Source: Azospirillum oryzae (GTDB lineage Bacteria; Pseudomonadota; Alphaproteobacteria; Azospirillales; Azospirillaceae). Taken from it: a DNA stretch of 64,000 bases. The notes under the pieces are model-generated. The model saw only the letters and a list, made by a program, of their open reading frames with translations. It made no database searches and was not told the origin of the DNA. The translations under genes were made by a program, and so were the position numbers. Shown piece after piece: positions 1 through 64,000 of the stretch. Positions within the stretch are counted from its first letter, which is position 1. Each line of letters begins with the position of its first letter. The stretch covers positions 248,001-312,000 of the forward strand of contig NZ_FXAK01000001.1 of the NCBI RefSeq assembly GCF_900177515.1, read 5' to 3'.

Positions 1-60
1 CACGATGCCCACCAGCGCGAAGGCCATGAACTGCTGCAGGGTCATCGGGTGTCCGTCCAT
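1..60 (-). CDS. LysE-family amino-acid exporter, N-terminal fragment
   Basis: The reverse strand reads MDGHPMTLQQFMAFALVGIV off the left edge, so only the first 20 codons are present. Hydrophobic openings of the kind MTL-QF-AFAL are typical of LysE/RhtB exporters, inner-membrane proteins that export amino acids. The second Met at 45 fits that family's usual start better and has a GGACGG purine tract just upstream; the Met at 60 is the alternative. Identification rests on very few residues and is tentative. Confidence 0.4.
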   Translation of the reverse strand, partial: MDGHPMTLQQFMAFALVGIV

Positions 61-329
61 TGATGTCGCCCGCTTGTAACCCCCCGGCACCCCGCTGGTT
101 CCCGCAGCGCCCGCGCTTGGGCCTCGAAGGCCGGTCGTCGCCCTCTCGAATCGACAATTCCGGCGCGGTTCCACAGAAGACGTCTTTTCCCGGACCGAGT
201 GCCGGGAACTTGGGCTGCTTTGTCGAGTTGTACTGGACAGGTCTTGCGGGCGGTCGCCGCAACCAGCTTTTCACGCAGATCCTCCTGAGGACTGCAGGAT
301 TTTCCGGAACATTTGGACGGAGTGAACCC

Positions 330-647
330 ATGCGACACATTCTCATCCTTGCTGCCGCCGCCGTGCCCCTGATGCTTGCGGGCTGTGCTTCCGAAAACAG
401 CAGCAGCTATGGAACCTCCGGCAGCACGGGAACGAGCCAGCAGACGATCTCGCCGAACGAGCCCGGCATGGGCGAGAGCAAGACCCGCAAGTCGCTGAAC
501 GATTCCAGCCAGGCCGGAACGGGGGCCAGCGGCATGGCCTACGACAACAACAAGACGGTTTCGCCGGATGAGCCCGGCATGGGCGAGAGCAAGACCCGCA
601 AGTCGCTGCCGAACACCGCCGGGAACTCCTCTTCCTCGTCCTGGTAA
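330..647 (+). CDS. small lipoprotein with duplicated SP(N/D)EPGMGESKTRKSL motif
   Basis: A 105-residue protein opening with a lipoprotein signal peptide (MRHILILAAAAVPLMLAGC) whose LAGC lipobox makes Cys19 the predicted lipidated residue. The mature part is Ser/Thr/Gly-rich and carries two near-identical copies of SPNEPGMGESKTRKSL, at about residues 43-58 and 81-96, joined by a flexible linker. An upstream in-frame extension exists, but the signal peptide fixes the start at 330. It is monocistronic and followed at once by a strong terminator. The family is not recognised; a small outer-membrane or periplasmic stress or envelope lipoprotein is plausible. Confidence 0.7.
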   Translation: MRHILILAAAAVPLMLAGCASENSSSYGTSGSTGTSQQTISPNEPGMGESKTRKSLNDSSQAGTGASGMAYDNNKTVSPDEPGMGESKTRKSLPNTAGNSSSSSW

Positions 648-660
648 GGACCGGCAGGAA

Positions 661-690
661 AAGGCCCCCGCACCATTGCGGGGGCCTTTT
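661..690. terminator. bidirectional Rho-independent terminator
   Basis: A perfect 12-bp stem (AAGGCCCCCGCA / TGCGGGGGCCTT) with a 4-base loop is followed by T residues and preceded by an A run. It can therefore end both the lipoprotein gene and the convergent LysR gene. Confidence 0.85.
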
Positions 691-717
691 CCTTGCCCGG
701 ACGGCGGCCAGCCCGCT

Positions 718-1611
718 CTAGCAATGCGAACCGCCGAACACCTCCGTCAGCCAGTCGATGAACACCCTTAACCGCGAAGACAGATGGCGGTTCTGCGGAT
801 AGACCACCGACACCGGCATCATCGGCGGTGGGAAGGCTTCCAATATCGGGACCAGCTGTCCGGCGGCGATCTGGTGCTCCACGCGATAGCGCGGGACCTG
901 GATCAGTCCCAACCCCGCGACAGCCGACGCCGTGTAGATCTCCGCCCCGCGGACGACCACATCATAGGGCAATTGAACCTCCCAGTTCCGCTCCGGCGTC
1001 GTGAACTCCATCGGATAGGATTGCCCGGTGGCCGAGGCGGCATAGCCGACCATCCGGTGACCGTCCAGATCGTCCGGTGTCGACGGGATGCCATGACGGT
1101 CGAGATAGGCGGGGCTCGCCAGGGTCGATTGCTCGAACAGCGTGATGCGGCGGCCGATCAGGGAAGAGTCGGACAGATCGCCGGCCCGCACGACGCAATC
1201 GACCCCTTCGGTGATGAGGTCCACCATCCGGTCGCCTTCGCTGAGGTTCAGTGAAATCCCCGGATAGCGCGCCATGAACGCAGGCAGCGCCGGCAGGATG
1301 AAGAACCGCGCGATGGTCCCCTGCATGTCGACGCGGAGCGGCCCCCTGGGCTCGGCGTTCCTGAAGACGCTCTGCATCTCGTCGAGATCGGCGAGGAGCC
1401 GAAGGCAGCGCTCATGGTAGAGCGAGCCGTCCAGCGTCGGCCGGACTTTGCGTGTCGTCCGCTCCAACAGCCGGACGCCGAGATTTGCCTCCAGGCGCTG
1501 GATCGCATGCGTGGCGGTCGGGCGCGGAACCTGCAGATCCCGCGCGGCCTGAGCGAAACTCCCACGTTCGACGATCCTGACGAACAGACGCATGACGTCG
1601 ATGCGATCCAT
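718..1611 (-). CDS. LysR-family transcriptional regulator
   Basis: A 297-residue LysR-type regulator, the usual length. Residues 1-60 form the winged helix-turn-helix (MDRIDVMRLFVRIVERGSF, then AARDLQVPRPTATHAIQRLE), and the rest is a substrate-binding-like effector domain. The gene is divergent from the tautomerase-SDR-SDR operon that starts at 1761, with about 150 bases between. By the usual arrangement for this family it probably controls that operon and itself. The effector is unknown. Confidence 0.9.
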   Translation of the reverse strand: MDRIDVMRLFVRIVERGSFAQAARDLQVPRPTATHAIQRLEANLGVRLLERTTRKVRPTLDGSLYHERCLRLLADLDEMQSVFRNAEPRGPLRVDMQGTIARFFILPALPAFMARYPGISLNLSEGDRMVDLITEGVDCVVRAGDLSDSSLIGRRITLFEQSTLASPAYLDRHGIPSTPDDLDGHRMVGYAASATGQSYPMEFTTPERNWEVQLPYDVVVRGAEIYTASAVAGLGLIQVPRYRVEHQIAAGQLVPILEAFPPPMMPVSVVYPQNRHLSSRLRVFIDWLTEVFGGSHC

Positions 1612-1760
1612 AGCCGGCCCGCGCGATTGTTAATCCCAGCGAAATGGTGATGTCGAATTCGCCGGTCTACCCCGGAACTGCAAAACGGACGAATTTCGGT
1701 CCCAGGAGCAGCGGCCGACCGAGGCGCTGCTCGTCGATCACCCCCGCAGGAGCGAAGACC

Positions 1761-1973
1761 ATGCCGTTCGTCAATTTCAAGGTCCCCGAGGCCGCGCTGA
1801 ACCGTGCCCAGAAGGAAGAAATCGTCCATCGCACCACCGCGATGCTTGTCGAGTATTTCTCGGAGGCCGCCCGCCCGCACACCATGGTCCTGATCGAGGA
1901 AGTCAAGGACGGCGGCTATGCCCGCGCCGACGAGGTGTTCGTGATCCCGGAAGCCTATCGGGCGAAGGATTGA
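1761..1973 (+). CDS. 4-oxalocrotonate tautomerase family protein
   Basis: A 70-residue protein starting MPFVNFKVPEA. After Met removal the N-terminal Pro is the catalytic general base that defines the tautomerase superfamily, and the length matches the small oligomeric 4-OT class. The start is supported by CAGGAGCG about 8 bases upstream; an ATG further up in frame (1644) gives a non-homologous extension and is rejected. It is the first gene of an operon with two short-chain dehydrogenases, which suggests keto/enol isomerisation of a metabolite then oxidised or reduced by them. The substrate is unknown. Confidence 0.8.
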   Translation: MPFVNFKVPEAALNRAQKEEIVHRTTAMLVEYFSEAARPHTMVLIEEVKDGGYARADEVFVIPEAYRAKD

Positions 1974-2020
1974 AAGCGGCCGGACACCACCACCCGCAAC
2001 AGGATTGAGGGAGCAGGACA

Positions 2021-2761
2021 ATGACGTCATCAACGAACCGTGTCGCGATCGTCACCGGAGCATCCCGCGGCATCGGCGCCGCCATCGCCCGGCGGCTGGC
2101 GAAGGACGGCCTCGCGGTCGTCATCAACTATGCCGGCAGCGCCGATGCCGCCGGCAAGCTGGTCGAGGAGATCGAGGCGGCCGGCGGCCGGGCCATTCCC
2201 GTCCAGGCCGACGTCGGCGACCCGGCGGCCGTGAAGCGGATGTTCGATGCCGCCGAGGCGGCCTATGGCGGCGTGGACGTGCTGGTGAACAATGCCGGCA
2301 TCATGACGCTTTCACCCATCGCGCAGATGGACGACGCCGCCTTCGACCGGATCATCGCGACCAACCTCAAGGGGACGTTCAACGGGCTGCGCGAGGCGGC
2401 GAACCGGCTGCGCGACGGCGGCCGGATCGTGAATTTCTCCACGAGCGTCGTTGGTCTCTATCAGCCGACCTACGGGGTCTATGCGGCCACGAAGGCTGCG
2501 GTCGAAGCGCTGACGCACATCTTGGCGAAGGAGCTGGGGTCCCGGGGGATCACCGTCAACGCGGTCGCACCCGGCCCGATCGCCACCGAACTCTTCTTCG
2601 AGGGCAAGGATCAGGCCACGCTCGATCGCATCAGGCAGATGATCCCGCTCGGCCGCCTTGGCGAGGTCGACGACATCGCCCGCGTGGTTTCCCTGCTCGT
2701 CGGGCCGGACGGCGGCTGGATCAACGGCCAGACCCTGCGGGCGAACGGCGGCGTGGTCTGA
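2021..2761 (+). CDS. SDR-family NAD(P)-dependent oxidoreductase (classical)
   Basis: A 246-residue classical short-chain dehydrogenase. It has the nucleotide-binding TGASRGIG at residues 12-19, NNAG near residue 90, a catalytic Ser in NFSTSVVG, and the YxxxK pair in YGVYAATK. The C-terminal GGWINGQTLRANGG is the usual end of FabG-like oxidoreductases. It lies 47 bases after the tautomerase and 13 bases before a second SDR gene, so the three are probably co-transcribed. The substrate cannot be read from sequence. Confidence 0.9.
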   Translation: MTSSTNRVAIVTGASRGIGAAIARRLAKDGLAVVINYAGSADAAGKLVEEIEAAGGRAIPVQADVGDPAAVKRMFDAAEAAYGGVDVLVNNAGIMTLSPIAQMDDAAFDRIIATNLKGTFNGLREAANRLRDGGRIVNFSTSVVGLYQPTYGVYAATKAAVEALTHILAKELGSRGITVNAVAPGPIATELFFEGKDQATLDRIRQMIPLGRLGEVDDIARVVSLLVGPDGGWINGQTLRANGGVV

Positions 2762-2774
2762 GGGAGCGGACGAC

Positions 2775-3680
2775 ATGGCACAGGTCATCCTCATCACCGG
2801 CGCATCGAGCGGCTTCGGCCGCCTGATGGCCAATGCCCTGGCCGCATCGGGGCATGTCGTCTACGCGTCGATGCGCGGGCTGAGCGGCAGGAATGCGGAT
2901 CAGGCCGCCGAGATCGCAGCCTATGCGCGGGACCGCAACGTCGATTTGCGGACGGTCGAACTCGACGTGCAGTCCGACGAATCGGCACGATCGGCCGTCG
3001 AGGCCATCATCGCGGAGCATGGCCGGCTCGACGTCCTGATCCACAATGCCGGCCATATGGTGTGGGGTCCGAGCGAGGCATTCACACCCGAACAGCTCGC
3101 CGCGCTTTACGACGTGAACGTGCTCGGCACCCAGCGCGTCAACCGGGCCGCCCTGCCGCACATGCGCAAGGCCCGGCGGGGGCTGGTGCTGTGGATCGGC
3201 AGCAGCAGTGCCGCCGGCGGTGTCCCGCCGATGCTCGGCCCCTATTTCGCGGCCAAGGCCGGCATGGATGCCCTGGCGGTCTGCTACGCCCGCGAACTGG
3301 CCCCGTTCGGCATCGAGACCTCCATCGTCGTTCCCGGCGCCTTCACCAGGGGAACGAACCACTTCGCCCATGCCGGCGCCCCCGACGACAAGGCCCTTGC
3401 GGCGGACTACGAGGCGGGCCTGCCTCCGGGTTTCGCGGAGGCGATGCTGAAGGCGCTCGCCGCGACCGTGCCGGAAACCGCGGATCCCGAGCAGGTCGCC
3501 GACACCGTCGTCGGTGTGGTGAATGCCCCGTTCGGCAAGAGGCCGTTCCGCGTGGTGGTCGATCCGGCCGACGACGGTTCGTCGGTCTCCTACGCGGTGA
3601 TCGACCGGGTGCGTGCGGAATTCCTGCATCGCGTCGGCTTCGCGGATCTGATGCACCCCAATGACTTCGGCGCCTCCTGA
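2775..3680 (+). CDS. SDR-family oxidoreductase
   Basis: A 301-residue short-chain dehydrogenase with TGASSGFG at the N-terminus, the HNAG motif, the SSSAAGG segment and the YFAAK catalytic Tyr/Lys pair. The start at 2775 is preceded by GGGAGCGG; a longer in-frame start inside the previous gene lacks homology and is rejected. It differs from the preceding SDR by a roughly 55-residue longer C-terminus, of the type seen in SDRs acting on larger ketones or alcohols. It is the last gene of the tautomerase/SDR operon and is followed by a large hairpin. Confidence 0.88.
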   Translation: MAQVILITGASSGFGRLMANALAASGHVVYASMRGLSGRNADQAAEIAAYARDRNVDLRTVELDVQSDESARSAVEAIIAEHGRLDVLIHNAGHMVWGPSEAFTPEQLAALYDVNVLGTQRVNRAALPHMRKARRGLVLWIGSSSAAGGVPPMLGPYFAAKAGMDALAVCYARELAPFGIETSIVVPGAFTRGTNHFAHAGAPDDKALAADYEAGLPPGFAEAMLKALAATVPETADPEQVADTVVGVVNAPFGKRPFRVVVDPADDGSSVSYAVIDRVRAEFLHRVGFADLMHPNDFGAS

Positions 3681-3691
3681 AATGTTGTCGG

Positions 3692-3738
3692 CCAGTGCCA
3701 GCCGGTCGATCCGATCCGTATCGACCGGCCGGCACTGG
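3692..3738. terminator. 19-bp inverted repeat after the SDR operon (possible terminator)
   Basis: The arms CCAGTGCCAGCCGGTCGAT and ATCGACCGGCCGGCACTGG pair over 19 bp with one A-C mismatch around a 9-base loop. It starts 12 bases after the SDR stop codon. There is no T-tract, so it is a weak intrinsic terminator, an mRNA 3'-end stabiliser or a protein site. Confidence 0.5.
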
Positions 3739-3847
3739 AGCACGGCGACGATGCCGATGAAAGAACGGACGGCGGCCCACTATTTCAAATACGGGTCATT
3801 GACGCATCCTGCAACTTCGACCCCGGGCAGTATCTCAGTCGATATCC

Positions 3848-3863
3848 GATATTTTAAAATATC
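3848..3863. promoter_or_regulatory. 16-bp perfect AT-rich palindrome upstream of membrane protein gene
   Basis: GATATTTTAAAATATC is a perfect palindrome of pure A/T apart from its ends, in a strongly GC-rich genome, about 110 bases upstream of the gene at 3974. A second GATATCCG lies just before it. It looks like an operator or an easily melted promoter element. Confidence 0.45.
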
Positions 3864-3973
3864 CGTCCGCCTGATCCAAAGGTTATGGGCGGTTTTTCCA
3901 TGGACAGCATTTGAGTGCTCTGACATCGTTCGAATACGAACCTTCACGGGGACGGTGATTGGAGACCAGGGCA

Positions 3974-4381
3974 ATGAAAACCTCATCCACAAGTTTCAGG
4001 GCGGCCTGCCTGTTCGCACTTGCCGGCATCGGCATGGGGATCGGAATGGCCGCATCGCAGGACCACAGCCTGATGCCGGCCCATGCCCACCTCAATCTGC
4101 TGGGCTGGGTGTCGCTCTTCCTGTTCGGCGTCTATTACCGGCTGCATCCGGCGTTGGAGACCAGCCGTCTGGCGATGACCCAGATCGTCGTCTGGTGCGT
4201 CGGCACGGCCTTCCTGACCGCCGCGGTCGCCGCCCTGCATCTCGGCTATTCCGCGTTCGAGCCGGTCGCCGCGGTCAGCTCGCTGCTGCTGCTCGGCGCG
4301 CTCGGGCTCTTCACCCTGCTGGTTTTCCGCTCCGGCAAGCAGACGCAGGCCGCAACGCCGGCCCTGAGGGCCGCGGAGTAA
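3974..4381 (+). CDS. small four-helix membrane protein with HAHLNLLGW motif
   Basis: A 135-residue protein with about four hydrophobic segments: residues 10-28, 37-55, 65-85 and 93-110. The segment PAHAHLNLLGWVSLFLFGVYYR resembles the His-containing helix of haem-copper oxidase subunit I and of small conserved membrane proteins annotated after it; the paired histidines could bind haem or metal. It is too short to be an oxidase by itself. The start at 3974 has GGAGACCAGGG upstream. It is transcribed alone. The family resemblance is from memory of the motif, so the function is open. Confidence 0.65.
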   Translation: MKTSSTSFRAACLFALAGIGMGIGMAASQDHSLMPAHAHLNLLGWVSLFLFGVYYRLHPALETSRLAMTQIVVWCVGTAFLTAAVAALHLGYSAFEPVAAVSSLLLLGALGLFTLLVFRSGKQTQAATPALRAAE

Positions 4382-4445
4382 CCGAAGCCGTCAGAGCCGG
4401 CAGAACGATTTCGGGACGAGTCAGTCCGGGGCAAGCAAGCCGGCG

Positions 4446-4613
4446 TCAGACCGGATGCCCCGGATTGGGAGCCTTCTCGAAGCGCTCGCCCTCGGCGGCC
4501 TTCTTGTTTTCCTCGGTCGTGCGCGGCACCGCTCCGTCGCCTTCGACGGGCGCGGCCGGATCGTGGCCCGCCGGCCGGTCCTGTTCCTGATTCCGCTCTT
4601 TCGTGCCGGACAT
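4446..4613 (-). CDS. small hydrophilic protein of unknown function
   Basis: A 55-residue protein (MSGTKERNQEQDRPAGHD to the end APNPGHPV), highly charged, without hydrophobic segments or cysteines, and probably disordered. CAGGGAG lies at good spacing before the start at 4613, which is the main coding evidence. Small disordered proteins of this type occur in many alphaproteobacteria, but I do not recognise this one. It is convergent with the membrane protein gene and divergent from flgD. Confidence 0.45.
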   Translation of the reverse strand: MSGTKERNQEQDRPAGHDPAAPVEGDGAVPRTTEENKKAAEGERFEKAPNPGHPV

Positions 4614-4738
4614 GGACGGCTCCCTGGGACAGTTGAGGATACAGTCCCCAACCGGCAAAGCATCACGCCGGTTCCGGCCCGCCGCTACGGACCGCCGGGG
4701 ACTTTCATCTCCCTCCGCACTTTCTTGAAAAAATCCGC

Positions 4739-4764
4739 GCCAGCTTTCGCCGGCCGTTCCGTGG
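4739..4764 (+). promoter_or_regulatory. shared flagellar upstream motif, copy 1 (flgD)
   Basis: GCCAGCTTTC, then 10 bases, then CCGTGG, preceded by a run of six A. The same composite, with identical internal spacing, lies before the 7420 gene and before flagellin. Here an A run is followed 15 bases later by GCCGGCCG, which resembles only the first half of a FliA-type -10. It is 121 bases upstream of flgD. Confidence 0.55.
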
Positions 4765-4885
4765 ATAGCCACAGAACGAACGGGGCGGCGCCAGCCCGCC
4801 GCCCATCCCGAAGAGCCATCGGCCTGAACCGCCGCGAAATCCCGCCCGGATTCCGCGAACGGGCCGCGATTGGGTGGAGAAGGCG

Positions 4886-5581
4886 ATGCTGGTCGATTCT
4901 GTCAGCTCTGCAACCGCGACGACCACGACGAGCAGTTCGACGTCGAGCAGCTCGTCCGCCTCGCTGGTCGACAATTACCAGTCCTTCCTGACGCTGCTGC
5001 TGAAGCAGCTGGAGGTGCAGGATCCGACCAACCCGGTGGACGCCAGCACCTACACCACGCAGCTGGTCCAGCTCGCCTCGCTGGAACAGCAGATGTCGAT
5101 CGGCGACAAGCTCGACACGCTGACCAGCACGGTCTCCGACCTCAGCAGCTCGCTGTCCACCGCCCTCGGGTCCGGCAGCAGCGCCGTCAACTACTACGGC
5201 CACACGGTCGAGGCCGAAGGCTCCACCACGCCGATGCAGAACGGCGAGGCGACCTGGGAATACGACCTCGACTCCGCGGCGTCCTCGGTCCAGCTGACCA
5301 TCACCGATTCCGACGGCAACACCGTCTACAGCGACGTCAGCTCCTCCACCGCCGCCGGAACGCACGAGGTGACCTGGGATGGCATCGGCACCGACGGCAA
5401 GAGCTATAGCAGCGGCACCTACACCCTGTCGGTGACCGCGCTCGACGCCAGCGGCAACGCCATCGACACCACCACCCGCTTCAAGGGCACCGTGACCGCG
5501 GTTGACAGTTCCAGCGGCACGGCGGTGCTGAATGTCGGCGGCGTCAGCCTGTCGGCCGACAAGGTGCTGACGCTCTCCTGA
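4886..5581 (+). CDS. flgD: flagellar hook-assembly (hook-capping) protein FlgD
   Basis: A 231-residue protein. FlgD caps the growing hook and lets FlgE subunits polymerise outside the cell. The diagnostic N-terminal block is present: NYQSFLTLLLKQLEVQDPTNPVD, then the QLVQLASLEQQ segment, preceded by a Ser/Thr-rich export tail. The C-terminal half contains an FlgD Ig/tudor-like domain (SVQLTITDSDGNTVYSD, then HEVTWDGIGTDGKSYSSGTYTLSV). The start at 4886 is chosen over a GTG 12 bases earlier because GGAGAAGG then becomes its ribosome site. It opens the flagellar block, 37 bases before flgE. Confidence 0.93.
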   Translation: MLVDSVSSATATTTTSSSTSSSSSASLVDNYQSFLTLLLKQLEVQDPTNPVDASTYTTQLVQLASLEQQMSIGDKLDTLTSTVSDLSSSLSTALGSGSSAVNYYGHTVEAEGSTTPMQNGEATWEYDLDSAASSVQLTITDSDGNTVYSDVSSSTAAGTHEVTWDGIGTDGKSYSSGTYTLSVTALDASGNAIDTTTRFKGTVTAVDSSSGTAVLNVGGVSLSADKVLTLS

Positions 5582-5618
5582 CCCCCTCCCCCGGACATTT
5601 CGAAAGACAGGTGCCGCC

Positions 5619-6929
5619 ATGAGCCTCACCAGCGCGATGTACAGCGCCACGTCCGGGCTGACCGCCCAGAGCAAGGCGCTCGCCAGCATTTCCAGCAACA
5701 TTGCCAATTCCAGCACCACCGGCTTCAAGGGCACGGTGACGGAGTTCACCTCCTACATCAACAAGACCACCACGGTGGACGAGCAGGTCGGCGGCGTCAT
5801 CGCATCGAACACCCGCAGCGTCAGCCGCCAGGGCGAAATCCAGTCGTCGGCGACCACCACCAACATGGCCGTCAACGGCGACGGCTTCTTCGTGGTGTCG
5901 GACAAGACCTCGAGCGGCGGCACCTATTTCACCCGTAACGGCTCCTTCTCCACCGATTCCAACGGCAATCTGGTCAATTCGGAGGGCTACTACCTCTATG
6001 GCTGGGCGGTGAGCGACGACGGCACCGTCAAGGCCAGCAACAAGACTTCCACCGACAGCCTGGAGGCGATCAACCTCACCAGCATCAAGGGCACGCCCAA
6101 GGCGACTTCGACGCTGGACATCGAGGCCAACCTGCCCTCCGACGCCGAGACCGGCGACAGCTTCACCACCGACGTCGAACTGTTCGACGCGCTGGGCAAC
6201 AGCCATTCGGTGACGATGACCTGGAGCAAGACGGCCGACAACACATGGTCGCTCAGCGCCTCCGACCCGACCAGTTCCGCCGACGGCACCACCACCACTG
6301 GCACGATCTCCGGCTTCCCGATCTCGATCACCTTCAACAGCGACGGCTCGCTGGCCGGCGCCACCCAGACCGACAGCAGCGGCACCACGACCAGCGTCGA
6401 TCCATCGGCCATCAGCTTCTCGGTCGGCGGCTGGACCACCGGCGCCAGCGACAGCAGCGTGTCGATGAATCTCGGCAGCGCCGACAGCACGACAGGGCTG
6501 ACACAGTACGCCTCGGGCGAGGACACCGCCGCCATCGGCGACTGGACGGCGACCGGCGACGGCTATGAACCCGGCACGCTGACCGGCACCACCATCGACA
6601 GCAGCGGCGTGGTGCGCGCCACCTTCGACAACGGCGAGACGCGCGCGATCTATCAGATTCCCATCGCGACCTTCGCCAACGCCGACGGGCTGGAGAGCGA
6701 GAGCGGCACCACCTTCACCCAGACCTACGAGTCCGGCAATTACCAGCTGCGCACCGCCGGCGACGGCGCCGCCGGCGAGATCGAGGCGAGTTCGCTCGAA
6801 AGCTCCACGGTGGAGCTGACCGACGAGTTCAGCCGGATGATCGTCGCCCAGCAGGCCTATTCCGCCGCATCCAAGGTGATGACGACGGCGCAGGACATGC
6901 TGGACACGCTGATTTCGATGAAGCGGTGA
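5619..6929 (+). CDS. flgE: flagellar hook protein FlgE
   Basis: A 436-residue protein with the rod/hook-family N-terminus MSLTSAMYSATSGLTAQSKA and the SSNIANSSTTGFKGT motif, a variable Ser/Thr/Gly-rich exposed centre, and the C-terminal helix SRMIVAQQAYSAASKVMTT that coils with the N-terminus in the assembled hook. The length is usual for FlgE. The segment NMAVNGDGFFVV is the conserved FlgE/FlgG core. It lies between flgD and a small unknown gene 4 bases downstream and is exported by the flagellar type III apparatus. Confidence 0.95.
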   Translation: MSLTSAMYSATSGLTAQSKALASISSNIANSSTTGFKGTVTEFTSYINKTTTVDEQVGGVIASNTRSVSRQGEIQSSATTTNMAVNGDGFFVVSDKTSSGGTYFTRNGSFSTDSNGNLVNSEGYYLYGWAVSDDGTVKASNKTSTDSLEAINLTSIKGTPKATSTLDIEANLPSDAETGDSFTTDVELFDALGNSHSVTMTWSKTADNTWSLSASDPTSSADGTTTTGTISGFPISITFNSDGSLAGATQTDSSGTTTSVDPSAISFSVGGWTTGASDSSVSMNLGSADSTTGLTQYASGEDTAAIGDWTATGDGYEPGTLTGTTIDSSGVVRATFDNGETRAIYQIPIATFANADGLESESGTTFTQTYESGNYQLRTAGDGAAGEIEASSLESSTVELTDEFSRMIVAQQAYSAASKVMTTAQDMLDTLISMKR

Positions 6930-6933
6930 CGCC

Positions 6934-7191
6934 ATGACCGCCGCACCGGACGAGGGGTTCGCCCGCGCCGAAGCCCTGCTGCTGGAACACCGCCGGCTGG
7001 TGGTGCAGGCGCGGGCATTGCTGGCGAGGACCGCCACACGGGCGGAACGGCTGGCGATAGCCGACGACCTGATCGCGCTGATCGACGGCCTCGATGTGGA
7101 GAAGCGCGCACTCGGGGCGCGGATCCACCGCGGACGGGTCGCCAATGCTGCGATGAGCGCCTATGGGCGGGCGATGGCGACGCGGCGGTGA
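6934..7191 (+). CDS. small helical protein, possible flagellar export chaperone
   Basis: An 85-residue, strongly helical, Arg/Ala/Leu-rich protein without signal peptide or membrane segment, starting 4 bases after flgE and so almost certainly translated with it. The size, helix content and position recall FlgN/FliT-type chaperones that guard hook-filament proteins before export, but I see no diagnostic motif. A flagellar accessory role is inferred from context only. Confidence 0.6.
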   Translation: MTAAPDEGFARAEALLLEHRRLVVQARALLARTATRAERLAIADDLIALIDGLDVEKRALGARIHRGRVANAAMSAYGRAMATRR

Positions 7192-7213
7192 GCCGTTGGG
7201 CGGGTGTCGGTTT

Positions 7214-7322
7214 CGAGTGCCCCCTCCCCGACCCTCCCCCGCTCCGCGGGAGAGGGTGCCTTACGCGAAGCGGCGGCAGTCCCCTCCACCGCCAAAGGCG
7301 GGGGAGGGTTAGGGTGGGGGCA
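7214..7322. repeat. REP-like intergenic palindromic repeat
   Basis: C-rich arms (CCCCTCCCCGACCCTCCCCC, then GCTCCGCGGGAGAGGG) are followed after a short spacer by the complementary G-rich arm GGCGGGGGAGGGTTAGGGTG. It is a nested palindrome filling the space between two flagellar genes. A related element lies at 28344-28503. Such mosaic repeats are frequent between genes in this group and can fold in mRNA. Confidence 0.7.
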
Positions 7323-7362
7323 TAGGACTGCACATCTCTCGAATTCCTCCCCAAAAAAACCC

Positions 7363-7388
7363 GCCAGCTTTCCCCCCACCCGCCGTGG
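7363..7388 (+). promoter_or_regulatory. shared flagellar upstream motif, copy 2
   Basis: GCCAGCTTTC, 10 bases, CCGTGG, preceded by a run of seven A. It has the same spacing as the copies before flgD and flagellin and lies 31 bases upstream of the gene at 7420, the head of the flgK-flgL run. Confidence 0.55.
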
Positions 7389-7419
7389 AACCAGACATCC
7401 AACACCCGGAGCCAAATCC

Positions 7420-7968
7420 ATGGCGCTCAAGCAGACCCTGCGGAAACCGGCCCCGCCGAAGCCCGTCCTGACCAAGGCCCAGGCACCCACCCACCCCGCC
7501 GAACCAGCCTCCCCCACCATCGTCCTCCGCGTCGACGCGGTGGAGGTGCTGGAGGCCTTCGTCGCCGAACTGGACCGCAGCGCGGCACGTGCCGAGGCCG
7601 CCGTGCGCGAGGGCCGGCCGCGCGACGCGCTGCTGGCGGCCGGCGACATGCAGACGCTGCTGCGGACCTGGAGGGACCGGCTGGACGATGCGCTGGCGCA
7701 GACGCGCAGCAAGCGCGTCTCCCCCACCGTGCGCGGCGCCGCCAAGGCCGCCGCCGACCGCGTGCTGCCGACGTTGGCCGCCCGCATGCGGGAGATCGAG
7801 GCGCAGATCAAGGTGCACCGCGCCCGCCAGAATGCCATCGGCGCCGCCCTGCGCGCGGCATCCACCGCGCCGGCCGGCGTGTATGGCGTCGCCTATGGCG
7901 CTGCGGGGCGCTATGGCGCACGGGTGGCGACGCGCACCACCGGCCATGTCGTCGGTCTGACGGCCTGA
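7420..7968 (+). CDS. unknown helical protein in front of flgK
   Basis: A 182-residue cytoplasmic-looking protein. The first 30 residues are a Pro/Lys-rich tail. Residues 38-145 are predicted helical and rich in Ala, Arg and Glu. The C-terminus has a Gly/Tyr/Ala-rich segment (GVYGVAYGAAGRYGARV). The start at 7420 lies after the repeat element; a longer reading frame runs through that repeat and is rejected. It is 21 bases before flgK, a place where many bacteria encode FlgN, the FlgK/FlgL chaperone. A divergent FlgN-like role is possible but unproven. Confidence 0.65.
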   Translation: MALKQTLRKPAPPKPVLTKAQAPTHPAEPASPTIVLRVDAVEVLEAFVAELDRSAARAEAAVREGRPRDALLAAGDMQTLLRTWRDRLDDALAQTRSKRVSPTVRGAAKAAADRVLPTLAARMREIEAQIKVHRARQNAIGAALRAASTAPAGVYGVAYGAAGRYGARVATRTTGHVVGLTA

Positions 7969-7989
7969 AACGCAGGGGAGGAAGCCGCC

Positions 7990-9732
7990 ATGTCGCTTCG
8001 CGTCGCCGGTTCCATCGCCACGTCGGCGCTGCGCACGTCCGAGGTCGGGATCGCCGTCGCCTCCTCCAACGTCGCCAATGCCGACACCGACGGCTACACC
8101 CGCAAGACCGCGTCCAACGTCACGCGCAGCACCGGCACCAACATCTCCAGCGTCGACGTCACCGCCGTCAGCAGCAATGTCGACCGCTATCTGCTGAAGA
8201 CGCTGGTCGCGGCGCAATCGGACCTCGGCTACACCGACACCCGCAACCGCTATCTCGACCAGATGCAGTCGGCCTTCGGCAGCGTCAGCGACGACGACAG
8301 CGGCGGCACCGACATCGGCTCGATGATCGACGCGCTGGCCGACACGCTGGGCACCCTCGCCACCTCCCCCGAAAGCGAGAGCGCCAAGGCCGCCACCGTG
8401 CAGGACCTGTCGGATCTGGCGGAGACGCTGCGCAGCACCTCGTCTTCCATCCAGTCCCTGCGCGCCCAGGCGGACGACGCGATCGCCAGCACCGTCGACA
8501 GCATCAACGAGACGCTGAACAGCATCGATTCCCTGAACGACCAGATCGTCAAGGGCAAGGCGCTGGGCCAGAACGTCACCGACCTGGAAGACCGGCGCAA
8601 CACCGCGCTGAAGAGCCTGGCGACCAACATCGACGTCACCTATCAGGTCGACGACAGCGGGCTGATGCGCATCTCCACCGCGTCGGGCAAATCGCTGCTC
8701 GACAGCAAGGTGCATGAACTGTCCTACACGCCGGCCGCCTCGGTCAGCGCCAGTACCATCTACAGCGCCAGCGGCAGCAGTGGATTTGGCGGCATCATGC
8801 TGAACGGCACCGACATCACCGGCTCCTCGCCGGGCGGCACGCTGGGCGCCCTGGTGCAGCTGCGCGACACCGATTTGCCGGCGCAACAGGCGAGCCTGGA
8901 CGAGCTGGCGACCACCCTGATGGACAGCCTGAACGCGATCCAGAACCAGGGCACCGCCTACCCCGCCCCGCAAAGCCTGACCGGCACCGAAACCGTCTCG
9001 TCCGGCGATGCGCTGACGGTGACCAGCGGCACGCTGCGCGTCGCCGTCACCGACAGCAGCGGCACGGCGGCGGAGGTCCTCGACATCGATCTGTCGACCC
9101 TGTCGACGCTGCAGGATGTGGTCGACGCCATCAACACGATGAGCACTGCATCCGCCTCGATCTCCGCCGACGGCAAGCTGGTGATCGCCGCCACCGATTC
9201 CGGCAACGGCATCGCGCTCGGCGGCGATGACGGCGCCTTCTCGACCGCCTACGGCCTGAACGACCTGCTGACCGGCACCGGCGCCTCCGACATCAAGGTC
9301 GCGACCCGCATCGCCGGCGACAGCAGCCTGCTCGCCACCGGCGCCCTGTCCTCCACCAGCGGGCTGACCGCCGGTGACACGGTGCTGACCAGCGGCGAGG
9401 GATCGGTGGCGACGGCACTGTCGGCAGCCTTCTCCACCAGCCACGACTTCGATGCCGCCGGTGGTTTGAGTGCCCGCAGCACGACCTTCGCCGGCTATGC
9501 CGGGGCGGTGATCCAGGGTGCGGCCACGCTCGCCGACATGGCATCCACCGCCTACGACAGCCAGAACAGCTACGCCAGCAGCCTCGAATCCACCTTCTCG
9601 TCGCAGAGCGGCGTGAATGTCGACGAGGAAACCGCCGCGATCTCCACCCTGCAATCCGCCTACGAGGCCGCAGCCGCGGTCATGAAGACGCTGCAGGAGA
9701 TGTTCAGCACGGCGCTCGACATGGTCCAGTAG
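7990..9732 (+). CDS. flgK: flagellar hook-associated protein FlgK (HAP1)
   Basis: A 580-residue protein that forms the first junction ring between hook and filament. The N-terminus has the family motif (IAVASSNVANADTDGYTRKT). The centre is Ser/Thr/Asp-rich, and the C-terminus SGVNVDEETAAISTLQSAYEAAAAVMKTLQEMF carries the NVDEE hallmark of FlgK. GGGGAGG precedes the start. It is followed 11 bases later by flgL. Confidence 0.94.
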   Translation: MSLRVAGSIATSALRTSEVGIAVASSNVANADTDGYTRKTASNVTRSTGTNISSVDVTAVSSNVDRYLLKTLVAAQSDLGYTDTRNRYLDQMQSAFGSVSDDDSGGTDIGSMIDALADTLGTLATSPESESAKAATVQDLSDLAETLRSTSSSIQSLRAQADDAIASTVDSINETLNSIDSLNDQIVKGKALGQNVTDLEDRRNTALKSLATNIDVTYQVDDSGLMRISTASGKSLLDSKVHELSYTPAASVSASTIYSASGSSGFGGIMLNGTDITGSSPGGTLGALVQLRDTDLPAQQASLDELATTLMDSLNAIQNQGTAYPAPQSLTGTETVSSGDALTVTSGTLRVAVTDSSGTAAEVLDIDLSTLSTLQDVVDAINTMSTASASISADGKLVIAATDSGNGIALGGDDGAFSTAYGLNDLLTGTGASDIKVATRIAGDSSLLATGALSSTSGLTAGDTVLTSGEGSVATALSAAFSTSHDFDAAGGLSARSTTFAGYAGAVIQGAATLADMASTAYDSQNSYASSLESTFSSQSGVNVDEETAAISTLQSAYEAAAAVMKTLQEMFSTALDMVQ

Positions 9733-9743
9733 AGGAGACCGCG

Positions 9744-10649
9744 ATGGAACGGGTCGCGACCTACAACCATCAGAACACGCTCGTCCAATACATGATGAAG
9801 GCCGAGGCCAAGGTGGCCGCGGAACAGGTCCGCTCGGCGTCGGGGCTGAACTCCACCGACTACAAGGGCATCGCGTCGGACAGCGGCCGGCTGGTCAACC
9901 TCGAAAGCCACTACCGCCGGCTGGAACAGTATATCGACGAAGGCGAGGTCGTGAACGGCCGCATCCAGTCGATGTACGACGCCGTCGGCAGCATGTCGGA
10001 CCTGACCTCCCGCCTCAGCGCCCTGATCACCGGCCTGCAGGGCGACAACGCCGCCGGTGTCGAAGGCGTCGTGGCGGAAGCGGGCCAGCTGATGGAGGAG
10101 CTTGGCGGGCTGCTGAACACCCGCCAGGACGGCCGCTATCTCTTCGCCGGCGGGCGCACCGACCAGCCGGCGGTCGATCTCGACAGTTACACAGCCGCGA
10201 CTTACCCGTCGAGCGCCGACACCGGTTATTACCAGGGGGATTCGACCGTCGCCCATTTCCAGGCGGCCGACGATTTCGTGCTGTCCTACGGCGTCACCGC
10301 CGACCAGCCGGCCTTCGAGAAGGCGCTCCGCGCCTTCAGCCTGATCGCCAGCATGTCGACCGACCCGGTCGACGACGATCTGCTGGCCGAAGCGACGCAG
10401 CTCGCCTCCGACGCCACCGACGGGCTGTCGATCGTCCAGGCCAAGCTCGGCGCCGCCAGTTCCTCGCTGGAGAACAGCATCGACCGCCATGTCGACGAGC
10501 AGCTGGTTCTGCAGACCCAGGTGGAGGACATCCGCAGCGTCGATCTGGCGGAATCCACCACCAGGCTGTCGCAGCTCCAGGCCTCGCTCGAGGCGACCAT
10601 GAGCCTGATGAAGATCCTCGAGGAGAACAACCTGTCCAAATACCTGTGA
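9744..10649 (+). CDS. flgL: flagellar hook-associated protein FlgL (HAP3)
   Basis: A 301-residue flagellin-like protein that forms the second hook-filament junction ring. N-terminal heptad helices (NTLVQYMMKAEAKVAAEQVR), the DGRYLFAGGRTDQPAV segment typical of FlgL, and C-terminal flagellin-like helices are visible. Its place directly after flgK is canonical. A short stem (AGCGC, A6, GCGCT) lies just behind the stop codon. Confidence 0.92.
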   Translation: MERVATYNHQNTLVQYMMKAEAKVAAEQVRSASGLNSTDYKGIASDSGRLVNLESHYRRLEQYIDEGEVVNGRIQSMYDAVGSMSDLTSRLSALITGLQGDNAAGVEGVVAEAGQLMEELGGLLNTRQDGRYLFAGGRTDQPAVDLDSYTAATYPSSADTGYYQGDSTVAHFQAADDFVLSYGVTADQPAFEKALRAFSLIASMSTDPVDDDLLAEATQLASDATDGLSIVQAKLGAASSSLENSIDRHVDEQLVLQTQVEDIRSVDLAESTTRLSQLQASLEATMSLMKILEENNLSKYL

Positions 10650-10694
10650 CCGCAGAGGCAGCGCAAAAAAGCGCTAACCCGACCGAAAAATCCC

Positions 10695-10720
10695 GCCAGC
10701 TTTCGCCGCCTGCCCCGTGA
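10695..10720 (+). promoter_or_regulatory. shared flagellar upstream motif, copy 3 (flagellin)
   Basis: GCCAGCTTTC, 10 bases, CCGTGA, preceded by five A. It is the third copy of the flagellar composite, 51 bases upstream of the flagellin start. GCCGCCTG begins 15 bases after the A run, again sharing only the GCCG half with a FliA -10. Confidence 0.55.
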
Positions 10721-10771
10721 GTCCCAGGTGAGGGTCGCCGAAACGGCCCGGTTCGATCAGGAGACCACATC

Positions 10772-11596
10772 ATGCCCGTCATCTCGACAAACACGGCTTC
10801 CAATTCGGCCCTTCGCTACCTGAACATCAATTCGACCAACCAGTCGGACTCGGTCTCGAAGATCGCCAGCGGTTCGCGCATCACCAAGGCGTCCGACGAC
10901 GCCGCCGGCCTCGCCGTCGGCACCTCGCTGCAGTCGGACATCACGGTGCTGAACCAGGCGGCCACCAACGCCTCGCATGGGTCGTCGATCCTGCAGACCG
11001 CCGACGGCGGCATGTCCAGCATCTCCGACATCGTGCAGCGCATGCGCTCGCTGGCCACGCAATCGCTGTCCGGCTCGGTCACCGACAACGAGCGCTCCTA
11101 TCTCGACGCCGAGTTCCAGCAGCTGCAGGACGAAATCGACGGCATCGCATCGGGCACCCGCTTCAACGACGAATCGCTGCTCGACGGCTCGACCAACTGG
11201 GCGTCGGGCGTGAACTTCCGTGTCGGCACCACCTCGACCGACAACATCACCGTGCAGATCGCCGGCGTCACCACCACGGGGCTGGGCATCAACACGCTTG
11301 ATGTCGGCACCTCGGCCACCGCCGCCGCCGCGCTGACGGCGCTCGACACCGCGGTGACCACCCTGTCGGACGCCCGCGCCGATGTCGGCGCGCTGATCTC
11401 GCGCTTCGAATTCCGCAGCGACATGATCGACACCACCATCGAGAACACCGAGGCCGCCCAGTCCGCCATCATGGACGTCGACGTGGCCGAGGAGCAGTCG
11501 AAGCTGGCATCGGAGAAGGTCCTGACCCAGGCCGCCATCGCCGTTCTGTCGCAAGCGAACTCGATGCCGGAGAATCTGCTCTCCCTTCTCCGCTGA
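10772..11596 (+). CDS. flagellin (short, lateral-type)
   Basis: A 274-residue flagellin, the filament subunit. The N-terminal D0/D1 helices are intact (MPVISTNTASNSALRYLNIN, then SKIASGSRITKASDDAAGLAVG), as is the C-terminal D0 (QAAIAVLSQANSMPENLLSLLR). Only a small central region separates the conserved ends, so the surface-exposed D2/D3 domains are largely absent. Short flagellins of this kind build lateral or swarming filaments in several alphaproteobacteria; 'lateral' is inference. It has its own upstream motif and a hairpin after the stop, which fits high single-gene expression. Confidence 0.95.
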   Translation: MPVISTNTASNSALRYLNINSTNQSDSVSKIASGSRITKASDDAAGLAVGTSLQSDITVLNQAATNASHGSSILQTADGGMSSISDIVQRMRSLATQSLSGSVTDNERSYLDAEFQQLQDEIDGIASGTRFNDESLLDGSTNWASGVNFRVGTTSTDNITVQIAGVTTTGLGINTLDVGTSATAAAALTALDTAVTTLSDARADVGALISRFEFRSDMIDTTIENTEAAQSAIMDVDVAEEQSKLASEKVLTQAAIAVLSQANSMPENLLSLLR

Positions 11597-11610
11597 CGGT
11601 CCGCAAGGCT

Positions 11611-11638
11611 GCCGGCGGGGGCACAAGTCCCGGCCGGC
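11611..11638 (+). terminator. stem-loop after flagellin
   Basis: GCCGGCGGGG and CCCGGCCGGC pair around a short loop, followed by a pyrimidine-rich tail (GCTTTCCCTTTC). It is a probable terminator or mRNA-stabilising hairpin between flagellin and fliD; the T-tract is weak. Confidence 0.5.
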
Positions 11639-11731
11639 CGCCGCTTTCCCTTTCAGCCGAAGCCGCCACCAAACCCGCATCGCCGTGCCATCCGCCGCCC
11701 CGCTCGCGGCCGGAATTGGGGGAGCCTTGCC

Positions 11732-13414
11732 ATGACCACCGTCAGTTCCACCTCTTCCAGCACCGCAGCGACGACGGGTTATACGGCGCTGTCCTCCAGC
11801 GATTCCGGCACCGGCATCGACTATTCCCTGCTGATCGAGGCGAAGGTCAATGCGAGGCTGGCGAAGGCCGACCGGATCGACACCAAGATCACGGCGAACG
11901 AGGCGAAGATCACCGCCTACACCGATCTGCAGGACAAGCTGCAGGCCGTCAACGACGCCATCGACGGGCTGCGCAACCGCAGCGTCGCCACCGGCGCGTC
12001 CTCCAACCTGTTCGGCCAGCGCACCGCCTATGTCGGCGACGACGATGTGTTCAGCGCCACGGTGGACGACGACACGGAGGTCGGAACCTATTCGGTCGTG
12101 GTGCAGCAGCTCGCCACCAAGCACAAGATCGCGGCGGACGCCGCCGGCAGCAAGACCGATGCGCTGGGCTATTCCGGCAGCTTCACGCTGCAGGCGGCCG
12201 ACGGCAACGCGGTCACCATCTCGATGGAGAGCGACGACAGCCTGACCGACCTGCGCGACGCCATCAACGCCAACAAATCGACCAGCGGTGTCACCGCCAG
12301 CATCGTGCAGGTCAGCGACAGCAGCTATCAGCTGATCCTGACCGCCAACGACACGGGCGAGGAAATCAGCCTGACCGACGGCGGCGACGGCATCCTGTCC
12401 TCGCTCGGCCTGACCGACAGCGACGGCGCGATCAAGAACGAGCTGGTCGCGGTGCAGGATGCGATCGTCGAGATCGACGGCGTCACCGTCAGCCGCAGTT
12501 CCAACACCATCGACGACGCCATCGAAGGCGTGACGCTGAACCTCTACAGCGCCAGCCCCGACACGGCGATTTCCATGGAGGTGTCGACCGACCTGTCCTC
12601 GATCAAGTCGGCGATCGTCAGCTTCGTCGACGCCTACAACGAATACCGCGACTTCGTGCTGACGCAGCAGGCGACGACCAGCGACGGCACGGCGTCCAGC
12701 GACGCGACTCTATTCTCCGACAGCCTGTTGCGGCAGATCGTCCGGTCGGTCAACAGCGCCCTCAACACGTCGATCACCACCGACGACGGCACGGTGCTGT
12801 CGATGGCCTCGCTGGGCATCAGCTTCAACAGCTCCAACGAGCTGGAACTGGACGAGGATACGCTGAACAGCATCCTCAGCACCGATGTCGATGCGGTTCA
12901 GCAACTGCTCGGCCTCAACATGACGAGTTCGTCGAGCCAGATGTCGCTGCTGCGCTACACCAGCAGCGCCTCGGCTTTGTCCTTCACGCTGGATATTGTG
13001 CGCGGCGACGACGGCGCCCTCACCTCGGCATCGGTCGACGGCGACAGCAGCCTGTTCACCGTCAGCGACGACCGCATCATCGGCGCCGAAGGCACGGCCT
13101 ATGAAGGCATCGTGCTGGTTTATTCCGGCAACAGCGGCAGCGTCGACATCGATTTCTCGCAAGGGCTGGCCGACAAGCTGTTCGGTGTCATCGACGATGC
13201 GTCGGCGGACTACGACAGCGACCTCGCCACCGCCATCGACGATCTGGAAACCCGGGATACCGAGCTGGAAAGCCGCTCGACCGACATCAAGACCAAGGCC
13301 GAGACCTACCGCAGCACCCTGACCGCCTATTACGCCCGGCTGGAGGCGGCTGCCGAGACGGCGGCCCTTCTGCTGAAACAGCTGACCTACAGCGACAGCA
13401 GCGACGACAGCTGA
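11732..13414 (+). CDS. fliD: flagellar filament cap protein FliD (HAP2)
   Basis: A 560-residue filament cap. The N-terminus contains the FliD segment GIDYSLLIEAKVNARLAKADRI with coiled-coil residues, the middle has FliD_C-type blocks (NEYRDFVLTQQATTS, then LASLGISFNSSNELELDE), and the C-terminus is a long helix (YRSTLTAYYARLEAAAETAALLLKQL) that plugs into the filament. The composition is extremely Ser/Thr/Asp-rich, like the neighbouring secreted flagellar proteins. fliS follows after 40 bases. Confidence 0.92.
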   Translation: MTTVSSTSSSTAATTGYTALSSSDSGTGIDYSLLIEAKVNARLAKADRIDTKITANEAKITAYTDLQDKLQAVNDAIDGLRNRSVATGASSNLFGQRTAYVGDDDVFSATVDDDTEVGTYSVVVQQLATKHKIAADAAGSKTDALGYSGSFTLQAADGNAVTISMESDDSLTDLRDAINANKSTSGVTASIVQVSDSSYQLILTANDTGEEISLTDGGDGILSSLGLTDSDGAIKNELVAVQDAIVEIDGVTVSRSSNTIDDAIEGVTLNLYSASPDTAISMEVSTDLSSIKSAIVSFVDAYNEYRDFVLTQQATTSDGTASSDATLFSDSLLRQIVRSVNSALNTSITTDDGTVLSMASLGISFNSSNELELDEDTLNSILSTDVDAVQQLLGLNMTSSSSQMSLLRYTSSASALSFTLDIVRGDDGALTSASVDGDSSLFTVSDDRIIGAEGTAYEGIVLVYSGNSGSVDIDFSQGLADKLFGVIDDASADYDSDLATAIDDLETRDTELESRSTDIKTKAETYRSTLTAYYARLEAAAETAALLLKQLTYSDSSDDS

Positions 13415-13454
13415 CACCCGGTCACGGCACATCCCATCGAGAGGATTTGGCGCC

Positions 13455-13946
13455 ATGCGCAATTCCGCCTATTCGAAAGCCCTGAACGCCTATGCCGTCG
13501 CCAACAGCGCGGTGCCGCCGCTGGTCGCAGTCTTGCGGCTGTACGAGCGGGCGATGACCCATCTGCATGCCGCCCGCGACGCCGCCGCAGACCGCCGGTT
13601 CGAAGCGCACCACACCGCGATCCGAAATGCGGTGATGGTGTTCGCAGGCCTTGATTCCATTCTGGTTTTCGACAAAAATGAGGATGTCGCGCTGACGCTT
13701 CGGCGGTTCTACCACCGGCTGATCGTGCAGGCGGGCGCCGCCGCCAGCCGGAAGGATCCGGTGGCGGCCTGTGACTCGCTCATCCGCCAAACGTCCTTCA
13801 TGCTGAAGGCCTGGCAGGCCATCGCCGCAGAACGCGGCGGGCCATCCACTGTCGTCGGTGCGCCGGCCAAAGGGCCGCATGCATCCGTCGTCGGGAGAAC
13901 GATGGATCATGCACATGGCGGACTTTCGGGCGGACTCTCGGCTTGA
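13455..13946 (+). CDS. fliS: flagellin export chaperone FliS
   Basis: A 163-residue protein. FliS binds the C-terminal helix of flagellin in the cytoplasm and prevents premature polymerisation. The family opening YSKALNAYAVANS corresponds to the usual Y...Y...V pattern, followed by PPLVAVLRLYERAM, the helical core (LFDGA-like position), and DPVAACDSLIRQTSFMLKAWQAI. The last 35 residues are low-complexity and overlap the upstream part of the sigma-factor gene in another frame. Its place directly behind fliD is canonical. Confidence 0.88.
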   Translation: MRNSAYSKALNAYAVANSAVPPLVAVLRLYERAMTHLHAARDAAADRRFEAHHTAIRNAVMVFAGLDSILVFDKNEDVALTLRRFYHRLIVQAGAAASRKDPVAACDSLIRQTSFMLKAWQAIAAERGGPSTVVGAPAKGPHASVVGRTMDHAHGGLSGGLSA

Positions 13947-14601
13947 CCATCCGCGGGAGGAATCCGGCGTCGGGCGCTCCATGTCCGGGGACCTGAGCCG
14001 GGGTTCCGCCGCCGGCGTCATCATCCCCGCGGACGAGGATTGCGACGAAGCGCTGATGGCGCAGATCCGCGCCGGCAGCCAAGCGGCCTACCGGCGGCTG
14101 GTGCATCGCCACCTGAAACGTACCTACGCGCTGGCCCGCCGCCTGACCGGCAACGAGGCGGAGGCCGAGGATGTCGTGCAGGACGCCTTCCTCCAGGTCT
14201 GGCAGCGCCGCACCCAATGGAGCGACGACGGCGGCGCCCGGTTCACGACGTGGCTGTACCGCGTGGTGGTGAATCGCTGCATCGACCACAAGCGCCGGCC
14301 GGTCGGCCAGGATCTGGAAAGCGTCGCGGAGCCGTCTGACAGCGCCCCCGACGCGGTCAGCACCATCCACCGCCGGCAGGTCGCCGCCCGGCTTCTGGAT
14401 GCGCAGAACAGGCTGACGCCGCAGCAGCGCGCCGCCGTGACGCTGTTTTATTACGAGAATTTAAGCAACGCCGACATCGCCGCCGTTATGCAAATCAGCG
14501 TCGGTGCTGTAGAATCGCTTTTGAAACGTGCGCGCCAGCAGCTCCGGCTGCTGCTGCGCGCCGGTGCGCAGGCGGCCAGGGATTCATTCGATGACGGATG
14601 A
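13909..14601 (+). CDS. ECF-type RNA polymerase sigma factor
   Basis: A 230-residue sigma factor. After a roughly 45-residue N-terminal tail comes region 2 (YRRLVHRHLKRTYALARRLTG, then AEAEDVVQDAFLQVWQRR, with the WLYRVVVNRCIDHKRR core-binding and -10 segment), and then region 4 (LTPQQRAAVTLFYYENLS, NADIAAVMQISVGAVESLLKRARQQL) as its helix-turn-helix. No region 3 is present, as in ECF factors. The start at 13909 has GGGAGA 10 bases upstream; 13858 and 13981 are alternatives. It overlaps the 3' end of fliS and the 5' end of a small partner gene. The place in a flagellar block suggests a role in flagellar or surface gene control. Confidence 0.85.
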   Translation: MHMADFRADSRLDHPREESGVGRSMSGDLSRGSAAGVIIPADEDCDEALMAQIRAGSQAAYRRLVHRHLKRTYALARRLTGNEAEAEDVVQDAFLQVWQRRTQWSDDGGARFTTWLYRVVVNRCIDHKRRPVGQDLESVAEPSDSAPDAVSTIHRRQVAARLLDAQNRLTPQQRAAVTLFYYENLSNADIAAVMQISVGAVESLLKRARQQLRLLLRAGAQAARDSFDDG

Positions 14602-14869
14602 GGAGTTTCGCGATCGGCTCGATCGCTATGGAGGCGACCTCGCCCTCTGGCCCGCCGATACGGCCAGGGACGCGCGGCGCCTTCTTTTGCGTTCGGTCAA
14701 GGCGCAGGCGATGCTGGACGAGATGGTGGCGATGGAACTGGCGCTCGGGCAATCGGAAGACCGCCCGCCCCCGGACCTGGCCGACCGCATCTTCGCCGCC
14801 GCCTTCCGCCTGCCGCCAACCGACCGGACCTTCGACGAGGATGGCGATCAGCCGCCGCGGCTGATGTAG
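14591..14869 (+). CDS. small partner of the ECF sigma factor, putative anti-sigma-like
   Basis: A 92-residue soluble protein starting 11 bases inside the sigma gene, so translation is probably coupled. It opens MTDEEFRDRLDRYGGDLALWP, a pattern I associate with short proteins encoded after ECF sigma genes in alphaproteobacteria. The rest is helical and acidic, without membrane segment or zinc-binding HxxxCxxC. An anti-sigma function is inferred from position only. Confidence 0.6.
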   Translation: MTDEEFRDRLDRYGGDLALWPADTARDARRLLLRSVKAQAMLDEMVAMELALGQSEDRPPPDLADRIFAAAFRLPPTDRTFDEDGDQPPRLM

Positions 14870-14874
14870 GCCGG

Positions 14875-17196
14875 TCAGCCACCCGCCACCCGCCGCAGTT
14901 CCATTGCGATCCGCTCCAGCGCCTGTTCAAGCCCCTGCCCGCCCAGCGGCTGGAACAGGCGCATCGACGGATACCAGGGCCGGCCGGAGGTGCCGAGCTG
15001 CGTCCAATCCCGGTGCCCGAAGCGCCAGACCGGCACACCCAGCGCACCGGCCAGCTCCGCCACCGAATTCGCCGGCGCGATGACGAGGTCGAGCGCCGAC
15101 ACCAGCGCCGCCGTCTCCTCGAAATCGTCGCGCAGGTCCAGCCCGGTCCAACCGTAGATCGGCTGCCCGAACCGGCGTTCCGCCGCCAGAATTTCGCGCT
15201 GGCACTCGTCATACTGCAGGTTCACGAAGGTGACGCCGGGCACCGCGAAGACCGGAGCCCAGCCATCCAGCGGCAGATAGGCGCTGCGGCGGTCGGCGGT
15301 CATCACCTGACTGCGCCAGCTGATGCCGACCCGCAGATCGTCGCCCGCGCCATCCAGCCGCTCGCGCCAGTCGGCGACGCGGCTGCCGTCGGCGAACAGC
15401 CAGCAGGACCGCGCCGGAAAGGTCGACAGCCGCTCGCGCAGCAGGCGCGGGACCGAGCCGGCCGGGATGTGATAGTCGCAATCGACCGTTTCCGCCTCCG
15501 TCACCCCGCAGGGCGGCTGTTCGGCACGCACCGTTGCCTTCGGGAAGGAGCGGGCGAACAGCGGCACCAGCCGGCGTTCGCATTCGATCACCACCCGCCC
15601 GGCCATCCTGATCAGGTCGGGATAGCAGGAGGCGAACAGGAACTCGTCCCCCACCCCCTGCTCGCGCCAGACGAACAGGCGCTTGCCGTCCAGCGGCTCG
15701 CCAGTCCATTCGGGGATGGTGAAGCGCCGTTCCGGCCGCACGCGTCCGGCCTTGAAGCGGAAGGCGTAGTCGGCCCAGCCGGCGCTCAGCGCGCCGCGTT
15801 CCAGCGACAGCAGGCCGCGGTTGAAGCGGGCCAGCGCATGGCCGGGCACGGCGGCGATGGCGCGCTCGAACCAGCGGCCGGCGTCGGCGCGCCCCTGCCG
15901 CTGCTCCGCCAGCCCCAGGGTGCAGAGCGGATCGGCCAGCGACGGCGCCAGCGCCAGCGCCTTGCGGCAGGCGACGTCGGCCTCGACGGGGCTCTGGGCG
16001 CCGTTGAGAGCATAGGCCAGCACGGCATGCAGCGGCGCATGGCCGGGCATCAGCCGGATGGCACGGCGCACCTGCACCACCGCCGGCCCGAAGGTTTCGC
16101 GGTCCGACAGGTCGGCGCCGAGATTGCCCAGCGCATCGGCGAAGGCGGGGTGCAGCGCCAGCGCGCGTTTCCAGCAATGCTCCGCTTCCGCCCGCCGCGC
16201 CTGGGCCTTGCAGGCGTTACCCAGATTGTTCCAGGCCTCCGCCCGGCCGGGCTCGCGGGCAATGGCCCGGCGCTGCCACCGCTCCGCACCGCCATGATGC
16301 CCGAGCGCCGAGTCAGCCAGCCCCAGGTTGACGAGCGCCGGGACATGGCAGGGGTCGAGCGCCAGCGCGGTGCGGAACCGCGCCCTCGCCTCCTCATGGC
16401 GGCCCTGCGCATGCAGCAGCAGGCCCAGATTGTTCCGGGTCTCGGCATGGCCGGGCTCGCGGCGCAGAGCCTCGACATAGGCGCCTTCGGCCTCGCCGAA
16501 CCGGCCCAGACCCTGAAGCGTGGCGCCCAGATTGGCCCAGACCGACCCGTTGCCGGCGCCCAGCCCGATGGCGTCCCGATAGGCGGCGGCGGCCTCGGCC
16601 AAGGCATCCCAACGGCGCAGCGCGTTGGCCAGCGCGACGCGGATGGCACCATCCTGCGGCCGCAGCTTTGCCGCCAGCCGGAAGCAGCCGATGGCGGCAC
16701 CGCCCTGCCGCAAGTCCTCCAGCGCCCGGCCCATGCCGAGCCGCGGTTCGGCCGCGCTCGGCATCAGACGCGCCGCGGCGCGGTAGCAGCGCAGCGCCGC
16801 CACCGGCCGCCCCTGCCGCCCGGCGACCGAGCCCAGCAGGCACAGCGCGGCGGCATCGTCGGGATTAACGGCAAGAGCCCGGCGGGCGCTGGCGAGTGCG
16901 GCAGCCACCCGCCCCTCCTCCATCAACGCCTGTCCGAGCGCCAGATGGTAGGAGCCGACCAGCGCGTTGGACCGCGCCGCGGTATCGAAAAGCCGGGTGG
17001 CGTCGGTCCTGCGCCCGTCCTGATAGGCGATGTGGCCTAGCAGATGGGCGGCATCGCCGTGCGTCGGGTCGATCCGCAGGATTTCGCGGCAAAACCGCTC
17101 CGCCCGCTCGCTCTGTCCGGCATTGTGATGCTGGACCGCAAGACGCAGCAATCCGTCGGTACGCCGTGTCGCGTTCCCGTCCATGGTCGTCGCCAT
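14875..17196 (-). CDS. TPR protein with C-terminal glycosyltransferase-like domain
   Basis: A 773-residue protein. Residues 15 to about 480 are tandem 34-residue tetratricopeptide repeats (for example LLGHIAYQDGRRTDATRLFD, GNACKAQARRAEAEHCWKRA). The C-terminal 290 residues (IPEWTGEPLDGKRLFVWREQ, EFLFASCYPDLI, then APANSVAELAGALGVPVWRFG) match the GT9/GT41-like domain found in such TPR proteins. Several bacteria encode TPR-GT proteins beside flagellin to glycosylate it; that role is inferred from proximity. The start at 17196 is preferred because upstream in-frame sequence is repeat-free and non-homologous. It is convergent with the sigma-partner gene. Confidence 0.8.
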   Translation of the reverse strand: MATTMDGNATRRTDGLLRLAVQHHNAGQSERAERFCREILRIDPTHGDAAHLLGHIAYQDGRRTDATRLFDTAARSNALVGSYHLALGQALMEEGRVAAALASARRALAVNPDDAAALCLLGSVAGRQGRPVAALRCYRAAARLMPSAAEPRLGMGRALEDLRQGGAAIGCFRLAAKLRPQDGAIRVALANALRRWDALAEAAAAYRDAIGLGAGNGSVWANLGATLQGLGRFGEAEGAYVEALRREPGHAETRNNLGLLLHAQGRHEEARARFRTALALDPCHVPALVNLGLADSALGHHGGAERWQRRAIAREPGRAEAWNNLGNACKAQARRAEAEHCWKRALALHPAFADALGNLGADLSDRETFGPAVVQVRRAIRLMPGHAPLHAVLAYALNGAQSPVEADVACRKALALAPSLADPLCTLGLAEQRQGRADAGRWFERAIAAVPGHALARFNRGLLSLERGALSAGWADYAFRFKAGRVRPERRFTIPEWTGEPLDGKRLFVWREQGVGDEFLFASCYPDLIRMAGRVVIECERRLVPLFARSFPKATVRAEQPPCGVTEAETVDCDYHIPAGSVPRLLRERLSTFPARSCWLFADGSRVADWRERLDGAGDDLRVGISWRSQVMTADRRSAYLPLDGWAPVFAVPGVTFVNLQYDECQREILAAERRFGQPIYGWTGLDLRDDFEETAALVSALDLVIAPANSVAELAGALGVPVWRFGHRDWTQLGTSGRPWYPSMRLFQPLGGQGLEQALERIAMELRRVAGG

Positions 17197-17402
17197 TCCG
17201 TCAATGAACCCGTCGGCGGCATCGGGCCGCGCTTGTTCGTTGTACGGCGGTGGCGGCGAACTCCTGCGCCCTTCGACAGTACGCGCAATACAGAGGGGGC
17301 ACGGAAAGGCTGCGGGCTTTGTGAGCGAAATAGACCGTTTCGGTTCCGGTATAAGTTGGGCAGGATCGAGACAGGATTTTGCCCGAACAAGAGGAACAGG
17401 CA

Positions 17403-18578
17403 ATGGACGGGATGGCGACGGGGATGGACAGGCTGACGGCGGACATGACGGAATGGCGGCGCGATCTGCACGCCCATCCGGAAACCGCCTTCGAGGAACA
17501 GCGGACCAGCGACTTCGTGGCGGAAAAGCTCGCCTCCTTCGGGCTGGAGGTTCACCGCGGCCTCGCCAAGACCGGGGTGGTCGGAATCCTGCGCAACGGC
17601 GAGGGGCCCATGGTCGGCTTCCGCGCCGACATGGATGCGCTGCACATCCACGAGGAAACCAACCTGCCCCACAGCTCGCGCAATCCGGGGCGCATGCATG
17701 CCTGCGGGCATGACGGCCATACGGCGATGCTGCTGGGCGCGGCCCGCCACCTGACCGAGAATCCCAACCTGTTCCAGGGCACCATCGTCTTTATCTTTCA
17801 GCCGGCCGAGGAAAATGAAGGCGGCGGACGCGTGATGGTGGAGGAAGGGCTGTTCGACCGTTTCCCGGTGGAGAAGGTCTTCGGCATGCACAATTGGCCG
17901 GGGCTGGAGGTCGGCCGCATCGCGCTGCGCCCCGGCCCGCTGATGGCCGCCTACGACATCTTCGAACTGACCCTGACCGGCCGGGGCACCCACGCCGGCA
18001 TGCCGCATATGGGAACGGACACGATCATGGTCGGCAGCCAGATCATCGGCGCCTGGCAGACCATCGCCAGCCGCAGCGTCCATCCCATCGATTCGGCAGT
18101 GGTCAGCGTCACCCAGTTCCACGCCGGCGATACGTGGAATGTGCTGCCGGCCACGGCCGTTCTCCGCGGCACGGTGCGGACCTTCCGTCCGGAGGTGCAG
18201 GATCTGGTCCAGCGCCGCATGGGCGAGGTCGCAACCGCCATTGCCGGCGGCTTCGGCGTCGAGGCCAGCCTGCGCTATGAACGGCGCTATCCCCCGACCA
18301 CCAACAGCGTCAAGGAAACGGAACTGGCGCGGCAAGCGGCGGCGCGCGTCGTCGGAGAAGACGCCCTCGATCTGGATCCGATGCCCAGCATGGGAGCGGA
18401 GGATTTCTCCTTCATGCTGCAGAAGCGGCCGGGCTGCTACATCTGGGTCGGCGCGGGTCCGTCGGACCAGGGGCGCAACCTGCACAGCCCGCATTACGAC
18501 TTCAACGACGCGGTGCTGCCGATCGGCGCCAGCTATTGGGTGCGGTTGGCCGAGACCGTCCTGCCGAAGGCCGGGTGA
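17403..18578 (+). CDS. M20-family amidohydrolase (hippurate hydrolase/IAA-amino-acid hydrolase type)
   Basis: A 391-residue metallopeptidase-family amidohydrolase. The metal-binding motifs are clear: GFRADMDALHI, MHACGHDGHTA, FQPAEENEGGG and the late ....MGAEDFSFM segment. A lid domain (LTGRGTHAGMPHMGTDTI) interrupts it, as in M20D enzymes. These hydrolyse N-acyl or N-carbamoyl amino acids. It sits upstream of an FAD oxidoreductase, an ATC-hydrolase-family gene and a Liv importer, so an imported N-substituted amino acid is a sensible substrate. The start at 17403 has GAGGAACAGG upstream. Confidence 0.9.
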   Translation: MDGMATGMDRLTADMTEWRRDLHAHPETAFEEQRTSDFVAEKLASFGLEVHRGLAKTGVVGILRNGEGPMVGFRADMDALHIHEETNLPHSSRNPGRMHACGHDGHTAMLLGAARHLTENPNLFQGTIVFIFQPAEENEGGGRVMVEEGLFDRFPVEKVFGMHNWPGLEVGRIALRPGPLMAAYDIFELTLTGRGTHAGMPHMGTDTIMVGSQIIGAWQTIASRSVHPIDSAVVSVTQFHAGDTWNVLPATAVLRGTVRTFRPEVQDLVQRRMGEVATAIAGGFGVEASLRYERRYPPTTNSVKETELARQAAARVVGEDALDLDPMPSMGAEDFSFMLQKRPGCYIWVGAGPSDQGRNLHSPHYDFNDAVLPIGASYWVRLAETVLPKAG

Positions 18579-18590
18579 CCTGCCGCTTGT

Positions 18591-18661
18591 GCAATTCCCA
18601 GGGATTTCCCAGCGGCACACTAGGCGTAACAATGTTTTCGCTAGAAAATCTTGGGAATTGC
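18591..18661. promoter_or_regulatory. long inverted repeat between amidohydrolase and oxidoreductase genes
   Basis: GCAATTCCCA and TGGGAATTGC are perfect 10-bp inverted arms 51 bases apart. Inside the right half, TTTTCGCTAGAAAA forms a second small palindrome. The stretch is locally AT-rich. It could be a cruciform, a terminator-like fold or an operator, and it lies about 100 bases before the next gene. Confidence 0.5.
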
Positions 18662-18758
18662 GCACGTGTGTCTTTTGACCCATAGTTTGACTGGAGACGG
18701 CCGGGCCTGACTGAAGTGATCGGGCCGGACCGATTTGGCCGAGCGGGGGCAGGCGAAA

Positions 18759-20078
18759 GTGGCAGACCAGGCGCAGGACATTCCAGGCCGGGGCGGAATT
18801 TGGCGACGCCCGGACTCGCTATGGGAGGCCACCGCCCCGCCTCCGCCGGAGCTGCCGGTGTTGCAGGGCAACGTGCAGGCCGATGTGCTGGTGATCGGCG
18901 GCGGCTTCACCGGCCTGTCGGCCGCCCTGCACGCGGCGGAGGCCGGCAAGCACGCGGTGGTGCTGGAAGCCTCCGAACTCGGCCGCGGCGCTTCGGGACG
19001 CAACAACGGGCAGGTCATCCCGACGCTGACCCGGCCCGACCCCGCCGACCTCGTCGCCCGTTTCGGCGGCGAGGCCGGCGAACGCTTCGTCGGCCTGATC
19101 CGCGACAGCGCCTCCACCCTGTTCGATCTGGTGCGCCGCCTCGGCATCGATTGCGCGGCGGAGCAGACCGGCTGGGTTCAGCCGGTGCATTCGCCGGGCC
19201 GCATCAAGATCGCCGAGCGCCGGGCCGCCCAATGGGGCCAGTACGGCGCCGACGTGGAGTTGCTGGACCGCGCCGCGGTTTCCGCCCTTCTCGGCACCGA
19301 TGCCTATTACGGCGGCTGGATGAACCGGGCCGGCGGGCACATCAACCCGCTGGCGCTGGTGCGCGGGCTTGCCGCCAAAGCCGTCGAGGCCGGGTCGGCG
19401 GTCTACATCAACTCCCCCGCCCTGTCGGTGGAACGGCGCGGCGACATGTGGGTCGTCCGCACGCCACAGGGAATGGTCACCGCCGACGCGCTGGTGCTGG
19501 GCACCAACGGCTATGCCGCCGCCGTCTTTCCGGAGATCCGGACGGAGGTCGTGCCGGTGCTGTCCTGGCAGATGGCGACCGCGCCGTTGGGCGACAATGT
19601 CCGAAAGACCATCCTGCCGGGCCGTCAGGCGATGTCTGACACCCATGGCGACCTGCGATTCATGCGCTACACCGCCGACAACCGGCTGGTGACCGGCGGC
19701 GCGCTGCTGATCCCGGTGAACGGGGCGGAACGGCTGAAGCACATTGTCGGCGACCGTCTGGCCGGGATGTTCCCGGCCCTACAAGGCGTCTCCTTCGATT
19801 ATGTGTGGAACGGCCGCATCGCGATGACCACCGACTACTTTCCCCGCGTCCACCGGCTGGGGCCGAACGGCTTCGGCTGGGCCGGGTGCAACGGGCGCGG
19901 CGTGGCGCTGTCGATCTCGCTTGGCCGGGAACTCGCGCGGGCAGCGATCGGCCAGGATCCGAAGGACCTCGCCCTGCCCTTCACCCCGCCGACACCACTG
20001 CCCTTCAATGCCCTGCTGCAACGCGTCGGGCCGTTGAAAATCCTGCAGTACCGTTGGAACGACGCCCGCGAAATTTAA
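18759..20078 (+). CDS. FAD-dependent amine/amino-acid oxidoreductase (DadA/PuuB-like)
   Basis: A 439-residue flavoprotein. The dinucleotide-binding GGGFTGLSAALHAAEAG and the GRGASGRNNGQVIPTL segment are typical of DAO-family gamma-glutamylputrescine or D-amino-acid oxidases. The C-terminal GFGWAGCNGRGVALSISLGREL closes the FAD site. There is no ATG near the N-terminus: GTG at 18759 (with GGGGGCAGG upstream) is preferred, and TTG at 18735 is the alternative. It lies 17 bases before the first ATC-hydrolase-family gene, so it is probably part of the same uptake and catabolic operon. Confidence 0.85.
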   Translation: MADQAQDIPGRGGIWRRPDSLWEATAPPPPELPVLQGNVQADVLVIGGGFTGLSAALHAAEAGKHAVVLEASELGRGASGRNNGQVIPTLTRPDPADLVARFGGEAGERFVGLIRDSASTLFDLVRRLGIDCAAEQTGWVQPVHSPGRIKIAERRAAQWGQYGADVELLDRAAVSALLGTDAYYGGWMNRAGGHINPLALVRGLAAKAVEAGSAVYINSPALSVERRGDMWVVRTPQGMVTADALVLGTNGYAAAVFPEIRTEVVPVLSWQMATAPLGDNVRKTILPGRQAMSDTHGDLRFMRYTADNRLVTGGALLIPVNGAERLKHIVGDRLAGMFPALQGVSFDYVWNGRIAMTTDYFPRVHRLGPNGFGWAGCNGRGVALSISLGRELARAAIGQDPKDLALPFTPPTPLPFNALLQRVGPLKILQYRWNDAREI

Positions 20079-20095
20079 TCAAGGAGACGGCCGGC

Positions 20096-20593
20096 ATGTC
20101 GGATACCCCCGATTACCCCACCCTTCTGCGCAATGCCTATGCGATGCGCGCGGCGTCCTACGCCCACATGTTCGACGTGCTGCGCGAGCGGTTCGGCACC
20201 GAAACGGCGCTGGAGGTCGGGCAGGAGGCCACCCGCCGTCTCGGCGAGGCGATGGGCGTGAAATATGCCGGCCATGGTCCTGACGATCTGACCGGCCTTT
20301 GCCATGCCTTCCTCGACGGCATCCCCAACCGTGACAGCATGTTCGCGCCGGAGATCAAGCGGTGCGACGGCGAGGCGCTGGAAATCCACTTCCACCGTTG
20401 TCCGCTGAAGGAGGCTTGGCAGGCCCAGGGCCGCTCCGACACCGACCTGGAGCTACTGTGCAAGATGGCCGGCGCCATCGACGGCGGGCTGTTCGAAGCG
20501 GCCGGCTTCGTCTTCAAGGGCGAAACCTGGAAGCCGGGCGACGAGGGCTGCTGCCGGCTGAAGGTCCTGCCGGGCGCCAAACCGGCCGAATAA
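20096..20593 (+). CDS. ATC-hydrolase-family protein, paralogue A
   Basis: A 165-residue protein resembling the L-2-amino-thiazoline-4-carboxylate hydrolase family, which opens the thiazoline ring to give a carbamoyl-cysteine. Visible are the CHAFLDG, HFHRCPLKEAW, LCKMAGAIDGGLF and late CCRLKVLP segments, whose Cys/Asp positions follow the family layout. It is clearly divergent from paralogue B at 25300. AAGGAGACGG precedes the start. It lies between the flavoprotein and the Liv binding-protein gene. The family name covers many proteins of unknown substrate, so the exact reaction is uncertain. Confidence 0.72.
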   Translation: MSDTPDYPTLLRNAYAMRAASYAHMFDVLRERFGTETALEVGQEATRRLGEAMGVKYAGHGPDDLTGLCHAFLDGIPNRDSMFAPEIKRCDGEALEIHFHRCPLKEAWQAQGRSDTDLELLCKMAGAIDGGLFEAAGFVFKGETWKPGDEGCCRLKVLPGAKPAE

Positions 20594-20647
20594 GTCCACG
20601 CGCTGCGAAGCATAAGAAGCCAAACAGAAGAAGAGGGTGTCCCCGCC

Positions 20648-21757
20648 ATGAAACTCCGCCTCCTCACGCTCACGACGCTTGCCGTTGCCGGGATCGCCGG
20701 TTCGGCCTTCGCCGCCGACACCGTCAAGCTCGGCTATCAGCTGCCGCTGACCGGCGACACCGCGCAGTACGGCCAGGATTTCCGCAAGGCCGCCGAGATC
20801 GCGCTGACCGAGTTCAACGCCGCCGGCAAGCCGTTCAAGGTCGAGATCGTCTTCGAGGACAGCCGGTCCGACGCCAAGGAGGGAACCAACATCGCCCGCA
20901 AGTTCGTCGACGACAAGGAGATCGTCGGTGTTCTGGGCGACTTCACCTCGGGCGTGTCGATGGCCGCGGCGCAGGTCTACAAGGAGGCCGGCATGCCTCA
21001 GTTGTCGCAGACCGCCTCGCACCCCGACTACACCAAGATCTCCAAGTACCAGTTCCGCAACATCGCCACCCAGGCGCAGGAAGGCCCCTACAACGCCAAA
21101 TGGATGGCGTCCAAGGGCCTGAAGACCGTCGCGGTGATCGCCGAGCAGACCGATTGGGGCCAGTCGGTGGTCAGCGGCTTTTCCGACGCGGTGAAGGCCG
21201 ACGGCGGCAAAGTCGTTTTTTCGGAGTTCTTCAACCGCGGCCTGAAGGATTACCGCTCGCTGATCAGCAAGCTGGAGCGTGCGAAGCCCGATGCGATCTA
21301 CACCGGCTTCTTCTATGAGGACGGGGCGCAGTTCCTGAAGCAGCTGCACCAGCTCGGCGTCAAGACGCCGGTCTATTCGACCTCGGCGGCCTACAGCCCG
21401 AAGCTGATCGAACTGGCCGGCGAGGCGGCGGAGGGCATGCACCTGACCTCCAACTTCCTGCCGACCGACCCGTCGCCGAACGTCCAGCATTTCGTCGAGG
21501 AATGGAAGAAGCGCTCGGATGGCGCCGTCCCCGGCCAGTTCCCGGCCCAGGCCTATGACGCGGTGCGCATCATGCTGGCGGCGGTGGAAAAGGCCCAGCC
21601 CAACCCGACGCGCGAGAAGGTGCGCGACGCGCTGGCCCAGACCAAGGACTTCCCCGGCGTGACCGGCAAGACCAGCTTCAGCGCCGACCGCGAGGCGGAA
21701 AAGGAACTGGTGAAGGTCGAGGTCAAGGGCGGCGCCTTCGTTCCCGTCAAAGACTGA
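20648..21757 (+). CDS. Liv-type ABC transporter periplasmic binding protein
   Basis: A 369-residue protein with a Sec signal peptide (cut after AFA, about residue 22) followed by KLGYQLPLTGDTAQYGQDF, the standard opening of the branched-chain amino acid/amide binding-protein family. The DFTSGVSMAAAQVY and QTASHPDYTKIS segments form the ligand cleft. It starts a five-gene importer. Ligands of this family range from Leu/Ile/Val to urea, amides and aromatic compounds; the flanking hydrolases argue for an amide or heterocyclic amino acid. Confidence 0.9.
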   Translation: MKLRLLTLTTLAVAGIAGSAFAADTVKLGYQLPLTGDTAQYGQDFRKAAEIALTEFNAAGKPFKVEIVFEDSRSDAKEGTNIARKFVDDKEIVGVLGDFTSGVSMAAAQVYKEAGMPQLSQTASHPDYTKISKYQFRNIATQAQEGPYNAKWMASKGLKTVAVIAEQTDWGQSVVSGFSDAVKADGGKVVFSEFFNRGLKDYRSLISKLERAKPDAIYTGFFYEDGAQFLKQLHQLGVKTPVYSTSAAYSPKLIELAGEAAEGMHLTSNFLPTDPSPNVQHFVEEWKKRSDGAVPGQFPAQAYDAVRIMLAAVEKAQPNPTREKVRDALAQTKDFPGVTGKTSFSADREAEKELVKVEVKGGAFVPVKD

Positions 21758-21819
21758 GGCCCCCGGCACCCGATCTCCAGCGCCCCGATCTCCGCCCATT
21801 CCCCAGCGACAGAGCCCGC

Positions 21820-22734
21820 ATGTTCGATCCCTATTATCTCCAGCAGCTCGCCATCGGCCTGTCGCTGGGCATGACCTATGCGCTGATGGCGATCGGCTTC
21901 ACGCTGATCTTCGGCGTGCTGAACGTCGTCAACTTCGCCCATGGCGAGATCTACACGCTGGGCGCCTTCGCCGGCCTCGTGCTGATCTCCGCCACCGCGC
22001 CGCCCATCGTGGCGGTGATCCTGGGCGCGCTGGCGATCGGGGCGCTGGCCGGCTTCTCGCTGGAGCGGCTGGCCTTCAAGCCGTTCCGCCGCTTCACCGA
22101 CGAGGCGTCGCTGAAGTCGCGGGCGATGCGGGAATCGACGCTGCTCTCCTCGCTGGCGGTGTCCATCGTGGTGCGCGAGGCGCTGGAGATCGTCTTCGGA
22201 TCGCAGATGCGCTCTATCCCCTTCGAGTATCTGATCAACACGCCGGTGCGGGTCGGCCCGGTGATCCTGGTGACCGGCGACTTCATCATCTTCGGCGTCG
22301 CAGCCGCCATGCTGATCGGCCTGCAGTATCTGCTGACGCGCACCCGCGTCGGGCTGGCGATCCGCGCGGTGTCCAACAACCCGCTGGGCGCTAAATATGT
22401 GGGCATCGACACCGACCGCACCATCATCACCACCTTCGTCGTCGGGTCGATGATGGGGGCGGCGGCCGGCATCCTGATGGGGCTCTATTACGGCGCGGTC
22501 TTCCCCGCCATGGGCTTCACCCCCGGCATCAAGGCCTTCGTCGCCATGGTGATGGGCGGCCTGTCCTCCATCCCCGGCGCGGTGATCTGCGCGCTGATCC
22601 TCGGCATTTCGGAAAGCATGGCGACGACCTTCGTCTCGTCGGGCTGGTCAGACATGGTCGCCTACGGCTTCCTGATCCTGACCCTGATCTTCTTCCCCAA
22701 CGGCTTGTTCGGAGCGCGCCGTGAACGCGTTTGA
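21820..22734 (+). CDS. Liv-type ABC transporter permease (LivH-like)
   Basis: A 304-residue inner-membrane permease with about eight hydrophobic helices. LGMTYALMAIGFTLIFGVLN and VVNFAHGEIYTLGAF are the hallmark LivH opening, and the EAA-like cytoplasmic loop follows RVGLAIRAVSNNPLGAKYVG. It overlaps the LivM-like gene by 14 bases, which indicates coupled translation. Confidence 0.92.
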   Translation: MFDPYYLQQLAIGLSLGMTYALMAIGFTLIFGVLNVVNFAHGEIYTLGAFAGLVLISATAPPIVAVILGALAIGALAGFSLERLAFKPFRRFTDEASLKSRAMRESTLLSSLAVSIVVREALEIVFGSQMRSIPFEYLINTPVRVGPVILVTGDFIIFGVAAAMLIGLQYLLTRTRVGLAIRAVSNNPLGAKYVGIDTDRTIITTFVVGSMMGAAAGILMGLYYGAVFPAMGFTPGIKAFVAMVMGGLSSIPGAVICALILGISESMATTFVSSGWSDMVAYGFLILTLIFFPNGLFGARRERV

Positions 22735-23773
22735 GACTGTCGCGCCCGCCGGTCACGCCGGTCGCCGCCGGGGCTGGCTGGTTCCTGCGCTGATCCTGCT
22801 GCTGGTCTTCGCGGCACTGCCCGCCCTGCTGGCCGGCTTCGACCGCGGCTATTTCTACCAGATCGCCAATCTGGCGCTGATCTTCGTCCTGCTGTCGGCC
22901 TCCATGCATCTGGTGACGGGGGTGGCCGGCCTGCTGCATCTGGGACATGCCGCCTTCTACGGCGTCGGCGCCTACACGGCGGCGCTGCTGACCTCCAAGC
23001 TGGGGCTGGGCTTCACCGTCACGCTGCCGCTGTCCGGTCTGGTGGCGGCGCTGGTCGCCTTCCTGGTGGCGCTGCCGACCATGCGACTGGTCAGCATCTA
23101 TTTCGCCGTGGCGACGCTGGCCATCGGGCAGATGCTGTATCTGGTCATGCTGAACTGGGTGGATTTCACCAAAGGTCCCAACGGCATCATCGTCACCAGA
23201 GGCTTCGAACTGTTCGGGTTCAGCCTGTCCGGCCGCATCGCCACCTACTACACGGTGGCGGCGGTGGTGACGCTGTCGGTCGTCGCGATCAGCCGGCTCA
23301 GCCATTCCTATTACGGCAATGCGCTGCGCTCGATCCGCGAGGATGACCAGTGCGCCGACGCCATGGGCGTGCGCACCGTGCGGTTGAAGATGGAGGCCTT
23401 CACCCTGTCGGCCTTCTTCGCCGGGGTGGCGGGCAGCCTGTGGGCGCACATGACCGGCTACATCTCGCCGGGCGACTTCAAATTCTCGGAATCGATCCTG
23501 ATCCTGGCGATGGTGGTGGTCGGCGGCCTCGGCAGCCTGCCGGGGGCGATCATCGGCGCGCTGCTGCTGATCCTGCTGCCGGAGGGCCTGCGCGGTCTTG
23601 GCGATTTCCGCAACATCATGGTCGGGCTCGTGATGTTCCTCTCCATCCTGCTGCTGCCGAAGGGGTTGCTGGGCGAGGTGTCCGCCCTGCGGCTGGTGCG
23701 CCGGCAGCTGGGTGCGGCGTGGCGCCACACCGGCGACGGTGAACGGAAGGGCGAAGGAATCGGCTGGCGATGA
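22721..23773 (+). CDS. Liv-type ABC transporter permease (LivM-like)
   Basis: A 350-residue second permease with hydrophobic helices from residue 17 on. VTGVAGLLHLGHAAFYGVGA is the LivM signature, and ALRSIREDDQCADAMGV is the ATPase-contact loop. It overlaps both neighbours, by 14 bases upstream and by the ATGA start/stop overlap with the ATPase gene downstream. Confidence 0.92.
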   Translation: MNAFETVAPAGHAGRRRGWLVPALILLLVFAALPALLAGFDRGYFYQIANLALIFVLLSASMHLVTGVAGLLHLGHAAFYGVGAYTAALLTSKLGLGFTVTLPLSGLVAALVAFLVALPTMRLVSIYFAVATLAIGQMLYLVMLNWVDFTKGPNGIIVTRGFELFGFSLSGRIATYYTVAAVVTLSVVAISRLSHSYYGNALRSIREDDQCADAMGVRTVRLKMEAFTLSAFFAGVAGSLWAHMTGYISPGDFKFSESILILAMVVVGGLGSLPGAIIGALLLILLPEGLRGLGDFRNIMVGLVMFLSILLLPKGLLGEVSALRLVRRQLGAAWRHTGDGERKGEGIGWR

Positions 23774-24536
23774 CCCATCTTCTTGAAATCCGCAACGTCA
23801 GCCGCCGTTTCGGCGGCGTGCAGGCGGTCGGCAACGTGACCGCCCATGTCGACGAGGGCGAACTGGTCGGCCTGATCGGACCGAACGGCGCCGGCAAGAC
23901 CACGCTGTTCAACCTGATTTCCGGCTTCACCCCGCTGTCCGGCGGGACCGTCGCCTTCGCCGGCAGGACCATCAGCGGCCTGAAGCCCAATCAGGTGGCG
24001 CGGCTCGGCATCAGCCGCACCTTTCAGAACCTGCGCGTCTTCCCCAACATGTCGGTCTTCGACAACGTGTCGGTCGGCGCGGTCGGCACGCTGCCGCAGG
24101 GGGCGTTCGGCGCCCTGTTCGGCCCCTTGTCCAGGGGCGGCAGAGCCCACTCCGACGAGATCAGCCGCCGCACCTGGGAGGCGCTGGAGGCGGTCGGCCT
24201 GACCCATGTCGCGGCGGAACTGGCGGCCAACCTGCCCTACGGCCAGCGCAAATATCTGGAGATCGCCCGCGCGCTCGCCATGCGGCCGCGCTTCCTGATC
24301 CTGGACGAGCCGGCTGCCGGGCTGAACGACACCGAGACGCGCGATCTGGCCGCCTTCATCAAGCGGCTGCACGGGCAGGGCCTGACGGTCATGCTGGTCG
24401 AACACGACATGGCGCTGGTGATGGGCATCTGCCAGCGCATCCTGGTGCTGGCCTCCGGCCGCAAGATCGCCGACGGCCCGCCCGACACGATCCGCAACGA
24501 CGCGGCCGTCCTCGAAGCCTATCTTGGGGTGGATGA

Positions 24537-24540
<4 letters not shown>
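23770..24540 (+). CDS. Liv-type ABC transporter ATP-binding protein (LivG-like)
   Basis: A 256-residue ATPase. Walker A is GPNGAGKTT, the Q-loop region is GISRTFQNLRVFPNM, the signature region is NLPYGQRKYLEIARAL (the variant YGQ form seen in LivG), and Walker B is LILDEPAAGL with the switch His in VEHDM. It overlaps the next gene by four bases (ATGA). Confidence 0.93.
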
Positions 24541-25247
<707 letters not shown>

Positions 25248-25299
25248 AGGCCCGCCTTTGAAGCTCATTGTGACGCCACCTGACGGAAGGAAGCCTGCC

Positions 25300-25791
25300 A
25301 TGACCCAAAGCAATGGGACCCAAACCATGGGCATCCTGGAACGCCGCCGCATCGAGGCGGAAATCCTGAAGCCGGTCTATGAGGAGATGGTCGCCCGGCT
25401 GGGCGAGGCCACGGCACAGGAGATCCTGGGCGCCGCGATCACCAAGGCGGCCCTGGCCGCCGCCCAATCCTTCGCCGCGACCGAGCCCGAAGGCACCAGC
25501 CTGAAAAGCTTCGCCGATCTTCAGCCGCTATGGACCAAGGACGACGCCCTGCGGCTGGAGGTGAAGAGGCAGGACGAAACCCATTTCGACTACAACGTCA
25601 CCCGCTGCCGCTACGCCGAGATGTACCGGGAGATGGGGCTGGGGTCGATCGGGCACCTGCTGTCCTGCAACCGGGACGCCGCCTTCTGCACCGGCTACGA
25701 CCCGCGCATCACGATGGAGCGCACGCAGACTATCATGCAGGGCGCCGACCATTGCGACTTCCGCTATCGCTTCGAACCAAAGAACGAATAG
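25300..25791 (+). CDS. ATC-hydrolase-family protein, paralogue B
   Basis: A 163-residue protein with the strong family pattern: CRYAEMYREMGLGSIGHLLSC, then NRDAAFCTGYDPRITMERTQ, then GADHCDFRYRF. The Cys, Asp and His residues in these blocks are those conserved in the L-2-amino-thiazoline-4-carboxylate hydrolase family. The start at 25300 has GGAAGGAAG upstream; a longer frame running back into livF is rejected. It ends the Liv operon, so the importer is bracketed by two members of the same enzyme family. The real substrate may be another small N,S-heterocycle or amide. Confidence 0.8.
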   Translation: MTQSNGTQTMGILERRRIEAEILKPVYEEMVARLGEATAQEILGAAITKAALAAAQSFAATEPEGTSLKSFADLQPLWTKDDALRLEVKRQDETHFDYNVTRCRYAEMYREMGLGSIGHLLSCNRDAAFCTGYDPRITMERTQTIMQGADHCDFRYRFEPKNE

Positions 25792-25824
25792 GGGCGGGCG
25801 AATAGGCGCGGCCTCGGCAACGCT

Positions 25825-26613
25825 TCAGGGCCGCCCGGGCGACAGCCTTTCCGCGCTGGCCTTCAGCGTATCGATCATCCCCTGCTGCGCCTCCTCCGTC
25901 GTGTCGGCCGGGACAACGAAGCAGATGGTGGCGATGCAGCGGCCGGCCGCATCGCGGACCGGCGCGGCGAGGCAGGTGGTGAAGCGGTCGACCAGCGCCG
26001 TGGTGCGGACATAGCCCTGGGTGCGGGCGCGGCCGATGTCCTCCAGGAACTCGTCCTCGGCGATGCGGCGGCCGTCGGGCAGGACGAAATCCTCCGGCGG
26101 GATGAAGCGCCGGATCTCGTCGGCCGCCATGTGGTCGACCAGCAGCCGGCCGGACGCCGTCCAGGGGATCGGCACCTTGATGCCGATCTCGGAGCTGATG
26201 CGGAACATGCGCCGGCCCGGTTCATTCAGCACGACCAGATATTTGTCGCCGTCCAGCGTACAGAACTGCGCCGTCTCCCCCACCGTCTCCGCGATGTGGG
26301 CGACCTCCACCCGCGCCTTGCGGATCAGGTCGACGCTGTCGAGGTAATCGCTGCCGTAATAATGCATCGCCGGCCCGAAATAGACCGTGCCGTCGCCGTC
26401 GCGCAGTTCCAGCCAGCGCGCCTCCACCAGCGTGTTGACCAGTTCGTACATGGTGGAGCGCGGGGTGCCGGTGTCGCGCGCGATGTCGGCGATGCGCGTC
26501 GGGGCGCGCCGGCTGTGCAGATGCTCCATCAGCGCGATGACGCGGTCGATGCCGCGGGCGCGGCCCGTCGACTTCTCTTCCGCCTGCTTTTCCGCCACTC
26601 CGCCGCCCTTCAT
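25825..26613 (-). CDS. IclR-family transcriptional regulator (Liv/Dpp region)
   Basis: A 262-residue regulator. The N-terminal winged helix-turn-helix runs from GIDRVIALMEHLHSRRAPTR to GTPRSTMYELVNTLVEARWL, and the C-terminal effector domain ends PVRDAAGRCIATICFVVPA. The start at 26613 is preferred (AGGGAGCG upstream). The gene faces the peptide-transporter operon, and a perfect inverted repeat lies in the shared promoter region, so it probably controls that operon. It could also affect the convergent Liv operon. The effector is unknown. Confidence 0.88.
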   Translation of the reverse strand: MKGGGVAEKQAEEKSTGRARGIDRVIALMEHLHSRRAPTRIADIARDTGTPRSTMYELVNTLVEARWLELRDGDGTVYFGPAMHYYGSDYLDSVDLIRKARVEVAHIAETVGETAQFCTLDGDKYLVVLNEPGRRMFRISSEIGIKVPIPWTASGRLLVDHMAADEIRRFIPPEDFVLPDGRRIAEDEFLEDIGRARTQGYVRTTALVDRFTTCLAAPVRDAAGRCIATICFVVPADTTEEAQQGMIDTLKASAERLSPGRP

Positions 26614-26719
26614 CTGATCCGCGCTCCCTGCTGTCCCACAACCGATTAGCACGCGGATTTTCGGCTTGCCAGTGGTCTTTGTCCGATATACCGTTTCCTT
26701 GTCTGGAATACAAGACCGA

Positions 26720-26737
26720 TGTCCGATATTTCGGACA
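26720..26737. promoter_or_regulatory. putative IclR operator (TGTCCGA-N4-TCGGACA)
   Basis: TGTCCGATATTTCGGACA is a perfect 7+7 inverted repeat around TATT, 20 bases before the binding-protein start. A half-copy, TGTCCGATAT, lies about 40 bases upstream, and an imperfect CTTGT/ACAAG inverted pair sits between. The position fits repression or activation of the Dpp-type operon by the divergent IclR protein. Confidence 0.65.
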
Positions 26738-26756
26738 AACGGTCGGGGAGGCAGAA

Positions 26757-28331
26757 ATGACAGGGATCACGCGACGTCTGTTCAACACCGCCCTCGGCAC
26801 GACGCTGGCCGCCGGCGGGCTTTCCTCTGGAATCCTCGGAACCTGGACCACGCCGGCGCAGGCACAGCAGGGCGGCGCCTCGGTCGTCACCGTCGCCACC
26901 ATCGGCGAGCCGCCGACGCTGGACCCGGTCGGCACCACGTCCGACCTCGTCAGCATCATCACCCAGCACATGTTCGAGACGCTGTTCACCTTCGACGGCG
27001 AGTGGAAGCTGGCCCCGCTGGTGGCGTCGGCCCTGCCGCAGGTGTCGGCGGACGGCAAGACCTACACCATCCCGCTGCGCGGCGGCGTCACCTTCCATGA
27101 CGGCAGCACCGTCACGGCCGACGACGTGGTCGCTTCGCTGGATCACTGGACCAAGGCCTCGCCGCGCGGCAAGACCGTCGCCCCGCTGGTGGAGAGCATC
27201 GCCGCCAAGGGTGCGGACAGCATCGTCATCGCGCTGAAGGAGCCGTTCGCGCCGCTGACCGCGCTCCTGGCGATGAACAACGGTGCGGCCGCCATCGTGC
27301 CGAAATCGGTGATCGACGGGCCGGGCGCGCTGAAGTCGCTGATCGGCACCGGCCCCTACAAGCTGCTGGAGCACAAGCCCGACCAGTATATCCGGCTGGT
27401 GCGCCACGACGCCTACGCCTCGCCCGCCGGCACGCCCAGCGGCTATGCCGGCAGCCGCAAGGCCAACATCGGCGAGGTGCGCTTCGTCCCGGTGCCGAAC
27501 GCCGCCACCCGCGTGTCGGGCGTTCTGGCCGGCCAGTACCAGTTCGCCGACAGCCTGCCGGCGGAAACCCTGCCGCGCATCAAGGACGCGGCCGGCGTCA
27601 AGCCGGTGATCGTCAAGCCCTTCGGCTTCCCGCTGATGATCATGAACACCAAGACCGGTGTCATGGCGAACCAGAAGCTGCGCCAGGCGGTCCTGGCGGC
27701 GCTGGAGCCGAATGACATGCTGCTGGCCGGCTTCGGCGATCCCGAATTCGTCCAGGCGGAGGGGTCGATCTACGCCCAGGGCACGCCCTATTACGATGCG
27801 GCCAGCGCCAAGCCCTACGCCGACCATGAATCCGGCAAGGCGGCGGATCTGCTGAAGGCCGCCGGCTACAAGGGCGAGCCGATCCGCATCATGACCTCGG
27901 TGCAGTACGAGTTCCTCTACAAGATGAGCATGGTGGCCCAGGCCCAGCTCGAACTCGCCGGATTCAAGGTCGACCTCCAGGTGCTGGACTGGGCGACGCT
28001 GCTGCAGCGCCGCGGCGACGAGAAGGCTTGGGACGCCTTCTTCACCTACCACACCTTCGTGCCGGAACCGTCGCTGATCACCGTGCTGAACCCCAGCTAT
28101 CCCGGCTGGTGGGACAGCCCGGCCAAGCGCGAGGCGCTGGCCGCCTTCAACCGCGAGATGGACCCGGCGGCCCGCAAGGCGAAATGGGTGACCCTGCAGT
28201 CGCTGTTCTACAGCGAGGTGCCGAGCATCAAGGTCGGCGAGTTCTACAACCTCGCCGCCAGCAGCGACAAGCTGACCGGCTACACCCCGACGCCCTGGCC
28301 CTTCTTCTGGAACACCGACCTGAAGGGCTGA
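26757..28331 (+). CDS. peptide/nickel-family ABC transporter substrate-binding protein
   Basis: A 524-residue family-5 solute-binding protein. The N-terminal TRRLFNTALGTTLAAGG, then PAQAQ, looks like a Tat-type or long Sec signal (the RR lacks a full consensus). TIGEPPTLDPVGTTSDLVSI and GRGG-like YTIPLRGGVTFHDGSTVTADD are the family core. The start at 26757 has GGGGAGGCAG upstream; the longer in-frame start lies in the operator and is rejected. It heads a Dpp-type importer associated with D-amino-acid enzymes, so N-acyl-D-amino acids or D-peptides are likely ligands. Confidence 0.9.
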   Translation: MTGITRRLFNTALGTTLAAGGLSSGILGTWTTPAQAQQGGASVVTVATIGEPPTLDPVGTTSDLVSIITQHMFETLFTFDGEWKLAPLVASALPQVSADGKTYTIPLRGGVTFHDGSTVTADDVVASLDHWTKASPRGKTVAPLVESIAAKGADSIVIALKEPFAPLTALLAMNNGAAAIVPKSVIDGPGALKSLIGTGPYKLLEHKPDQYIRLVRHDAYASPAGTPSGYAGSRKANIGEVRFVPVPNAATRVSGVLAGQYQFADSLPAETLPRIKDAAGVKPVIVKPFGFPLMIMNTKTGVMANQKLRQAVLAALEPNDMLLAGFGDPEFVQAEGSIYAQGTPYYDAASAKPYADHESGKAADLLKAAGYKGEPIRIMTSVQYEFLYKMSMVAQAQLELAGFKVDLQVLDWATLLQRRGDEKAWDAFFTYHTFVPEPSLITVLNPSYPGWWDSPAKREALAAFNREMDPAARKAKWVTLQSLFYSEVPSIKVGEFYNLAASSDKLTGYTPTPWPFFWNTDLKG

Positions 28332-28343
28332 GGAGGTTGGATG

Positions 28344-28503
28344 ATTCCCTCTCCCGCCCCGGGAGAGGGAAGGGGCCCATGCGCAGCATGGGAAGGGTGA
28401 GGGGTGATCCAAGGATCAAGATCCATGTTCGGATAGCCCCTCACCCTCCCCGCGCCGTCGGCGCGGGTCCCCTCCCTCTCCCGGGACGGGAGAGGGGAAT
28501 TCT
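28344..28503. repeat. REP-like intergenic palindromic repeat in the Dpp operon
   Basis: Two hairpins, CCCTCTCCCGCCCCGGGAGA and CCCTCTCCCGGGACGGGAGA (each extended by GGG), flank complementary blocks GGGTGAGGGG and CCCCTCACCC, so the whole unit is one long palindrome. It is related in sequence style to 7214-7322. It separates the abundant binding-protein message from the permease genes and may stabilise the upstream mRNA. Confidence 0.75.
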
Positions 28504-28531
28504 GTGATTCCCTCGGTCCGGGACCGCAACC

Positions 28532-29473
28532 ATGCTCGTTTACATTGTCCGCCGGTTCGCCGGCATGATGGTCGTCATGCTGCTCGTCGCCATGGTGGTC
28601 TTCGTGATCGCCCGCGTGGTGCCGGGCGATCCCGCCGCCGTCATGCTGGGCTCCGCCGCCACGCCGGAGGACATCGCGGCGCTGCGCGGCCGGTTGGGGC
28701 TCGACGAGCCGCTGCTGACGCAGTTCCTGCTCTATCTCGGGCAGATCGTCCGCTTCGACCTGGGCGAGTCCATCTTCCTGAATCGTCCGGTGGCGCAGGC
28801 GCTGGCCGAACGGTCGGAGCTGACCGGACTGCTGACCATGATGTCGGTGGGCATCGCCATGCTGATCGGCGTGCCCATCGGCATCCTGTCAGCGGCCAAG
28901 CGCGGCGGGCTGATCGACCAGACCGCGGTTGGTCTCGCCATGCTGGCGGCCAGCGTGCCCAGTTTCTGGATCGGACTGACCCTCATCAAGTATCTGGCGG
29001 TCGACCATGCCTGGTTCCCGGTCGCCGGCTATGGTCCGCCCGAGGCCGACCTGATCGAGCGGATGCGGCATCTGGTGCTGCCGGCCATCGCCCTCGGTAT
29101 TCCCAATTCGGCGCTGATCCTGCGCTTCACCCGCACCAGCATGCTGGACGTGATGAGCCATGATTACGTCCGCACCGCGCGGGCCAAGGGGTTGCCGCCG
29201 CTGGTCGTCGTGCTGAAACATGCGCTGCGCAACGCGATGATCCCGATCCTGACGGTGATCGGCCTGACCACCGCGGTGATGATCGCCGGCGCCATCGTGA
29301 CGGAAACGGTGTTCGGCCTGCCCGGCGTCGGCAATCTGATCGTCTCCGCCGTTCTGCGCCGCGACTATCCGGTGATCCAGGGCGCCCTGCTGGTGGTGTC
29401 CGCCATCTATGTGCTGATCAACCTGACGGTCGACCTGCTCTATGCCGTGGTCGATCCGCGGGTCCGTTATTGA
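28532..29473 (+). CDS. Dpp-type ABC transporter permease (DppB-like)
   Basis: A 313-residue inner-membrane permease with six predicted helices. MLVYIVRRFAGMMVVMLLVA and VVPGDPAA are the DppB opening; SHDYVRTARAKGLPPLVVVL is the EAA loop that contacts the ATPase; and TETVFGLPGVGNLIVSAVLR is the family C-terminus. It is followed by its partner permease after 14 bases. Confidence 0.92.
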   Translation: MLVYIVRRFAGMMVVMLLVAMVVFVIARVVPGDPAAVMLGSAATPEDIAALRGRLGLDEPLLTQFLLYLGQIVRFDLGESIFLNRPVAQALAERSELTGLLTMMSVGIAMLIGVPIGILSAAKRGGLIDQTAVGLAMLAASVPSFWIGLTLIKYLAVDHAWFPVAGYGPPEADLIERMRHLVLPAIALGIPNSALILRFTRTSMLDVMSHDYVRTARAKGLPPLVVVLKHALRNAMIPILTVIGLTTAVMIAGAIVTETVFGLPGVGNLIVSAVLRRDYPVIQGALLVVSAIYVLINLTVDLLYAVVDPRVRY

Positions 29474-29487
29474 GAGGGAGGGTTTCC

Positions 29488-30396
29488 ATGGCAAGCGTCC
29501 CCGCCGGTCACGGCAGCGTCCCCCTTCCCTCCTCCGCCCAGCCGCGCCGCAGCCGGTCGCCGGCCGCCCTGCTGATGCGCCAGCTGTTCCGCCGCCGGCT
29601 GGTGGTGCTGTCCTTCCTGATCATGGCAGCGATCCTGGCGGTGGCGCTGCTGGCACCGTGGATCACCCCCTTCAACCCGATGAAGATGGACATTCTCGGC
29701 CGGTTGAAGCCGCCGTCCGCCGCCCACTGGTTCGGCACCGACGAATATGGCCGCGACGTGCTGTCCCGCGTGATGCTGGGCGCCCGGCTGTCGCTGCTGG
29801 TCGGGCTGCTGGTCGTGGCGGTGGCGACGCTGCTCGGCACGCTGATGGGCTTGGCCGCCGGCTATATCCGGCCGCTGGACGGTCTGCTGATGCGGCTGAC
29901 CGACGCGCTGATGGCCTTCCCCGACATCCTGCTCGCCATCGCCTTCATGGCGGCGCTGGGGCCGTCGCTCTACAACGTCGTGCTGGCGCTCGGCATCGTC
30001 TACACCCCGCGCGTCGCCCGCGTGGTCCGTGCCGCCTGCCTCGTGGTGCGCGAGATGCCCTTCATCGAGGCGGCGACCGCGCTGGGCGCCTCCACCCCGC
30101 GCATCGTCTTCCTGCACATCCTGCCTAACCTGATGTCGCCGATCCTGGTGCAGGCCACCTTCATCTTCGCCTATGCCATCCTGACGGAGGCAGCGCTGTC
30201 CTTCCTCGGCGTCGGCGTGCCGCCGACCACCCCGACCTGGGGCAACATGATCGCCAGCGCCCAGCAGTATTTCCAGCAGGCCGACTGGCTGATCCTGTTC
30301 CCCGGCTGCGCCATCGTCCTGACCGTGCTGTCTCTGCAGATCGTCGGCGATGGGCTGCGCGACGCGCTCGACCCCCGGCTCCAGAAGGTAAAGTGA
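29488..30396 (+). CDS. Dpp-type ABC transporter permease (DppC-like)
   Basis: A 302-residue permease. A cytoplasmic tail of about 35 residues precedes the first helix; HWFGTDEYGRDVLSRVMLGA is the DppC hallmark, and the EAA loop is FIEAATALGASTPRIVFLHI. The start at 29488 has GAGAGGGAGGG upstream. It is separated by one base from the D-aminoacylase gene, so translation of enzyme and transporter is probably coupled. Confidence 0.92.
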   Translation: MASVPAGHGSVPLPSSAQPRRSRSPAALLMRQLFRRRLVVLSFLIMAAILAVALLAPWITPFNPMKMDILGRLKPPSAAHWFGTDEYGRDVLSRVMLGARLSLLVGLLVVAVATLLGTLMGLAAGYIRPLDGLLMRLTDALMAFPDILLAIAFMAALGPSLYNVVLALGIVYTPRVARVVRAACLVVREMPFIEAATALGASTPRIVFLHILPNLMSPILVQATFIFAYAILTEAALSFLGVGVPPTTPTWGNMIASAQQYFQQADWLILFPGCAIVLTVLSLQIVGDGLRDALDPRLQKVK

Positions 30397-30397
30397 G

Positions 30398-32002
30398 ATG
30401 AGTGCCACCTTCCTCATCAAGGGCGCCCGCGTCATCGACGGCACCGGCGCCCCCTGGTTCCCGGCCGACGTGCTGGTGGAGCGCGGACGCATCGCCGCCG
30501 TCGGCCCGATGCTGGACGCACCAGACGCCGAACCGCTGGAGGCGCAGGGCCGCTTCCTCGCGCCCGGCTTCATCGACGCCCATTGCCACGACGATCTGAT
30601 CCAACTGCGCCAGCCCGGCCGGCCGGAGAAGGTGGCGCAGGGCGTCACCACCGTGGTGGTCGGCAACTGCTCCTTCGGCCTGTACCCGCAGAGCCCGGAC
30701 AGCGCCGCCCCGTTGCGCGAGCATTTCGGCAACCTGCTGGGCACGGTGGCGAGCGAAGAGACCTTCGCCGATTTCAACGGCTACCGCGCGGCGCTCGACG
30801 GGTGCGGCACCGCCATCAACCTCGTCTCGCTGGTCGGTCACGCGGCCCTGCGCCTCGCCGTCATGGGCTGGCAGAACCGCGCCGCCACGGCGGACGAGCG
30901 CGAGGCGATGGCGGCCCTGCTGGCCGAGCAGCTTCGCCAGGGCGCGCACGGCCTGTCGCTCGGCCTCGTCTATCCGCCCAGCGCCTGGGCCGACCGTGCC
31001 GAACTGGTGCGGCTGGCGGAGGTGGTGGCCGAACACGGCGCCCTGCTGACCGCCCATGTGCGTTCCTACGAAGGCGGACTGATCGCCTCGGTGGACGAGT
31101 TCCTCGACCTGCTGAAGGCCGGCGGAGCCAGCGGCCTGCTCTCCCACCTGCAAGCCGCCGGACGGCCTTATTGGGGCAGCCTGCCGCGGGCGGTGGAGCG
31201 GCTGGAGATCGCCCGCAAGGGCGGCACCGACGTCAGCTTCGACATGTACCCTTACCCGGCCGGTTCCAGCACCATCCTGCAACTGCTGCCGCCCTCGGCA
31301 CTGGCCGGCGGGGTGGAGGCGCTGCTGGCGCGCATGGCCGATGCCGACGGGCTGGCGGCTCTGCGCCGCGCGGTGGAGGACGGCGAGGCGCCCGACGACG
31401 CCGGCTGGGAATCCAAGATCCGCCTGATCGGCTGGGAGAATGTCTGCATCGGCGGCGTTTCGGCGGACGATCTGCGCGAATTGGAAGGGCTGTCGCTGAC
31501 CGAGATAGCCGAGGTGGCGAAGGAACAGCCCTTCGATACGCTGGTCCGCCTGATCCGCTCCGACCGCGGCCGCACCAACATCGTCATGTTCCAATTGGCC
31601 GAGGCCGATCTGGAAACCGCGCTGTCGCACCCGCTGCACATGCTGGGATCGGACGGGCTGCCGCGCGAGACCGGCAAGCCGCATCCCCGCGCCTTCGGCA
31701 GCTTCCCCCGCTATCTCGCCCGGGCCATCACCGGCGAAGGCAAGCTGGGGCTGGAGGACGCCGTCCGCCACATGACCGCCGTCCCGGCCCAGCGCTTCGG
31801 CCTGTCCGACCGCGGCCTGATCCGACCGGGCATGGTGGCCGACCTGACCCTGTTCACCGCCGACGTGGCGGACCGCGCGACCTTCCAGGACCCGACGCGC
31901 CCGCCCCACGGCATCACCGACGTGCTCGTCGCCGGACAGTTCGTCCTGCGCGACGGCGGGCACACCGGCGCGCGTCCGGGCAAGGCCCTGACCCGCGCCT
32001 GA
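30398..32002 (+). CDS. N-acyl-D-amino-acid deacylase (D-aminoacylase)
   Basis: A 534-residue amidohydrolase-superfamily zinc enzyme that removes the acyl group from N-acyl-D-amino acids. The metal-site motif FIDAHCHDDL, the GNCSFGLYP segment (GNCG-like in the family), HVRSYEGGL, the GLLSHLQAAG block with its His, and GSDGLPRE near the C-terminus are all in place. It sits inside the Dpp-type transporter operon between the permeases and RidA, so the imported solute is probably its substrate. Family members annotated as dihydroorotase-like D-glutamate deacylases are an alternative. Confidence 0.88.
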   Translation: MSATFLIKGARVIDGTGAPWFPADVLVERGRIAAVGPMLDAPDAEPLEAQGRFLAPGFIDAHCHDDLIQLRQPGRPEKVAQGVTTVVVGNCSFGLYPQSPDSAAPLREHFGNLLGTVASEETFADFNGYRAALDGCGTAINLVSLVGHAALRLAVMGWQNRAATADEREAMAALLAEQLRQGAHGLSLGLVYPPSAWADRAELVRLAEVVAEHGALLTAHVRSYEGGLIASVDEFLDLLKAGGASGLLSHLQAAGRPYWGSLPRAVERLEIARKGGTDVSFDMYPYPAGSSTILQLLPPSALAGGVEALLARMADADGLAALRRAVEDGEAPDDAGWESKIRLIGWENVCIGGVSADDLRELEGLSLTEIAEVAKEQPFDTLVRLIRSDRGRTNIVMFQLAEADLETALSHPLHMLGSDGLPRETGKPHPRAFGSFPRYLARAITGEGKLGLEDAVRHMTAVPAQRFGLSDRGLIRPGMVADLTLFTADVADRATFQDPTRPPHGITDVLVAGQFVLRDGGHTGARPGKALTRA

Positions 32003-32041
32003 CCTTTCAAGATACCGAGTTTCAAAACCAGTGAGGACCCG

Positions 32042-32425
32042 ATGACCAACCGCAAGCCGATCTTCGCCGAAAAGGGGGCGAAGCCCGCCGGCCAGTACAG
32101 CCACGCGATCGTCGCGAACGGATTCGTCTATGTGTCGGGCCAGGGGCCGCACCATCCGGAGACCGGCGCGCTGCCCGAGGATTTCGCCGGCGAGGTGCGC
32201 CAGACCCTGCGCAACCTGGAGATCATCCTGAAGGCCGCCGGCACCGACCTCGCCCATGTGGTGAAGGTCAACAGCTACCTCAGCGACCTCGGCCGCTTCC
32301 AGGAATACAATGCGCTCTATTCGGAGTTCTTCCCCTCCGAGCCGCCGGCCCGCACCACCATCGGCTGCCAGCTGAACAACATCCAGGTCGAAATCGACTG
32401 CATCGCCGTCCTGCCGACGGCGTAA
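32042..32425 (+). CDS. RidA-family enamine/imine deaminase
   Basis: A 127-residue YjgF/YER057c/UK114 trimeric protein. KPAGQYSHAIVANGFVYVSG, the NLEIILKAAG segment, and the PARTTIGC block carrying the active-site Arg are all present. RidA proteins hydrolyse reactive enamines made by PLP enzymes. It lies directly before a PLP enzyme that would release such intermediates from D-Ser or D-Thr, so its role here is probably detoxification within the same pathway. Confidence 0.9.
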   Translation: MTNRKPIFAEKGAKPAGQYSHAIVANGFVYVSGQGPHHPETGALPEDFAGEVRQTLRNLEIILKAAGTDLAHVVKVNSYLSDLGRFQEYNALYSEFFPSEPPARTTIGCQLNNIQVEIDCIAVLPTA

Positions 32426-32439
32426 CATCCTTTGCCTAC

Positions 32440-32473
32440 GGCCGATCCCATGGCTCTACCGCCGGGATCGGCC
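32440..32473 (+). terminator. stem-loop between ridA and the PLP-enzyme gene
   Basis: GGCCGATCCC and GGGATCGGCC form a perfect 10-bp stem with a 14-base loop, followed by CCTTTCCC. It lies within the operon, 15 bases after ridA. It may act as a partial terminator or as a 3'-end protector that sets different expression of the genes on each side. Confidence 0.55.
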
Positions 32474-32505
32474 CCTTTCCCAAATCTGCGTTCCGGAGCG
32501 GTCCC

Positions 32506-33564
32506 ATGCGCGTCGACGATCTCGACACCCCCGTCCCCGTCATTGACCTCGACAGGGTCGAGCATAACCTGACCAAGATGCAGGCATACTGCGACCGGCA
32601 CGGGTTGGCGCTGCGCCCGCATATCAAGACCCACAAACTTCCCCAATTCGCGCTCCGCCAGATCGAACTGGGCGCCGTCGGCATCACCTGCCAGAAGATC
32701 AGCGAGGCGATGGTGATGGCCGAGGCCGGCTGCGCCGACATCCTGCTGACCTACCCCATCGTCGGCGCCGCCAAGGTGAAGCCGCTGGCGGACCTCGCCG
32801 GCAAGACCAAGCTGACCGTGGCGCTCGACAACGCCGTCGCTCTCGACACGGTGGCCGCCGCCGCGGCCGAGGCCGGCGTCGAGATCGGCATCCTGGTGGA
32901 GTTCGACAGCGGCGACGGCCGTTGCGGCGTGCAGACCCCGGACGAGGTGCTGACGCTGGCCCGCCGTGCCGCCGGCAATGGGCTGACCCGCTTCCGTGGC
33001 CTGATGACCTACCCGCGCGGCCCCCGCACCTTGCCCTTCGTCGCCGAAACCCGCGCCCTGCTCGATGGCGCCGGCATCGCGGTGGAAACGGTGTCGGTCG
33101 GCGGCACCCCCGGCTGCTGGGACACCCACGAGCTTCCCGGCGTGACCGAACTGCGCGTCGGCACCTACATCTACCACGACCGCGCCACCGTCGGCGCCGG
33201 GGTGGCAACGCTGGACGAGTGCGCCGTGCATGTTCATGCCACCGTGGTCAGCCGCCCCACCGCCGACCGCGCCGTCCTGGATTGCGGCAGCAAGACGCTG
33301 TCGAGCGACCGCGTCGCCCCGTCGGTCGGCGAAGGCTATGGCCTGATCCTCGATTACCCCGACGCGGTGATCGTCCGCGTGAACGAGGAGCATGCGGTGG
33401 TCGACCTCAGCAAGAGCGAGGCGAAGCCGGAAATCGGCGACCGCGTGATGATCCTGCCCAACCATGTCTGCGTGGTGACCAACCTGCACGACCGCATGGC
33501 GATCACCCGCAACGGCGAGGTCGTCGGCGACTGGCCGGTGCCGGCGCGCGGCTGCACCCGCTGA
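32506..33564 (+). CDS. PLP-dependent D-serine dehydratase/D-threonine aldolase-like enzyme (DSD1 family)
   Basis: A 352-residue fold-III PLP enzyme. [13 protein letters not shown] contains the Schiff-base Lys; [13 protein letters not shown] and the SVGGTPGCW block bind the phosphate; and [14 protein letters not shown] near the C-terminus has the His-x-Cys pair that, as known for the family, holds zinc in D-serine dehydratases (aldolases commonly have His-x-Asp). This favours D-serine or D-threonine dehydration to a 2-oxoacid and ammonia, with the enamine passed to the RidA encoded upstream. The substrate within the family stays uncertain. Confidence 0.85.
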
Positions 33565-33586
33565 CCTCCAGTTCCGGGATCCCGTC

Positions 33587-34587
<1,001 letters not shown>

Positions 34588-34591
<4 letters not shown>

Positions 34592-35589
34592 GCGCCGTTA
34601 CCGTGTCCGAAGAGCCCCTGCTGAGCGTCCGCAATCTGGAAAAGCGCTTTCCGGTGCGCGGCGGGCTGCTGCAGCGGCCGGTCGGCTGGGTCAAGGCAGT
34701 CGACGACCTGTCCTTCGACCTGAACCGGGGCGAAGTGCTGGGGCTGGTCGGCGAATCCGGGTCGGGCAAGACCACGGCCGGCCGCAGCATCCTACGGCTG
34801 ATCGAGCCGACCGGCGGCTCCATCCGCTTCGACGGTCAGGAGATCACCGGTCTGCCGACGGCCGAGATGCGGGCGCAGCGCCGCCGCATGCAGATCGTCT
34901 TCCAGGACCCCTATGCCAGCCTCGATCCGCGCCAGCGTGTGCGCGACGTCATCGGTGAGGCGCTGGTGATCCATGGCATCGGCACCCGCGCCGACCGCCG
35001 CGACCGCGTGGCCGCGCTCTTGGAAAAGGTCGGCCTGACCGCCGACGCCATGGACCGCTTCCCGCACGAGTTCTCCGGCGGCCAGCGCCAGCGCATCGGC
35101 ATCGCCCGCGCGCTGGCGGTCGAGCCCGACTTCATCGTCGCGGACGAGCCGGTGTCGGCGCTCGACGTCTCGGTGCAGGCGCAGGTGGTCAATCTGCTGG
35201 GCGACCTGCAACGGGAATTGGGGCTGGCGGTGCTGTTCATCGCCCATGATCTGGCGGTGGTGCGCTACATCAGCGACCGGGTTGCGGTGATGTATCTCGG
35301 CCGCCTGATGGAGATCGCGCCGAGCGACGGGCTCTACGAGCGGCCGCGCCACCCCTACACCATGGCCCTGCTGTCGGCAGCCCCCGACCCGGACCCCGAC
35401 GCGCCGAAATCGCGCATGCTGCTGGATGGCGACGTGCCGAGCCCGATGAACCCGCCGTCCGGCTGCGTCTTCCGCACCCGCTGCCCCTTCGCCCTGCCCG
35501 CCTGCGCGGAGCCGGAGGCGCGGGCGTTGCGCGAGGTGGCGCCGGGGCATTCGGTGTCGTGCATCCGGGATGACGTGGCGGCGGGGTGA
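34588..35589 (+). CDS. Dpp-type ABC transporter ATP-binding protein (DppF-like)
   Basis: A 333-residue ATPase. Walker [10 protein letters not shown], the [20 protein letters not shown] block specific to DppF/OppF, signature [16 protein letters not shown], Walker [15 protein letters not shown], and the Cys-containing tail [16 protein letters not shown]. The ATG at 34588 overlaps the previous stop; the longer frame back into the upstream gene is rejected. It ends the D-amino-acid import operon, convergent with a CoA-transferase gene. Confidence 0.93.
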
Positions 35590-35605
35590 TCGGGGCGCTC
35601 CAGCC

Positions 35606-36898
35606 TTATCCGCCCAGCACGCCGGACGACCTCAGCTGCTCGACCCGGTCGGGGCCGTAGCCCAGAATCTCCTCCAATACCTCCGCGGTCTGCTGTCCCA
35701 GCCGGGGCGGCGGTCGGCGGTAGGTCGCGGGGGAGTTCGACAGCCGGGCCGGGTAACCAACCACCGGCACCTTGCGCCCGTCCTCCAGCGTCATCTCCCG
35801 CACCAGCCCGCGTTCGGCCAGATGGGGTTCGGCGAAGACCTGATCGATCCGGTTGATCGGCCCGCCGGGCACGCCGGCCGCCGCCATGGCGGCAATCAGC
35901 GCCGCCTGATCCCAGCCTGCGATGGCGTCGGCCAGCAGCCCTTCCAGTTCGTCGCGCCGGGCGAGCCGGCTGCCATTGTCGGCGAAGCGCGGGCTGGCCG
36001 CCACCTCCTCCAAACCCAGCAGTCGGCACAGGGCCCGGAACTGGCCGTCATTGCCGGTGGCGACGATCACGTGTCCGTCACGGGCCTTGAAGGTGCGGTA
36101 TGGCACGACGTTCGGGTGCTTGTTGCCCATCGGTCCGGGGACCATCCCGCCGACCAGCCAGTTCATCGCCTGATTGGCGAGGACCGACACCTGGGTATCC
36201 AGAAGCGCGCAGTCGATATGCTGACCCTGCCCGGTTCGGTCGCGATGGCGCAGCGCGGCCAGGATCGAGATCGTGGCGTAGAGCCCGGTGAAGACGTCCG
36301 ACACAGCGACCCCGACCTTCAGCGGCTCGCTGCCCGGCTCGCCTTCGGGCTGGCCGGTGATGCTCATCAAGCCGCTCATTCCCTGGATCAGGAAATCATA
36401 GCCGGGGCGCGGAGCCAATGGGCCGGTCTGGCCGAAGCCGGTAATCGAACAATAGACCAGACGCGGGTTGACGCGTGACAGGGCGGCATAATCCAGCCCA
36501 TAGCGGGCAAGGCCGCCGACCTTGAAATTCTCGATCACCACATCGCAGTCCGCAGCGAGCCGGCAGACGATGTCGGCCCCGTCGGGCTTGGCGATGTCGA
36601 TGGCGATCGACCGCTTGTTGCGGTTGCAGGACAGGTAATAGGCGCTCAGCCGCTCCGCATCGCCGTCCGCCGCACCTTCCGCCGACAGGAACGGCGGCCC
36701 CCAGGCGCGGGTGTCGTCGCCATGTCCGGGATGCTCCACCTTGATGACGTCGGCGCCGAGGTCGCCCAGCGCCTGAGACGCCCAGGGACCCGCCAGCACC
36801 CGGCTGAGGTCGAGGACGCGGATGCCGGCCAGCGCACCGCCGCCTTCAATTCCTGCGGCGGCGCCACCCTGCGAATCCCCGTGCTTTTCTGTGCTCAT
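35606..36898 (-). CDS. CaiB/BaiF family III CoA transferase
   Basis: A 430-residue protein. The N-terminal VLDLSRVLAGPWASQALGDL, then GADVIKVEHPGHGDDTR, is the CoA-binding signature. The catalytic Asp lies in RPGYDFLIQGMSGLM, and HIDCALLDTQVSVLANQAMN follows. These enzymes move CoA between carboxylic acids. The gene is transcribed away from the IclR gene at 37151, and a TTTCA-N5-TGAAA operator lies about 70 bases before its start, so both it and the acyl-CoA operon at 38143 are probably controlled together. Confidence 0.9.
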   Translation of the reverse strand: MSTEKHGDSQGGAAAGIEGGGALAGIRVLDLSRVLAGPWASQALGDLGADVIKVEHPGHGDDTRAWGPPFLSAEGAADGDAERLSAYYLSCNRNKRSIAIDIAKPDGADIVCRLAADCDVVIENFKVGGLARYGLDYAALSRVNPRLVYCSITGFGQTGPLAPRPGYDFLIQGMSGLMSITGQPEGEPGSEPLKVGVAVSDVFTGLYATISILAALRHRDRTGQGQHIDCALLDTQVSVLANQAMNWLVGGMVPGPMGNKHPNVVPYRTFKARDGHVIVATGNDGQFRALCRLLGLEEVAASPRFADNGSRLARRDELEGLLADAIAGWDQAALIAAMAAAGVPGGPINRIDQVFAEPHLAERGLVREMTLEDGRKVPVVGYPARLSNSPATYRRPPPRLGQQTAEVLEEILGYGPDRVEQLRSSGVLGG

Positions 36899-36966
36899 GA
36901 TCGTCCCGGCTTGAATGCTGTCCGATGGGCGCCTTGCGGTCGGGCAAGCGCCGATCCCGCGCCCGT

Positions 36967-36985
36967 CATTTCACTGTGTGAAATG
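36967..36985. promoter_or_regulatory. operator TTTCA-N5-TGAAA, copy 1
   Basis: CATTTCACTGTGTGAAATG is a perfect 8+8 inverted repeat with a 3-base centre, lying between the divergent CoA-transferase and IclR genes. Its core TTTCA-N5-TGAAA recurs at 38095-38109 before the acyl-CoA operon, so it is a likely binding site of the IclR protein encoded between the two. Confidence 0.7.
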
Positions 36986-37150
36986 GCTTTTCATATCGAT
37001 GGTAGCGTGCCGCGTGCCGGGTTACAATGCTCAACGGAATGGCAATCGGCCGCCTGTACAATCCCACGCGGTCCGGCTAACGTCCCCGGCCCCCGCCGGG
37101 CCGCACAGATGGCCATGATTCGTCATCGCCCATGAGTTGGAGGAACCGAG

Positions 37151-37924
37151 ATGCCGTCCTTTAAACCCGTGGTCGCCCTGATGCGTGGTCTGGACGTCCT
37201 CCAGGCGGTGAATGCGTCGCGGGAGGCGACGGTCGGATCGGTCCATGCCGCGACCGGGCTGGACAAGGCGACCGTGGTGCGGATGCTGGAAACGCTGGAA
37301 CATGCCGGCTACATCGTGCGCGTCGCCGGCCGGCCGGCCTATGTTCCCTCCTGGCGCACCCTGCAGCTCAGCCAGGGCTACGACCTGCAGCGCAGCCTGG
37401 GTGCCGCGGCGGAACCGATCCTGACGAACTTCCGCAAATCCATCGGCTGGCCGTCGGATCTGGCGATCTGCGATCGCGGCGCCATGATCGTCGTCCAGAC
37501 CAGCCGCGAACAGGGGCCGCTGTCCCTGAACCGCCGGCCCGGCTATCAGGCGCCGGTGCTGTCGACGTCGCTCGGCCGCGCCTATCTGGCCTTCTGCCCG
37601 GACGAGGAGCGGCAGGCCATCCTCGCCCAGATCGCCGCCCGACCGAATGCGGAGAGTGTCGATCTGGGCGAGGCCGACGCCATACTGGCGGAGGTGCGGG
37701 AGCGCGGCTTCGCCGTGATGGACGGCACCTACAGCGACCGCGAGTATGAGGGCCTCGTCTGGGCCATCGCCGTCCCGGTGATGAACGGCGAGCGCGCCTG
37801 CGCCTCGGTGAACATCCTGATGCTGCGCAACGCCATGTCCTACGAGATGGCGGTGGACCGCCTGCTGGAGCCGCTGAAAGCGACCGCCGCCCGCCTCGCC
37901 GAGGTTTTCCGCGCCCAGGGCTGA
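37151..37924 (+). CDS. IclR-family transcriptional regulator (acyl-CoA operon)
   Basis: A 257-residue IclR-type regulator. The N-terminal helix-turn-helix (VALMRGLDVLQAVNASREAT, then TGLDKATVVRMLETLEHAGY) is followed by an effector domain that ends VPVMNGERACASVNILMLRN, the usual conserved block. It is flanked by copies of the operator TTTCA-N5-TGAAA, one before the divergent CoA transferase and one before the acyl-CoA dehydrogenase operon, which points to it as the local controller. GGAGGAACCGAG precedes the start. Confidence 0.9.
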   Translation: MPSFKPVVALMRGLDVLQAVNASREATVGSVHAATGLDKATVVRMLETLEHAGYIVRVAGRPAYVPSWRTLQLSQGYDLQRSLGAAAEPILTNFRKSIGWPSDLAICDRGAMIVVQTSREQGPLSLNRRPGYQAPVLSTSLGRAYLAFCPDEERQAILAQIAARPNAESVDLGEADAILAEVRERGFAVMDGTYSDREYEGLVWAIAVPVMNGERACASVNILMLRNAMSYEMAVDRLLEPLKATAARLAEVFRAQG

Positions 37925-38042
37925 TCCGGCCCGGCCATTTTCTCTCCGGCTTATCGGTCCAGTCGGGGCCGCCCTCTGCATGCGCGGATATGCGGCGCTT
38001 GGCCTTCCTCTCCCCTCGGCTATTGGTGGTGACCCTAACAAA

Positions 38043-38076
38043 TTTGGTTGCCAACCAAACCATCCCCCTGTACGGT
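38043..38076 (+). promoter_or_regulatory. probable promoter of the acyl-CoA operon, with embedded palindrome
   Basis: TTGCCA (38048-38053) and TACGGT (38071-38076) are separated by 17 bases and match sigma-70 spacing. The -35 lies inside TTTGGTTGCCAACCAAA (38043-38059), a perfect 7+7 palindrome that could be a second regulator site. The IclR operator lies 17 bases downstream, at a position suited to repression. Confidence 0.5.
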
Positions 38077-38092
38077 TTTAACAATGAAAAGG

Positions 38093-38111
38093 CGTTTCAT
38101 ACAGTGAAACG
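38093..38111. promoter_or_regulatory. operator TTTCA-N5-TGAAA, copy 2
   Basis: CGTTTCATACAGTGAAACG is a perfect 7+7 inverted repeat with a 5-base centre, 31 bases before the first acyl-CoA dehydrogenase gene. The core matches the copy at 36969-36983. The two sites define a likely IclR regulon of CoA transferase, regulator and the eleven-gene operon. Confidence 0.7.
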
Positions 38112-38142
38112 ACAATGAACCGGCAAAGCTGGGGGGACGAAG

Positions 38143-39216
38143 ATGAGCGAAACCGGTCGGATCCTCGTCGATACGGCGACCAGACTGTTCCAGAACATCG
38201 TCACGCCCAGGGAACTGGCCCGCGCCGAGGCGGGTGAGTGGCCGCAAGACGCCTGGAAGGCGGTGGAGGAGCTTGGCCTGCCGCTGGCGCTGGTCCCGGA
38301 GGACCAGGGCGGCTTCGGCATCGACCCTGTGGAGGCGCTGGCGGCGGTCCGCGTCGCCGCCGCTTTCGCGCTGCCGCTTCCGCTGGGCGAGTCGATGCTG
38401 GCGAACCGCCTGCTGGCCGGCGCCGGCATCGACGCGCCGGGCGGTGCGCTGTCGGTCGCGTCCGCCGCCATCCCCGCCGGCCGGCCGGCTTACCCTATTG
38501 ATCTTGTGCCGGAAAACGGCGGCTGGCGGCTGACCGGGGTGGCGCGCCGTGTGCCCTGGGGCGGCAAGGTGTCCGGCGTCGTGGTGGTCGCCGAGGCCGC
38601 CGGCGTGCCGCATGTCGCGCTGGTTCCCGCCGGCCGCTTCGAGGTGGCGCCCGGCACCAATCTCGCCGGGGAGCCGCGCGACGACCTGACCTTCGATTGC
38701 GTGATGGAGCCGTCGCAGGTGGCGCCCGCAGCCGGTGTCACGCCGGAAGGCCTGCGCGCCGCCGGCGCTGCCCTGCGCAGCATCCAGATCGCCGGGGCGC
38801 TGGCGCGGGTTCTGGAGATGACGGTGCAGTACGCCAACGAACGGTCGCAGTTCGGCCGGCCCATCGGCAAGTTCCAGGCGATCCAGCAATCCCTCGCGGT
38901 GCTGGCCGGCCAGACCGCCGCCGCCGCCGCCGCCGCCGATCTGGCGGCGGAAGCCATCACCGCGCCCGCCGGCGACCATCGCATCGCCGTCGCCAAGGCC
39001 CGCACCGGCGAGGCTGCGAGCGTGGCGGCGGCCATCGCCCATCAGGTCCATGGCGCCATCGGCTTCACCCACGAACACAGCCTCCACCACCTCACCCGGC
39101 GCCTGTGGTCCTGGCGCGACGAGTTCGGCAACGACGCCGAATGGTCCCGCCGCCTGGGACACGCCGCCATCGCCGCAGGCGCCGATGGCCTGTGGCCGAT
39201 GATCACGGCGGCCTGA
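38143..39216 (+). CDS. acyl-CoA dehydrogenase family protein (first subunit)
   Basis: A 357-residue FAD-dependent acyl-CoA dehydrogenase relative. The C-terminal part NERSQFGRPIGKFQAIQQSL, then VHGAIGFTHEHSLHHLTRRL, gives FAD-binding and tetramer-interface segments. The N-terminal part is short, and the usual catalytic Glu position is hard to place. Next to a second, 380-residue ACAD it resembles the two-subunit (heterotetrameric) ACADs used for bulky substrates such as sterol side chains or carnitine esters. It is the first gene of the operon, 19 bases before its partner. Confidence 0.85.
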   Translation: MSETGRILVDTATRLFQNIVTPRELARAEAGEWPQDAWKAVEELGLPLALVPEDQGGFGIDPVEALAAVRVAAAFALPLPLGESMLANRLLAGAGIDAPGGALSVASAAIPAGRPAYPIDLVPENGGWRLTGVARRVPWGGKVSGVVVVAEAAGVPHVALVPAGRFEVAPGTNLAGEPRDDLTFDCVMEPSQVAPAAGVTPEGLRAAGAALRSIQIAGALARVLEMTVQYANERSQFGRPIGKFQAIQQSLAVLAGQTAAAAAAADLAAEAITAPAGDHRIAVAKARTGEAASVAAAIAHQVHGAIGFTHEHSLHHLTRRLWSWRDEFGNDAEWSRRLGHAAIAAGADGLWPMITAA

Positions 39217-39235
39217 GCAGCGGAGACACCCGACG

Positions 39236-40378
39236 ATGACCGTATTCACCTTCCCCGCGCCCCCGCCCGCCGATGTCGAGGCGCTGCGTGCCGAAGTCCG
39301 CGACTTCCTCGCCACCGAACTGGCCGCCCGCAGGCCGCGCGACCGCGCCCGGTCCTGGAGCGGCTTCGACGCCGATTTCAGCCGCAAGCTGGGCGAACGC
39401 GGCTGGATCGGCATGACCTGGCCGAAGGCCTATGGCGGCCACGAACGCAGCGCGCTCGAACGCTATGTCGTGCTGGAGGAGATGCTGGCGGCCGGGGCGC
39501 CGGTGGCGGCCCACTGGATCGCCGACCGCCAGAGCGGCCCGCTGCTGCTGAAGGTCGGGACCGAGGAGCAGCGCCGGACGATCCTGCCGCGCATCGCCGC
39601 CGGTGAATGCTTCTTCTGCATCGGCATGAGCGAGCCGGATTCCGGGTCCGACCTTGCCGCGGTGCGAACCCGCGCCACCCCGGTGGACGGCGGATTCCGC
39701 GTCACCGGCACCAAGCTGTGGACCACCTACGCCCACAAATCCCACTACATGATCCTGTTCTGCCGCACCGGCGGCCAGGAGGAGCGGCAGGGCGGCACCA
39801 GCCAGTTGCTGGTCGACCTGAACACGCCGGGGGTTACCATCCGCCCCATCGCCGACCTGTCGGGCGAGCATCACTTCAACGAGGTGGTGTTCGAGGACGC
39901 CTTCATCCCGGACAGCGCCCTGATCGGCCGGATGGGCGACGGCTGGAACCAGGTGATGGGCGAGCTGGCCTTCGAGCGCAGCGGGCCGGAGCGGTTCCTG
40001 TCCTCCTTCACCCTGCTGGTGGAGCTGGTGCGCGCGCTGGGCAACGACCCGTCGGATCGCGCCAGGGAAGCCGTCGGCCGGCTGACCGCGCACATCGTCA
40101 CGCTGCGGCGGCTGTCCCGATCGGTGGCCGGCATGCTCCAGAACGGCGAGAACCCGGCGCTGCAGGCCGCGCTGGTCAAGGATCTCGGTGCGCTGGTGGA
40201 GCAGGAAGTCCCCGAGATCGTCCGCGGCGTCGTGTCGGTGGAGCCGTCGCTGCAGGCCGACACCGAACTGGCCGCCGTCCTGGCCCACACCATCCTCAAC
40301 GCCCCGGCCTTTTCGCTGCGCGGCGGCACCCGCGAGATCCTGCGCGGCATCATCGCCCGCGGCCTCGGCCTGCGCTGA
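39236..40378 (+). CDS. acyl-CoA dehydrogenase (second subunit)
   Basis: A 380-residue ACAD. The FAD-binding signature CFFCIGMSEPDSGSDLAAVRT, the GTKLWTTYAHKSHYMILFCR segment and the C-terminal RGGTREILRGIIARGLG are classical. It oxidises an acyl-CoA to the 2,3-enoyl-CoA and passes electrons to ETF. Together with the preceding gene it may form a heteromer. The next genes (enoyl-CoA hydratase, CoA transferases, MaoC hydratase) continue the pathway. Confidence 0.9.
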   Translation: MTVFTFPAPPPADVEALRAEVRDFLATELAARRPRDRARSWSGFDADFSRKLGERGWIGMTWPKAYGGHERSALERYVVLEEMLAAGAPVAAHWIADRQSGPLLLKVGTEEQRRTILPRIAAGECFFCIGMSEPDSGSDLAAVRTRATPVDGGFRVTGTKLWTTYAHKSHYMILFCRTGGQEERQGGTSQLLVDLNTPGVTIRPIADLSGEHHFNEVVFEDAFIPDSALIGRMGDGWNQVMGELAFERSGPERFLSSFTLLVELVRALGNDPSDRAREAVGRLTAHIVTLRRLSRSVAGMLQNGENPALQAALVKDLGALVEQEVPEIVRGVVSVEPSLQADTELAAVLAHTILNAPAFSLRGGTREILRGIIARGLGLR

Positions 40379-40438
40379 CGCATCGTCGACGCGACCGTGC
40401 AGGGCCGGAGAAGACACAATAGGAAGGACCCGACCGCC

Positions 40439-41239
40439 ATGACCGACGCGGTGCTTGAAGAGAATGCGGATGGCATCGTCACGCTGACCCTGAACCGGCC
40501 GGAACAGCGCAACCCCATCTCCGACGAGGATGTGCTGGAAACGCTGATCGCCGCGCTGGCCCGGCTCGACGCCGACAACGCCACCCGCGCGATCATCGTC
40601 ACCGGCGCCGGCAAGGCCTTTTCGTCCGGTGGAAACCTCAAGAAGATGGGGGCGTCGGGTGGGCTCAACGATCCGCTGCCGGCGCAGACCCGGCTGAACT
40701 ACCGCCGCGGCATCCAGCGCCTTCCCCTGCTGATCGAGGCGATGGAGGTGCCGACCATCGCCGCGGTGAACGGGCCGGCCGTCGGTGCCGGTTGCGACCT
40801 CGCCTGCATGTGCGACCTGCGCATCGCCGGGGAAAGCGCCCGCTTCGCCGAAAGCTTCGTCAAGGTCGGCATCGTGCCCGGCGACGGCGGCGCCTGGTTC
40901 CTGCCGCGGGTCGTCGGCTTCTCCAAGGCCTGCGAGATGGCGCTGACCGGCGACGCCATCGACGCGCAGGAGGCGCTGGCCTGCGGGCTGGTCTCCCGCG
41001 TCGTGCCCGACGCCGATCTGCTGGCGGAGGCGCGGGCACTCGCCGCCCGCATCGCCGTCAACCCGCCGCACGCCGTGCGGATGACGCGGCGCCTGCTGCG
41101 CCAGGGCCGCAATGCCGACCTCGACAGCCTGCTGGAGATGTCCGCCGCGATGCAGGCGCTCGCCCACGCGACGGACGACCACCGCGAAGCCGTGGCGGGC
41201 CTGCTGGAGCGGCGGGACCCGCGTTTCACCGGCCGCTGA
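40439..41239 (+). CDS. enoyl-CoA hydratase/isomerase family protein (crotonase)
   Basis: A 266-residue crotonase. VTLTLNRPEQRNPIS opens the fold; the two oxyanion-hole blocks are AFSSGGNLKKMG and AVNGPAVGAGCDLACMCDLR; and FAESFVKVGIVPGDGGAW contains the catalytic Glu/Asp region. It probably hydrates the enoyl-CoA made by the ACAD pair. The start at 40439 follows AGGAAGGACC; an earlier in-frame ATG is rejected. Confidence 0.9.
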   Translation: MTDAVLEENADGIVTLTLNRPEQRNPISDEDVLETLIAALARLDADNATRAIIVTGAGKAFSSGGNLKKMGASGGLNDPLPAQTRLNYRRGIQRLPLLIEAMEVPTIAAVNGPAVGAGCDLACMCDLRIAGESARFAESFVKVGIVPGDGGAWFLPRVVGFSKACEMALTGDAIDAQEALACGLVSRVVPDADLLAEARALAARIAVNPPHAVRMTRRLLRQGRNADLDSLLEMSAAMQALAHATDDHREAVAGLLERRDPRFTGR

Positions 41240-41285
41240 CCCGCAGCCCCTCAAACCGGAAACCGCCGAACGGGAGGACAAGGCC

Positions 41286-42233
41286 ATGCAGGCGATCGTC
41301 ATGGAGGCCGGCGGGGTCTTCGCAGTGCGGGACGTGCCGCCCCCCGAACCGAAGCCCACGGAAGCGCTGGTGCGGGTGGAGGCGATCTCGCTCAACCGCG
41401 GCGAGGCGACGCGGGCGCTGTCCGCCCGGCCGGGCACACGGCCGGGCTGGGATCTGGCCGGCGTGGTGGAACGGCAGGCGGCCGACGGCTCCGGCCCCGC
41501 CACCGGGATCAGGGTCGCCGGACTGCTGGTCTCCGGCGCGTGGTCCGAGCTGGCCGCCGTGCCGATCCGCCAGTTGGCGGCGATCCCCGACGCAGTGACG
41601 ACGGAACAGGCAGCCTGCCTGCCGGTCGCCGGATTGACGGCGCTGCACGCCTTGAGGCGGGGCGGCGATCTGCTGGGCAAGCGCGTGCTGGTCACCGGCG
41701 CCACCGGCGGCGTCGGGCATCTCGCCTGCCAACTGGCCCGGTAGGCCGGGGCGCGGGTGACCGCGATGGTCCGCACCGCCGCGGACGTGCCGCGCGCGCT
41801 CGGCTTCGGTGCCCACCATGCCGCCGTGACGGCGGAGGATCAGGGCGAGGCCGCAGGCGTCGGACCGTTCGACCTGATCGTCGAGTCCGTCGGCGGCCCG
41901 TCCCTGGCGCGGTCGCTGGGCATGCTGGCGCCCGGCGGCATCTGCGTCGTCTTCGGCGTCACCGGCGGCGCCGGGACCACCATCGACGCCCGCGCCTTCT
42001 ACATGAGCGGATCGCGGACGGTGACCGGGCTCGCGGTCTTCGAAGAGATCAAAAGCGGCGAGCCGGCCGCGCGCGGCCTGTCCCTGCTGCTGGCGCTGGC
42101 CGCCGAGGGGCGGCTGGCGGCGGAGATCGCCGTCCGGCGCCCATGGACGGAGATGCCGGAGGCCGCCGCGGACCTGCTGGCCCGCCGGCACAAGGGAAAG
42201 ACGGTGCTGCTCGTCCAGGACGGCGGCCGATAA
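41286..42233 (+). pseudogene. MDR-family quinone/zinc-independent oxidoreductase interrupted by an in-frame amber codon
   Basis: A 315-codon reading frame with the standard medium-chain reductase layout: GroES-like N-half (MQAIVMEAGGVFAVRDVPPP, then SLNRGEATRAL) and NADPH-binding C-half (VLVTGATGGVGHLACQLAR). TAG stands at 41742-41744, after residue 152, exactly between the Rossmann glycine motif and the next strand (AGARVTAMVRTAADV). The same frame continues undamaged to a TAA at 42231. Homologues usually have an ordinary residue here, and CAG to TAG is one transition. Either the gene is newly inactivated, the codon is read through, or the base is a sequencing error. The second half alone would lack a start with good context. 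Confidence 0.8.
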
Positions 42234-42255
42234 AACATCGAGGGAGGTGCCAGGC

Positions 42256-42807
42256 ATGAGCAAGACACGCGGACCGACGGGCATCCTCGACGCCGTCGAC
42301 CACGTCTTCTCCTTGGTCGCGGCGGCCTGCATGATGCTGATCATGCTGGTTGTCGTGGCCGACGTGGTCATGAGGTATTTCTTCGCCATGCCGCTGGCAT
42401 GGTCCTACGACGTGATCTCCCTGTACCTCATGGTCGGGATGTTCTTCTTCGGCGTGTCAGACACCCTGCGCGAGAACGGCCATATCGGCATCGACATCCT
42501 CCAGCGCAGCATGCCGGCACCGATGCGCCATGTCGGCGAGGCGGCCGGCTACCTGCTGTCGGCCATGGTCACGGCGGCGATCGGCTGGCTTGCCTTCCAG
42601 CGCTCGCTCTCCGCTTGGCAGAACGACGAGGCGCTGTCCGGCGCCTACCTGTGGCCGACCTGGATCGCGCTGGTGCCGGTCGTCATCGGCGGCCTTCTGC
42701 TGACGCTCCGCAATCTTCTGCTGACCGCGACCCACCTCCGGGACGCCTTCGGCGGCGCCCAGAGCGTCGACCACGCTCCCACCCCCAATCTGGAGGAACG
42801 CATCTGA
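42256..42807 (+). CDS. TRAP transporter small permease (DctQ-type)
   Basis: A 183-residue protein with four membrane helices. HVFSLVAAACMMLIMLVVVA, then DVVMRYFFAMPLAWSYDVIS, is the DctQ opening; DTLRENGHIGIDILQR, then an interface segment, and the last helix follow. The start at 42256 has AGGGAGGTGCC upstream. Its stop overlaps the start of the large permease (TGATG). Confidence 0.9.
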   Translation: MSKTRGPTGILDAVDHVFSLVAAACMMLIMLVVVADVVMRYFFAMPLAWSYDVISLYLMVGMFFFGVSDTLRENGHIGIDILQRSMPAPMRHVGEAAGYLLSAMVTAAIGWLAFQRSLSAWQNDEALSGAYLWPTWIALVPVVIGGLLLTLRNLLLTATHLRDAFGGAQSVDHAPTPNLEERI

Positions 42808-44096
42808 TGGTGGCGCTCGGCGGAATCTCCATTCTCTTCCTGATGCTGGCCTTCGGGCTGCCGGTGGCCTTCGCCATGGCGGTTTCCGGCGCGGCCGGGC
42901 TGCTGATGATCGGCGGCGTCGACATGGTGATGGGCATCCTGGAGACGGTGCCCTTCTCCACCGCCAACTCCTACGAGATGATCACCATCCCGATGTTCAT
43001 CCTGATGGCGGAGTTCGTGATCCTCAGCGGAGTCGCCAACGACCTGTTCGCCGCGGCGGCCAAATGGGTCGGCCGGGTGCCGGGCGGCCTGGGCATGGCG
43101 ACGGCAGTGGCCGGGGCCGGCTTCGGCGCCATCTCCGGATCCAGCACGGCGGCGGCGGCGACGTTGTCCTCCACCTCGATCCCGGCCATGCTGGAACAGG
43201 GCTACGAGCCGAAGCTGGCGGGCGGCGTGGTGGCGATCTCCGGCACGCTGGCGATGCTGATCCCGCCCAGCATCGCGCTGGTGCTCTACGGCATCATCGC
43301 CGACGTCAGCATCGGCGCGCTGCTGGTCGGCGGCATCATCCCCGGCATCCTGGTGACGCTGACCATCGTCCTGACCGTCTACCTGCTGGTCATCCAGGAC
43401 CGCAGCCGCGCTCCCGCAGGCCGCAGCTATACGCTGCGCGAGAAATTCGCCTCGCTGAAGGTGTGCGGCGCCATGATCCTGCTGTTCTCCGGCGTCACCG
43501 GGACGATCTACGCCGGCATCGCCACCCCGACCGAGGCAGCGGGCATCGGCGCCTTCGGCGCGTTCCTGCTGGCGCTTCGCTCGGGCAACCTGACCGCCGG
43601 AACCCTGCGCGCCGCCCTGGTCCGCGCGGTCCATGCCACCGCGATGATCCTGATGATCATGCTGGGCGCCCATGTGTTCGGGACCTTCTTCACCCTGACG
43701 CAGATCACCCAGGAGCTGGTCCATTGGGTCGGGTCGCTCGACGTGTCGCCGTGGGTGATCATGGCGCTGATCCTGTTCGGCTATGTGCTGCTGGGCTGCG
43801 TCATGGACCAGATCGCCATCCTGATCCTGACCGTACCGGTGGTGCTGCCGGTCGTCCTGTCGCTGGGCTTCGACCCGGTCTGGTTCGGCGTGATCGTCGT
43901 CATCACGGCGGAGGTCGGCATGGTGACCCCGCCGATGGGACTGAACGTCTTCGTCGTCGCCCGCTACACCGGCCGGCCGCTGGAGGAGATCTTCGCCGGC
44001 GTGATGCCCCATGTGGTGGCGCACCTGATCCTGATCGCGGCGCTGACCGCTTTCCCGCAGATCATCACCTGGCTGCCGTCGACGATGCGCTACTGA
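42807..44096 (+). CDS. TRAP transporter large permease (DctM-type)
   Basis: A 429-residue inner-membrane permease with about twelve helices. IPMFILMAEFVILSGVANDL, the AISGSSTAAAATLSS block, GGVVAISGTLAMLIPPSIAL and the late MVTPPMGLNVFVV are DctM signatures. It pairs with the small permease and the periplasmic binding protein for sodium- or proton-driven uptake of a carboxylate, presumably the acid metabolised by the surrounding CoA enzymes. Confidence 0.92.
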   Translation: MVALGGISILFLMLAFGLPVAFAMAVSGAAGLLMIGGVDMVMGILETVPFSTANSYEMITIPMFILMAEFVILSGVANDLFAAAAKWVGRVPGGLGMATAVAGAGFGAISGSSTAAAATLSSTSIPAMLEQGYEPKLAGGVVAISGTLAMLIPPSIALVLYGIIADVSIGALLVGGIIPGILVTLTIVLTVYLLVIQDRSRAPAGRSYTLREKFASLKVCGAMILLFSGVTGTIYAGIATPTEAAGIGAFGAFLLALRSGNLTAGTLRAALVRAVHATAMILMIMLGAHVFGTFFTLTQITQELVHWVGSLDVSPWVIMALILFGYVLLGCVMDQIAILILTVPVVLPVVLSLGFDPVWFGVIVVITAEVGMVTPPMGLNVFVVARYTGRPLEEIFAGVMPHVVAHLILIAALTAFPQIITWLPSTMRY

Positions 44097-44144
44097 CCCG
44101 CGGCCAAACGACAACAAACCTGCAGAAAAATCCGGAGGAAACCT

Positions 44145-45188
44145 ATGAAGCCGACCACCGCCGCGACGCTGTTCGCCGTCACCGCCCCGCTGGCACTCAC
44201 CCTCGCCGTCACGGCGTCTCCGGCGATGGCCCAGCAGACGAAACTGCGCGTCGCCGACTCCTTCCCCGCCGGCCACTATGTCGTCGAATACGGCACCAAG
44301 CCCTGGATGGATGAGATCAAGCGCCTGACCAACGGCAAGGTGGATTTCGAATACTATCCGGCCGAACAGTTGGGCAAGGCCAAGGACCTGCTGTCCTTGA
44401 CGCAGAACGGCGTGGCCGACATCGGCTATGTCGCGCCGGCCTTCGTGACCGACAAGCTGCCGCTGTCCACCGTGGCCGAACTGCCGGAGGCCTTCAACAC
44501 CTCCTGCGCCGGCACCAACGCCTATTGGCAGCTGGTCAAGCCCGGCGGCATCCTCGACAAGCGCGAGATCGGTCCGGCGGGCATGCGGGTGCTGTGGACG
44601 ATGGTCCTGCCGCCCTACCAGCTTTACATGGGCAAGACCGGAATCGAGGGCATCGACGTCGTCAAGGGCAAGAAGATCCGCACGACCGGCGCCGCGAAGG
44701 AACTGGCGATCCGCAAGATGGGCGCCGTGCCGGTGCAGATCCCGACCCCCGACGTGCTGGAGGCGCTGTCGCGCGGCACCGTCGACGGGATGCTGTTCCC
44801 GCATTCCAGCGTGCTGTCCTACGACCTGCAGAACACCGTGAAGTCGGCGACCGTCGGCGAGAATCTGGGCAGCTTCGTCATCACCTACATGATCAGCAAG
44901 CGCAAATGGGACCAGCTGCCCGCGGATGTCCGCGACGCCATGGACAAGGCCGGCGAGACCATCAACCACAACGCCTGCGAAAAGACCGACCGTGACGAGG
45001 CCGCCGACATCGAACGGCTGAAGAAGGCCGGGGTGACCATGGTCCATCTGCCGGACGCGGAAAGCGCGAAGCTGAAGGACATGCTGTCGTCGGTCAGCAA
45101 GGAATGGGCGGACAACCTGGACAAGCGCCGCCTGCCCGGCAGCGAGGTGCTGGCCGCCTTCCAGCAGGCGCTGAAGGACGGGAAATAA
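44145..45188 (+). CDS. TRAP transporter periplasmic solute-binding protein (DctP-type)
   Basis: A 347-residue protein with a Sec signal peptide (cut after PAMA, about residue 29). KLRVADSFPAGHYVVEYGTK and the GKKIRTTGAAKELAIRKMGA block hold the Arg that, as known for DctP proteins, pairs with the substrate carboxylate. VPVQIPTPDVLEALSRGTVDG lines the cleft. CCGGAGGAAACC precedes the start. It completes the TRAP system encoded by the two preceding genes. Confidence 0.92.
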   Translation: MKPTTAATLFAVTAPLALTLAVTASPAMAQQTKLRVADSFPAGHYVVEYGTKPWMDEIKRLTNGKVDFEYYPAEQLGKAKDLLSLTQNGVADIGYVAPAFVTDKLPLSTVAELPEAFNTSCAGTNAYWQLVKPGGILDKREIGPAGMRVLWTMVLPPYQLYMGKTGIEGIDVVKGKKIRTTGAAKELAIRKMGAVPVQIPTPDVLEALSRGTVDGMLFPHSSVLSYDLQNTVKSATVGENLGSFVITYMISKRKWDQLPADVRDAMDKAGETINHNACEKTDRDEAADIERLKKAGVTMVHLPDAESAKLKDMLSSVSKEWADNLDKRRLPGSEVLAAFQQALKDGK

Positions 45189-45246
45189 TCGCCCTGGACC
45201 TGATACCCGCTCCGCTTCACAGGTTAGCCGCTTCACAGGAAAACCG

Positions 45247-46428
45247 ATGACGTCCGACCAGTCTTCCCAAATCTGGTGTCCGCTGGCCGGCACCAGGGTG
45301 GTCGATTTCTCAGCCCTGTTGCCGGGTCCCTTCATCTCCACGGTGCTGGCCGATCTGGGCGCCGGCGTCGTGAAGGTCGAGCCGCCCGGCGGCGACAGCG
45401 CCCGCAGCTATCAGCCGGCGATGTTCGCGGCGGTCAACCGCGGCAAGCGGAGCCTGACCCTCGACCTCAAGGACCCGCAGTCCGCGCCCATCGTGGCGCG
45501 GCTGGCGGGCTGGGCCGACGTGGTGATCGAATCCAGCCGACCCGGCGTCGCCGACCGGCTGGGCATCGGATACGCGGCGCTCAGCGCGCTGAACCCGCGG
45601 ATCGTCTACTGCTCCGTCTCCAGCTTCGGCCAGTCGGGACCGGCGCGGGACCGTCCGGCCCACGACATCAACATCATGGCGGCGGCCGGCGCGCTCGGGC
45701 TTCCCGGCCATTGGAGCCGCCCGCCGTCCCGCCCCAGCATTCCGGTCGGCGACTTCGCGGCGGGGGCGCTGGCCGCCGCCTCCATCACCGCGGCGCTGGC
45801 GGAGCGGGACCGCACCGGACGCGGCCGGCATCTCGACGCCAGCCTGTTCGGCGCCGTGCTCTATTGCGCCGGCCTGCGCCATGGCACCGAGCCGCAGCAG
45901 GATCCGCGCGCCCATCTCAGCCCGGCCAACGACATCTACCGGACCGCCGACGGCCGCTGGATCGCGCTCGGCCTGATGGAGGACCATTTCTGGCGGCGCT
46001 TCCGCGCGGCGGTGGCGACCCAGCCGTCCGGCCCCGCTGCGGAGGCGCTCTCCGACCCGGCATTCGACAGCCATTCCGGCCGTCAGGAGCATGGCGACCG
46101 GCTCGCCGGCCTGCTGGCGGAGGTGATCGCCGGCGACAGCGCCGACCGTTGGATCGCGAGGCTGACCGAGGCCGACGTGCCGGCCGACATCTGCCGCCTG
46201 CCCCACGAGGCCGCCGCCTCTCCGCAGGCGGAGGCGCTGGGCCTGTCGGTCGCCGGTCCCGACGGGCGGCAGGTCGGCTTTCCCGTCCGCGCCGACAAGC
46301 GGACCTCCCCCCTGCATGCACCGGCGCCGGCCCTGAACGGCGACGCCGAGGCCATCCTGGCGGAAATCGCTGCGGAGATCGGCGCTCCGCCCCCGCCCAA
46401 CTTCCCTCATCACGGAGGCCCGGCATGA
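45247..46428 (+). CDS. CaiB/BaiF family III CoA transferase
   Basis: A 393-residue protein. VVDFSALLPGPFISTVLADL, then GAGVVKVEPPGGDSAR, is the CoA-binding opening, and the catalytic Asp is in RPAHDINIMAAAGALG. It carries a shorter C-terminus than the next paralogue. ATGA overlap with the following gene shows coupled translation. Together with the 46425 gene it may act on different acids or form a heteromer, as for some succinyl-CoA-dependent pairs. Confidence 0.9.
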   Translation: MTSDQSSQIWCPLAGTRVVDFSALLPGPFISTVLADLGAGVVKVEPPGGDSARSYQPAMFAAVNRGKRSLTLDLKDPQSAPIVARLAGWADVVIESSRPGVADRLGIGYAALSALNPRIVYCSVSSFGQSGPARDRPAHDINIMAAAGALGLPGHWSRPPSRPSIPVGDFAAGALAAASITAALAERDRTGRGRHLDASLFGAVLYCAGLRHGTEPQQDPRAHLSPANDIYRTADGRWIALGLMEDHFWRRFRAAVATQPSGPAAEALSDPAFDSHSGRQEHGDRLAGLLAEVIAGDSADRWIARLTEADVPADICRLPHEAAASPQAEALGLSVAGPDGRQVGFPVRADKRTSPLHAPAPALNGDAEAILAEIAAEIGAPPPPNFPHHGGPA

Positions 46429-47651
46429 ACGGCCCGCTGCACGGCGTTCGGATCCTCGATCTCACCTCTGTCCTGGTGGGTCCCTATGCGACGCAGATCC
46501 TGGGCGATCTCGGCGCCGATGTCCTCAAGGTCGAATCCCCGGCCGGCGACAATGTCCGCGGCATCGGGCCAATGCGCCATCCCGGCATGGGGGCCATCTT
46601 CCTGCATGCCAACCGCTCCAAGCGCAGCATCGTGCTGGACTTGAAGGCGCCGGACGGGCGGCAGGCGCTGCTCGATCTGGCCCGCGGCGCCGACGTCCTC
46701 ATCCACAATGTCCGGCCGCGCGCCATGGCGCGGCTCGGTCTGTCCTACGAGGATCTCGCCGCGGTCAACCCGTCGATCATCTACGCGGCGGTCACCGGCT
46801 TCGGCCAGGACGGCCCCTATGCGGAAAAGCCGGCCTACGACGACCTGATCCAGGGGGCGGCGGCGATTCCCACCCTGATCGCCGACTCCTCCGGCGGCGA
46901 TCCGCGCTATGTGCCGGCGACCATGGCCGACCGCACCGTCGGGCTGCACGCCGTCTATGCGGTCGCCGCCGCCCTGTTCCAGCGCGAGCGCACCGGCGAA
47001 GGGCAGGAGATCGAAATCCCGATGTTCGAGGCGATGACCGAGTTCGTCCTCGGCGACCATATGGGCGGCAAGACCTTCGAACCGCCGCTGGGTCCCACCG
47101 GCTATCCCCGGCTGCTCGCCCGCCACCGCCGCCCCTACCGCACCAGCGACGGCCACATCTGCGTGGTGATCTACAACGACAAGCAATGGCGCAACTTCTT
47201 CGCGCTGATCGGGCGGGACGGCGAACTCGACAGCGACCCCCGCTTCGCCGACATCGGCAGCCGCACCCGCCACATCAACGAACTGTACGGGCTGGTCGCC
47301 GACGCCATCGCCACCCGCAGCACGGCGGACTGGCTGGCCGCCCTGACCAAGGCCGACATCCCGGTGATGCCGCTGCACACGCCCGACAGCCTGATCGACG
47401 ACGGCCACCATGCGGCCACCGGCTTCCTGCGGCCGGTCGAGCATCCCCATGAGGGGACGGTGCGCTCCATCGGCGTGCCGACCCGCTGGTCCGGCCGCCG
47501 TCCCGAACCCGTCCGCCAGGCCCCGCGCCTGGGCGAGCACAGCGTGGAGCTGCTGCGCGAGGCCGGATACGACGAAGAGCGGATCGCCGACCTGCTGGCG
47601 CGCGGCGTCACGCGAAGCCCCTCTCCGGCCGCCACCACCGTGGAGGGCTGA
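46425..47651 (+). CDS. CaiB/BaiF family III CoA transferase
   Basis: A 408-residue protein. ILDLTSVLVGPYATQILGDL, then GADVLKVESPAGDNVRG, and the catalytic Asp in KPAYDDLIQGAAAIP are typical; EIEIPMFEAMTEFVLGDHMG continues the fold. The third CoA transferase of this region, it is more like the 35606 enzyme in its active-site block than the adjacent 45247 one is. The start overlaps the preceding stop codon. Confidence 0.9.
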   Translation: MNGPLHGVRILDLTSVLVGPYATQILGDLGADVLKVESPAGDNVRGIGPMRHPGMGAIFLHANRSKRSIVLDLKAPDGRQALLDLARGADVLIHNVRPRAMARLGLSYEDLAAVNPSIIYAAVTGFGQDGPYAEKPAYDDLIQGAAAIPTLIADSSGGDPRYVPATMADRTVGLHAVYAVAAALFQRERTGEGQEIEIPMFEAMTEFVLGDHMGGKTFEPPLGPTGYPRLLARHRRPYRTSDGHICVVIYNDKQWRNFFALIGRDGELDSDPRFADIGSRTRHINELYGLVADAIATRSTADWLAALTKADIPVMPLHTPDSLIDDGHHAATGFLRPVEHPHEGTVRSIGVPTRWSGRRPEPVRQAPRLGEHSVELLREAGYDEERIADLLARGVTRSPSPAATTVEG

Positions 47652-47654
47652 GCC

Positions 47655-48962
47655 TTGCCCTTCGGCAGCCGGACCGGCGGGGCGCCGCCACGGAACCCGA
47701 CCCTGCTGCCGGCGCTGCTCGTCGTCCTGTTCGCCTTCCTTTTCAACTTCGTGGCGCGGGGGGTTGCCGATGCCTACACGGTGTTCCTGGTTCCCATCGA
47801 ACAGGAAACCGGCTGGCCGCGCAGCACCCTGACCAGCGTCTATGCGCTTTACATGCTTGTGCAGGGCCTCGCCGCGCCCGTCAGCGGCATGGCCTTCGAG
47901 CGGTTCGGCCCGCGCGTCGTCTACCCGGCGGGTCTGGTTCTGCTGGCGCTGGCGACGCTGGGCGGCAGCATGCTGGAGGCGCGCTGGCAGCTCCATCTCT
48001 ATCTCGGCATCGTCACCGGGCTCGGCGTCGCCGCCATCGGCATGATCCCGGCGGCGGCGCTGATCGGCCGCTGGCACCGCCGGCATCTCGGCACGGCCAT
48101 CGCCATCGCCTACGCCGGTTTCGGGTCGGGCATCCTGGTGATCGCGCCGCTGGCGCAGCTGCTGATCGAAAGGCTCGGCTGGCGCGGCGCCTATCAGGCG
48201 ATGGGCCTGCTGCTCGCCGCGCTCGCCCTGCCGGTGCTTCTGCTGCCGTGGCGCCGGCTGGCCGACGGCCGTCCGGCGGAAGATGGCGCCACCACCCCCG
48301 TCCGCCGCGCCGGGACCGGATGGCGCCTGCCGGAGGCCATGCGGACCCTGCCCTTCTGGGGTCTGGTCCATGTCCTGTTCTTCACCGCCTTCGGCATGTA
48401 CATCGTCATCGTCCAGGTCGTGGCGATGCTGGTGGAAAGCGGCTATCCGCCGATCGAGGCGGCGGCGGCCTTCGGCTCGGCCGGCATGCTGTCGGTGGCA
48501 GGCGTGATCGCCGCGGGCGGCCTGTGCGACCGCATCGGCTTCCGCACCACGGCGCTGGCGAGCTTCGCCGGCACGCTGGCCGGCATCCTCTGCCTGATCG
48601 GCCTGTATGGGCGGCCGAGCCCGATCCTGCTTGCCGGCTACACGCTGCTGTTCGGCATCGCCCAGGGGGCGCGCGGTCCCATCGTCTCCACCCTGACCAG
48701 CCGGATCTTCGTCGGCGGTTCGGCGACCATCTTCGGCAGCATCTACGCCACCATGTCGATCGGCGCGGCGCTGGGGGCATGGCTGTCCGGCCTGCTGCAC
48801 GACCTCACGCAGGGCTACGCGGTCTCGCTGGTGGTGGCCGCCGCCGCCATCGGCGCGGCCCCCCTGCCCTTCCTTCTCAGCCCGGCGATCGCCGGGGCGA
48901 TCCCGGCCACGCCGCCGCTGCGGGCCGGATCGGCCATCACTGCAAAAGGGGACGCACCATGA
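47655..48962 (+). CDS. MFS transporter (oxalate/formate antiporter or monocarboxylate type)
   Basis: A 435-residue carrier with twelve predicted helices. The first segment NPTLLPALLVVLFAFLFNFV, then RGVADAYTVFLVPIEQETGW, and GRWHRRHLGTAIAIAYAGFG between helices 4 and 5 resemble monocarboxylate/oxalate-type MFS members. The start is TTG at 47655, with GGAGGG eight bases upstream. A second carrier next to the TRAP system suggests either export of a product or uptake of a related acid. Confidence 0.85.
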   Translation: MPFGSRTGGAPPRNPTLLPALLVVLFAFLFNFVARGVADAYTVFLVPIEQETGWPRSTLTSVYALYMLVQGLAAPVSGMAFERFGPRVVYPAGLVLLALATLGGSMLEARWQLHLYLGIVTGLGVAAIGMIPAAALIGRWHRRHLGTAIAIAYAGFGSGILVIAPLAQLLIERLGWRGAYQAMGLLLAALALPVLLLPWRRLADGRPAEDGATTPVRRAGTGWRLPEAMRTLPFWGLVHVLFFTAFGMYIVIVQVVAMLVESGYPPIEAAAAFGSAGMLSVAGVIAAGGLCDRIGFRTTALASFAGTLAGILCLIGLYGRPSPILLAGYTLLFGIAQGARGPIVSTLTSRIFVGGSATIFGSIYATMSIGAALGAWLSGLLHDLTQGYAVSLVVAAAAIGAAPLPFLLSPAIAGAIPATPPLRAGSAITAKGDAP

Positions 48963-49447
48963 CCATCGGTAACCAGGACCAGGAAGGCCCGACCATCGGG
49001 CTCGGCTTCCATTTCGAGGATCTTCCCGTCGGCACACGCTTCCGCACGGTCGCCCGCACGATCACCGAATCCGACCTCACCGCCTTCGTGAATCTCAGCT
49101 GGTTCACCGAGGAGCTTTTCACCAACACCGCCGACCGCGAGCATATGGCGATCGCCGGCCGGGTCGTGCCGGCGGCCCTGGTCTATTCCTTTTCAGAAGG
49201 CCTGCTGACCGCCAGCATGCAACGCACCGGCCTCGCCTTTCTCAACGCCGAAATCGACGTGAAGGCGCCGACCTTCGTCGGCGACACCATCCATGTCGCC
49301 TGCGAGGTGATCGAGGCCCGCCCGACCTCCAAGCCGGGCCGCGGCCTGATCCGCACGTTCAATCGCGTGACGCGGCAGGACGGCACGATCGTCCTCACCT
49401 ACAACCCCCTGCGCATGCTGCGGACCCGCGACGGCGCACCAGGATAA
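48959..49447 (+). CDS. MaoC-like (R)-specific enoyl-CoA hydratase, hot-dog fold
   Basis: A 162-residue single hot-dog protein. GFHFEDLPVGTRFRTVARTI, then ITESDLTAFVNLSWFTEELF, and AIAGRVVPAALVYSFSEGLL are the MaoC layout, with Asp and a downstream His-like position in the active-site loop less clear than usual. The ATG overlaps the MFS stop. It ends the eleven-gene operon and would supply a second hydratase of opposite stereochemistry to the crotonase at 40439, or act on a branched or dicarboxylic enoyl-CoA. Confidence 0.82.
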   Translation: MTIGNQDQEGPTIGLGFHFEDLPVGTRFRTVARTITESDLTAFVNLSWFTEELFTNTADREHMAIAGRVVPAALVYSFSEGLLTASMQRTGLAFLNAEIDVKAPTFVGDTIHVACEVIEARPTSKPGRGLIRTFNRVTRQDGTIVLTYNPLRMLRTRDGAPG

Positions 49448-49457
49448 GCCGCCATCC

Positions 49458-50405
49458 TCACGGCGCGGCGCCGGCCGGCAAGGCTTCCGAAAGCGTCGCC
49501 TCCCCCTCCTCCTGCCGGCGGGCATAGACCGTCGGCGGAACGCCGACATGGCGGGTGAAGGCGACGCTGAAGGTGCTGGCGGAACTGTAGCCGACATGCT
49601 CGGCGACGTCGGCGATCCCGCCGTCGCGCCGGCGGAGCATGTCCTTGGCCAGGGCCATGCGCCATTGCAGCAGATATTCCATGGGGGCGACGCCGACCGC
49701 CTGCCGGAACCGCTCGAAGAAGGTCGAACGCGACAGCGCCGCCTCCTTCGCCAATTGACCGACCGTCCAGGGTGCCGCCGGCCTTTCATGGATGTGCCGA
49801 AGGGCGACGGCGAGCCGGTCGTCGCCCAGCCCCCGCAGCAGCCCAGGCGATCCCGCCGACACCGTGGTGGACCGCAGGGCCTCGATCAGCAGAATCTCCA
49901 GCAGCCGCGCCAGGATCACCTCGCGCGCCGGCCTCAGCGCGCGCGACTCCTCGTTCACCATCCGCACCAGCGCACTCAACCGCTTCTCGCCGCGGACATG
50001 CACCAGCTGCGGCAGCAGCGACACCAGCAGGTCGGCGTCGGGCGACGCGAAGGCGCAGTAACCGACCAGATTGCAGACGTCCGGTGACCGGTCGGGACTG
50101 CCCAGCAGATATTCGCCCGGCCGCAGTTCGACCGGGCGGGTATCGGCGGCCCCCGGCGGCATCGGCTCGATGCTCGCCACCGTGAACTCGTAGGCGGCGG
50201 GGATCAGCACGAAGTCATCCGCCTCCAGGGTGATCGGCTCGCCCCCGCCAGGGCTCAGGCGGCACGAGCCGTCGAGGACCACGCAATAGAATGGCCGCCC
50301 GGCCTCCGTCCGCCGCACCCGCCAGCTGCCGGCCCCATAGGTGAGCTTCGAGAAGGAGGCGCTGGGGCGGAGCAGGCTGACCACCTGCGCCAGGGGGTCG
50401 ACCAT
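49458..50405 (-). CDS. AraC-family regulator with N-terminal cupin domain
   Basis: A 315-residue regulator. The first 180 residues form an AraC_binding_2-type cupin (FYCVVLDGSCRLSPGGGEPI), and the last 105 carry two helix-turn-helices (WTVGQLAKEAALSRSTFFER, then GGIADVAEHVGYSSASTFSV) with the AFTRHVGVPPTVYARR end. It is divergent from the SDR gene at 50505, with 99 bases between, which it probably controls, as in many AraC/SDR pairs. It is convergent with the MaoC gene. Confidence 0.9.
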   Translation of the reverse strand: MVDPLAQVVSLLRPSASFSKLTYGAGSWRVRRTEAGRPFYCVVLDGSCRLSPGGGEPITLEADDFVLIPAAYEFTVASIEPMPPGAADTRPVELRPGEYLLGSPDRSPDVCNLVGYCAFASPDADLLVSLLPQLVHVRGEKRLSALVRMVNEESRALRPAREVILARLLEILLIEALRSTTVSAGSPGLLRGLGDDRLAVALRHIHERPAAPWTVGQLAKEAALSRSTFFERFRQAVGVAPMEYLLQWRMALAKDMLRRRDGGIADVAEHVGYSSASTFSVAFTRHVGVPPTVYARRQEEGEATLSEALPAGAAP

Positions 50406-50504
50406 GTTCGGACTCCTGCAAATGAATCCCGGACTTCCGATTGTAGATGGTCCGGCCGTTGCGGTCTATCTTCCGCTTCGCACCATTTCGGCAGGAGCCA
50501 TTCC

Positions 50505-51245
50505 ATGAAAACCATCCTCATCACCGGCTGCTCGTCCGGCTTCGGCCTGGAAACGGCCCGTCATTTCCTCGACCGCGACTGGACGGTCATCGCCACCATG
50601 CGCACCCCGCGCGAGGATGTACTGCCCCGCTCCGACCGGCTGCGCATCCTCCGCCTCGACGTCACCGATGCGGACAGCATCGGCCGGGCGGTGGAACAGG
50701 CCGGGCCGGTCGATGTGCTGGTCAACAATGCCGGCATCGGCCTGCTGGGCGCGCTGGAAGGGGTGACGATGGACGGCGTGCGCGAGATCTTCGCGACCAA
50801 CACCTTCGGCGCCATGGCGATGACGCAGGCGCTGCTGCCGCAATTCAGGGCGCGGAAGTCGGGCGTCATCGTCAACGTCACCTCCAGCGTGACGCTGAAG
50901 CCGCTGCATCTGCTCTCGGTCTATACGGCGAGCAAGGCGGCGGTGAACGCCTTCACCGAATCGCTGGCTCTGGAACTGGAGCCGTTCAATATTCGGACGC
51001 ATCTGGTCCTTCCCGGCCGGGCGCCCGACACCGCCTTCGGCGAGAATGCCCGGTCCCGCATGCGCGACGCCATTCCGGAGGCTTATGCGCCCCTGGCGCA
51101 AAGCGTCTTCGCGGCATGGCAGCAGCCGGGTCCGGTCACCCACGCCGCCGATGTCGCGGAAACGGTGTGGCGCGCGGCGACCGATCCGTCCTGCCCGATG
51201 CGCCTTGCCGCCGGTGCCGACGCGGTGGCGCTCGCATCGGCCTGA
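50505..51245 (+). CDS. SDR-family oxidoreductase
   Basis: A 246-residue classical short-chain dehydrogenase. TGCSSGFGLETARHFL binds the nucleotide, NNAGIGLLG follows, the catalytic Ser is in VNVTSSVTLKPL and the YTASK pair gives Tyr/Lys. CAGGAGCC precedes the start. It is the third type of SDR in the window and belongs with the divergent AraC regulator. The substrate is unknown. Confidence 0.9.
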   Translation: MKTILITGCSSGFGLETARHFLDRDWTVIATMRTPREDVLPRSDRLRILRLDVTDADSIGRAVEQAGPVDVLVNNAGIGLLGALEGVTMDGVREIFATNTFGAMAMTQALLPQFRARKSGVIVNVTSSVTLKPLHLLSVYTASKAAVNAFTESLALELEPFNIRTHLVLPGRAPDTAFGENARSRMRDAIPEAYAPLAQSVFAAWQQPGPVTHAADVAETVWRAATDPSCPMRLAAGADAVALASA

Positions 51246-51260
51246 GGATCGCACTTTCGG

Positions 51261-52163
51261 TCAGCCGCTGCTCCGAAGTGCGTCCGCGACGGCGCGGACG
51301 GCCGGAGACAGCGGCGCACCCGCTGCATAATAGAGGTGGAATCCGGGAAAACTCGGCGACCAGTCGGTCAAGACCCGCAGCAGTCGTCCATCTTCGATCA
51401 TCGGCTGCACGACGCGGTCGATGCCATGCCACAGTCCGACGCCGCCGATCGCCGCATTCAGCATGAGGTCGGCGTCGTCCGTAACCAGCGTGCCGCCGAC
51501 GTCGAGCACCACCGTCTCGCCGTCGCGCTCGAACGTCCAGCGATAGAGCGCGCCGGCCGGGCCGCTGAGGCAGCCGATACAGCGGTGGCGCACCAGATCG
51601 GCGGGATGGAGCGGCGGCGGATGATCGGCGAAATAGCCGGGCGAGCCGACGACCGCGGCGGTGAACGGCTTGGTCAGCGCCACGGCCACCATGTCCTGCG
51701 CCACATCGTTGCCGTACTGGATACCAAGGTCGAACCCGTCTGTCAGGTCGCCCGGCCACTCCGCCGTACGCACATCCACCGTCACATGCGGACAGTCGCG
51801 GGCCAGCCGCCGGACCGCCGGCTCGACCAGCATCTGGATCGCCAGCCGCGGCGCCGCCAACCGAACAGTCCCGACCGGCGCACCCTCGGGTATACCGACC
51901 GCTGCCACGGCATCGTCCAGCCGCGCCAGCACCGGCCGCAAATCCTGCAGGAGCTTGGCGCCGGCTTCGGTCACCGTCACCGCCCGCGTGGTCCGGTTCA
52001 GCAGCCGCTGGCCGACCCGATCCTCGAAGGCGCGGACCGCGTGGCTCAGCGTCGACGGCGTCAGGCCCAGTTCCGCCGCCGCCCGGCGGAAACTGCAGGC
52101 TTCCGCCACCGCGACGAAGGCCCGCAGCTCCGCATATTCCCCCGGCTTCAGGCGTCTGCGCAT
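51261..52163 (-). CDS. LysR-family transcriptional regulator
   Basis: A 300-residue LysR protein. The N-terminal HTH is ELRAFVAVAEACSFRRAAAE, then LGLTPSTLSHAVRAFEDRVG, with RTTRAVTVTEAGAKLL completing it. It is divergent from the cupin gene at 52268, and a GTTGAA/TTCAAC inverted repeat lies just before its start. It is convergent with the SDR gene at 50505. The target is probably the cupin gene; the effector is unknown. Confidence 0.9.
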   Translation of the reverse strand: MRRRLKPGEYAELRAFVAVAEACSFRRAAAELGLTPSTLSHAVRAFEDRVGQRLLNRTTRAVTVTEAGAKLLQDLRPVLARLDDAVAAVGIPEGAPVGTVRLAAPRLAIQMLVEPAVRRLARDCPHVTVDVRTAEWPGDLTDGFDLGIQYGNDVAQDMVAVALTKPFTAAVVGSPGYFADHPPPLHPADLVRHRCIGCLSGPAGALYRWTFERDGETVVLDVGGTLVTDDADLMLNAAIGGVGLWHGIDRVVQPMIEDGRLLRVLTDWSPSFPGFHLYYAAGAPLSPAVRAVADALRSSG

Positions 52164-52164
52164 T

Positions 52165-52193
52165 GTTGAATGTCACCCACCATGCTGTTCAAC
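52165..52193. promoter_or_regulatory. inverted repeat GTTGAA/TTCAAC at the LysR start
   Basis: GTTGAA and TTCAAC are 17 bases apart and directly precede the LysR start codon. The position and dyad form fit a LysR autoregulatory site that also controls the divergent cupin gene. Confidence 0.4.
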
Positions 52194-52267
52194 CGCTGCC
52201 GCCTTATGCAGAAGCCCGGCCGATACTAGCTGAGGTGGATCGGACCCACCATTCCAAGGAGGCGTAG

Positions 52268-52633
52268 ATGACCGTCCGCAAATTCGCCCTGACAGACGTT
52301 TCGCTGGAGCGCACCCCCGGCCAGCAGGCCGACGTGTTCGTCGGCAACGCGATCGACCAGCGCCACGGCGCCCCGATCACCATCGGCTATGGCCGCTACG
52401 AGCCCAACCAGAGCATCGACGAGGATATTGCCGTCGACGACGTGATGGTGGTGCTGGAGGGGCGGGTCTCGGTCGCGTCCGATGCCGGCACGGTCACAGC
52501 CGGCCCCGGCGAGATCGTCCACATGCCAAAGGGCTCGTCCGTCACCATCCGCTCGCACGAGCAGGGCGCTCTGACCGCCTACGTCACCTATCCGCACTGG
52601 CAGGAGGCGCATCCCGACGCAAAACCGCGCTGA
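52268..52633 (+). CDS. cupin-domain protein (EutQ-like)
   Basis: A 121-residue single cupin. DVMVVLEGRVSVASDAGTVT and GPGEIVHMPKGSSVTIRSHE are the two cupin motifs, although only some of the usual His ligands appear, so metal binding is uncertain. It could be a small isomerase, dioxygenase-like or sensor protein. GGAGGCGTAG precedes the start. It is probably controlled by the divergent LysR gene. Confidence 0.75.
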   Translation: MTVRKFALTDVSLERTPGQQADVFVGNAIDQRHGAPITIGYGRYEPNQSIDEDIAVDDVMVVLEGRVSVASDAGTVTAGPGEIVHMPKGSSVTIRSHEQGALTAYVTYPHWQEAHPDAKPR

Positions 52634-52652
52634 TCGGGAAAAGGCGCAAGTT

Positions 52653-52695
52653 TGTGGTGCGGCTCACATCCCGGAATCCGAGGCTTGGGTAGGGT
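52653..52695 (+). promoter_or_regulatory. Crp-type site 1 and -10 element
   Basis: TGTGGTGCGGCTCACA (52653-52668) has the 5-6-5 dyad of a CRP site. TAGGGT (52690-52695), a -10-like hexamer, is centred 32 bases downstream, which would put the site near -41.5 (class II activation). Sites 2, 3 and 4 show the same geometry. It is about 80 bases upstream of the gene at 52749. Confidence 0.75.
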
Positions 52696-52748
52696 CTGTC
52701 CATCGGCAACACGCCGCATCCCGCGGCCCCGAGACAGGAGACCAGATC

Positions 52749-53291
52749 ATGATCCGCACCTCCCTGCTGACCGGCTTCGCTTCGCTCGCCCTGTTCGCCG
52801 CCCCGGCGATGGCCCAGAACATCTCCGACATCTCCAACACCGCGGCCGGCATCGGCAACACCGCCAACCAGAGCGCGCTGGTCATGCAGAAGTCGAAGGG
52901 TCCCTTCGCCGGGCCGAACGTCGCCACCGTGTCGAACCTCGCCGCCGGCATCGGCAATACCGCCAACCAGGGCGCCTTCGTGAAACAGCGCAGCGGCGGC
53001 GTGTTCGGCGGCGGCTCGGCGGCGATCATCGGCAACACCGCCGCCGGCATCGGCAACAATGCCGGCCAGATGGCAACGGTGATGCAGCGCAGCGGCGGCC
53101 TGCTGAGCGGCGGCTCGGTCGCCAATGTCGGCAACACGGCGGCCGGCATCGGCAACACCGCCCTGCAGAACGGCACCGTGCTGCAGCGCTCCGGCGGGCT
53201 GCTCGGCCCCTTCAACCACAGCTCCATGCAGAACCTGTCGGCCGGTGTCGGCAACTTTGCCGGCCAGAGCGCCCTGGTCAAGCAGCGCTGA
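52749..53291 (+). CDS. secreted repeat protein with five curlin-like units
   Basis: A 180-residue protein. A Sec signal peptide ends at AMA-Q (about residue 23). The mature part is five imperfect units of about 33 residues built on xxNTAAGIGNTAxQxAxVxQ, then (R/K)SGG and Gly/Ser. The spacing of Asn, Gly and Gln recalls curlin repeats (SxxxxxQxGxxNxAxxxQ), which stack as strand-loop-strand in amyloid fibres, but the match is partial. No Cys is present. No csgEFG-like genes occur in the window. A Crp-type site and a terminator bracket the gene, so it is transcribed alone. Confidence 0.75.
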   Translation: MIRTSLLTGFASLALFAAPAMAQNISDISNTAAGIGNTANQSALVMQKSKGPFAGPNVATVSNLAAGIGNTANQGAFVKQRSGGVFGGGSAAIIGNTAAGIGNNAGQMATVMQRSGGLLSGGSVANVGNTAAGIGNTALQNGTVLQRSGGLLGPFNHSSMQNLSAGVGNFAGQSALVKQR

Positions 53292-53328
53292 CCGCCACTC
53301 CTCCTTCCAGGCTTCCTCCCCAGACCTC

Positions 53329-53361
53329 GCTCCGGCCGGACCCCGGCCGGAGCATTCTTTT
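53329..53361 (+). terminator. Rho-independent terminator
   Basis: GCTCCGGCCGG and CCGGCCGGAGC form a perfect 11-bp stem with a 3-base loop, followed by ATTCTTTT. It separates the first repeat-protein gene from the next Crp-type promoter. Confidence 0.88.
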
Positions 53362-53406
53362 GCCCGCATGGTGCCGCCGGAACCTTCCCGGAAAACGCCC
53401 GCCAAC

Positions 53407-53449
53407 TGTGGGTCAGCTCACAGAAGCAATCCCGGCGCTTCACTAAGCT
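53407..53449 (+). promoter_or_regulatory. Crp-type site 2 and -10 element
   Basis: TGTGGGTCAGCTCACA (53407-53422) shares the TGTGG-N6-TCACA form of site 1. TAAGCT (53444-53449) is centred exactly 32 bases downstream. It is 66 bases before the second repeat-protein operon, directly after the terminator of the first. Confidence 0.75.
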
Positions 53450-53515
53450 TTCTTCAAGAGAACATCGGGGCGCGGAAGCCCGAAGCCTCACCCTCCATCG
53501 AAGGAAACCCCCGCC

Positions 53516-53971
53516 ATGATCCGCAATTTCGCTCTCGGCGCTCTCGCCACCGCCCTGCTCGCCACCCCCGCCCTGGCGCAGCCCAAATCCGCCGCCGGTC
53601 CCGGCCTGCCCGCCATGATGGCCGTTCCCGGTCTGACCAGCACCAACGTCGCCAACGCCACCAATGTCGGCGCCGGCATCGGCAACTCGGCGCAGCAGCA
53701 GGGCGCCGTCTTCCAGGGCGGCGGCAGTGCGCCCATTCGCGGCGTCGGCCCGCTGGTCAGCACCAATGTCGGCACCGCCACCAACGTCGCCGCCGGCATC
53801 GGCAACAGTGCCGGACAGAGGCTGCTCGGCTTCCAGGGCAACGGCGTTCAAGTCGGGCTGAATTTCAGCGGCCGTGGACCTCTGGTCAGCACCAATGTCG
53901 GGGTCGGCACCAACGTCACCGCCGGCCTCGGCAACAGCGCCGGCCAATCGCTGACCGGCCTGCGCCGCTGA
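53516..53971 (+). CDS. secreted repeat protein with three STNVGxxTNVxAGIGNSAxQ units
   Basis: A 151-residue protein, related in design to the 52749 product. A Sec signal peptide ends at ALA-Q (about residue 22). Three units of about 40 residues follow, each with STNV, TNVxAGIGNSAxQ and a Gly-rich linker. The Asn/Gly/Gln ladder again suggests beta-stacked units. Crp-type site 2 precedes it. It is followed at 35 and 31 base gaps by two small secreted-protein genes and then a terminator, so it heads a three-gene operon. The signal sequence of this and the 52749 protein begin alike (MIRN/MIRT), pointing to common origin. Confidence 0.75.
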   Translation: MIRNFALGALATALLATPALAQPKSAAGPGLPAMMAVPGLTSTNVANATNVGAGIGNSAQQQGAVFQGGGSAPIRGVGPLVSTNVGTATNVAAGIGNSAGQRLLGFQGNGVQVGLNFSGRGPLVSTNVGVGTNVTAGLGNSAGQSLTGLRR

Positions 53972-54006
53972 TCCCCCATCCCCACCCCTCGCCCGGGAGG
54001 CCACCG

Positions 54007-54366
54007 ATGCCGAAGCTCCCGCCCAGACTCCCGACAATCCTGGCCATCGCTGCGCCCGTCCTGCTGTTCGCCGGTCTTTCGGCACCGGTGCAGGCCGGCT
54101 CCCTCGCCTGCCAGACGGTCAACGGCAAGACCGTCTGCATGCGGGGATCGGGAACGCTGAGCTGCGTGACGCTCGACGGCCTGACCCGCTGCTCCGCCAC
54201 GCCGTCCGACCCGCGGTCGGAGGTCGTTCCCGACGCGGAGACCCTTCTGCTCCCCCGCCCGGTCGCCCCCGACCTGCGCGGCCTCCTCGACCGCCGGGGC
54301 TTCCCCTTCGGCCATCAGGCCCGCTCCGTCGACCTGGATGACGACGACGACCCCGACATCGACTGA
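54007..54366 (+). CDS. small secreted protein with two C-x8-C units and an acidic tail
   Basis: A 119-residue protein. The signal peptide spans about residues 1-30 (cut near VQA-G). Then come two matching units, CQTVNGKTVC and CVTLDGLTRC, each able to close a small disulfide loop. The last 12 residues are a run of Asp-rich acidic sequence, possibly for calcium or basic partners. CCCGGGAGG precedes the start. It is the middle gene of the operon begun at 53516. The family is not recognised. Confidence 0.7.
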   Translation: MPKLPPRLPTILAIAAPVLLFAGLSAPVQAGSLACQTVNGKTVCMRGSGTLSCVTLDGLTRCSATPSDPRSEVVPDAETLLLPRPVAPDLRGLLDRRGFPFGHQARSVDLDDDDDPDID

Positions 54367-54397
54367 ACCCCACCGCAACCGAACCGGAGACACCGCC

Positions 54398-54658
54398 ATG
54401 TCCCGTCTTTTGACCCTGTCGCTGGCGCTCGCCACCATCGCCGCGGCGCCGGCCTTCGCCGCGACGCCGACCCTGTCCTACACGCGGGCGGCCACGCTCG
54501 GCCCGCTGATCCTCCAACCGGCCCCCGGCATCCCGAAGCCGCCGCCCTGCCTGACCTGCGGCCGGACGACCCTGCCGGGGATCACGCCGGGTCCCACCTT
54601 CGGCGGCGACCGCGCCCTGAACCCGCAGCCTCTGCCACCGAAGGCGATCTTCCGCTGA
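54398..54658 (+). CDS. small secreted protein with CxxC and NPQPLPP motif
   Basis: An 86-residue protein with a Sec signal peptide (cut near AFA-A, about residue 21). The mature part is Pro-rich, with PPPCLTCGRTTLPG and a C-terminal ALNPQPLPPK segment, a motif I recall from other uncharacterised secreted proteins. GGAGACACCGCC precedes the start. It is the last gene of the operon and is followed by a strong terminator. The function is unknown. Confidence 0.65.
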   Translation: MSRLLTLSLALATIAAAPAFAATPTLSYTRAATLGPLILQPAPGIPKPPPCLTCGRTTLPGITPGPTFGGDRALNPQPLPPKAIFR

Positions 54659-54678
54659 ATTCGAACCTTCATGTCCAA

Positions 54679-54708
54679 GGGCGACCGGCCAGCGCCGGCC
54701 GCCCTTTT
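54679..54708 (+). terminator. Rho-independent terminator
   Basis: GGGCGACCGGC and GCCGGCCGCCC form a GC-rich stem with a short loop, followed by TTTT. It ends the three-gene secreted-protein operon just before the Crp-type regulator gene. Confidence 0.8.
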
Positions 54709-54860
54709 CGTGTCCGCCCCGCGCACGGACGGCGCAGAAGCGCCAACGACGGCGTACCGCCTTTGACGGAGTAAGACGGCCCGGTTGCCGGCGTACCATT
54801 CCCTGGCTGGAGAAGCGGCCCGCGATTTCAGCCACGATGTCAGCCAGAAGGGTGGCGGCC

Positions 54861-55571
54861 ATGACTGCGATACGGATCAACTTCGACAAGGATCTCGTCC
54901 TCGCCGGGCATTTCCTGCTCAAGCATCTGGAGCGGGAGGAACGGCAGCGTCTGGCCAACAGCGCCCGGCTGTCCCACCACCCGCGCGGCGCCATGATCTT
55001 CCAGAAGGGCGATCCGGGCGACAGCATGATGGCGGTCATCCGCGGCCGGGTGAAGATCTGCTGCCATTCGATGGACGGCAAGGAGCTGGTGCTGAGCATC
55101 ATCAACAAGGGCGGCCTGTTCGGCGAGATCGCGCTGCTGGACGGCGAGCCGCGCACCGCCGACGCGGTTGCGCTGGAGGAGACCGACCTGCTGGTCCTCG
55201 ACCGGTCGCAACTGATGCCGGTGCTGACCGCAAGGCCGGATCTCGCCTTCCGCATCATCGGCGTGCTGTGCAAGCGGCTGCGCACGACCAGCGAGCATCT
55301 GGAGGACACGCTGTTCCTCGAAGCGTCCTCCCGCTTCGCCCGCGCGCTGAAACGGCTGGGCGATGCCTTCGGCAAGCCGGGACCGCAGGGGCTGCGGCTG
55401 GACATCAAGTTGTCGCAGCAGCAGCTCGGCTGCCTCGTCGGCGTCTCGCGGGAGAGCGTCAACAAGCTGCTGAACGAATGGCAGCGCGCCGGCGTGATCG
55501 AGATGGATGCCGGCCATATCGTCATCCGCGATAGCCGCGCGCTGGACGAGATCGGCGACTCCTGCGGCTGA
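54861..55571 (+). CDS. Crp/Fnr-family transcriptional regulator, cyclic-nucleotide-binding type
   Basis: A 236-residue regulator. Residues 20-125 form the cyclic-nucleotide-binding barrel; the phosphate-binding cassette FGEIALLDGEPRTA (87-100) keeps the Glu and the Arg98-Thr99 pair that contact the phosphate in CRP. The dimer helix follows, then the winged HTH with recognition segment SRESVNK (196-202), close to SRETVGR of E. coli CRP, including the Arg-Glu that reads TGTGA. There is no N-terminal Cys cluster as in FNR. The start at 54861 has AAGGGTGG upstream; 54837 is the alternative. Its nearby TGTG-N8-CACA-type sites and the linked cyclase make it the probable local cAMP sensor. Confidence 0.9.
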   Translation: MTAIRINFDKDLVLAGHFLLKHLEREERQRLANSARLSHHPRGAMIFQKGDPGDSMMAVIRGRVKICCHSMDGKELVLSIINKGGLFGEIALLDGEPRTADAVALEETDLLVLDRSQLMPVLTARPDLAFRIIGVLCKRLRTTSEHLEDTLFLEASSRFARALKRLGDAFGKPGPQGLRLDIKLSQQQLGCLVGVSRESVNKLLNEWQRAGVIEMDAGHIVIRDSRALDEIGDSCG

Positions 55572-55592
55572 GACGCCCCATCGACGCTGTTC

Positions 55593-55635
55593 TGTGAGCC
55601 GCGCCACAGCGCCCGCATCGGCCTCCGCCTATTCT
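55593..55635 (+). promoter_or_regulatory. Crp-type site 3 and -10 element
   Basis: TGTGAGCCGCGCCACA (55593-55608) has the TGTGA-N6-CCACA dyad, and TATTCT (55630-55635) is centred 32 bases downstream, as at sites 1 and 2. It lies 64 bases after the site edge to the gene at 55672, and directly behind the regulator gene. Confidence 0.75.
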
Positions 55636-55671
55636 GCTCCCCACACCCGGCCGCCAGCCCCGAGGGAGCCC

Positions 55672-56376
55672 ATGACCATGTCGCCCCGTACAGCTTTTCT
55701 TCCCACGGTCGCCGCCCTGTTGCTGACCGCCGGGACGGCCGCAGCCCAGGTCACCGGCGGCATCGCCTTTCCACCCGGCCCGATCCCCGGCGCCGCGATG
55801 GCGCAGGCCTTCTCCCAGGCGCCGCGCCTGCCGGTGTCGGTGAACCCGACACCCCGCGGCGCGCCCCCCGGCGCGATGGTGACCAACCCGTCGGTCCGCC
55901 GGTCTTCCGTGAACCAGCAGGCGATCACCCGCATCCGCGGCGACGCCGGCTATCTCGCCGGCTTCAACAAGGGACAACCGCTGGCCGCCAGCCGCCAGCC
56001 GCCGGTGCAGCCCGACCCGGGCTTCACCTTCATCGACGCGCCCTTCATCGTGAACAACTTCAACAGCGCGCTGAACTTCGCCTTCGGCGACGGCAACATC
56101 AGCCAGCAGCAGCTCGGCGACGGCAGCGCCGGCCCGGTGGAGACCGCCGCCCCCGCCCCGCCTGCGCCCGAACCGGCCCCGGCGCCCGATCCGGCCGCCC
56201 AGCCCGCCGGCCCCTCGACGTTGGACCTGCTGATGCGCACGGCCGGGCCGCTGCCGCATCTGCCCACGGCGCTGGCCAATGGCGGTGTGCAGTTCAACAA
56301 CGTGAACACCGTGACCAACACCGCGGTCGGCACGCGCAACCGCGCGACGCAGACGACCGTCACCATCCAGCGCTGA
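55672..56376 (+). CDS. secreted Asn/Pro-rich protein with curlin-like C-terminus
   Basis: A 234-residue protein with a signal peptide (cut near AAA-Q, about residue 25). The middle has a segment FIVNNFNSALNFAFGDGNIS followed by QQQ, then a Pro/Ala-rich spacer (APAPPAPEPAPAPDP). The end, VQFNNVNTVTNTAVGTRNRA, then TQTTVTIQR, has the Asn/Thr/Gln ladder of curlin-type repeats. It is preceded by Crp-type site 3. It is convergent with the caspase-like gene with 9 bases between the stops. The Met at 55672 follows GAGGGAGCC. Confidence 0.7.
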   Translation: MTMSPRTAFLPTVAALLLTAGTAAAQVTGGIAFPPGPIPGAAMAQAFSQAPRLPVSVNPTPRGAPPGAMVTNPSVRRSSVNQQAITRIRGDAGYLAGFNKGQPLAASRQPPVQPDPGFTFIDAPFIVNNFNSALNFAFGDGNISQQQLGDGSAGPVETAAPAPPAPEPAPAPDPAAQPAGPSTLDLLMRTAGPLPHLPTALANGGVQFNNVNTVTNTAVGTRNRATQTTVTIQR

Positions 56377-56385
56377 GCAGGATCG

Positions 56386-59157
56386 TCAGTTCACCTCGCG
56401 CGCCACCCGGAAGCCGTTGGTGAGATAGCGCACGTCGATGTCGTAGCTGTTGCGCACCGTGCCGTTGATCGCCTCCAGCCGGTCGCGCCAGGAGCCGCCG
56501 CGCAGCACCCGCTTGCGGCAATCGCCGCGGGTCCAGGCGCTGCCGTCGTCCGGCGCGCCGTGATAGTTCCGGTTCCAGCAATCCTCGACCCATTCCGCCA
56601 CGCTGCCGTTCATGTCGTGCAGGCCGAAAGGGTTCGCCTTATAGCTGCCGGCCGCGATCGGGGTCAGGTGTTCGTGCGCGCCGCCGCAATCGTCGCAGTC
56701 GGCGTGGACGCCGCCTTCCCCGCCCCACCAGTAGGGTGCCGTGGTACCGGCACGCGCGGCAAATTCCCATTCCGCCTCGCTCGGCAGGCGATAGCGCTGT
56801 CCGGTCTTGCGGCTGAGCCATGCCACATAGGCCTGGGCATCCTGCCAATGCAGATTATGGACCGGCGTGCCGTCGGCGGGGTTGACCATGCGGGGCATGC
56901 CGGTGCAGCCGCCCTCCTGGATGCAGGCGCGCCATTCGCCGACCGTCACCTCATACATGCCGAGCGCGAAGGGCTTGCCGATGGTGACGCGGTGGACCGG
57001 TCGCTCCGACGGGTCGCCCCTGTCGTTCCCCATCATGAAGTTGCCGGCCGGCACCCGCACCAGCACCGGACAGGTCGGACAATCCTGGAAGCTGTTGCCA
57101 TTGCCATGGTTGCGCGCCGTCCCGTTGCCCTGTGCCGGTGCAGGAGCCGGCGCCGTAGCCGCCGCCACCTGCGGCTCGGCCTTGGAGGGCTCGGGCGGTG
57201 ACGGCTGCGGTGCGGCCTCCACCACCGGCGGTGCCGCCGGGGGTGTCGGCAGTGGTTCGTGCTTCAACAGGCCCGCGGCGACGAAACCCTGGGTGCCGTC
57301 CTCCAGAGCGACCCGGTACCACCCTCCCTCCGGCACGCGGCCCAGCACCTGCACCGCCGATCCGCGCGCCACGCGGCCGACCCGCGCGCCACTGTTGGCC
57401 GGCGCCGCCCGCAGCACGCTGTCCACCGTGGCGGTGTAGCGTCCGGGTTCCGCCGGCTCCAGGCCGGGACCCAATACCGCCTCCTGTTTGGTCTCCGTCT
57501 TAGGCGGCTCTTCCGCCCGCTTGCCGGCGAGCGTCAGCGTTTCCAGCTGGCGGCGGGCAATGGGGGCGTAGCCGCTGCCGCCGAACAGCTGCAGGAATGC
57601 CTGATAATCACCGGGCTCCTTGCTGGACTGGATGCGCTTCCACAGGCTGTCCTCCAACTCCGCCACCGGCGGTATGCCCGGCGGGGCGATCTCCACGCTG
57701 ACGCTCGCCGTTGCGGAGCCGCCGCGCCCGTCATCGACGCTGTAGCGCAGGGCTCCGGCCGGTCCGGGGGCCGCGGCCTCCGGGTCGAAGGTCAGCGCGG
57801 TCAGCGCCTGGACGGTCAGCCGGTCGCCCGGCTTCACCACCGCCGCACCGTCATGGACGCTGCCGCGCTCCGGCACGGCGGTGACGGTGACGGTCAGCGG
57901 ATCGCCGTCCGGATCGGCCGGGGCATCGATCCCCATCGGGTTGCCGGCGACGCGCAGCTTGCGTTCCGCCACCACGGCCGGCGGCTGGTTGCTCGGCTTG
58001 ATGGTGACCGGGATGGTGCCGGTGACCATGCCGCCGCGGCCGTCGGCAACCAGGAACTCGAAGGCGCCGGCCTCGCCGCGGAAGCTGCCGTCGGGCTTGA
58101 AGCTGGTGGCCGCCAGTTGCTCCACCGTCAGATAGTCGCCGATCAGCACGCTGCGCTCGCCGACGCGGACGGTGCCGCCGCGCGGCAGGCCGGTGATGCG
58201 GGCGTACATCTGGTCGTCGTCGGGGTCGGTCGGCTTGCCGGCCCCCAGCGGCTCCGGCCCGGCGCGGTCCAGCACGGTCAGCACCCGCAACTCGCCCAGC
58301 ACCGGCGGCCGGTTGGGCGGGCGCGGGTTGAAGTAGAAGGGCGTGGCGCCGAGCGAGCCGTAGACGAAGGGCTCCTGCCGGCCGTTGGTGGCCTGCTTCA
58401 CCGTATCGCGCACATTGCGGAAGAACAGGCTCAGCTCCAGCCCCGGCGCCTGGAGATGCTGGAGCAGCGCCGCGCTGAAGGGGCTGTGGTCGCCGGTGCC
58501 GTCCTCCGCAAGCTGGTCGGCGCGGGTCGCCATCGCCACCAGCGTGTCGCTCGGCGTGTCTTCGACGCTGCCGAAGCCGGGATGGGCCTGATTGCGGTTT
58601 GACCCGCTGCGGGTCAGGCGGTCGACGAAGGGATTGTTGCGGCAGGCGTCGAGGATGAGGATGCCGAGCTTGCGCGCCCCGGCCAGCTCCCCCATCGGCA
58701 GGTTCAGCGGAATCGCCTCATAGACCAGATCGCGTTCGCGCTCCAACTGGGCGTCGGCGGGCAGCAGGTAATTGACGCCGTTCACCTGGATGCCGTGCCC
58801 GGCATAGAAGATCACCGCCACGTCGGCCTGCGAGGCCTTGATGCCGAACCGGCGCAGGGCGACGGCGAAGCCGCGGGCGTCCAGGTCGTACTCCTCGTCC
58901 ACCGTGAAGTTCAGCGCCCGCAGCGCCTCGCCGATGGCACGGGCGTCGTTGCTCGGATTCAGCAGTTCCGGCGCGTTGCGGTATTTGCTGACCCCGATCA
59001 CCAGCGCAAGCCGGCTTTCCGCCGCGGCGCCGGTACCCGGGCCTTGCCCGCCGCCAGCCGAACGGGCCGCGTGCGCAAAGCCGCCCGGCACCGCGACCAG
59101 CAGCAGGAGCAGCAGCACCGCGAAAAGCATCCGGCAGGGTCCGACCGGTCCCATCAT
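56386..59157 (-). CDS. secreted caspase-like (peptidase C14) protein with Ig-like repeats, SH3 and formylglycine-enzyme-fold domain
   Basis: A 923-residue exported protein. A signal segment (about residues 1-31) is followed by a caspase domain (about 45-290) with catalytic His121 in YAGHGIQV and Cys172 in ILDACRNNPF, so the protease dyad is present. Next come two cadherin/Ig-like repeats (about 300-500; ADPDGDPLTVTVTAVPERGS), an SH3-like domain (about 575-625), a Pro/Ala linker, and a C-terminal FGE-sulfatase-type domain (FQDCPTCPVLVRVPAGNFMM to the end). The FGE Cys pair after RGGS is absent (GGSWRDRL), so the domain is probably a non-catalytic ligand- or protein-binding fold. It follows the cyclase operon on the same strand after 226 bases. 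Confidence 0.88.
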   Translation of the reverse strand: MMGPVGPCRMLFAVLLLLLLVAVPGGFAHAARSAGGGQGPGTGAAAESRLALVIGVSKYRNAPELLNPSNDARAIGEALRALNFTVDEEYDLDARGFAVALRRFGIKASQADVAVIFYAGHGIQVNGVNYLLPADAQLERERDLVYEAIPLNLPMGELAGARKLGILILDACRNNPFVDRLTRSGSNRNQAHPGFGSVEDTPSDTLVAMATRADQLAEDGTGDHSPFSAALLQHLQAPGLELSLFFRNVRDTVKQATNGRQEPFVYGSLGATPFYFNPRPPNRPPVLGELRVLTVLDRAGPEPLGAGKPTDPDDDQMYARITGLPRGGTVRVGERSVLIGDYLTVEQLAATSFKPDGSFRGEAGAFEFLVADGRGGMVTGTIPVTIKPSNQPPAVVAERKLRVAGNPMGIDAPADPDGDPLTVTVTAVPERGSVHDGAAVVKPGDRLTVQALTALTFDPEAAAPGPAGALRYSVDDGRGGSATASVSVEIAPPGIPPVAELEDSLWKRIQSSKEPGDYQAFLQLFGGSGYAPIARRQLETLTLAGKRAEEPPKTETKQEAVLGPGLEPAEPGRYTATVDSVLRAAPANSGARVGRVARGSAVQVLGRVPEGGWYRVALEDGTQGFVAAGLLKHEPLPTPPAAPPVVEAAPQPSPPEPSKAEPQVAAATAPAPAPAQGNGTARNHGNGNSFQDCPTCPVLVRVPAGNFMMGNDRGDPSERPVHRVTIGKPFALGMYEVTVGEWRACIQEGGCTGMPRMVNPADGTPVHNLHWQDAQAYVAWLSRKTGQRYRLPSEAEWEFAARAGTTAPYWWGGEGGVHADCDDCGGAHEHLTPIAAGSYKANPFGLHDMNGSVAEWVEDCWNRNYHGAPDDGSAWTRGDCRKRVLRGGSWRDRLEAINGTVRNSYDIDVRYLTNGFRVAREVN

Positions 59158-59383
59158 CCCCGCCTCCGTACCCGAGCAAAGAGACGCCGTACAGTGTCGT
59201 CAGCGCATAACGATTGTCTGCTGGATGGATTTTCGGAAATTGCCGGCAGACCGCCCTGGATGGAAGAAGCATACTCATCAGCAAGGAAAATGCCAATCCG
59301 CCCCTTCTGCCTAACTCCGGAAAAAGAGGAGGTGGCATGACGAAATGATTACTTCCTCCATCAAAATCGAAGGCCGATTTTCT

Positions 59384-61267
59384 TCACCCGCAGACGTCGG
59401 CGTTCTCATCGTCGATCAGCAACCATATCCGCACCGTTCGGGTCTTTCCCTTCAGCGCCACCTCCCCCACCGGCAGTGCCTCGCAGCGGTCGCATACGGC
59501 CTGCCAGGTCGGATCGCCGACGATGATGCGGGCATGGCGGGAGGACCGGCCGTCCACCATCTTGCCGTACGCCTCCAGCCGGGCGGCGGTGTTGGCGGTA
59601 TCGCCCAGCAGCGAATATTCGCTGTGCCGCAGCCCGCCCAGGCTGCCGGCCACCAGGGGACCGGTGTGCAGGCCGACGCGGATGCCGACCGGCGGCAGCC
59701 CCTCCGCCTGCCAGCGGCGGTTGAGCGCCTCCAGCTCCCGTCCCATCTGTAGGGCGCAGCGGACGGCGCGGGCCGCGTCGGCGTCGATCTGCGCCTGCGT
59801 ACTGCGGGCGACCGGCGCGCCGAAGACCGCCAGGATCGCATCGCCGACGAAGCGCAGCACCACCCCGTCGTTGGCGGTGACGATGCGCACCATGGCATCC
59901 AAATAGCCCTCCAGCCAGCGGATCAGCGGCTCCGGCTCCAGCGCCTCGCAGATGGTGGTGAAGCCTTCGATGTCGGAGAACAGCACGGTGGCGGTCAGCT
60001 GCTGCGGGCGCGGGCGGTTGCCGGCCATGAAGGTCGCGCGCTCCCGCCAGATCTCCTCCGCCACCGGCTGGGAGACATGGTTGGCGAACAGCTGCATCAT
60101 GACGCGCCGGTCGGCCCGCTCGCGCAGCGACATCTGCACGGTCATGGCGGCGATGCCGGCACCCCAGGCCAGCGACGGCGCCACCAGCGGCACCAGCGGC
60201 CCGCCTGCGGCGAACAGCGCCGCCGAACCGGCCCAGGCCCCCGCCGGAACCAGCAGCCCCGCCGCCGCCAGCAGCCCCAGCGGCAGCCCGGCCATCGCCA
60301 GCGCCACACCGGCCGCCGCCATCAGCAGCGCCAGCGCCGCCTCCCCGGCGACGGGAAGGCGCGGGCTGCTCCGCCCGTCCAGCAGTTGGGCCAGCACATG
60401 CGCCTCGATCTCCACGCCCGGCGTCGAGGCACCGGCGGACGACAACGGCGTGCGGTGCTGGTCGATGCCGGCCAGCGCCGTGCCCACCAGCACCGTCCGC
60501 CCGGTCAGCCAGCTCGTCGGCAGAACGGCGACCGTCTCGGCGGGATAGATCGGGAACGGGGTGGTGGCGCCGTCGGGCCGGCCGTGCCAGTCGATGCGGA
60601 ACGGCTCCGCCGGAACCCCGGACGCGCCGCCGAGGCGGGCGAGCTGCACCGGCAGGCTGGGCGTGCCGTCGCCGCCGAAGGGAACGTGCCAGCGCACGGC
60701 GGCGTCGAGCCTGTCCTTCGCCAGATTGGCATGGCCGCGCGGCAGCCCGTCGGTGAACTCGCCGAGGAAGCGGCGCTGCCGCTCGGTCAGCGGCGTCTGG
60801 TCCAGTGCGGTGATCGCCACGACCGGGACCGACGCGCCCAGCATGGCGCGGCGCAGCCGCTCGTCCAAGGCCGGCAAGGTCGGCTGGTCGAACAGCACGT
60901 CGATGCCGATGGCGCGGACCCGGGCCGCCGCCAGCACGCCGATGATGTCGGCCAGCATGCCGCGATCCACCGGCGACCGGCAGGCCAGCCCGGCGAAGCT
61001 GTCCTCCCCGAACAGCACCAGCGCGATGCCCGGATGCTGCGGCTGGATCGGAGCGGCGGTGGCGATCAGCCGGTCGCCCAGGCTCTCGTCGGCGGTGCGC
61101 AGCGGCGGCACCAGCCGTACGGCGGCGAGCGCCAGCAGGGCGCTGCCCAGCACGATGGCAAGGGCCAGCCAGCGGTGCCGCCCGGGGGCCGGGCGGTCCC
61201 GCACCGCCGGCTCGGCGATAAGGGAAGCCTGCGGACTTGACCGGGGAGTCGCCGGCGCGCCGTCCAT
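59384..61267 (-). CDS. CHASE2-domain class III adenylate/guanylate cyclase
   Basis: A 627-residue membrane enzyme. One N-terminal helix (31-53), a periplasmic CHASE2 sensor (about 60-300, with [15 protein letters not shown]), three further helices (308-388), then the class III cyclase domain (about 420-605). Metal-binding Asp432 (FSDIEGFT) and Asp476 ([11 protein letters not shown]) and the transition-state Asn559/Arg563 (NTAAR) are present, so it should be active. The base-specifying Lys position is Arg472 (LRFVGD) and the second position is Ser552. It is the last gene of the ompA-like operon (7 bases after the DUF4384 gene), controlled by Crp-type site 4. Confidence 0.9.
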
Positions 61268-61274
61268 GCGCCCC

Positions 61275-62402
61275 TCACCGGACCTTCAGGAACAGTTGGG
61301 CGGAGGCCACCTCGGTCTCGCGCAGGCGCGACACCGCGCGGTCGAGCTGGACGGCGGCCTCCTCGGACAGTGGGCGGAAGGCGGCGGCGCGGCCGGGCAT
61401 CTCGTCGTCCAGGTTGCGGCTGGCGGCGATGCAGCGCACCTCCAGATCGGCAGGCCCCTCGCCGGCGCGCAGCGGCATGCGGTCGCCCGACAGGCTGAGC
61501 GGCACATTGCCCGCCACCCGGGCGCTCATGGCGGCACCGGCCGGAAAGATCGGAATCAACTGGGCGCGCGCATTGCGCAGATAGCAGTAGAGATGGGCGT
61601 CGCGGTCGGTCTGGACCAGCAGGCGGATGTCCTCGCCCGGCCGGTAGGCGGGTCCGCCGCGATCCGCCGAGAGAAAGAGGTCGAGCGGCACCATCGCGTC
61701 GCGCAGGGCCGCCATCGCCGCGGCGATCTGCCCGGCGCAGCCGGCCGAGGCCATGCCCACCGCCAGCGCCGCTCCGCCCGCCGCTCCGACCATGCGGACA
61801 TGCAGCGTGCCGACCGGGGTTCCATCCGGCCGCAGCGCGCCGATGTCGCTCCCGTCCGCCAGCGGCAACGCCTGCGGCCAGGGCGCCGAACCGTCGTCCG
61901 CCCAGCTGACCGCCGCACGCTCTCCACTCACCATGTCCTGCAAGGTCAGGCGGTCCAGCCCCGGCTCCGCCGGGCGGCGCAGCGCAGGCGGGCTTCCCGC
62001 CTTGACGCACTGGACGCCGGAGACCGACGGGTCGATGGTCAGCGCCCGCTCCAGCGCCGCATCCAGCGGATTCCCCATGGCGCGCGCCGCACCCAGGTCG
62101 CTCTGCATGAAGCGGTCGTCACCGGGGCCGGCACGGGCCGAAACCGCGCTGTCGGTCATGTCGCCGGGCACCCCGTCATAGGGGCCGCGCAGCCGCAGCA
62201 GCCGGCCGTTGGCGAACAGCAGCGTGGCATTCGCCCCATCGGGGAGCCGCAAGGCCTGCCCGTCGGCGACGAGCTGGCCCTGAATGAAGCCGGGCGCGCT
62301 GGACGACACGACCACGGCCTCCGCCCGCACCGCGGCGGCATGGCCGCAGCCCAGCGCCAGCATGGCGGCGCCGAATGCATGGGAAAGGGATCGCTTGAAC
62401 AT
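61275..62402 (-). CDS. secreted DUF4384-domain protein
   Basis: A 375-residue exported protein. The start at 62402 (MFKRSLSHAFGAAMLALGCG) is preferred over a GTG nine bases earlier, as AAGGTG then lies at good spacing. Residues about 255-345 contain FLSADRGGPAYRPGEDIRLLVQ and HLYCYLRNARAQLIPIFPAG, a block I associate with DUF4384, which is often found with caspase-like and OmpA-type proteins. The N-terminal half (VVVSSSAPGFIQGQLVADGQ) resembles a FecR-like/beta-rich domain. It belongs to the operon of ompA-like, small protein, this gene and the cyclase. A second DUF4384 gene starts off the right edge. Confidence 0.8.
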   Translation of the reverse strand: MFKRSLSHAFGAAMLALGCGHAAAVRAEAVVVSSSAPGFIQGQLVADGQALRLPDGANATLLFANGRLLRLRGPYDGVPGDMTDSAVSARAGPGDDRFMQSDLGAARAMGNPLDAALERALTIDPSVSGVQCVKAGSPPALRRPAEPGLDRLTLQDMVSGERAAVSWADDGSAPWPQALPLADGSDIGALRPDGTPVGTLHVRMVGAAGGAALAVGMASAGCAGQIAAAMAALRDAMVPLDLFLSADRGGPAYRPGEDIRLLVQTDRDAHLYCYLRNARAQLIPIFPAGAAMSARVAGNVPLSLSGDRMPLRAGEGPADLEVRCIAASRNLDDEMPGRAAAFRPLSEEAAVQLDRAVSRLRETEVASAQLFLKVR

Positions 62403-62443
62403 GATGGTCACCTTTTGGTTGGGAGGCTTGGTTGGGAGGCGGA

Positions 62444-62788
62444 TCAGTCGCGGCTGCGCTCTCTTCCATCATCGGGGGAGAGCAGGCAGGCGGTGCGCGA
62501 CTGCGTCACCACCGACACCGCCCCGTCCGTCGCGCCGTTGCGGCGGAAGCGCAGCCCGTTCAACTGGCTGGCGATGCTGAGCGACACGACGGCGAGGTCC
62601 GCTTCGTCGATGATCTTGTGGCCGTCCTGCCAGCATTGGACGCGGACCTTTTTGCCGGCGGGGGCGACATCGACGCCGCCGCTCGCCGCTCCGGAGCTTT
62701 CGCCATCCTTCTTGCGGACCACCGTGGCGTCGGCCCCCTGGAAGACTGTCAAACCGAGACAGACGGCGAGGAGCAAGGCGTGTTTCAT
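62444..62788 (-). CDS. small secreted protein, unknown
   Basis: A 114-residue protein with a Sec signal (MKHALLLAVCLGLTVFQGAD). The mature core KVRVQCWQDGHKIIDEADLA, then SQLNGLRFRR and SVVTQSRTACLL, has two Cys that could form one disulfide. GGAGGGGAA precedes the start. It lies 27 bases after the OmpA-like gene and 41 bases before the DUF4384 gene. I do not recognise the family; its conserved position suggests a small envelope partner. Confidence 0.65.
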   Translation of the reverse strand: MKHALLLAVCLGLTVFQGADATVVRKKDGESSGAASGGVDVAPAGKKVRVQCWQDGHKIIDEADLAVVSLSIASQLNGLRFRRNGATDGAVSVVTQSRTACLLSPDDGRERSRD

Positions 62789-62815
62789 GGCATTCCCCTC
62801 CGTTCCGGCAGCCGC

Positions 62816-63595
62816 TCAATGGGTCGGCTTGAATTCGACGCGCCGGTTGCGGCCGTCATAGGGGTTGGCGGCGAGCGGTTCGCTCGGCCCCTTGCCGTCC
62901 ACGGTGATGCGCTTGGGATCGATCTGGTGGACGCGGACGAGATACTCGCCCACCGACACCGCGCGGCGCTGCGACAACAGCATGTTGTAGGCAAGGCTGC
63001 CGCTGGCGTCGGTGTGGCCCTCCACCGTCAGCCCCAGGTTCGGATCCTCCTTCATCAGCGCCCCGACGGCGTCGATGTAGGAGGCGGACTCCGCCGGGAT
63101 CTCGGCCGAATTGAGGGCGAAGTTGATACGGAAACCGAAAGCCTGCGGTGCCGCTTCCTGTTCCGCAGTGGCCGGCGGTTCGGCAGCGGCCTGCGGCGCG
63201 GCGGCGGCTTCCATCCGCGCCTCCTGCCGGCGCTGCCTGTGTGCGGGACGGCTCGGTGTCGGCTGCGGAGCGGGCTGAGCGATCGGCTGCATCTCCGCCT
63301 GGGGGGCCGGCTGCGGCGCCGGCATGGGCGCCGTGCCGTAATTGATCTCGTCGATGGGGCGCGGGCGCTTGGCGGCGGCACCGGCCGCGCCGCCGATGAT
63401 CTCGATGCTGCGGGTGCGGATCTTCGGTTCCGGCGCCACCACCTCGCGCAGTTCCTCCACGCTGGGCGGCCGGTCGAACATCATCACCTTCGACTGGCCG
63501 GAGCCCTCCACCGTCTGGGCGGACGCCGAACCGGCCCAGACGGCCAGCATCGGCAAAGTGGCGGCCACAACATGGGACAAAGTGGATTTGGTCAT
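62816..63595 (-). CDS. OmpA-family outer-membrane/periplasmic protein
   Basis: A 259-residue protein. The signal peptide ends near SASA-Q (about residue 26), then a Pro/Ala/Gln-rich linker of about 120 residues, then an OmpA_C domain (about 150-259) with GLTVEGHTDASGSLAYNMLL and the closing NRRVEFKP; the Asp and Arg that bind peptidoglycan diaminopimelate are in place. There is no beta-barrel, so it is a periplasmic peptidoglycan-anchored protein. The start at 63595 has GGAG upstream. It heads an operon with the small secreted, DUF4384 and cyclase genes, and Crp-type site 4 lies about 70 bases upstream. Confidence 0.85.
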   Translation of the reverse strand: MTKSTLSHVVAATLPMLAVWAGSASAQTVEGSGQSKVMMFDRPPSVEELREVVAPEPKIRTRSIEIIGGAAGAAAKRPRPIDEINYGTAPMPAPQPAPQAEMQPIAQPAPQPTPSRPAHRQRRQEARMEAAAAPQAAAEPPATAEQEAAPQAFGFRINFALNSAEIPAESASYIDAVGALMKEDPNLGLTVEGHTDASGSLAYNMLLSQRRAVSVGEYLVRVHQIDPKRITVDGKGPSEPLAANPYDGRNRRVEFKPTH

Positions 63596-63636
63596 TTGAG
63601 GCTCCATGGGCGGGAGAAGGAACGGCGTTGCCCCTG

Positions 63637-63679
63637 GTTCTAGCGCCACACCCATCCCCGCGCTGTGAGCCGGCCAACA
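63637..63679 (-). promoter_or_regulatory. Crp-type site 4 and -10 element
   Basis: On the minus strand TGTTGGCCGGCTCACA (63679-63664) keeps the 5-6-5 dyad with a TCACA half. TAGAAC (63642-63637) is centred 32 bases downstream, exactly as at sites 1-3. It serves the OmpA-like/DUF4384/cyclase operon. Confidence 0.7.
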
Positions 63680-63710
63680 GTCGGCCCCCTTTTCCGAACC
63701 GGCCCGGGCC

Positions 63711-64000
63711 TCACTCCCCCTGCGCCAGCGTGCCGGGCAGCACCTTCACCGTCAGCCGCTTGGCGCGGGCGTCGCTTCCCTTCGCCGTGGCGAAGGCGTT
63801 GATGACGTCGTCCAGGGCGGCGCCTGGAATGGGCTGCAGATCCTCGCTCTTGAACGCCTCCGGGATCCGCACGCCGATCTCGTCGTGGGACAGCACGCAG
63901 GCCACCGTCTCCTCCGCTCCCGGCCGGTCCATGCGCAGGTTGAAGGGCTTCTGCACGCCGGGCGGGACTTCCACCTGCCGACCGGCCTCGACGAAGGCGT
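63711..64000 (-). CDS. DUF4384-type protein, C-terminal fragment
   Basis: A frame open at the right edge, running into the window from outside and ending at 63711. Visible are AFVEAGRQVEVPPGVQKPF, AEETVACVLSHDEIGVRIPE, and LTVKVLPGTLAQGE. The order and hydrophobic pattern match the C-terminal part of the 61275 DUF4384 protein (ADLEVRCIAASRNLDDEMPG to QLFLKVR). No start is visible; a GTG at 63974 is not needed. It is thus a second DUF4384 protein beside the same cluster. Confidence 0.65.
   Translation of the reverse strand, partial: AFVEAGRQVEVPPGVQKPFNLRMDRPGAEETVACVLSHDEIGVRIPEAFKSEDLQPIPGAALDDVINAFATAKGSDARAKRLTVKVLPGTLAQGE

Follow-up and report, generated by a model that had tools for sequence, protein, structure and literature searches.

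Curli (type VIII secretion, CsgA-CsgG) are the closest described systems to the locus that we analyse here, and another known family member is HfaB of the Caulobacter HfaA/B/D holdfast anchor, which is a paralogue of CsgG. A survey of curli genes has shown that many Alphaproteobacteria possess curlin subunits without recognisable export partners, from which its authors concluded that other proteins must serve, and that many Alphaproteobacteria are also without CsgE and CsgF (PMC3521004). On the side of regulation, the CgrA-cGMP regulon of Rhodospirillum centenum cysts uses TGTGA-N6-TCACA boxes and a feed-forward control of cyclase genes (PMC4681086). Prokaryotic caspase homologues (orthocaspases) have been described as C14 proteins with a His/Cys dyad, in papers that also mention DUF4384 and CHASE2. 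In the literature we found no paper linking CsgG with CHASE2 or DUF4384.

A block probably related to curli

The window, meaning the whole 64-kb stretch of DNA that was analysed, ends in a block of genes (Table 1) that is probably a divergent curli-like (type VIII secretion-like) locus with curlin-like subunits, CsgG-like export and Crp control. All the genes listed in the original prediction are present, namely those for secreted repeat proteins, Cys-containing proteins, the Crp, OmpA and DUF4384 proteins, the CHASE2 cyclase and the caspase. Its statement that no described system has this set was too strong, since the locus resembles divergent curli. As in curli, a gene for a CsgG-superfamily lipoprotein lies near secreted Asn/Gln/Gly repeat proteins, and a paired-strand repeat is modelled. 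In contrast to curli, the putative channel is fused to peptidoglycan-binding and DUF4384 domains, the 33-aa repeats are not picked up by the Pfam curlin model, CsgE, CsgF and CsgD are not seen (neither CsgE nor CsgF in Pfam scans of the block proteins), and Crp boxes and a CHASE2 cyclase are present. The same genome separately has a canonical csgF-csgG-curlin set, whose curlins match PF07012.

Table 1. Genes and Crp-type boxes of the block, in window numbering
Feature	Position	Strand	Description
Crp-type box TGTGGTGCGGCTCACA	52653..52668		~80 bp upstream of cur1
cur1	52749..53291	+	secreted curlin-like protein, 180 aa, five 33-aa repeats
Crp-type box TGTGGGTCAGCTCACA	53407..53422		~93 bp upstream of cur2
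cur2	53516..53971	+	secreted Asn-ladder protein, 151 aa, three repeats
cys1	54007..54366	+	small secreted Cys-containing protein, 119 aa
cys2	54398..54658	+	small secreted Cys protein, 86 aa, one CxxC
Crp/Fnr-type regulator	54861..55571	+	cNMP_binding 1.4e-23, HTH_Crp_2
Crp-type box TGTGAGCCGCGCCACA	55593..55608		~63 bp upstream of cur3
cur3	55672..56376	+	secreted, 234 aa, Asn-ladder segment at C-terminus
Exported caspase-like (C14) protein	56386..59157	-	Peptidase_C14 9.7e-37, Big_9, SH3, FGE-sulfatase (FGE 4e-49)
CHASE2 class III nucleotide cyclase	59384..61267	-	CHASE2 2.5e-26, cyclase 3e-22
Secreted DUF4384 protein	61275..62411	-	Pfam domain
Small secreted Cys protein	62444..62788	-	114 aa, without assigned fold
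ompA	62816..63595	-	OmpA-type peptidoglycan-binding envelope protein, Pfam domain
Crp-type box	63663..63680		one mismatch here, 68 bp upstream of ompA
CsgG-like - PG_binding_1 - DUF4384 lipoprotein gene, 3' part	63711..64000	-	cut by window end

The CsgG-like lipoprotein and the repeat proteins

The most informative gene of the locus is the one that is cut at the window end. The whole gene covers 63711-65270 on the minus strand in window numbering (about G000:C10:311711-313270). Its product is a lipoprotein that combines a divergent CsgG domain with a peptidoglycan-binding domain and DUF4384. The Pfam CsgG match stays below the threshold (E 0.0016; 18.2 bits against a cut-off of 20.8), and a direct sequence search of the PDB with this protein returned nothing useful. 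The NCBIfam HfaB model matches the same segment (2e-6) but far under its cut-off (27 of 300 bits), and the neighbouring genes differ from those of the holdfast anchor. The assignment to the CsgG superfamily comes from profile comparison only. The profile-profile comparison with CsgG gives a probability of 98.8 (E 6e-17) over the entire CsgG domain, and the comparison with a strict CsgG set gives 97.7, with unrelated controls at 0.5 or below. It is the presence of a lipoprotein of this composition at the window edge that leads us to a divergent curli-like secretion locus.

The repeats of cur1 are all exactly 33 aa (99 nt) long, and in its AlphaFold2 model (pLDDT 77) they form ten paired strands, two per repeat, so that this secreted subunit is predicted to consist of tandem strand-turn-strand repeats. 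When the model is compared with the PDB using Foldseek, the best two matches by E-value are the amyloids FapC and CsgA; this can be taken as suggestive only, because the TM-scores are low (0.14-0.36). The model of cur2 was poor (pLDDT 47) and was left unused. The Pfam scan of the block proteins found no match to the curlin repeat PF07012 in cur1-3, and neither Pfam nor NCBIfam offers a family for these three or for the small secreted proteins. The segments described as curlin-like do exist in secreted repeat or Asn-ladder proteins but find no counterpart in the Pfam curlin repeat model. The putative CsgG-like channel and the predicted paired-strand repeats of cur1 both speak for the proposed fibre.

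We suggest that the signal peptides of cur1-3 would bring them across the inner membrane, and that the divergent CsgG-like lipoprotein would then be their route through the outer membrane. The peptidoglycan-binding domain of this protein, together with OmpA, may hold the channel at the cell wall. Once exported, cur1-3 would build a surface fibre from their repeats, probably an amyloid. A different reading is that the block is a Crp-controlled envelope or cell-wall regulon. The repeat proteins would then be structural components of the periplasm or the surface, and the CsgG-like protein would be a wall-anchored scaffold that exports no fibre. The peptidoglycan-binding, OmpA and SH3 domains all indicate the envelope, no CsgE or CsgF is seen in the block, and CsgG paralogues do occur outside curli systems (PMC3521004). 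We nevertheless consider this reading unlikely, as the homology covers the whole CsgG domain, secreted repeat-ladder proteins adjoin the CsgG-like gene in distant genomes as well, and the cur1 model is one of stacked paired strands.

Under the curli-like reading, a divergent CsgG clade that comes with secreted repeat proteins of its own is a candidate alternative export route for Alphaproteobacteria. A more speculative possibility, which we put forward tentatively, is a distinct alphaproteobacterial functional-amyloid system. It would be defined by an exporter of CsgG-PG-binding-DUF4384 type, anchored in the wall and serving a curlin-like substrate family of its own, and its Azospirillum form would add a dedicated CHASE2-cyclase/Crp positive-feedback switch and trimming by the exported caspase-like protein.

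Crp-type boxes, regulator and cyclase

The motif TGTGR-N6-YCACA is found three times in the 64 kb, against 0.10 expected, and each copy precedes one of the three curlin-like genes at a distance of 63-93 bp. In upstream footprints the boxes at these genes are kept in 10-11 genomes, and the cur1 box TGTGGTGCGGCTCACA is exact in all 11 distinct genomes in which the upstream region is fully covered. The core of the ompA box is exact in five of the compared loci; an 18-bp box with two mismatches allowed occurs at chance frequency, and the exact 16-bp core alone is informative. No box was found at the caspase gene. An orphan paralogue of cur1 is likewise preceded by a box, as a genome-wide scan showed. 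In the relative G008 the curlin-like genes have been relocated outside the block, with cys1 travelling together with cur2 and cur3, and all four relocated curlin-like genes (two copies of cur1, and cur2 and cur3) have a box. Control of the curlin-like genes by the Crp-type regulator is, at the level of sequence, well supported.

The regulator itself combines a cNMP-binding domain, with the Glu and Arg of the cyclic-nucleotide pocket conserved, and a Crp helix-turn-helix with a conserved, CRP-like SRES recognition helix. The locus shares with the CgrA regulon a Crp homologue with matching boxes, but the target genes differ. We found no support for the locus Crp as the CgrA orthologue; the best match in a related complete genome is 40%. 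One could also imagine that a global Crp reads the boxes, while the local pair of Crp and cyclase has other targets or the cyclase supplies a different receptor. The genome does contain many Crp/Fnr paralogues, and CgrA, itself a Crp homologue, binds TGTGA-N6-TCACA (PMC4681086). This reading, which concerns regulation only, seems to us quite improbable given the retained SRES helix of the locus Crp. Furthermore, in Azospirillum loci whose CsgG-like gene is at least 75% identical and which are long enough to show it, the local Crp is found beside that gene, whereas two genomes without the CsgG-like gene have a Crp relative of only 40-41%. Finally, four of the 24 boxes in a 7.67-Mb genome are inside the block.

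In the cyclase, the two metal-binding Asp and the transition-state Asn and Arg are conserved in the aligned orthologues. The purine-specifying site departs from the canonical one, with Arg and Ser instead of the usual Lys and Thr/Asp in nearly all orthologues. The circuit originally proposed runs from an envelope signal through cyclase and regulator to the secreted proteins. Its last step agrees with the boxes, which mark secreted-protein genes in the window, in orthologues, at the orphan paralogue and at the relocated genes; the step from cyclase to Crp we infer from linkage only. The CHASE2 cyclase would sense the periplasm and probably supplies the cyclic nucleotide, and the local Crp would set expression by binding the boxes in front of ompA and the subunit genes. 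As the cyclase gene takes fourth place in the run that begins with the boxed ompA, the loop may be self-reinforcing. If this is true, a periplasm-sensing cyclase would be tied to the making of surface fibres in nitrogen fixers associated with plants, for which surface structures are important in root attachment. The boxed promoters make the regulation of the locus directly testable.

Conservation and the caspase-like protein

Full-length homologues of the CsgG-like protein are found in 33 of 45 genomes of the same genus and in eight of other genera. The gene order of the block is the same in many genomes of the soil bacterium Azospirillum and stable between species, and we therefore conclude that the linkage is not due to chance. 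The original prediction had named an absence of conserved linkage in relatives as one way to refute it; such linkage is found. The CsgG-like gene and adjoining secreted Asn-ladder proteins extend into other alphaproteobacterial families, and several distant loci have the CsgG-like gene without Crp, cyclase or caspase. Since these three are often missing in distant relatives, they look like accessories to a core of exporter and substrate.

The caspase-like protein retains the C14 His/Cys dyad and has a signal sequence. The joint presence of a caspase, a cyclase and a cNMP-binding regulator might suggest an island for defence or programmed cell death (Pycsar/CBASS-like) that has unrelated secreted proteins as neighbours, and PADLOC does give matches to its caspase models and to those of Pycsar cyclase and effector domains. 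These matches cover shared catalytic or cNMP domains only, and we rejected a defence island, which is highly improbable. Pycsar and CBASS pair a cyclase with a cNMP-gated killing effector, but no defence effector was found, and the cNMP-binding partner here is a DNA-binding Crp with boxes at the curlin-like genes. The signal sequence of the caspase and the stable gene order also argue against defence. The original prediction proposed quality control or processing of the secreted parts as its role. Within the curli-like reading, the exported caspase-like protein would have an accessory part, perhaps as a processing enzyme directed at Arg/Lys; Q-R/K-S motifs occur in the cur1 repeats. If so, a caspase-like bacterial protein would be found in an unusual genomic setting; different from the described orthocaspases, the one here is linked to a CsgG-like/curlin-like block.

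The curli-like block and its CsgG-like lipoprotein

The locus outlined in the original prediction is real and conserved, with a greater coherence than could be seen at that stage, and is best read as a Crp-controlled variant of curli-like secretion. The plus strand carries cur1, cur2, cys1, cys2, crp and cur3. The minus strand carries, inward from the window end, ompA, a gene for a small secreted protein and the genes for a protein with DUF4384, a CHASE2 cyclase and a caspase-Big_9-SH3-FGE protein. Each domain in this list is backed by a Pfam match.

The gene cut by the window end encodes a lipoprotein (LGGC lipobox, judged by eye) with DUF4384 (1.8e-19) and PG_binding_1 (4.8e-11) domains and a sub-threshold match to the curli secretion channel CsgG (E 0.0016, 18.2 bits against a cut-off of 20.8). 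When a profile of this protein with its homologues was compared with a CsgG profile, the probability was 98.8 (E 6e-17, 231 columns), and 97.7 with a strict CsgG set; none of three unrelated families exceeded 0.5. The same genome also has a canonical-type set, in which two proteins with curlin repeats accompany CsgF and CsgG (192 bits), and from which the window locus is distinct as a second, divergent set.

Features of the locus and related sites (window numbering unless a locus, or genome and contig, is given; G000, A. oryzae)
Feature	Position	Strand	Remark
cur1	52749-53291	+	
cur2	53516-53971	+	
crp	54861-55571	+	
cur3	55672-56376	+	
Box	52653		upstream of cur1
Box	53407		upstream of cur2
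Box	55593		upstream of cur3
CsgG-like gene	65270 to 63711	-	first minus-strand gene past ompA
hyp, secreted protein	66565-66897		upstream of CsgG-like gene
Two DUF4399-type genes			upstream of CsgG-like gene
Canonical curli-type set	L107 (G000:C2:128000-147000), 8728-11890		contig C2, about 136.7-139.9 kb
Orphan cur1 paralogue	L168:9139-9588 (G000:C10)		149 aa, four repeats
YcaO-like and TfuA-like genes	L169 (G000:C1:111000-119000)		named by eye
Palindromes	G000:C3:6314, 276058, 280648, 293066, 546996		five near-identical copies, one replicon
Boxed secreted protein	L193 (G008:C11:130548)		144 aa, family unassigned
ECF-type sigma factor, zf-HC2 protein	L015:26749-28619		A. ramasamyi
Tandem CsgG/HfaB-like units	L103 (G096:C1:456000-475000)		single genome

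Full-length homologues of the CsgG-like protein occur in 33 of 45 genomes of the genus and in 8 genomes spread over three further genera of the order; in a class-wide sample of 385 genomes, a small minority have one. The linkage expected among relatives was found, as gene order is preserved across Azospirillum. The window (G000:C10:248001-312000) is a replicon segment, with an 86%-identical stretch on a 645-kb plasmid in A. ramasamyi. In that species, the sigma factor and zf-HC2 genes lie directly past the DUF4399 genes; no such pair was seen at the equivalent place in A. oryzae. Block content is thinner in more distant genomes: L095 retains Crp, cyclase, caspase, DUF4399 and OmpA, and in L070, L072, L096, L097 and L099 the CsgG-like gene is accompanied only by OmpA or small secreted proteins. 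At several distant loci it adjoins short secreted proteins with N-T-x-A-x-G-x-G-N-x-A-x-Q/T repeats. At least two such motifs occur in 43 of 534 short predicted proteins of the studied loci and in none after shuffling, which describes clustering and is no independent test, since these same proteins supplied the motif and close orthologues make up many of the 43. Small secreted proteins beside distant CsgG-like genes in L069, L070, L071, L096 and L097, which fall in no assigned family, end in a 'GDVINVC'-like Cys tail. In L103, several CsgG/HfaB-like genes have repeated secreted partners.

The open-access literature searched yielded no paper that connects CsgG with CHASE2 or DUF4384. Dueholm et al. 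2012 (PMC3521004) describe alphaproteobacteria in which curlins occur without the remaining Csg proteins, as well as CsgG paralogues whose role is unknown. For the regulation, the closest precedent found is the CgrA regulon (PMC4681086).

Crp-type sites and a proposed regulatory circuit

The window holds three TGTGR-N6-YCACA boxes against 0.10 expected, a count that is partly circular because the box was first spotted by eye in the same promoters. Three later results, from orthologues, an orphan paralogue and genome G008, are free of that circularity. Exact boxes at similar spacing precede cur1, cur2 and cur3 in 11, 10 and 11 distinct genomes, in a sample with many close relatives and two locus pairs from the same genome; hyp has one in 7 genomes. 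Upstream of ompA, 9-10 of 10 core positions match in most loci, and most of the remaining block genes score 6-8, with occasional scores of 9 or 10 (of 207 regions preceding unrelated genes, 5 scored 10 and 17 scored 9). The genome-wide scan gave 24 sites, against 5 with the reversed pattern; one of the 24 is 87 bp upstream of the orphan cur1 paralogue, which lies at a distance of about 150 kb and adjoins an IS21-like transposase pair. In G008 the curlin-like genes lie away from the block, and its 16 genome-wide sites include those of two cur1-like genes, one cur2-like, one cur3-like and ompA; a cys1-like gene sits between the cur2-like and cur3-like genes. The boxed protein of L193 is a possible extra regulon member. 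The L169 genes adjoin a class III cyclase-domain protein and a Crp that shares 40% identity with that of the window locus; a box, TGTGAAGTTTTTCACA, lies upstream. The TGTGGGRYRYCCCACA palindromes are probably the site of a different regulator or element.

Glu and Arg of the pocket are conserved among Crp orthologues, as is a recognition helix with SRES or a near match to it, which resembles the SRET helix of E. coli CRP. The best Crp is only 40-41% identical in two checked genomes without the CsgG-like gene. The cyclase conserves the metal-binding Asp and the Asn/Arg pair, and its product, cAMP or cGMP, is unreadable from sequence because Arg and Ser replace the usual Lys and Asp/Thr. The RTA motif of the Crp pocket, which resembles cGMP-selective domains, is a lead only. 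The cyclase gene falls within the run, a putative operon, beginning at boxed ompA, suggesting that the Crp circuit may have positive feedback. The cyclase link, like fibre formation and export, is a prediction.

Secreted subunits and the caspase-like protein

cur1 consists of five repeats of exactly 33 aa each and is 91-93% identical between species. Its AlphaFold2 model, from a shallow alignment, has two strands per repeat and ten in total (mean pLDDT 76.9, pTM 0.73; the remaining four models, pLDDT 56-69). Ranked by E-value, its PDB matches are headed by two functional amyloids, FapC (8e-4) and CsgA (0.056), a hint of fold and not a superposition because TM-scores are 0.14-0.36. For cur2, structure prediction gave no usable model.

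The caspase-like gene has a 226-bp gap upstream and no box. Orthocaspases have Arg/Lys specificity, which this protein may share. The dyad His and Cys are present in 19 of 19 aligned sequences, and outside the caspase half similarity differs from species to species.

Follow-up and report, generated by a model that had tools for sequence, protein, structure and literature searches.

An apparent relative of curli and holdfast-anchor systems in Azospirillum, with secreted repeat proteins and a likely cyclic-nucleotide switch

The described systems closest to the locus presented here are curli (CsgA/CsgB with CsgG), Fap (FapC) and the HfaABD holdfast anchor of Caulobacter. Surface HfaA and HfaD depend on HfaB, according to the sections consulted of the source (PMC6707917). 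On the regulatory side, the cGMP cyst switch of Rhodospirillum centenum involves CgrA, a CRP-family protein that binds TGTGA-N6-TCACA (PMC4681086, sections consulted). The consulted parts of a curli survey make no mention of Azospirillum (PMC3521004), and those of a paper on A. brasilense cysts make none of curli (PMC6159551). The open-access literature yielded no report of CsgG together with DUF4384 and, among the matches listed, neither one of CsgG with CHASE2 nor a published description of the export system considered below. A machinery related to those of curli and the holdfast anchor, and so far without a name, appears to exist in a group of soil bacteria. In it, small secreted proteins with stacked-beta repeats are likely switched on by a cyclic nucleotide, along with what is probably a dedicated export protein of the outer membrane.

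The window, that is, the whole 64-kb stretch of Azospirillum oryzae DNA that was analysed, encodes on its plus strand the secreted repeat proteins A (180 aa, 52749..53291) and B (151 aa, 53516..53971), both of which carry a signal peptide by inspection. The core AG-x-GN-x-A-x-Q occurs five times in A, in 33-aa units spaced by exactly 33 residues, and three times in B, at spacings of 40 and 43 residues. A six-frame search of the window returned just these eight matches, and in 20,000 composition-preserving shuffles the number of units was never reached for either protein, so that the five and three units on AGIGN(T/S)AxQ described in the first-pass annotation are well founded. Repeats had also been claimed for a third protein; F (234 aa, secreted, 55672..56376, plus strand) has only one unit, but this C-terminal unit, residues 216-233, does fit the ladder N1-x6-N8-x3-Q12-x5-Q18, which is common to the units of A, B and F and differs from that of curlin. 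A and B are homologous (hhalign 98.0). B also aligns with repeat proteins of other families (L097/L099/L100; hhalign 85.9%, E 5e-6), a match that is suggestive only, because the alignment takes in the signal peptide and low-complexity sequence. A basic residue (Q-[KR]) follows each unit of A and is also found at the end of most of these proteins.

The AlphaFold model of A (pLDDT 78.9, pTM 0.74) is a solenoid with two strands per unit and supports a predicted stacking of the repeats into such a fold. Its two best PDB matches in Foldseek are the FapC fibril (9u4u, ranked first) and the CsgA fibril, with low TM-scores of 0.12-0.28; one VIA match, to the ordinary beta-helix of SufBD, equalled that to CsgA. 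Against BFVD the model gave weak or low-TM matches, three of them to entries named 'Curlin associated', and searches of the PDB with the sequences of A and B returned nothing usable, only weak chance-like rows. The beta-stacked fibre that had been proposed earlier therefore gains from the solenoid of A and its FapC and CsgA matches, and loses from the low TM-scores and from the poor model of B (pLDDT 46.3).

A to F, a CRP regulator, an orthocaspase-like protein, a CHASE2 cyclase, an OmpA protein and a lipoprotein form one conserved block. Between B and F lie C (119 aa, 54007..54366, plus strand), a secreted Cys-containing protein with TVNGKTVC-type motifs, and D (86 aa, 54398..54658, plus strand), secreted and Pro-rich; both are ORFs with no Pfam match, and searches of Pfam, NCBIfam and PHROGs with A, B, C, D and F gave nothing usable, only weak chance-like rows. 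C is conserved in all seven loci compared, D has a tblastn match in six of them, and F is conserved in six, the contig of the seventh stopping short of its position. The minus-strand genes that follow encode, by domain search, an exported orthocaspase-like protein with caspase, Ig-like, SH3 and FGE-sulfatase domains (56386..59157; signal peptide and His/Cys motifs by inspection), a CHASE2 sensor with a class III nucleotide cyclase (59384..61267) and a secreted DUF4384 protein (61275..62411); beyond these are Z114, a 114-aa secreted protein conserved in the block (62444..62788), an OmpA-family protein (62816..63655; 67.3 bits) and the C-terminal part of a CsgG/HfaB-like lipoprotein (63711..64000), the rest of whose gene lies beyond the window.

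This lipoprotein (519 aa) combines CsgG, PG_binding_1 and DUF4384 domains. Against a joint CsgG/HfaB profile it aligned over residues 16-258 (hhalign 98.5%, E 1.4e-15; unrelated control 0.2%). The aligned region takes in stretches matching what we presume to be the CsgG membrane hairpins. With the Pfam CsgG model it scored 18.2 bits, below the cut-off of 20.8 that its counterpart in another genome (G003, 23.9 bits) exceeds; with the HfaB equivalog it reached 27.2 bits, far below the cut-off of 300, and a genome search with HfaB at E 1e-5 did not return it among the matches. On sequence grounds, the homologous CsgG domain places it in the CsgG superfamily, and it is probably the outer-membrane export protein of the repeat proteins.

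The reported lack of any CsgE/F/G-like exporter in the window does not hold, since a divergent gene of the CsgG family starts at 63711 and runs past the window's end; the exporter seemed absent because the window cuts this gene. The wider statement that the repeat proteins occur without Csg genes is likewise mostly a window effect, given this partner within the block and, on a different contig of this genome, a curli locus that encodes CsgG, two proteins with curlin repeats and a CsgF-like one. Those curlins match Curlin_rpt and contain 11 and 10 curlin ladders. A, B and F contain none (positions 1, 7, 12, 18) and have no match to Curlin_rpt (PF07012) up to E 1, and alignment of the A/B-type repeats with the genus's own curlins (hhalign 3.2%) was confined to the signal peptide. 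Of the partial resemblance to curlin noted at first, the Asn/Gln ladder and the stacked-beta model of A thus remain, but membership of the curlin family does not.

Each of the three repeat genes is preceded by a CRP-type operator: TGTGGTGCGGCTCACA (52653..52668), 96 bp before A and conserved in orthologues, TGTGGGTCAGCTCACA (53407..53422), 109 bp before B, and TGTGAGCCGCGCCACA (55593..55608), 79 bp before F. These are the only TGTG-N8-CACA sites in the window, against 0.43 expected; the whole genome has 30, five of which lie at A, B, F, the start of the exporter operon and an unlinked paralogue of A. Across genomes, 51 of 54 repeat genes have the motif within 250 bp upstream, and the remaining three are all B genes. 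The block encodes a CRP-family regulator with cNMP_binding and HTH_Crp_2 domains (54837..55571, plus strand, by domain search; the start may be 54861), which we infer to bind the sites at A, B and F. CRP core motifs serve other CRP proteins too, CgrA for instance, which counts against the reading favoured below. The CgrA switch resembles the block in its CRP-family protein and in its site, TGTGA-N6-TCACA next to TGTG-N8-CACA; it differs in that a separate orthologue (75% identical, in G016) corresponds to the CRP of the block, the nearest paralogues in four genomes being about 40% identical or less, and on this basis CgrA itself was rejected as the block's regulator.

The distribution of these genes was compared in 45 genomes of the genus and 37 others of the order. 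A-type repeats occur in 34 of the former and none of the latter. A full-length lipoprotein is present in 33 of the 34 repeat-bearing genus genomes versus 0 of the 11 without repeats, or 1 of 11 if a 35% identical homologue in G024 is counted (Fisher 1e-9 or 4e-8, respectively; as the genus genomes are related, these counts are not independent events). True CsgG (E < 1e-50) is ruled out as the general partner of the repeats, being found in 9/34 versus 1/11 (Fisher 0.41). In 16 of the 33 genomes with both lipoprotein and repeats, the two are unlinked, being on different contigs or separated by 170 kb or more; the module is intact in three of the genomes with unlinked repeats. Eight other genomes of the order have the full-length lipoprotein without A-type repeats.

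We consider it reasonably probable that the block forms a self-contained export system, a third type within the CsgG family that is controlled by a cyclic nucleotide and serves surface fibres or adhesins made of beta-repeats. Signal peptides would take A, B and probably F across the inner membrane. The outer membrane would then be crossed through the neighbouring CsgG/HfaB-type lipoprotein or together with it; this lipoprotein would be tied to the cell wall by its PG_binding_1 domain, and the OmpA protein may assist it. Outside the cell, stacking of the repeats would give a two-strand solenoid, with the proteins serving as subunits of a fibre or, in the manner of HfaA and HfaD, as a coat or anchor. 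The CHASE2 cyclase could convert a putative envelope signal into a cyclic nucleotide, and the CRP-family protein, on binding it, would activate the exporter operon as well as A, B and F through the TGTG-N8-CACA operators. A more far-reaching version seems doubtful to us, namely that Alphaproteobacteria have a third lineage of amyloid export of the CsgG type. Here the pore would be a CsgG-DUF4384 protein tethered to the wall, its substrates would be beta-repeat proteins specific to the lineage, the CHASE2 cyclase and CRP switch would fire an entire scattered regulon, and the exported orthocaspase would cut at Q-[KR] to trim or release the fibre.

It is very improbable that A and B are instead exported by the ordinary curli system, whose CsgG lies on contig C2, as additional substrates and minor components of curli. 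The genome does have a csg locus, and G028 has genes of the A and B type at a distance of up to about 10 kb from a true csg operon; however, 25 of the 34 repeat-bearing genus genomes are without true CsgG, the two ladders are completely different, and TGTG-N8-CACA is absent both from the csg locus of this genome and upstream of the curlin gene L053:4091. Also unlikely is a role for the repeat proteins as anchor or coat of an exopolysaccharide, comparable to that of HfaA and HfaD for the holdfast, with no fibres of their own. The HfaABD precedent (PMC6707917, sections consulted), the few repeats and small units, and a lipoprotein that matches the CsgG and HfaB models weakly and their joint profile strongly would suit a coat, yet the regular 33-aa solenoid of A fits polymerisation too. 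It is improbable, too, that the lipoprotein forms no pore and is instead a periplasmic scaffold bound to the wall, with A and B staying in the periplasm for envelope integrity or signalling. Neither PG_binding_1 nor DUF4384 is a domain of exporters, and the Pfam CsgG match spans only profile positions 92-201 of 210, but the profile-profile alignment includes the hairpin stretches, and in other families different small repeat proteins, also secreted, adjoin distant relatives of the same lipoprotein type.

If the self-contained export system is real, CsgG-family export of stacked-beta proteins would reach beyond curli and holdfast anchors and would include a second-messenger switch of its own as well as a protease. 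Sets of unlinked genes would be tied to an exporter through one operator motif, and orthocaspases, a family with few known bacterial roles, would be linked to a surface structure. Plant-associated Azospirillum would thereby gain a testable surface system.

Altogether, the block can be set beside each of the three known systems. Like HfaABD, it may pair surface repeat proteins with a CsgG-family outer-membrane protein that they need, by analogy with Caulobacter (PMC6707917, sections consulted); its lipoprotein, however, scores far below the HfaB cut-off, its repeats differ from those of HfaA and HfaD when compared by eye, and its neighbours differ in that they include a cyclase, a CRP protein and an orthocaspase. 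As for Fap, the best PDB match of the A model is the FapC fibril, although FapC was not matched in the PDB sequence search. An NVAAG-type motif is presumably common to FapC and these repeats. With curli it shares secreted Asn/Gln-ladder repeats, for which the model of A predicts a strand-turn-strand unit, and a partner with a CsgG-homologous domain; it departs from curli in its N1-N8-Q12-Q18 ladder, in the PG_binding_1 and DUF4384 domains added to that partner, and in CRP and cyclase genes that point to a control of its own.

The secreted proteins A, B and F share a repeat unit that is present to different extents. A (52749-53291, 180 aa) consists of a signal peptide followed by five 33-residue units, B (53516-53971, 151 aa) holds three units, and F (55672-56376), which the first-pass annotation had listed as a third repeat protein, carries a single unit at its C-terminus. 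All 8 matches to the AG-x-GN-x-A-x-Q core in the window's six frames fall inside A or B, and the observed core numbers were reached 0 times by composition-keeping shuffles (20,000 trials each). The wider unit N1-x6-N8-x3-Q12-x5-Q18 occurs five times in A, twice in B and once, C-terminally, in F. The curlin ladder (positions 1, 7, 12, 18) is absent from A, B and F, whereas the genome's own two curlins contain it 11 and 10 times and lack the N1-N8-Q12-Q18 ladder altogether; the partial resemblance to curlin units proposed earlier is therefore right, but the ladder is a different one. Profile comparison connects A with B (98.0%) but does not connect A with the curlins of the genus (3.2%, through the signal peptide only). 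No convincing Pfam, NCBIfam or PHROG match was obtained for A, B, F or the small secreted proteins C and D of the same block, nor one among PDB sequences for A and B; judged by sequence, all five are outside any described family found in these searches. Many of these secreted proteins display a GG[VI]-type stretch after the signal peptide (VQSGGIPL, LMTGGIPL, GGVKIGG, VTGGIAF), as in F (55747-55770), the fetched locus L070 (8566-8958), repeat proteins of L055 and L056 and small proteins of L097, L099 and L100, which is possibly a common export signal.

The AlphaFold model of A (pLDDT 78.9, pTM 0.74), built on 8 sequences, places two strands of ~12 residues in each unit; the alignments are shallow, and the B model is poor (pLDDT 46.3). 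Foldseek ranked the FapC fibril first (E 4.7e-4) and the CsgA fibril second (E 0.022) among PDB entries, with TM-scores of only 0.12-0.28. A second aligner gave Z 12.0 and rmsd 7.9 for CsgA, and Z 12.1 and rmsd 2.5 for the beta-helix protein SufBD. The model describes A as a solenoid with amyloid subunits among its nearest folds, and nothing beyond that.

The earlier statement that the window holds no CsgE/F/G-like exporter has to be revised. Contig C2 harbors a curli locus that encodes CsgG (E 2.3e-56), two proteins with curlin repeats and one protein identified by eye as CsgF-like; in addition, a CsgG-domain lipoprotein gene crosses the window edge. This minus-strand gene, from 63711, encodes 519 aa with CsgG, PG_binding_1 and DUF4384 domains and a lipobox recognized by eye. 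The same strand carries an orthocaspase with an FGE domain (56386-59157), a CHASE2 cyclase (59384-61267), a DUF4384 protein (61275-62411), a 114-aa protein and an OmpA protein (62816-63655); beyond the lipoprotein, outside the window, follow two DUF4399 proteins and a small secreted protein. The lipoprotein scores 18.2 bits against the CsgG model, just below the cut-off, and its homologue in genome G003 lies above it (23.9 bits). Eleven aligned lipoproteins match 8 aligned CsgG/HfaB proteins at 98.5% (E 1.4e-15, residues 16-258), compared with 0.2% for F as control; NCBIfam HfaB reaches 27 bits, with a cut-off of 300. Complete curli loci also exist in Azospirillum at L006 (5620-9506) and L053 (2104-7142); their curlin proteins are long, the largest having 445 aa, and L053 has a further small protein with curlin repeats.

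The distribution of the two CsgG-type proteins was compared with that of the repeats. A alignment matches occur in 34/45 Azospirillum genomes and 0/37 other genomes of the order, and the named relatives from a pattern scan (7 loci) are Azospirillum without exception. The full-length lipoprotein is present in 33/34 A-positive genomes of the genus vs 0/11 A-negative ones, the exceptions being G006 (A-positive, match confined to the DUF4384 part) and G024 (A-negative, 35% identical homologue), whereas true CsgG (E < 1e-50) is found in 9/34 vs 1/11. Fisher tests, which ignore kinship among genomes, give 1e-9 for the lipoprotein (4e-8 if G024 is counted) and 0.41 for true CsgG. Judged by eye from their coordinates, repeats and lipoprotein lie at most ~20 kb apart in 16 genomes and are unlinked in 16 (on another contig or no less than 170 kb away), while the fragmented G030 could be assigned to neither class. 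In G003 (L050/L051), G013 (L052) and G035 (L059/L060) the module lies between inverted copies of A-type genes that are 16-20 kb apart; since the G013 contig terminates within them, recombination or assembly collapse is possible.

Eight genomes from other genera of the order possess the full-length lipoprotein without A-type repeats. Among 385 genomes of the class it was matched in 17 (E 1e-10), own genome included, several through the DUF4384 part only, and the B profile matched its own genome alone. Neighbourhoods were inspected for 8 of the class-wide lipoprotein loci. G432, of another family, combines CRP, caspase, CHASE2, OmpA and DUF4399 genes with an F relative and TGTG-N8-CACA sites; different small secreted repeat proteins adjoin the lipoprotein in L097, L099 and L100, and a different 855-aa one in L102, while no repeat protein was noticed beside it in L103 and L104. 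G096, a genome of another family (locus L140), contains five HfaB-like genes, three of them within 10 kb.

The repeat genes and the exporter operon also share an operator motif. TGTG-N8-CACA, the core of the CRP site, occurs exactly 3 times in the window (0.43 expected; 3 reached in 0/100 shuffles), 96 bp upstream of A, 109 of B and 79 of F. Genome-wide there are 30 sites (reversed control, 25), of which five lie before A, B and F, the exporter operon's first gene and an unlinked A paralogue; the csg locus has none. In the fetched loci a site lies at most 250 bp upstream in 51/54 repeat ORFs (56 distinct ORFs minus a site-less true curlin and a site-less ORF with < 150 bp upstream), which are not 54 independent events because the loci are related. 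Among the ORFs counted are unlinked repeat genes from genomes whose CRP, caspase, CHASE2, DUF4384, OmpA and lipoprotein module sits apart (L160-L162), and the three ORFs lacking a site are all B-type. The block's CRP-family gene is matched in G016 by an orthologue with 75% identity; other CRP paralogues reach ~40% or less. CgrA, a CRP-family protein of the same order, is described in PMC4681086 as binding TGTGA-N6-TCACA. Near-perfect palindromes TGTGGG(A/G)-x4-CCCACA on one replicon (G000 contig C3: 6314, 276058, 280648, 293066, 546996) are probably the operator of another regulator.

We propose that the lipoprotein, likely fixed to the wall, is the probable gate of the outer membrane by analogy with CsgG and HfaB; surface HfaA and HfaD depend on HfaB (PMC6707917). 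Most likely, the CHASE2 cyclase would act with the CRP-family protein in a local second-messenger loop, and A, B and F would end as surface fibres, a coat or an adhesin. Q-[KR] follows every unit of A, and orthocaspases are reported (PMC6426788) to cleave after positively charged residues; we would guess that these are candidate cut sites.

Altogether, the repeat system is real and widespread in Azospirillum. By the tests run it is neither curli nor Hfa, and, as far as the searches reach, it would represent a new variation on CsgG-family secretion.

Follow-up and report, generated by a model that had tools for sequence, protein, structure and literature searches.

Introduction

The closest described precedent for a Crp-controlled cyclase operon is found in Rhodospirillum centenum, an organism placed in the Azospirillum clade, where the Crp homolog CgrA activates RC1_3785-gcyB-gcyC-cgrA, which encodes guanylyl cyclase subunits, via a TGTGA-N6-TCACA site; the available portions of that report describe a 'feed forward loop' ramping up cGMP, with a 60- to 80-fold effect (PMC4681086). 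In Sinorhizobium meliloti the CHASE2 cyclases CyaD1, CyaD2 and CyaK act through the receptor Clr, with NsrA. As described in the accessible parts of the two reports, the Clr targets are largely small signal-peptide proteins, an outer-membrane protein participates, and another cyclase gene, cyaF2, is under direct Clr control (PMC13001267, PMC10127613). Class II CRP-dependent promoters of Escherichia coli are also named in the accessible text of PMC10127613.

Here, we describe a cyclase operon and its presumed regulator in a stretch of 64,000 nucleotides from A. oryzae (contig NZ_FXAK01000001.1), referred to below as the window. Our literature searches, mostly without full text, found no publication on this locus. 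The available part of a cyst transcriptome of A. brasilense gives one regulated adenyl cyclase, AMK58_04750, which is not mapped to the window cyclase (PMC6159551). Bacterial cyclic-nucleotide circuits are usually read as sharing one global pool. The locus may offer a compact case of signal amplification, possibly with memory, in a plant-associated genus, built from one enzyme, one receptor and a few promoters, and it allows a family of secreted repeat proteins to be named as the likely output.

Organization of the operon

Four genes on the minus strand run head to tail, separated by 27, 41 and 7 bases. They encode an OmpA-like protein (62816-63595; Pfam OmpA, 1.3e-18), a small secreted protein for which a Pfam search gave no family (62444-62788), a DUF4384 protein (61275-62402; Pfam DUF4384, 7.7e-07) and a class III nucleotidyl cyclase with a CHASE2 domain (59384-61267; Pfam CHASE2, 2.5e-26, and Guanylate_cyc, 3e-22). 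The open reading frames and site coordinates agree with the original prediction, which had placed these genes in this order and at these distances behind Crp-type site 4. A caspase-fold protein with an FGE-sulfatase domain, recognized by domain search, is linked downstream of the cyclase on the same strand (56386-59157).

A constitutive promoter directly before the cyclase gene had been named beforehand as evidence against feedback. None appeared: a promoter scan returned no sigma-70 consensus promoter in 59300-64000, and none of the 25 Azospirillum loci has a class II Crp site directly before the cyclase gene. A terminator scan of the operon gave one match, at chance level, and the RNA fold of the leader is not notable (z 0.62). 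An upstream gene ending at 63711, DUF4384-like by eye, reads toward the operon with no predicted terminator between. Cyclase transcription may also arise from an intragenic promoter or by read-through from this gene.

The Crp-type promoter

Class II CRP-dependent promoters of E. coli carry a site centred at about -41.5 and a -10 box, with no -35 consensus. The same geometry is found before the operon, where site 4 (TGTTGGCCGGCTCACA; 63664-63679, minus strand), which is kept in orthologous loci, is followed 21 bases on by a -10 box, TAGAAC, predicted from motif and alignment (63637-63642, minus strand). The predicted transcription start is at about 63630. Three further sites lie on the plus strand: site 1 (52653-52668; -10 box TAGGGT), site 2 (53407-53422; -10 box TAAGCT) and site 3 (55593-55608), which precedes a secreted-protein gene and has its -10 box, TATTCT, 21 bases on. 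Site 4 differs from TGTGA-N6-TCACA at two positions and is the weakest of the four (52653, 53407, 55593 and 63664), and its -10 box is without the final T of TAnnnT.

A bare match to the Crp consensus is uninformative here and was dropped as evidence, since the window holds nine matches to TGTGA-N6-TCACA with up to two mismatches, not above the 11.9 expected from shuffles. The extended motif TGTGAGCNNNNCMACA, which was derived from those same four window sites, has five matches in the 7.67 Mb genome, four of them being the window sites, and its reversed control has none. In the window and 36 related loci (L083 being an unrelated Nitrobacter match) there are 140 site orientations, among which a TAnnnT box is found 40 times at offset 21, ten times at offset 22 and no more than three times at each remaining offset between 0 and 39. 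With five permuted half-sites, offset 21 had no TAnnnT box. The sites are therefore centred near -41.5 at a fixed distance from the -10 box.

Conservation was scored as a class II site with two or fewer mismatches together with a TA -10 box. All 18 Azospirillum loci scored for ompA have such a site before that gene (best of 29 permuted half-sites, 4 of 18), and 13 of 25 have one before DUF4384 (permuted half-sites, at most one), counts that are not independent because many of the loci come from close relatives. Together, 23 of the 25 cyclase loci have a site before one or the other gene; the exceptions are L054, in which ompA lies off the locus, and L071, which has no class II site before DUF4384. 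In 17 genomes the strict promoter pattern is matched 1.33-1.44 kb upstream of the cyclase start. In A. brasilense-type loci a gap of 530-750 bases splits the operon, and a separate class II Crp promoter serves the DUF4384-cyclase pair. No class II site was found before ompA in three loci from metagenome-assembled genomes (MAGs; L076, L077 and L082). In the genus g13 (L091-L094) the cyclase follows caspase-DUF4384, and that unit has no class II site facing it. In the unlinked case, G078-G081, ompA and the small gene are each preceded by class II sites but none points at caspase-DUF4384-cyclase, so this case speaks neither for nor against feedback there. It is the rarity of the extended motif, the class II spacing and the conservation before ompA that raise site 4 above chance and that bear out, where the bare consensus does not, the original prediction of a Crp-type site before the operon.

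Co-inheritance of regulator, cyclase and promoter

The Crp-type regulator (54837-55571) has a cNMP-binding domain (PF00027, 1.4e-23) and a Crp HTH (PF13545, 1.4e-15) and is encoded by a separate plus-strand gene 3.8 kb from the operon. There is no class II site before crp in the window. Autoregulation of crp was considered and rejected, as the upstream sites in L058, L062 and L063 point away from the gene.

Cyclase and Crp, at thresholds of E 1e-200 or better and E 1e-70 or better, respectively, are both present in 41 and both missing from the other 41 of 82 family genomes. This perfect co-occurrence holds in g13, where the two are unlinked. The promoter is inherited with them: the strict pattern occurs in 34 of 35 genus genomes with the window Crp and in one of ten without it. 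That one genome, G019, has, behind an orphan site, a 35-residue crp scrap that can be interpreted as the remnant of a deletion. A Crp paralog on contig C1 is present in 45 of 45 genus genomes but the promoter is tied to the window Crp; the sites therefore track the latter.

Residues of the regulator and the cyclase

The phosphate cassette of Crp, FGEIALLDGEPRTA, keeps GE...PRT, with both the Gly-Glu and the Arg-Thr/Ser elements, and a Thr-Ser pair occupies the E. coli 127/128 position, as in the base contacts of cAMP receptors. According to the accessible text of PMC11224242, Ser at the S128 position of CRP proteins marks cAMP, Asn cUMP and Glu cGMP.

The cyclase has both its CHASE2 and its catalytic domain and keeps the metal residues Asp432 and Asp476 as well as Asn559 and Arg563. 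Its substrate pair, Arg472 and Ser552, is unusual and departs from the canonical Lys with Asp or Thr. Among 40 ortholog rows, which include some genomes twice, the first position is Arg in all 40 and the second is Ser in 32, Cys in six and Thr in two, the Arg/Cys pair occurring in some MAGs, whereas six of seven crp-less CHASE2 cyclases have Lys at the first position. Guanylyl cyclases have Glu there, as stated in the available part of PMC4215837, and this mark is found in none of the 40 rows. In the cytidylate cyclase EaPycC, Arg142 lies four residues ahead of the metal Asp146, according to the accessible text of PMC11224242; Arg472 occupies the same position, with Val in place of EaPycC Gln144. 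The catalytic domain is matched by PADLOC PycC models (1.3e-23), as many class III cyclases may be. Judged from the residues of Crp, the nucleotide is most likely cAMP. Across the genome there are five matches to the class III cyclase domain and 15 to Crp-like or cNMP-binding proteins, including the window cyclase and Crp.

Predicted secreted targets

Sites 1 and 2 stand before genes for secreted AGIGN-repeat proteins, rep1 (52749-53291, plus strand) and rep2 (53516-53971, plus strand), and site 3 before a secreted protein that is a predicted class II Crp target (55672-56376, plus strand). Homologs of the latter in relatives lie elsewhere, behind the same promoter type. Among 20 out-of-locus promoter matches picked from 101, 18 hold rep1- or sec55675-like genes. 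These patterns suggest that the other Crp targets are mostly secreted repeat proteins.

The repeat proteins were considered as curli subunits. Sixteen members gave no curlin match, and no PDB match reached E 0.001; the best-noted PDB comparisons were FapC (0.004) and CsgA (0.13), with TM under 0.2. An AF2 model (pLDDT 72) has stacked two-strand repeats. We retain a modelled likeness to curli and reject membership. CsgG is encoded once in the genome, on another contig.

Proposed mechanism and alternatives

The original prediction placed the cyclase inside an operon controlled by the regulator that its product would presumably activate. The operon, the class II promoter and the co-inheritance support the first part; activation of Crp by the cyclase product stands as a prediction. 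The cyclase very probably lies in a unit activated by the Crp of 54837-55571. This Crp also has the residues expected of a cyclic-nucleotide receptor, so the loop is most naturally read as positive feedback, and as a prediction the wiring is well supported. We consider it probable that the CHASE2 cyclase, Crp and the class II promoter form a dedicated positive-feedback module. In such a module the cyclase would sense an envelope or outside signal and make a cyclic nucleotide, most likely cAMP, that loads Crp; loaded Crp would bind at the class II position before ompA-small-DUF4384-cyclase, giving more cyclase, and would also induce a limited group of secreted repeat proteins. Since the cyclase would still have to be opened by a signal, such a loop would amplify a real stimulus, possibly with memory. 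In a simple feedback model there is no bistability at a Hill coefficient of 1, and at 2 it appears above about 9-fold induction. The claim of bistability, which would require cooperativity and sufficient induction, is unsupported; on/off behaviour is possible.

An open loop, in which Crp controls the operon while the cyclase product goes to a common pool or to other receptors, or in which Crp responds mainly to other cyclases, would leave little self-amplification. The several cyclases and receptors of the genome mean that a shared pool could dilute the loop, but the perfect co-occurrence, even where the genes are unlinked, and the Crp control retained where the promoter precedes DUF4384-cyclase instead make this unlikely. 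That cyclase and Crp occur together or not at all, and that one clade's differently placed promoter is still Crp-controlled, argues for selection for the feedback itself. Another Crp-type protein could be the real regulator, for example the C1 paralog beside YcaO and TfuA genes, which has a related HTH and a perfect TGTGAAGTTTTTCACA site in its own locus. Its presence throughout the genus, set against a promoter that all but vanishes with the window Crp and whose lone exception bears the crp scrap, makes this scarcely credible.

The sign of regulation is not readable from sequence, and E. coli CRP represses cyaA; Crp might likewise repress the operon, or apo-Crp might activate it and the nucleotide shut it off. 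The activating class II position of the site, with no -35 consensus and in common with the other targets, renders such negative or neutral feedback very improbable. A different proposal is that the Arg/Ser (in some MAGs Arg/Cys) cyclase makes a nucleotide other than cAMP, such as cGMP or a cyclic pyrimidine, to which Crp is tuned, so that the loop is insulated. The invariant Arg where crp-less cyclases mostly have Lys, the equivalent Arg142 of EaPycC and the PycC model matches favour it, but Arg is not the Glu of guanylyl cyclases, Gln144 is not kept and Crp has the cAMP-type Thr-Ser pair, and we regard it as improbable. Distinctly unlikely, too, is the fuller proposal of a private self-amplifying channel in which this cyclase and Crp, co-inherited across Azospirillum and related Rhodospirillales, use a nucleotide that is perhaps not plain cAMP, apart from other cyclases, to switch on amyloid-like secreted repeat proteins in an all-or-none manner. 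We therefore retain the dedicated positive-feedback module as the preferred reading.

Comparison with known systems

The Azospirillum sites share with E. coli class II CRP promoters the centre at about -41.5, the -10 box and the lack of a -35 consensus, but differ in having unequal half-sites (TGTGG/CTCACA), after which GC often follows. The window system resembles that of Clr, as far as the latter is described in the accessible text, in combining a CHASE2 cyclase, a Crp-type receptor, small secreted targets and an outer-membrane protein. That text, however, does not list the genes of its CHASE2 cyclases among the Clr targets, and the binding motif differs from that of the window; in Azospirillum, moreover, a single cyclase and a single Crp occur together as a pair.

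With the CgrA loop, as presented in the available portions of its report, the window operon shares a Crp-type promoter before a cyclase operon. In that loop crp is part of the cluster and the genes under its control encode non-catalytic subunits, whereas in the window crp is separate, outside the operon and with no class II site before it, the Thr-Ser pair is of the cAMP type and a CHASE2 sensor cyclase stands behind ompA-small-DUF4384. If A. oryzae has a counterpart of CgrA, our guess is that it lies at the contig C1 locus (L109), whose domains, by search, are cyclase-AAA, YcaO, TfuA and Crp, rather than at the window locus. In our view, the window loop may best be seen by analogy as a variant of the Crp-cyclase loops already described, with CgrA-gcyBC of R. 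centenum as its precedent.

Operon layout and promoter geometry

The original prediction that four genes run head to tail up to the cyclase is borne out by consecutive minus-strand reading frames for an OmpA-like protein (62816–63595), a small secreted protein (62444–62788), a DUF4384 protein (61275–62402) and a CHASE2-class III cyclase (59384–61267), with gaps of 27, 41 and 7 bases. The window corresponds to 248001–312000 of contig C10 in an Azospirillum genome. The Crp-type regulator gene (54837–55571) is on the plus strand, and four intergenic Crp-type 16-mers lie at 52653, 53407, 55593 and 63664. Immediately upstream of ompA and in the same orientation is the gene for a 519-residue protein (window 63711 onward; 212–1771 of the compared stretch L134), the C-terminal part of which appears DUF4384-like by eye; it is possible that transcription from this gene reads through into the ompA–cyclase operon. 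We also note a caspase-fold and FGE-sulfatase protein (56386–59157) encoded close to the cyclase in most related loci, the gene for which is the first of the DUF4384–cyclase unit in the related genus g13.

Matches to the plain Crp consensus with up to two mismatches are not above chance in the window (9 against 11.9 expected). The four sites share an extended motif with uneven halves, and the pattern built from them, TGTGAGCNNNNCMACA, matches five times in the 7.67 Mb genome (reversed control, 0). Four of these matches are the window sites themselves, and the fifth precedes a paralog, 66% identical, of the secreted repeat protein rep1. Across 36 related loci and the window (140 orientations), a TAnnnT box lies 21 bases from the site end in 40 and 22 bases in 10, with three or fewer at any other distance. 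Judged from sequence, this spacing matches that of class II activation, with the site centred at about −41.5. At the window ompA promoter TAGAAC lies 21 bases past the Crp-type site and the predicted transcription start is near 63630.

Conservation of the promoter arrangement

Predicted class II sites with at most two mismatches precede ompA in 18 of 18 Azospirillum loci and DUF4384 in 13 of 25, and directly before the cyclase gene there are none in 25; permuting the half-sites (29 variants) gave at best 4, 1 and 1, respectively. Lipoferum-type genomes have the four genes tightly packed behind a single common promoter. In brasilense-type genomes the small gene and DUF4384 are 530–750 bases apart and a second predicted Crp promoter occupies the gap, which indicates that predicted Crp control of the cyclase has been kept although the gene layout has changed. 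The cyclase start overlaps DUF4384 by 4 bases in several brasilense-type genomes, and a strict match (the full pattern of Crp site and −10) lies 1.33–1.44 kb upstream of the cyclase start in 17 genomes. Among six loci examined from metagenome-assembled genomes, a class II site precedes ompA in three (L072, L074 and L075) and is absent there from L076, L077 and L082; the gene order in L074 is ompA–small–cyclase, lacking DUF4384. No class II site was found in L071, in L054 ompA is not within the stretch compared, and in g13 none of the class II sites points at the unit that contains the cyclase.

Distribution of the probable regulator and its sites

With cut-offs of E = 1e-200 or better for the cyclase and 1e-70 or better for Crp, both are present in the same 41 of 82 family genomes; the cyclase cut-off was chosen post hoc, as the best E values split into 2.4e-217 and better and 1.0e-95 and worse. 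The strict pattern matches 101 times in total, compared with 2 for reversed-pattern controls. Within the genus it is found in 34 of 35 genomes with Crp and one of ten without (Fisher 1.1e-7, ignoring kinship), and family-wide in 38 of 41 and three of 41, counts that include four g13 genomes with a single site elsewhere than the cyclase locus. These (G077, G078, G079 and G080) have one match each, TGTGAG...CTCACA with a TATAGT or TACAGT −10. All 45 genus genomes have the Crp paralog of contig C1, which therefore does not account for the distribution of sites. In the sole genus exception, G019, an orphan site is followed by 35 residues of crp, an arrangement that is probably a deletion scar. This site (L132, 7662–7871) is a rep1-type Crp promoter in a genome that lacks this Crp and the cyclase.

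We inspected 20 stretches flanking matches that lie away from the cyclase and crp loci, a selection from the 101 matches plus one further match. Rep1- or sec55675-like genes (the latter after the secreted protein gene at 55672–56376) are found in 18 of them; the gene content of L121, L122 and L127 was settled by tblastn, and L119 and L131 have neither gene. The members of the rep family (52749–53291 and 53516–53971; paralogs in L110 and L115–L130) are secreted and carry AAGIGNxAxQxAxxxQ repeats in tandem; they have no family match in Pfam or NCBIfam and a predicted structure of stacked two-strand repeats (pLDDT 72). Some genomes have several copies behind predicted Crp promoters; G032 has eight strict promoters, of which three were inspected.

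Cyclase substrate pair and ligand

The window cyclase retains both metal-binding aspartates and the Asn-Arg pair. Its substrate positions are Arg472 and Ser552, where adenylate cyclases have lysine and aspartate or threonine. Arginine occupies the first position in 40 of 40 ortholog rows, in which certain genomes are counted twice, and the second is serine in 32, cysteine in six and threonine in two. The Arg/Cys pair belongs to six metagenome-assembled loci, and Arg/Ser is kept in Crp-linked orthologs. Seven CHASE2 cyclases of crp-less genomes have Lys/Thr (six) or Gln/Thr (one). Glutamate at the first position, which marks guanylyl cyclases according to PMC4215837, occurs in none of the 40 rows, and a cytidylate cyclase is described with arginine there in PMC11224242. 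In our view cAMP is the favoured product and ligand, other nucleotides being possible, since in the window Crp the phosphate cassette is retained and the base-contact positions are still Thr-Ser, and serine there goes with cAMP (PMC11224242). We infer that Arg and Ser could stand in for Lys and Thr as adenine contacts.

Proposed feedback and comparison with known systems

In the predicted loop, a signal would open the CHASE2 cyclase, its cyclic nucleotide product would load Crp, and loaded Crp would raise operon transcription and hence the cyclase level. A simple feedback model gives no bistability absent cooperativity and requires more than about ninefold induction at a Hill coefficient of 2, or 25-fold at 1.5. 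Effects of 60- to 80-fold are given for the related CgrA system in PMC4681086; by analogy, the induction range for bistability would be reachable, and nothing beyond that is implied.

A second Crp–cyclase neighbourhood lies on contig C1 of the same genome (L109, 4722–11457). Its genes code for YcaO, TfuA, a Crp that each of the 45 genus genomes has, and a class III cyclase-AAA protein whose substrate residues are degenerate; a perfect TGTGAAGTTTTTCACA separates the cyclase and YcaO genes. This neighbourhood is possibly the cGMP/CgrA system.

The closest known case is that of Rhodospirillum centenum, in which CgrA raises its own cyclase subunits, termed a 'feed forward loop' by the authors (PMC4681086); in Sinorhizobium meliloti, CHASE2 cyclases signal through Clr, which also regulates cyaF2 (PMC13001267, PMC10127613). 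The principle is thus already known. As far as our searches of the literature show, what is new is that the predicted loop includes a sensor cyclase, that this enzyme has its particular substrate pair and is strictly paired with a single Crp, and that secreted repeat proteins would be what the loop drives.
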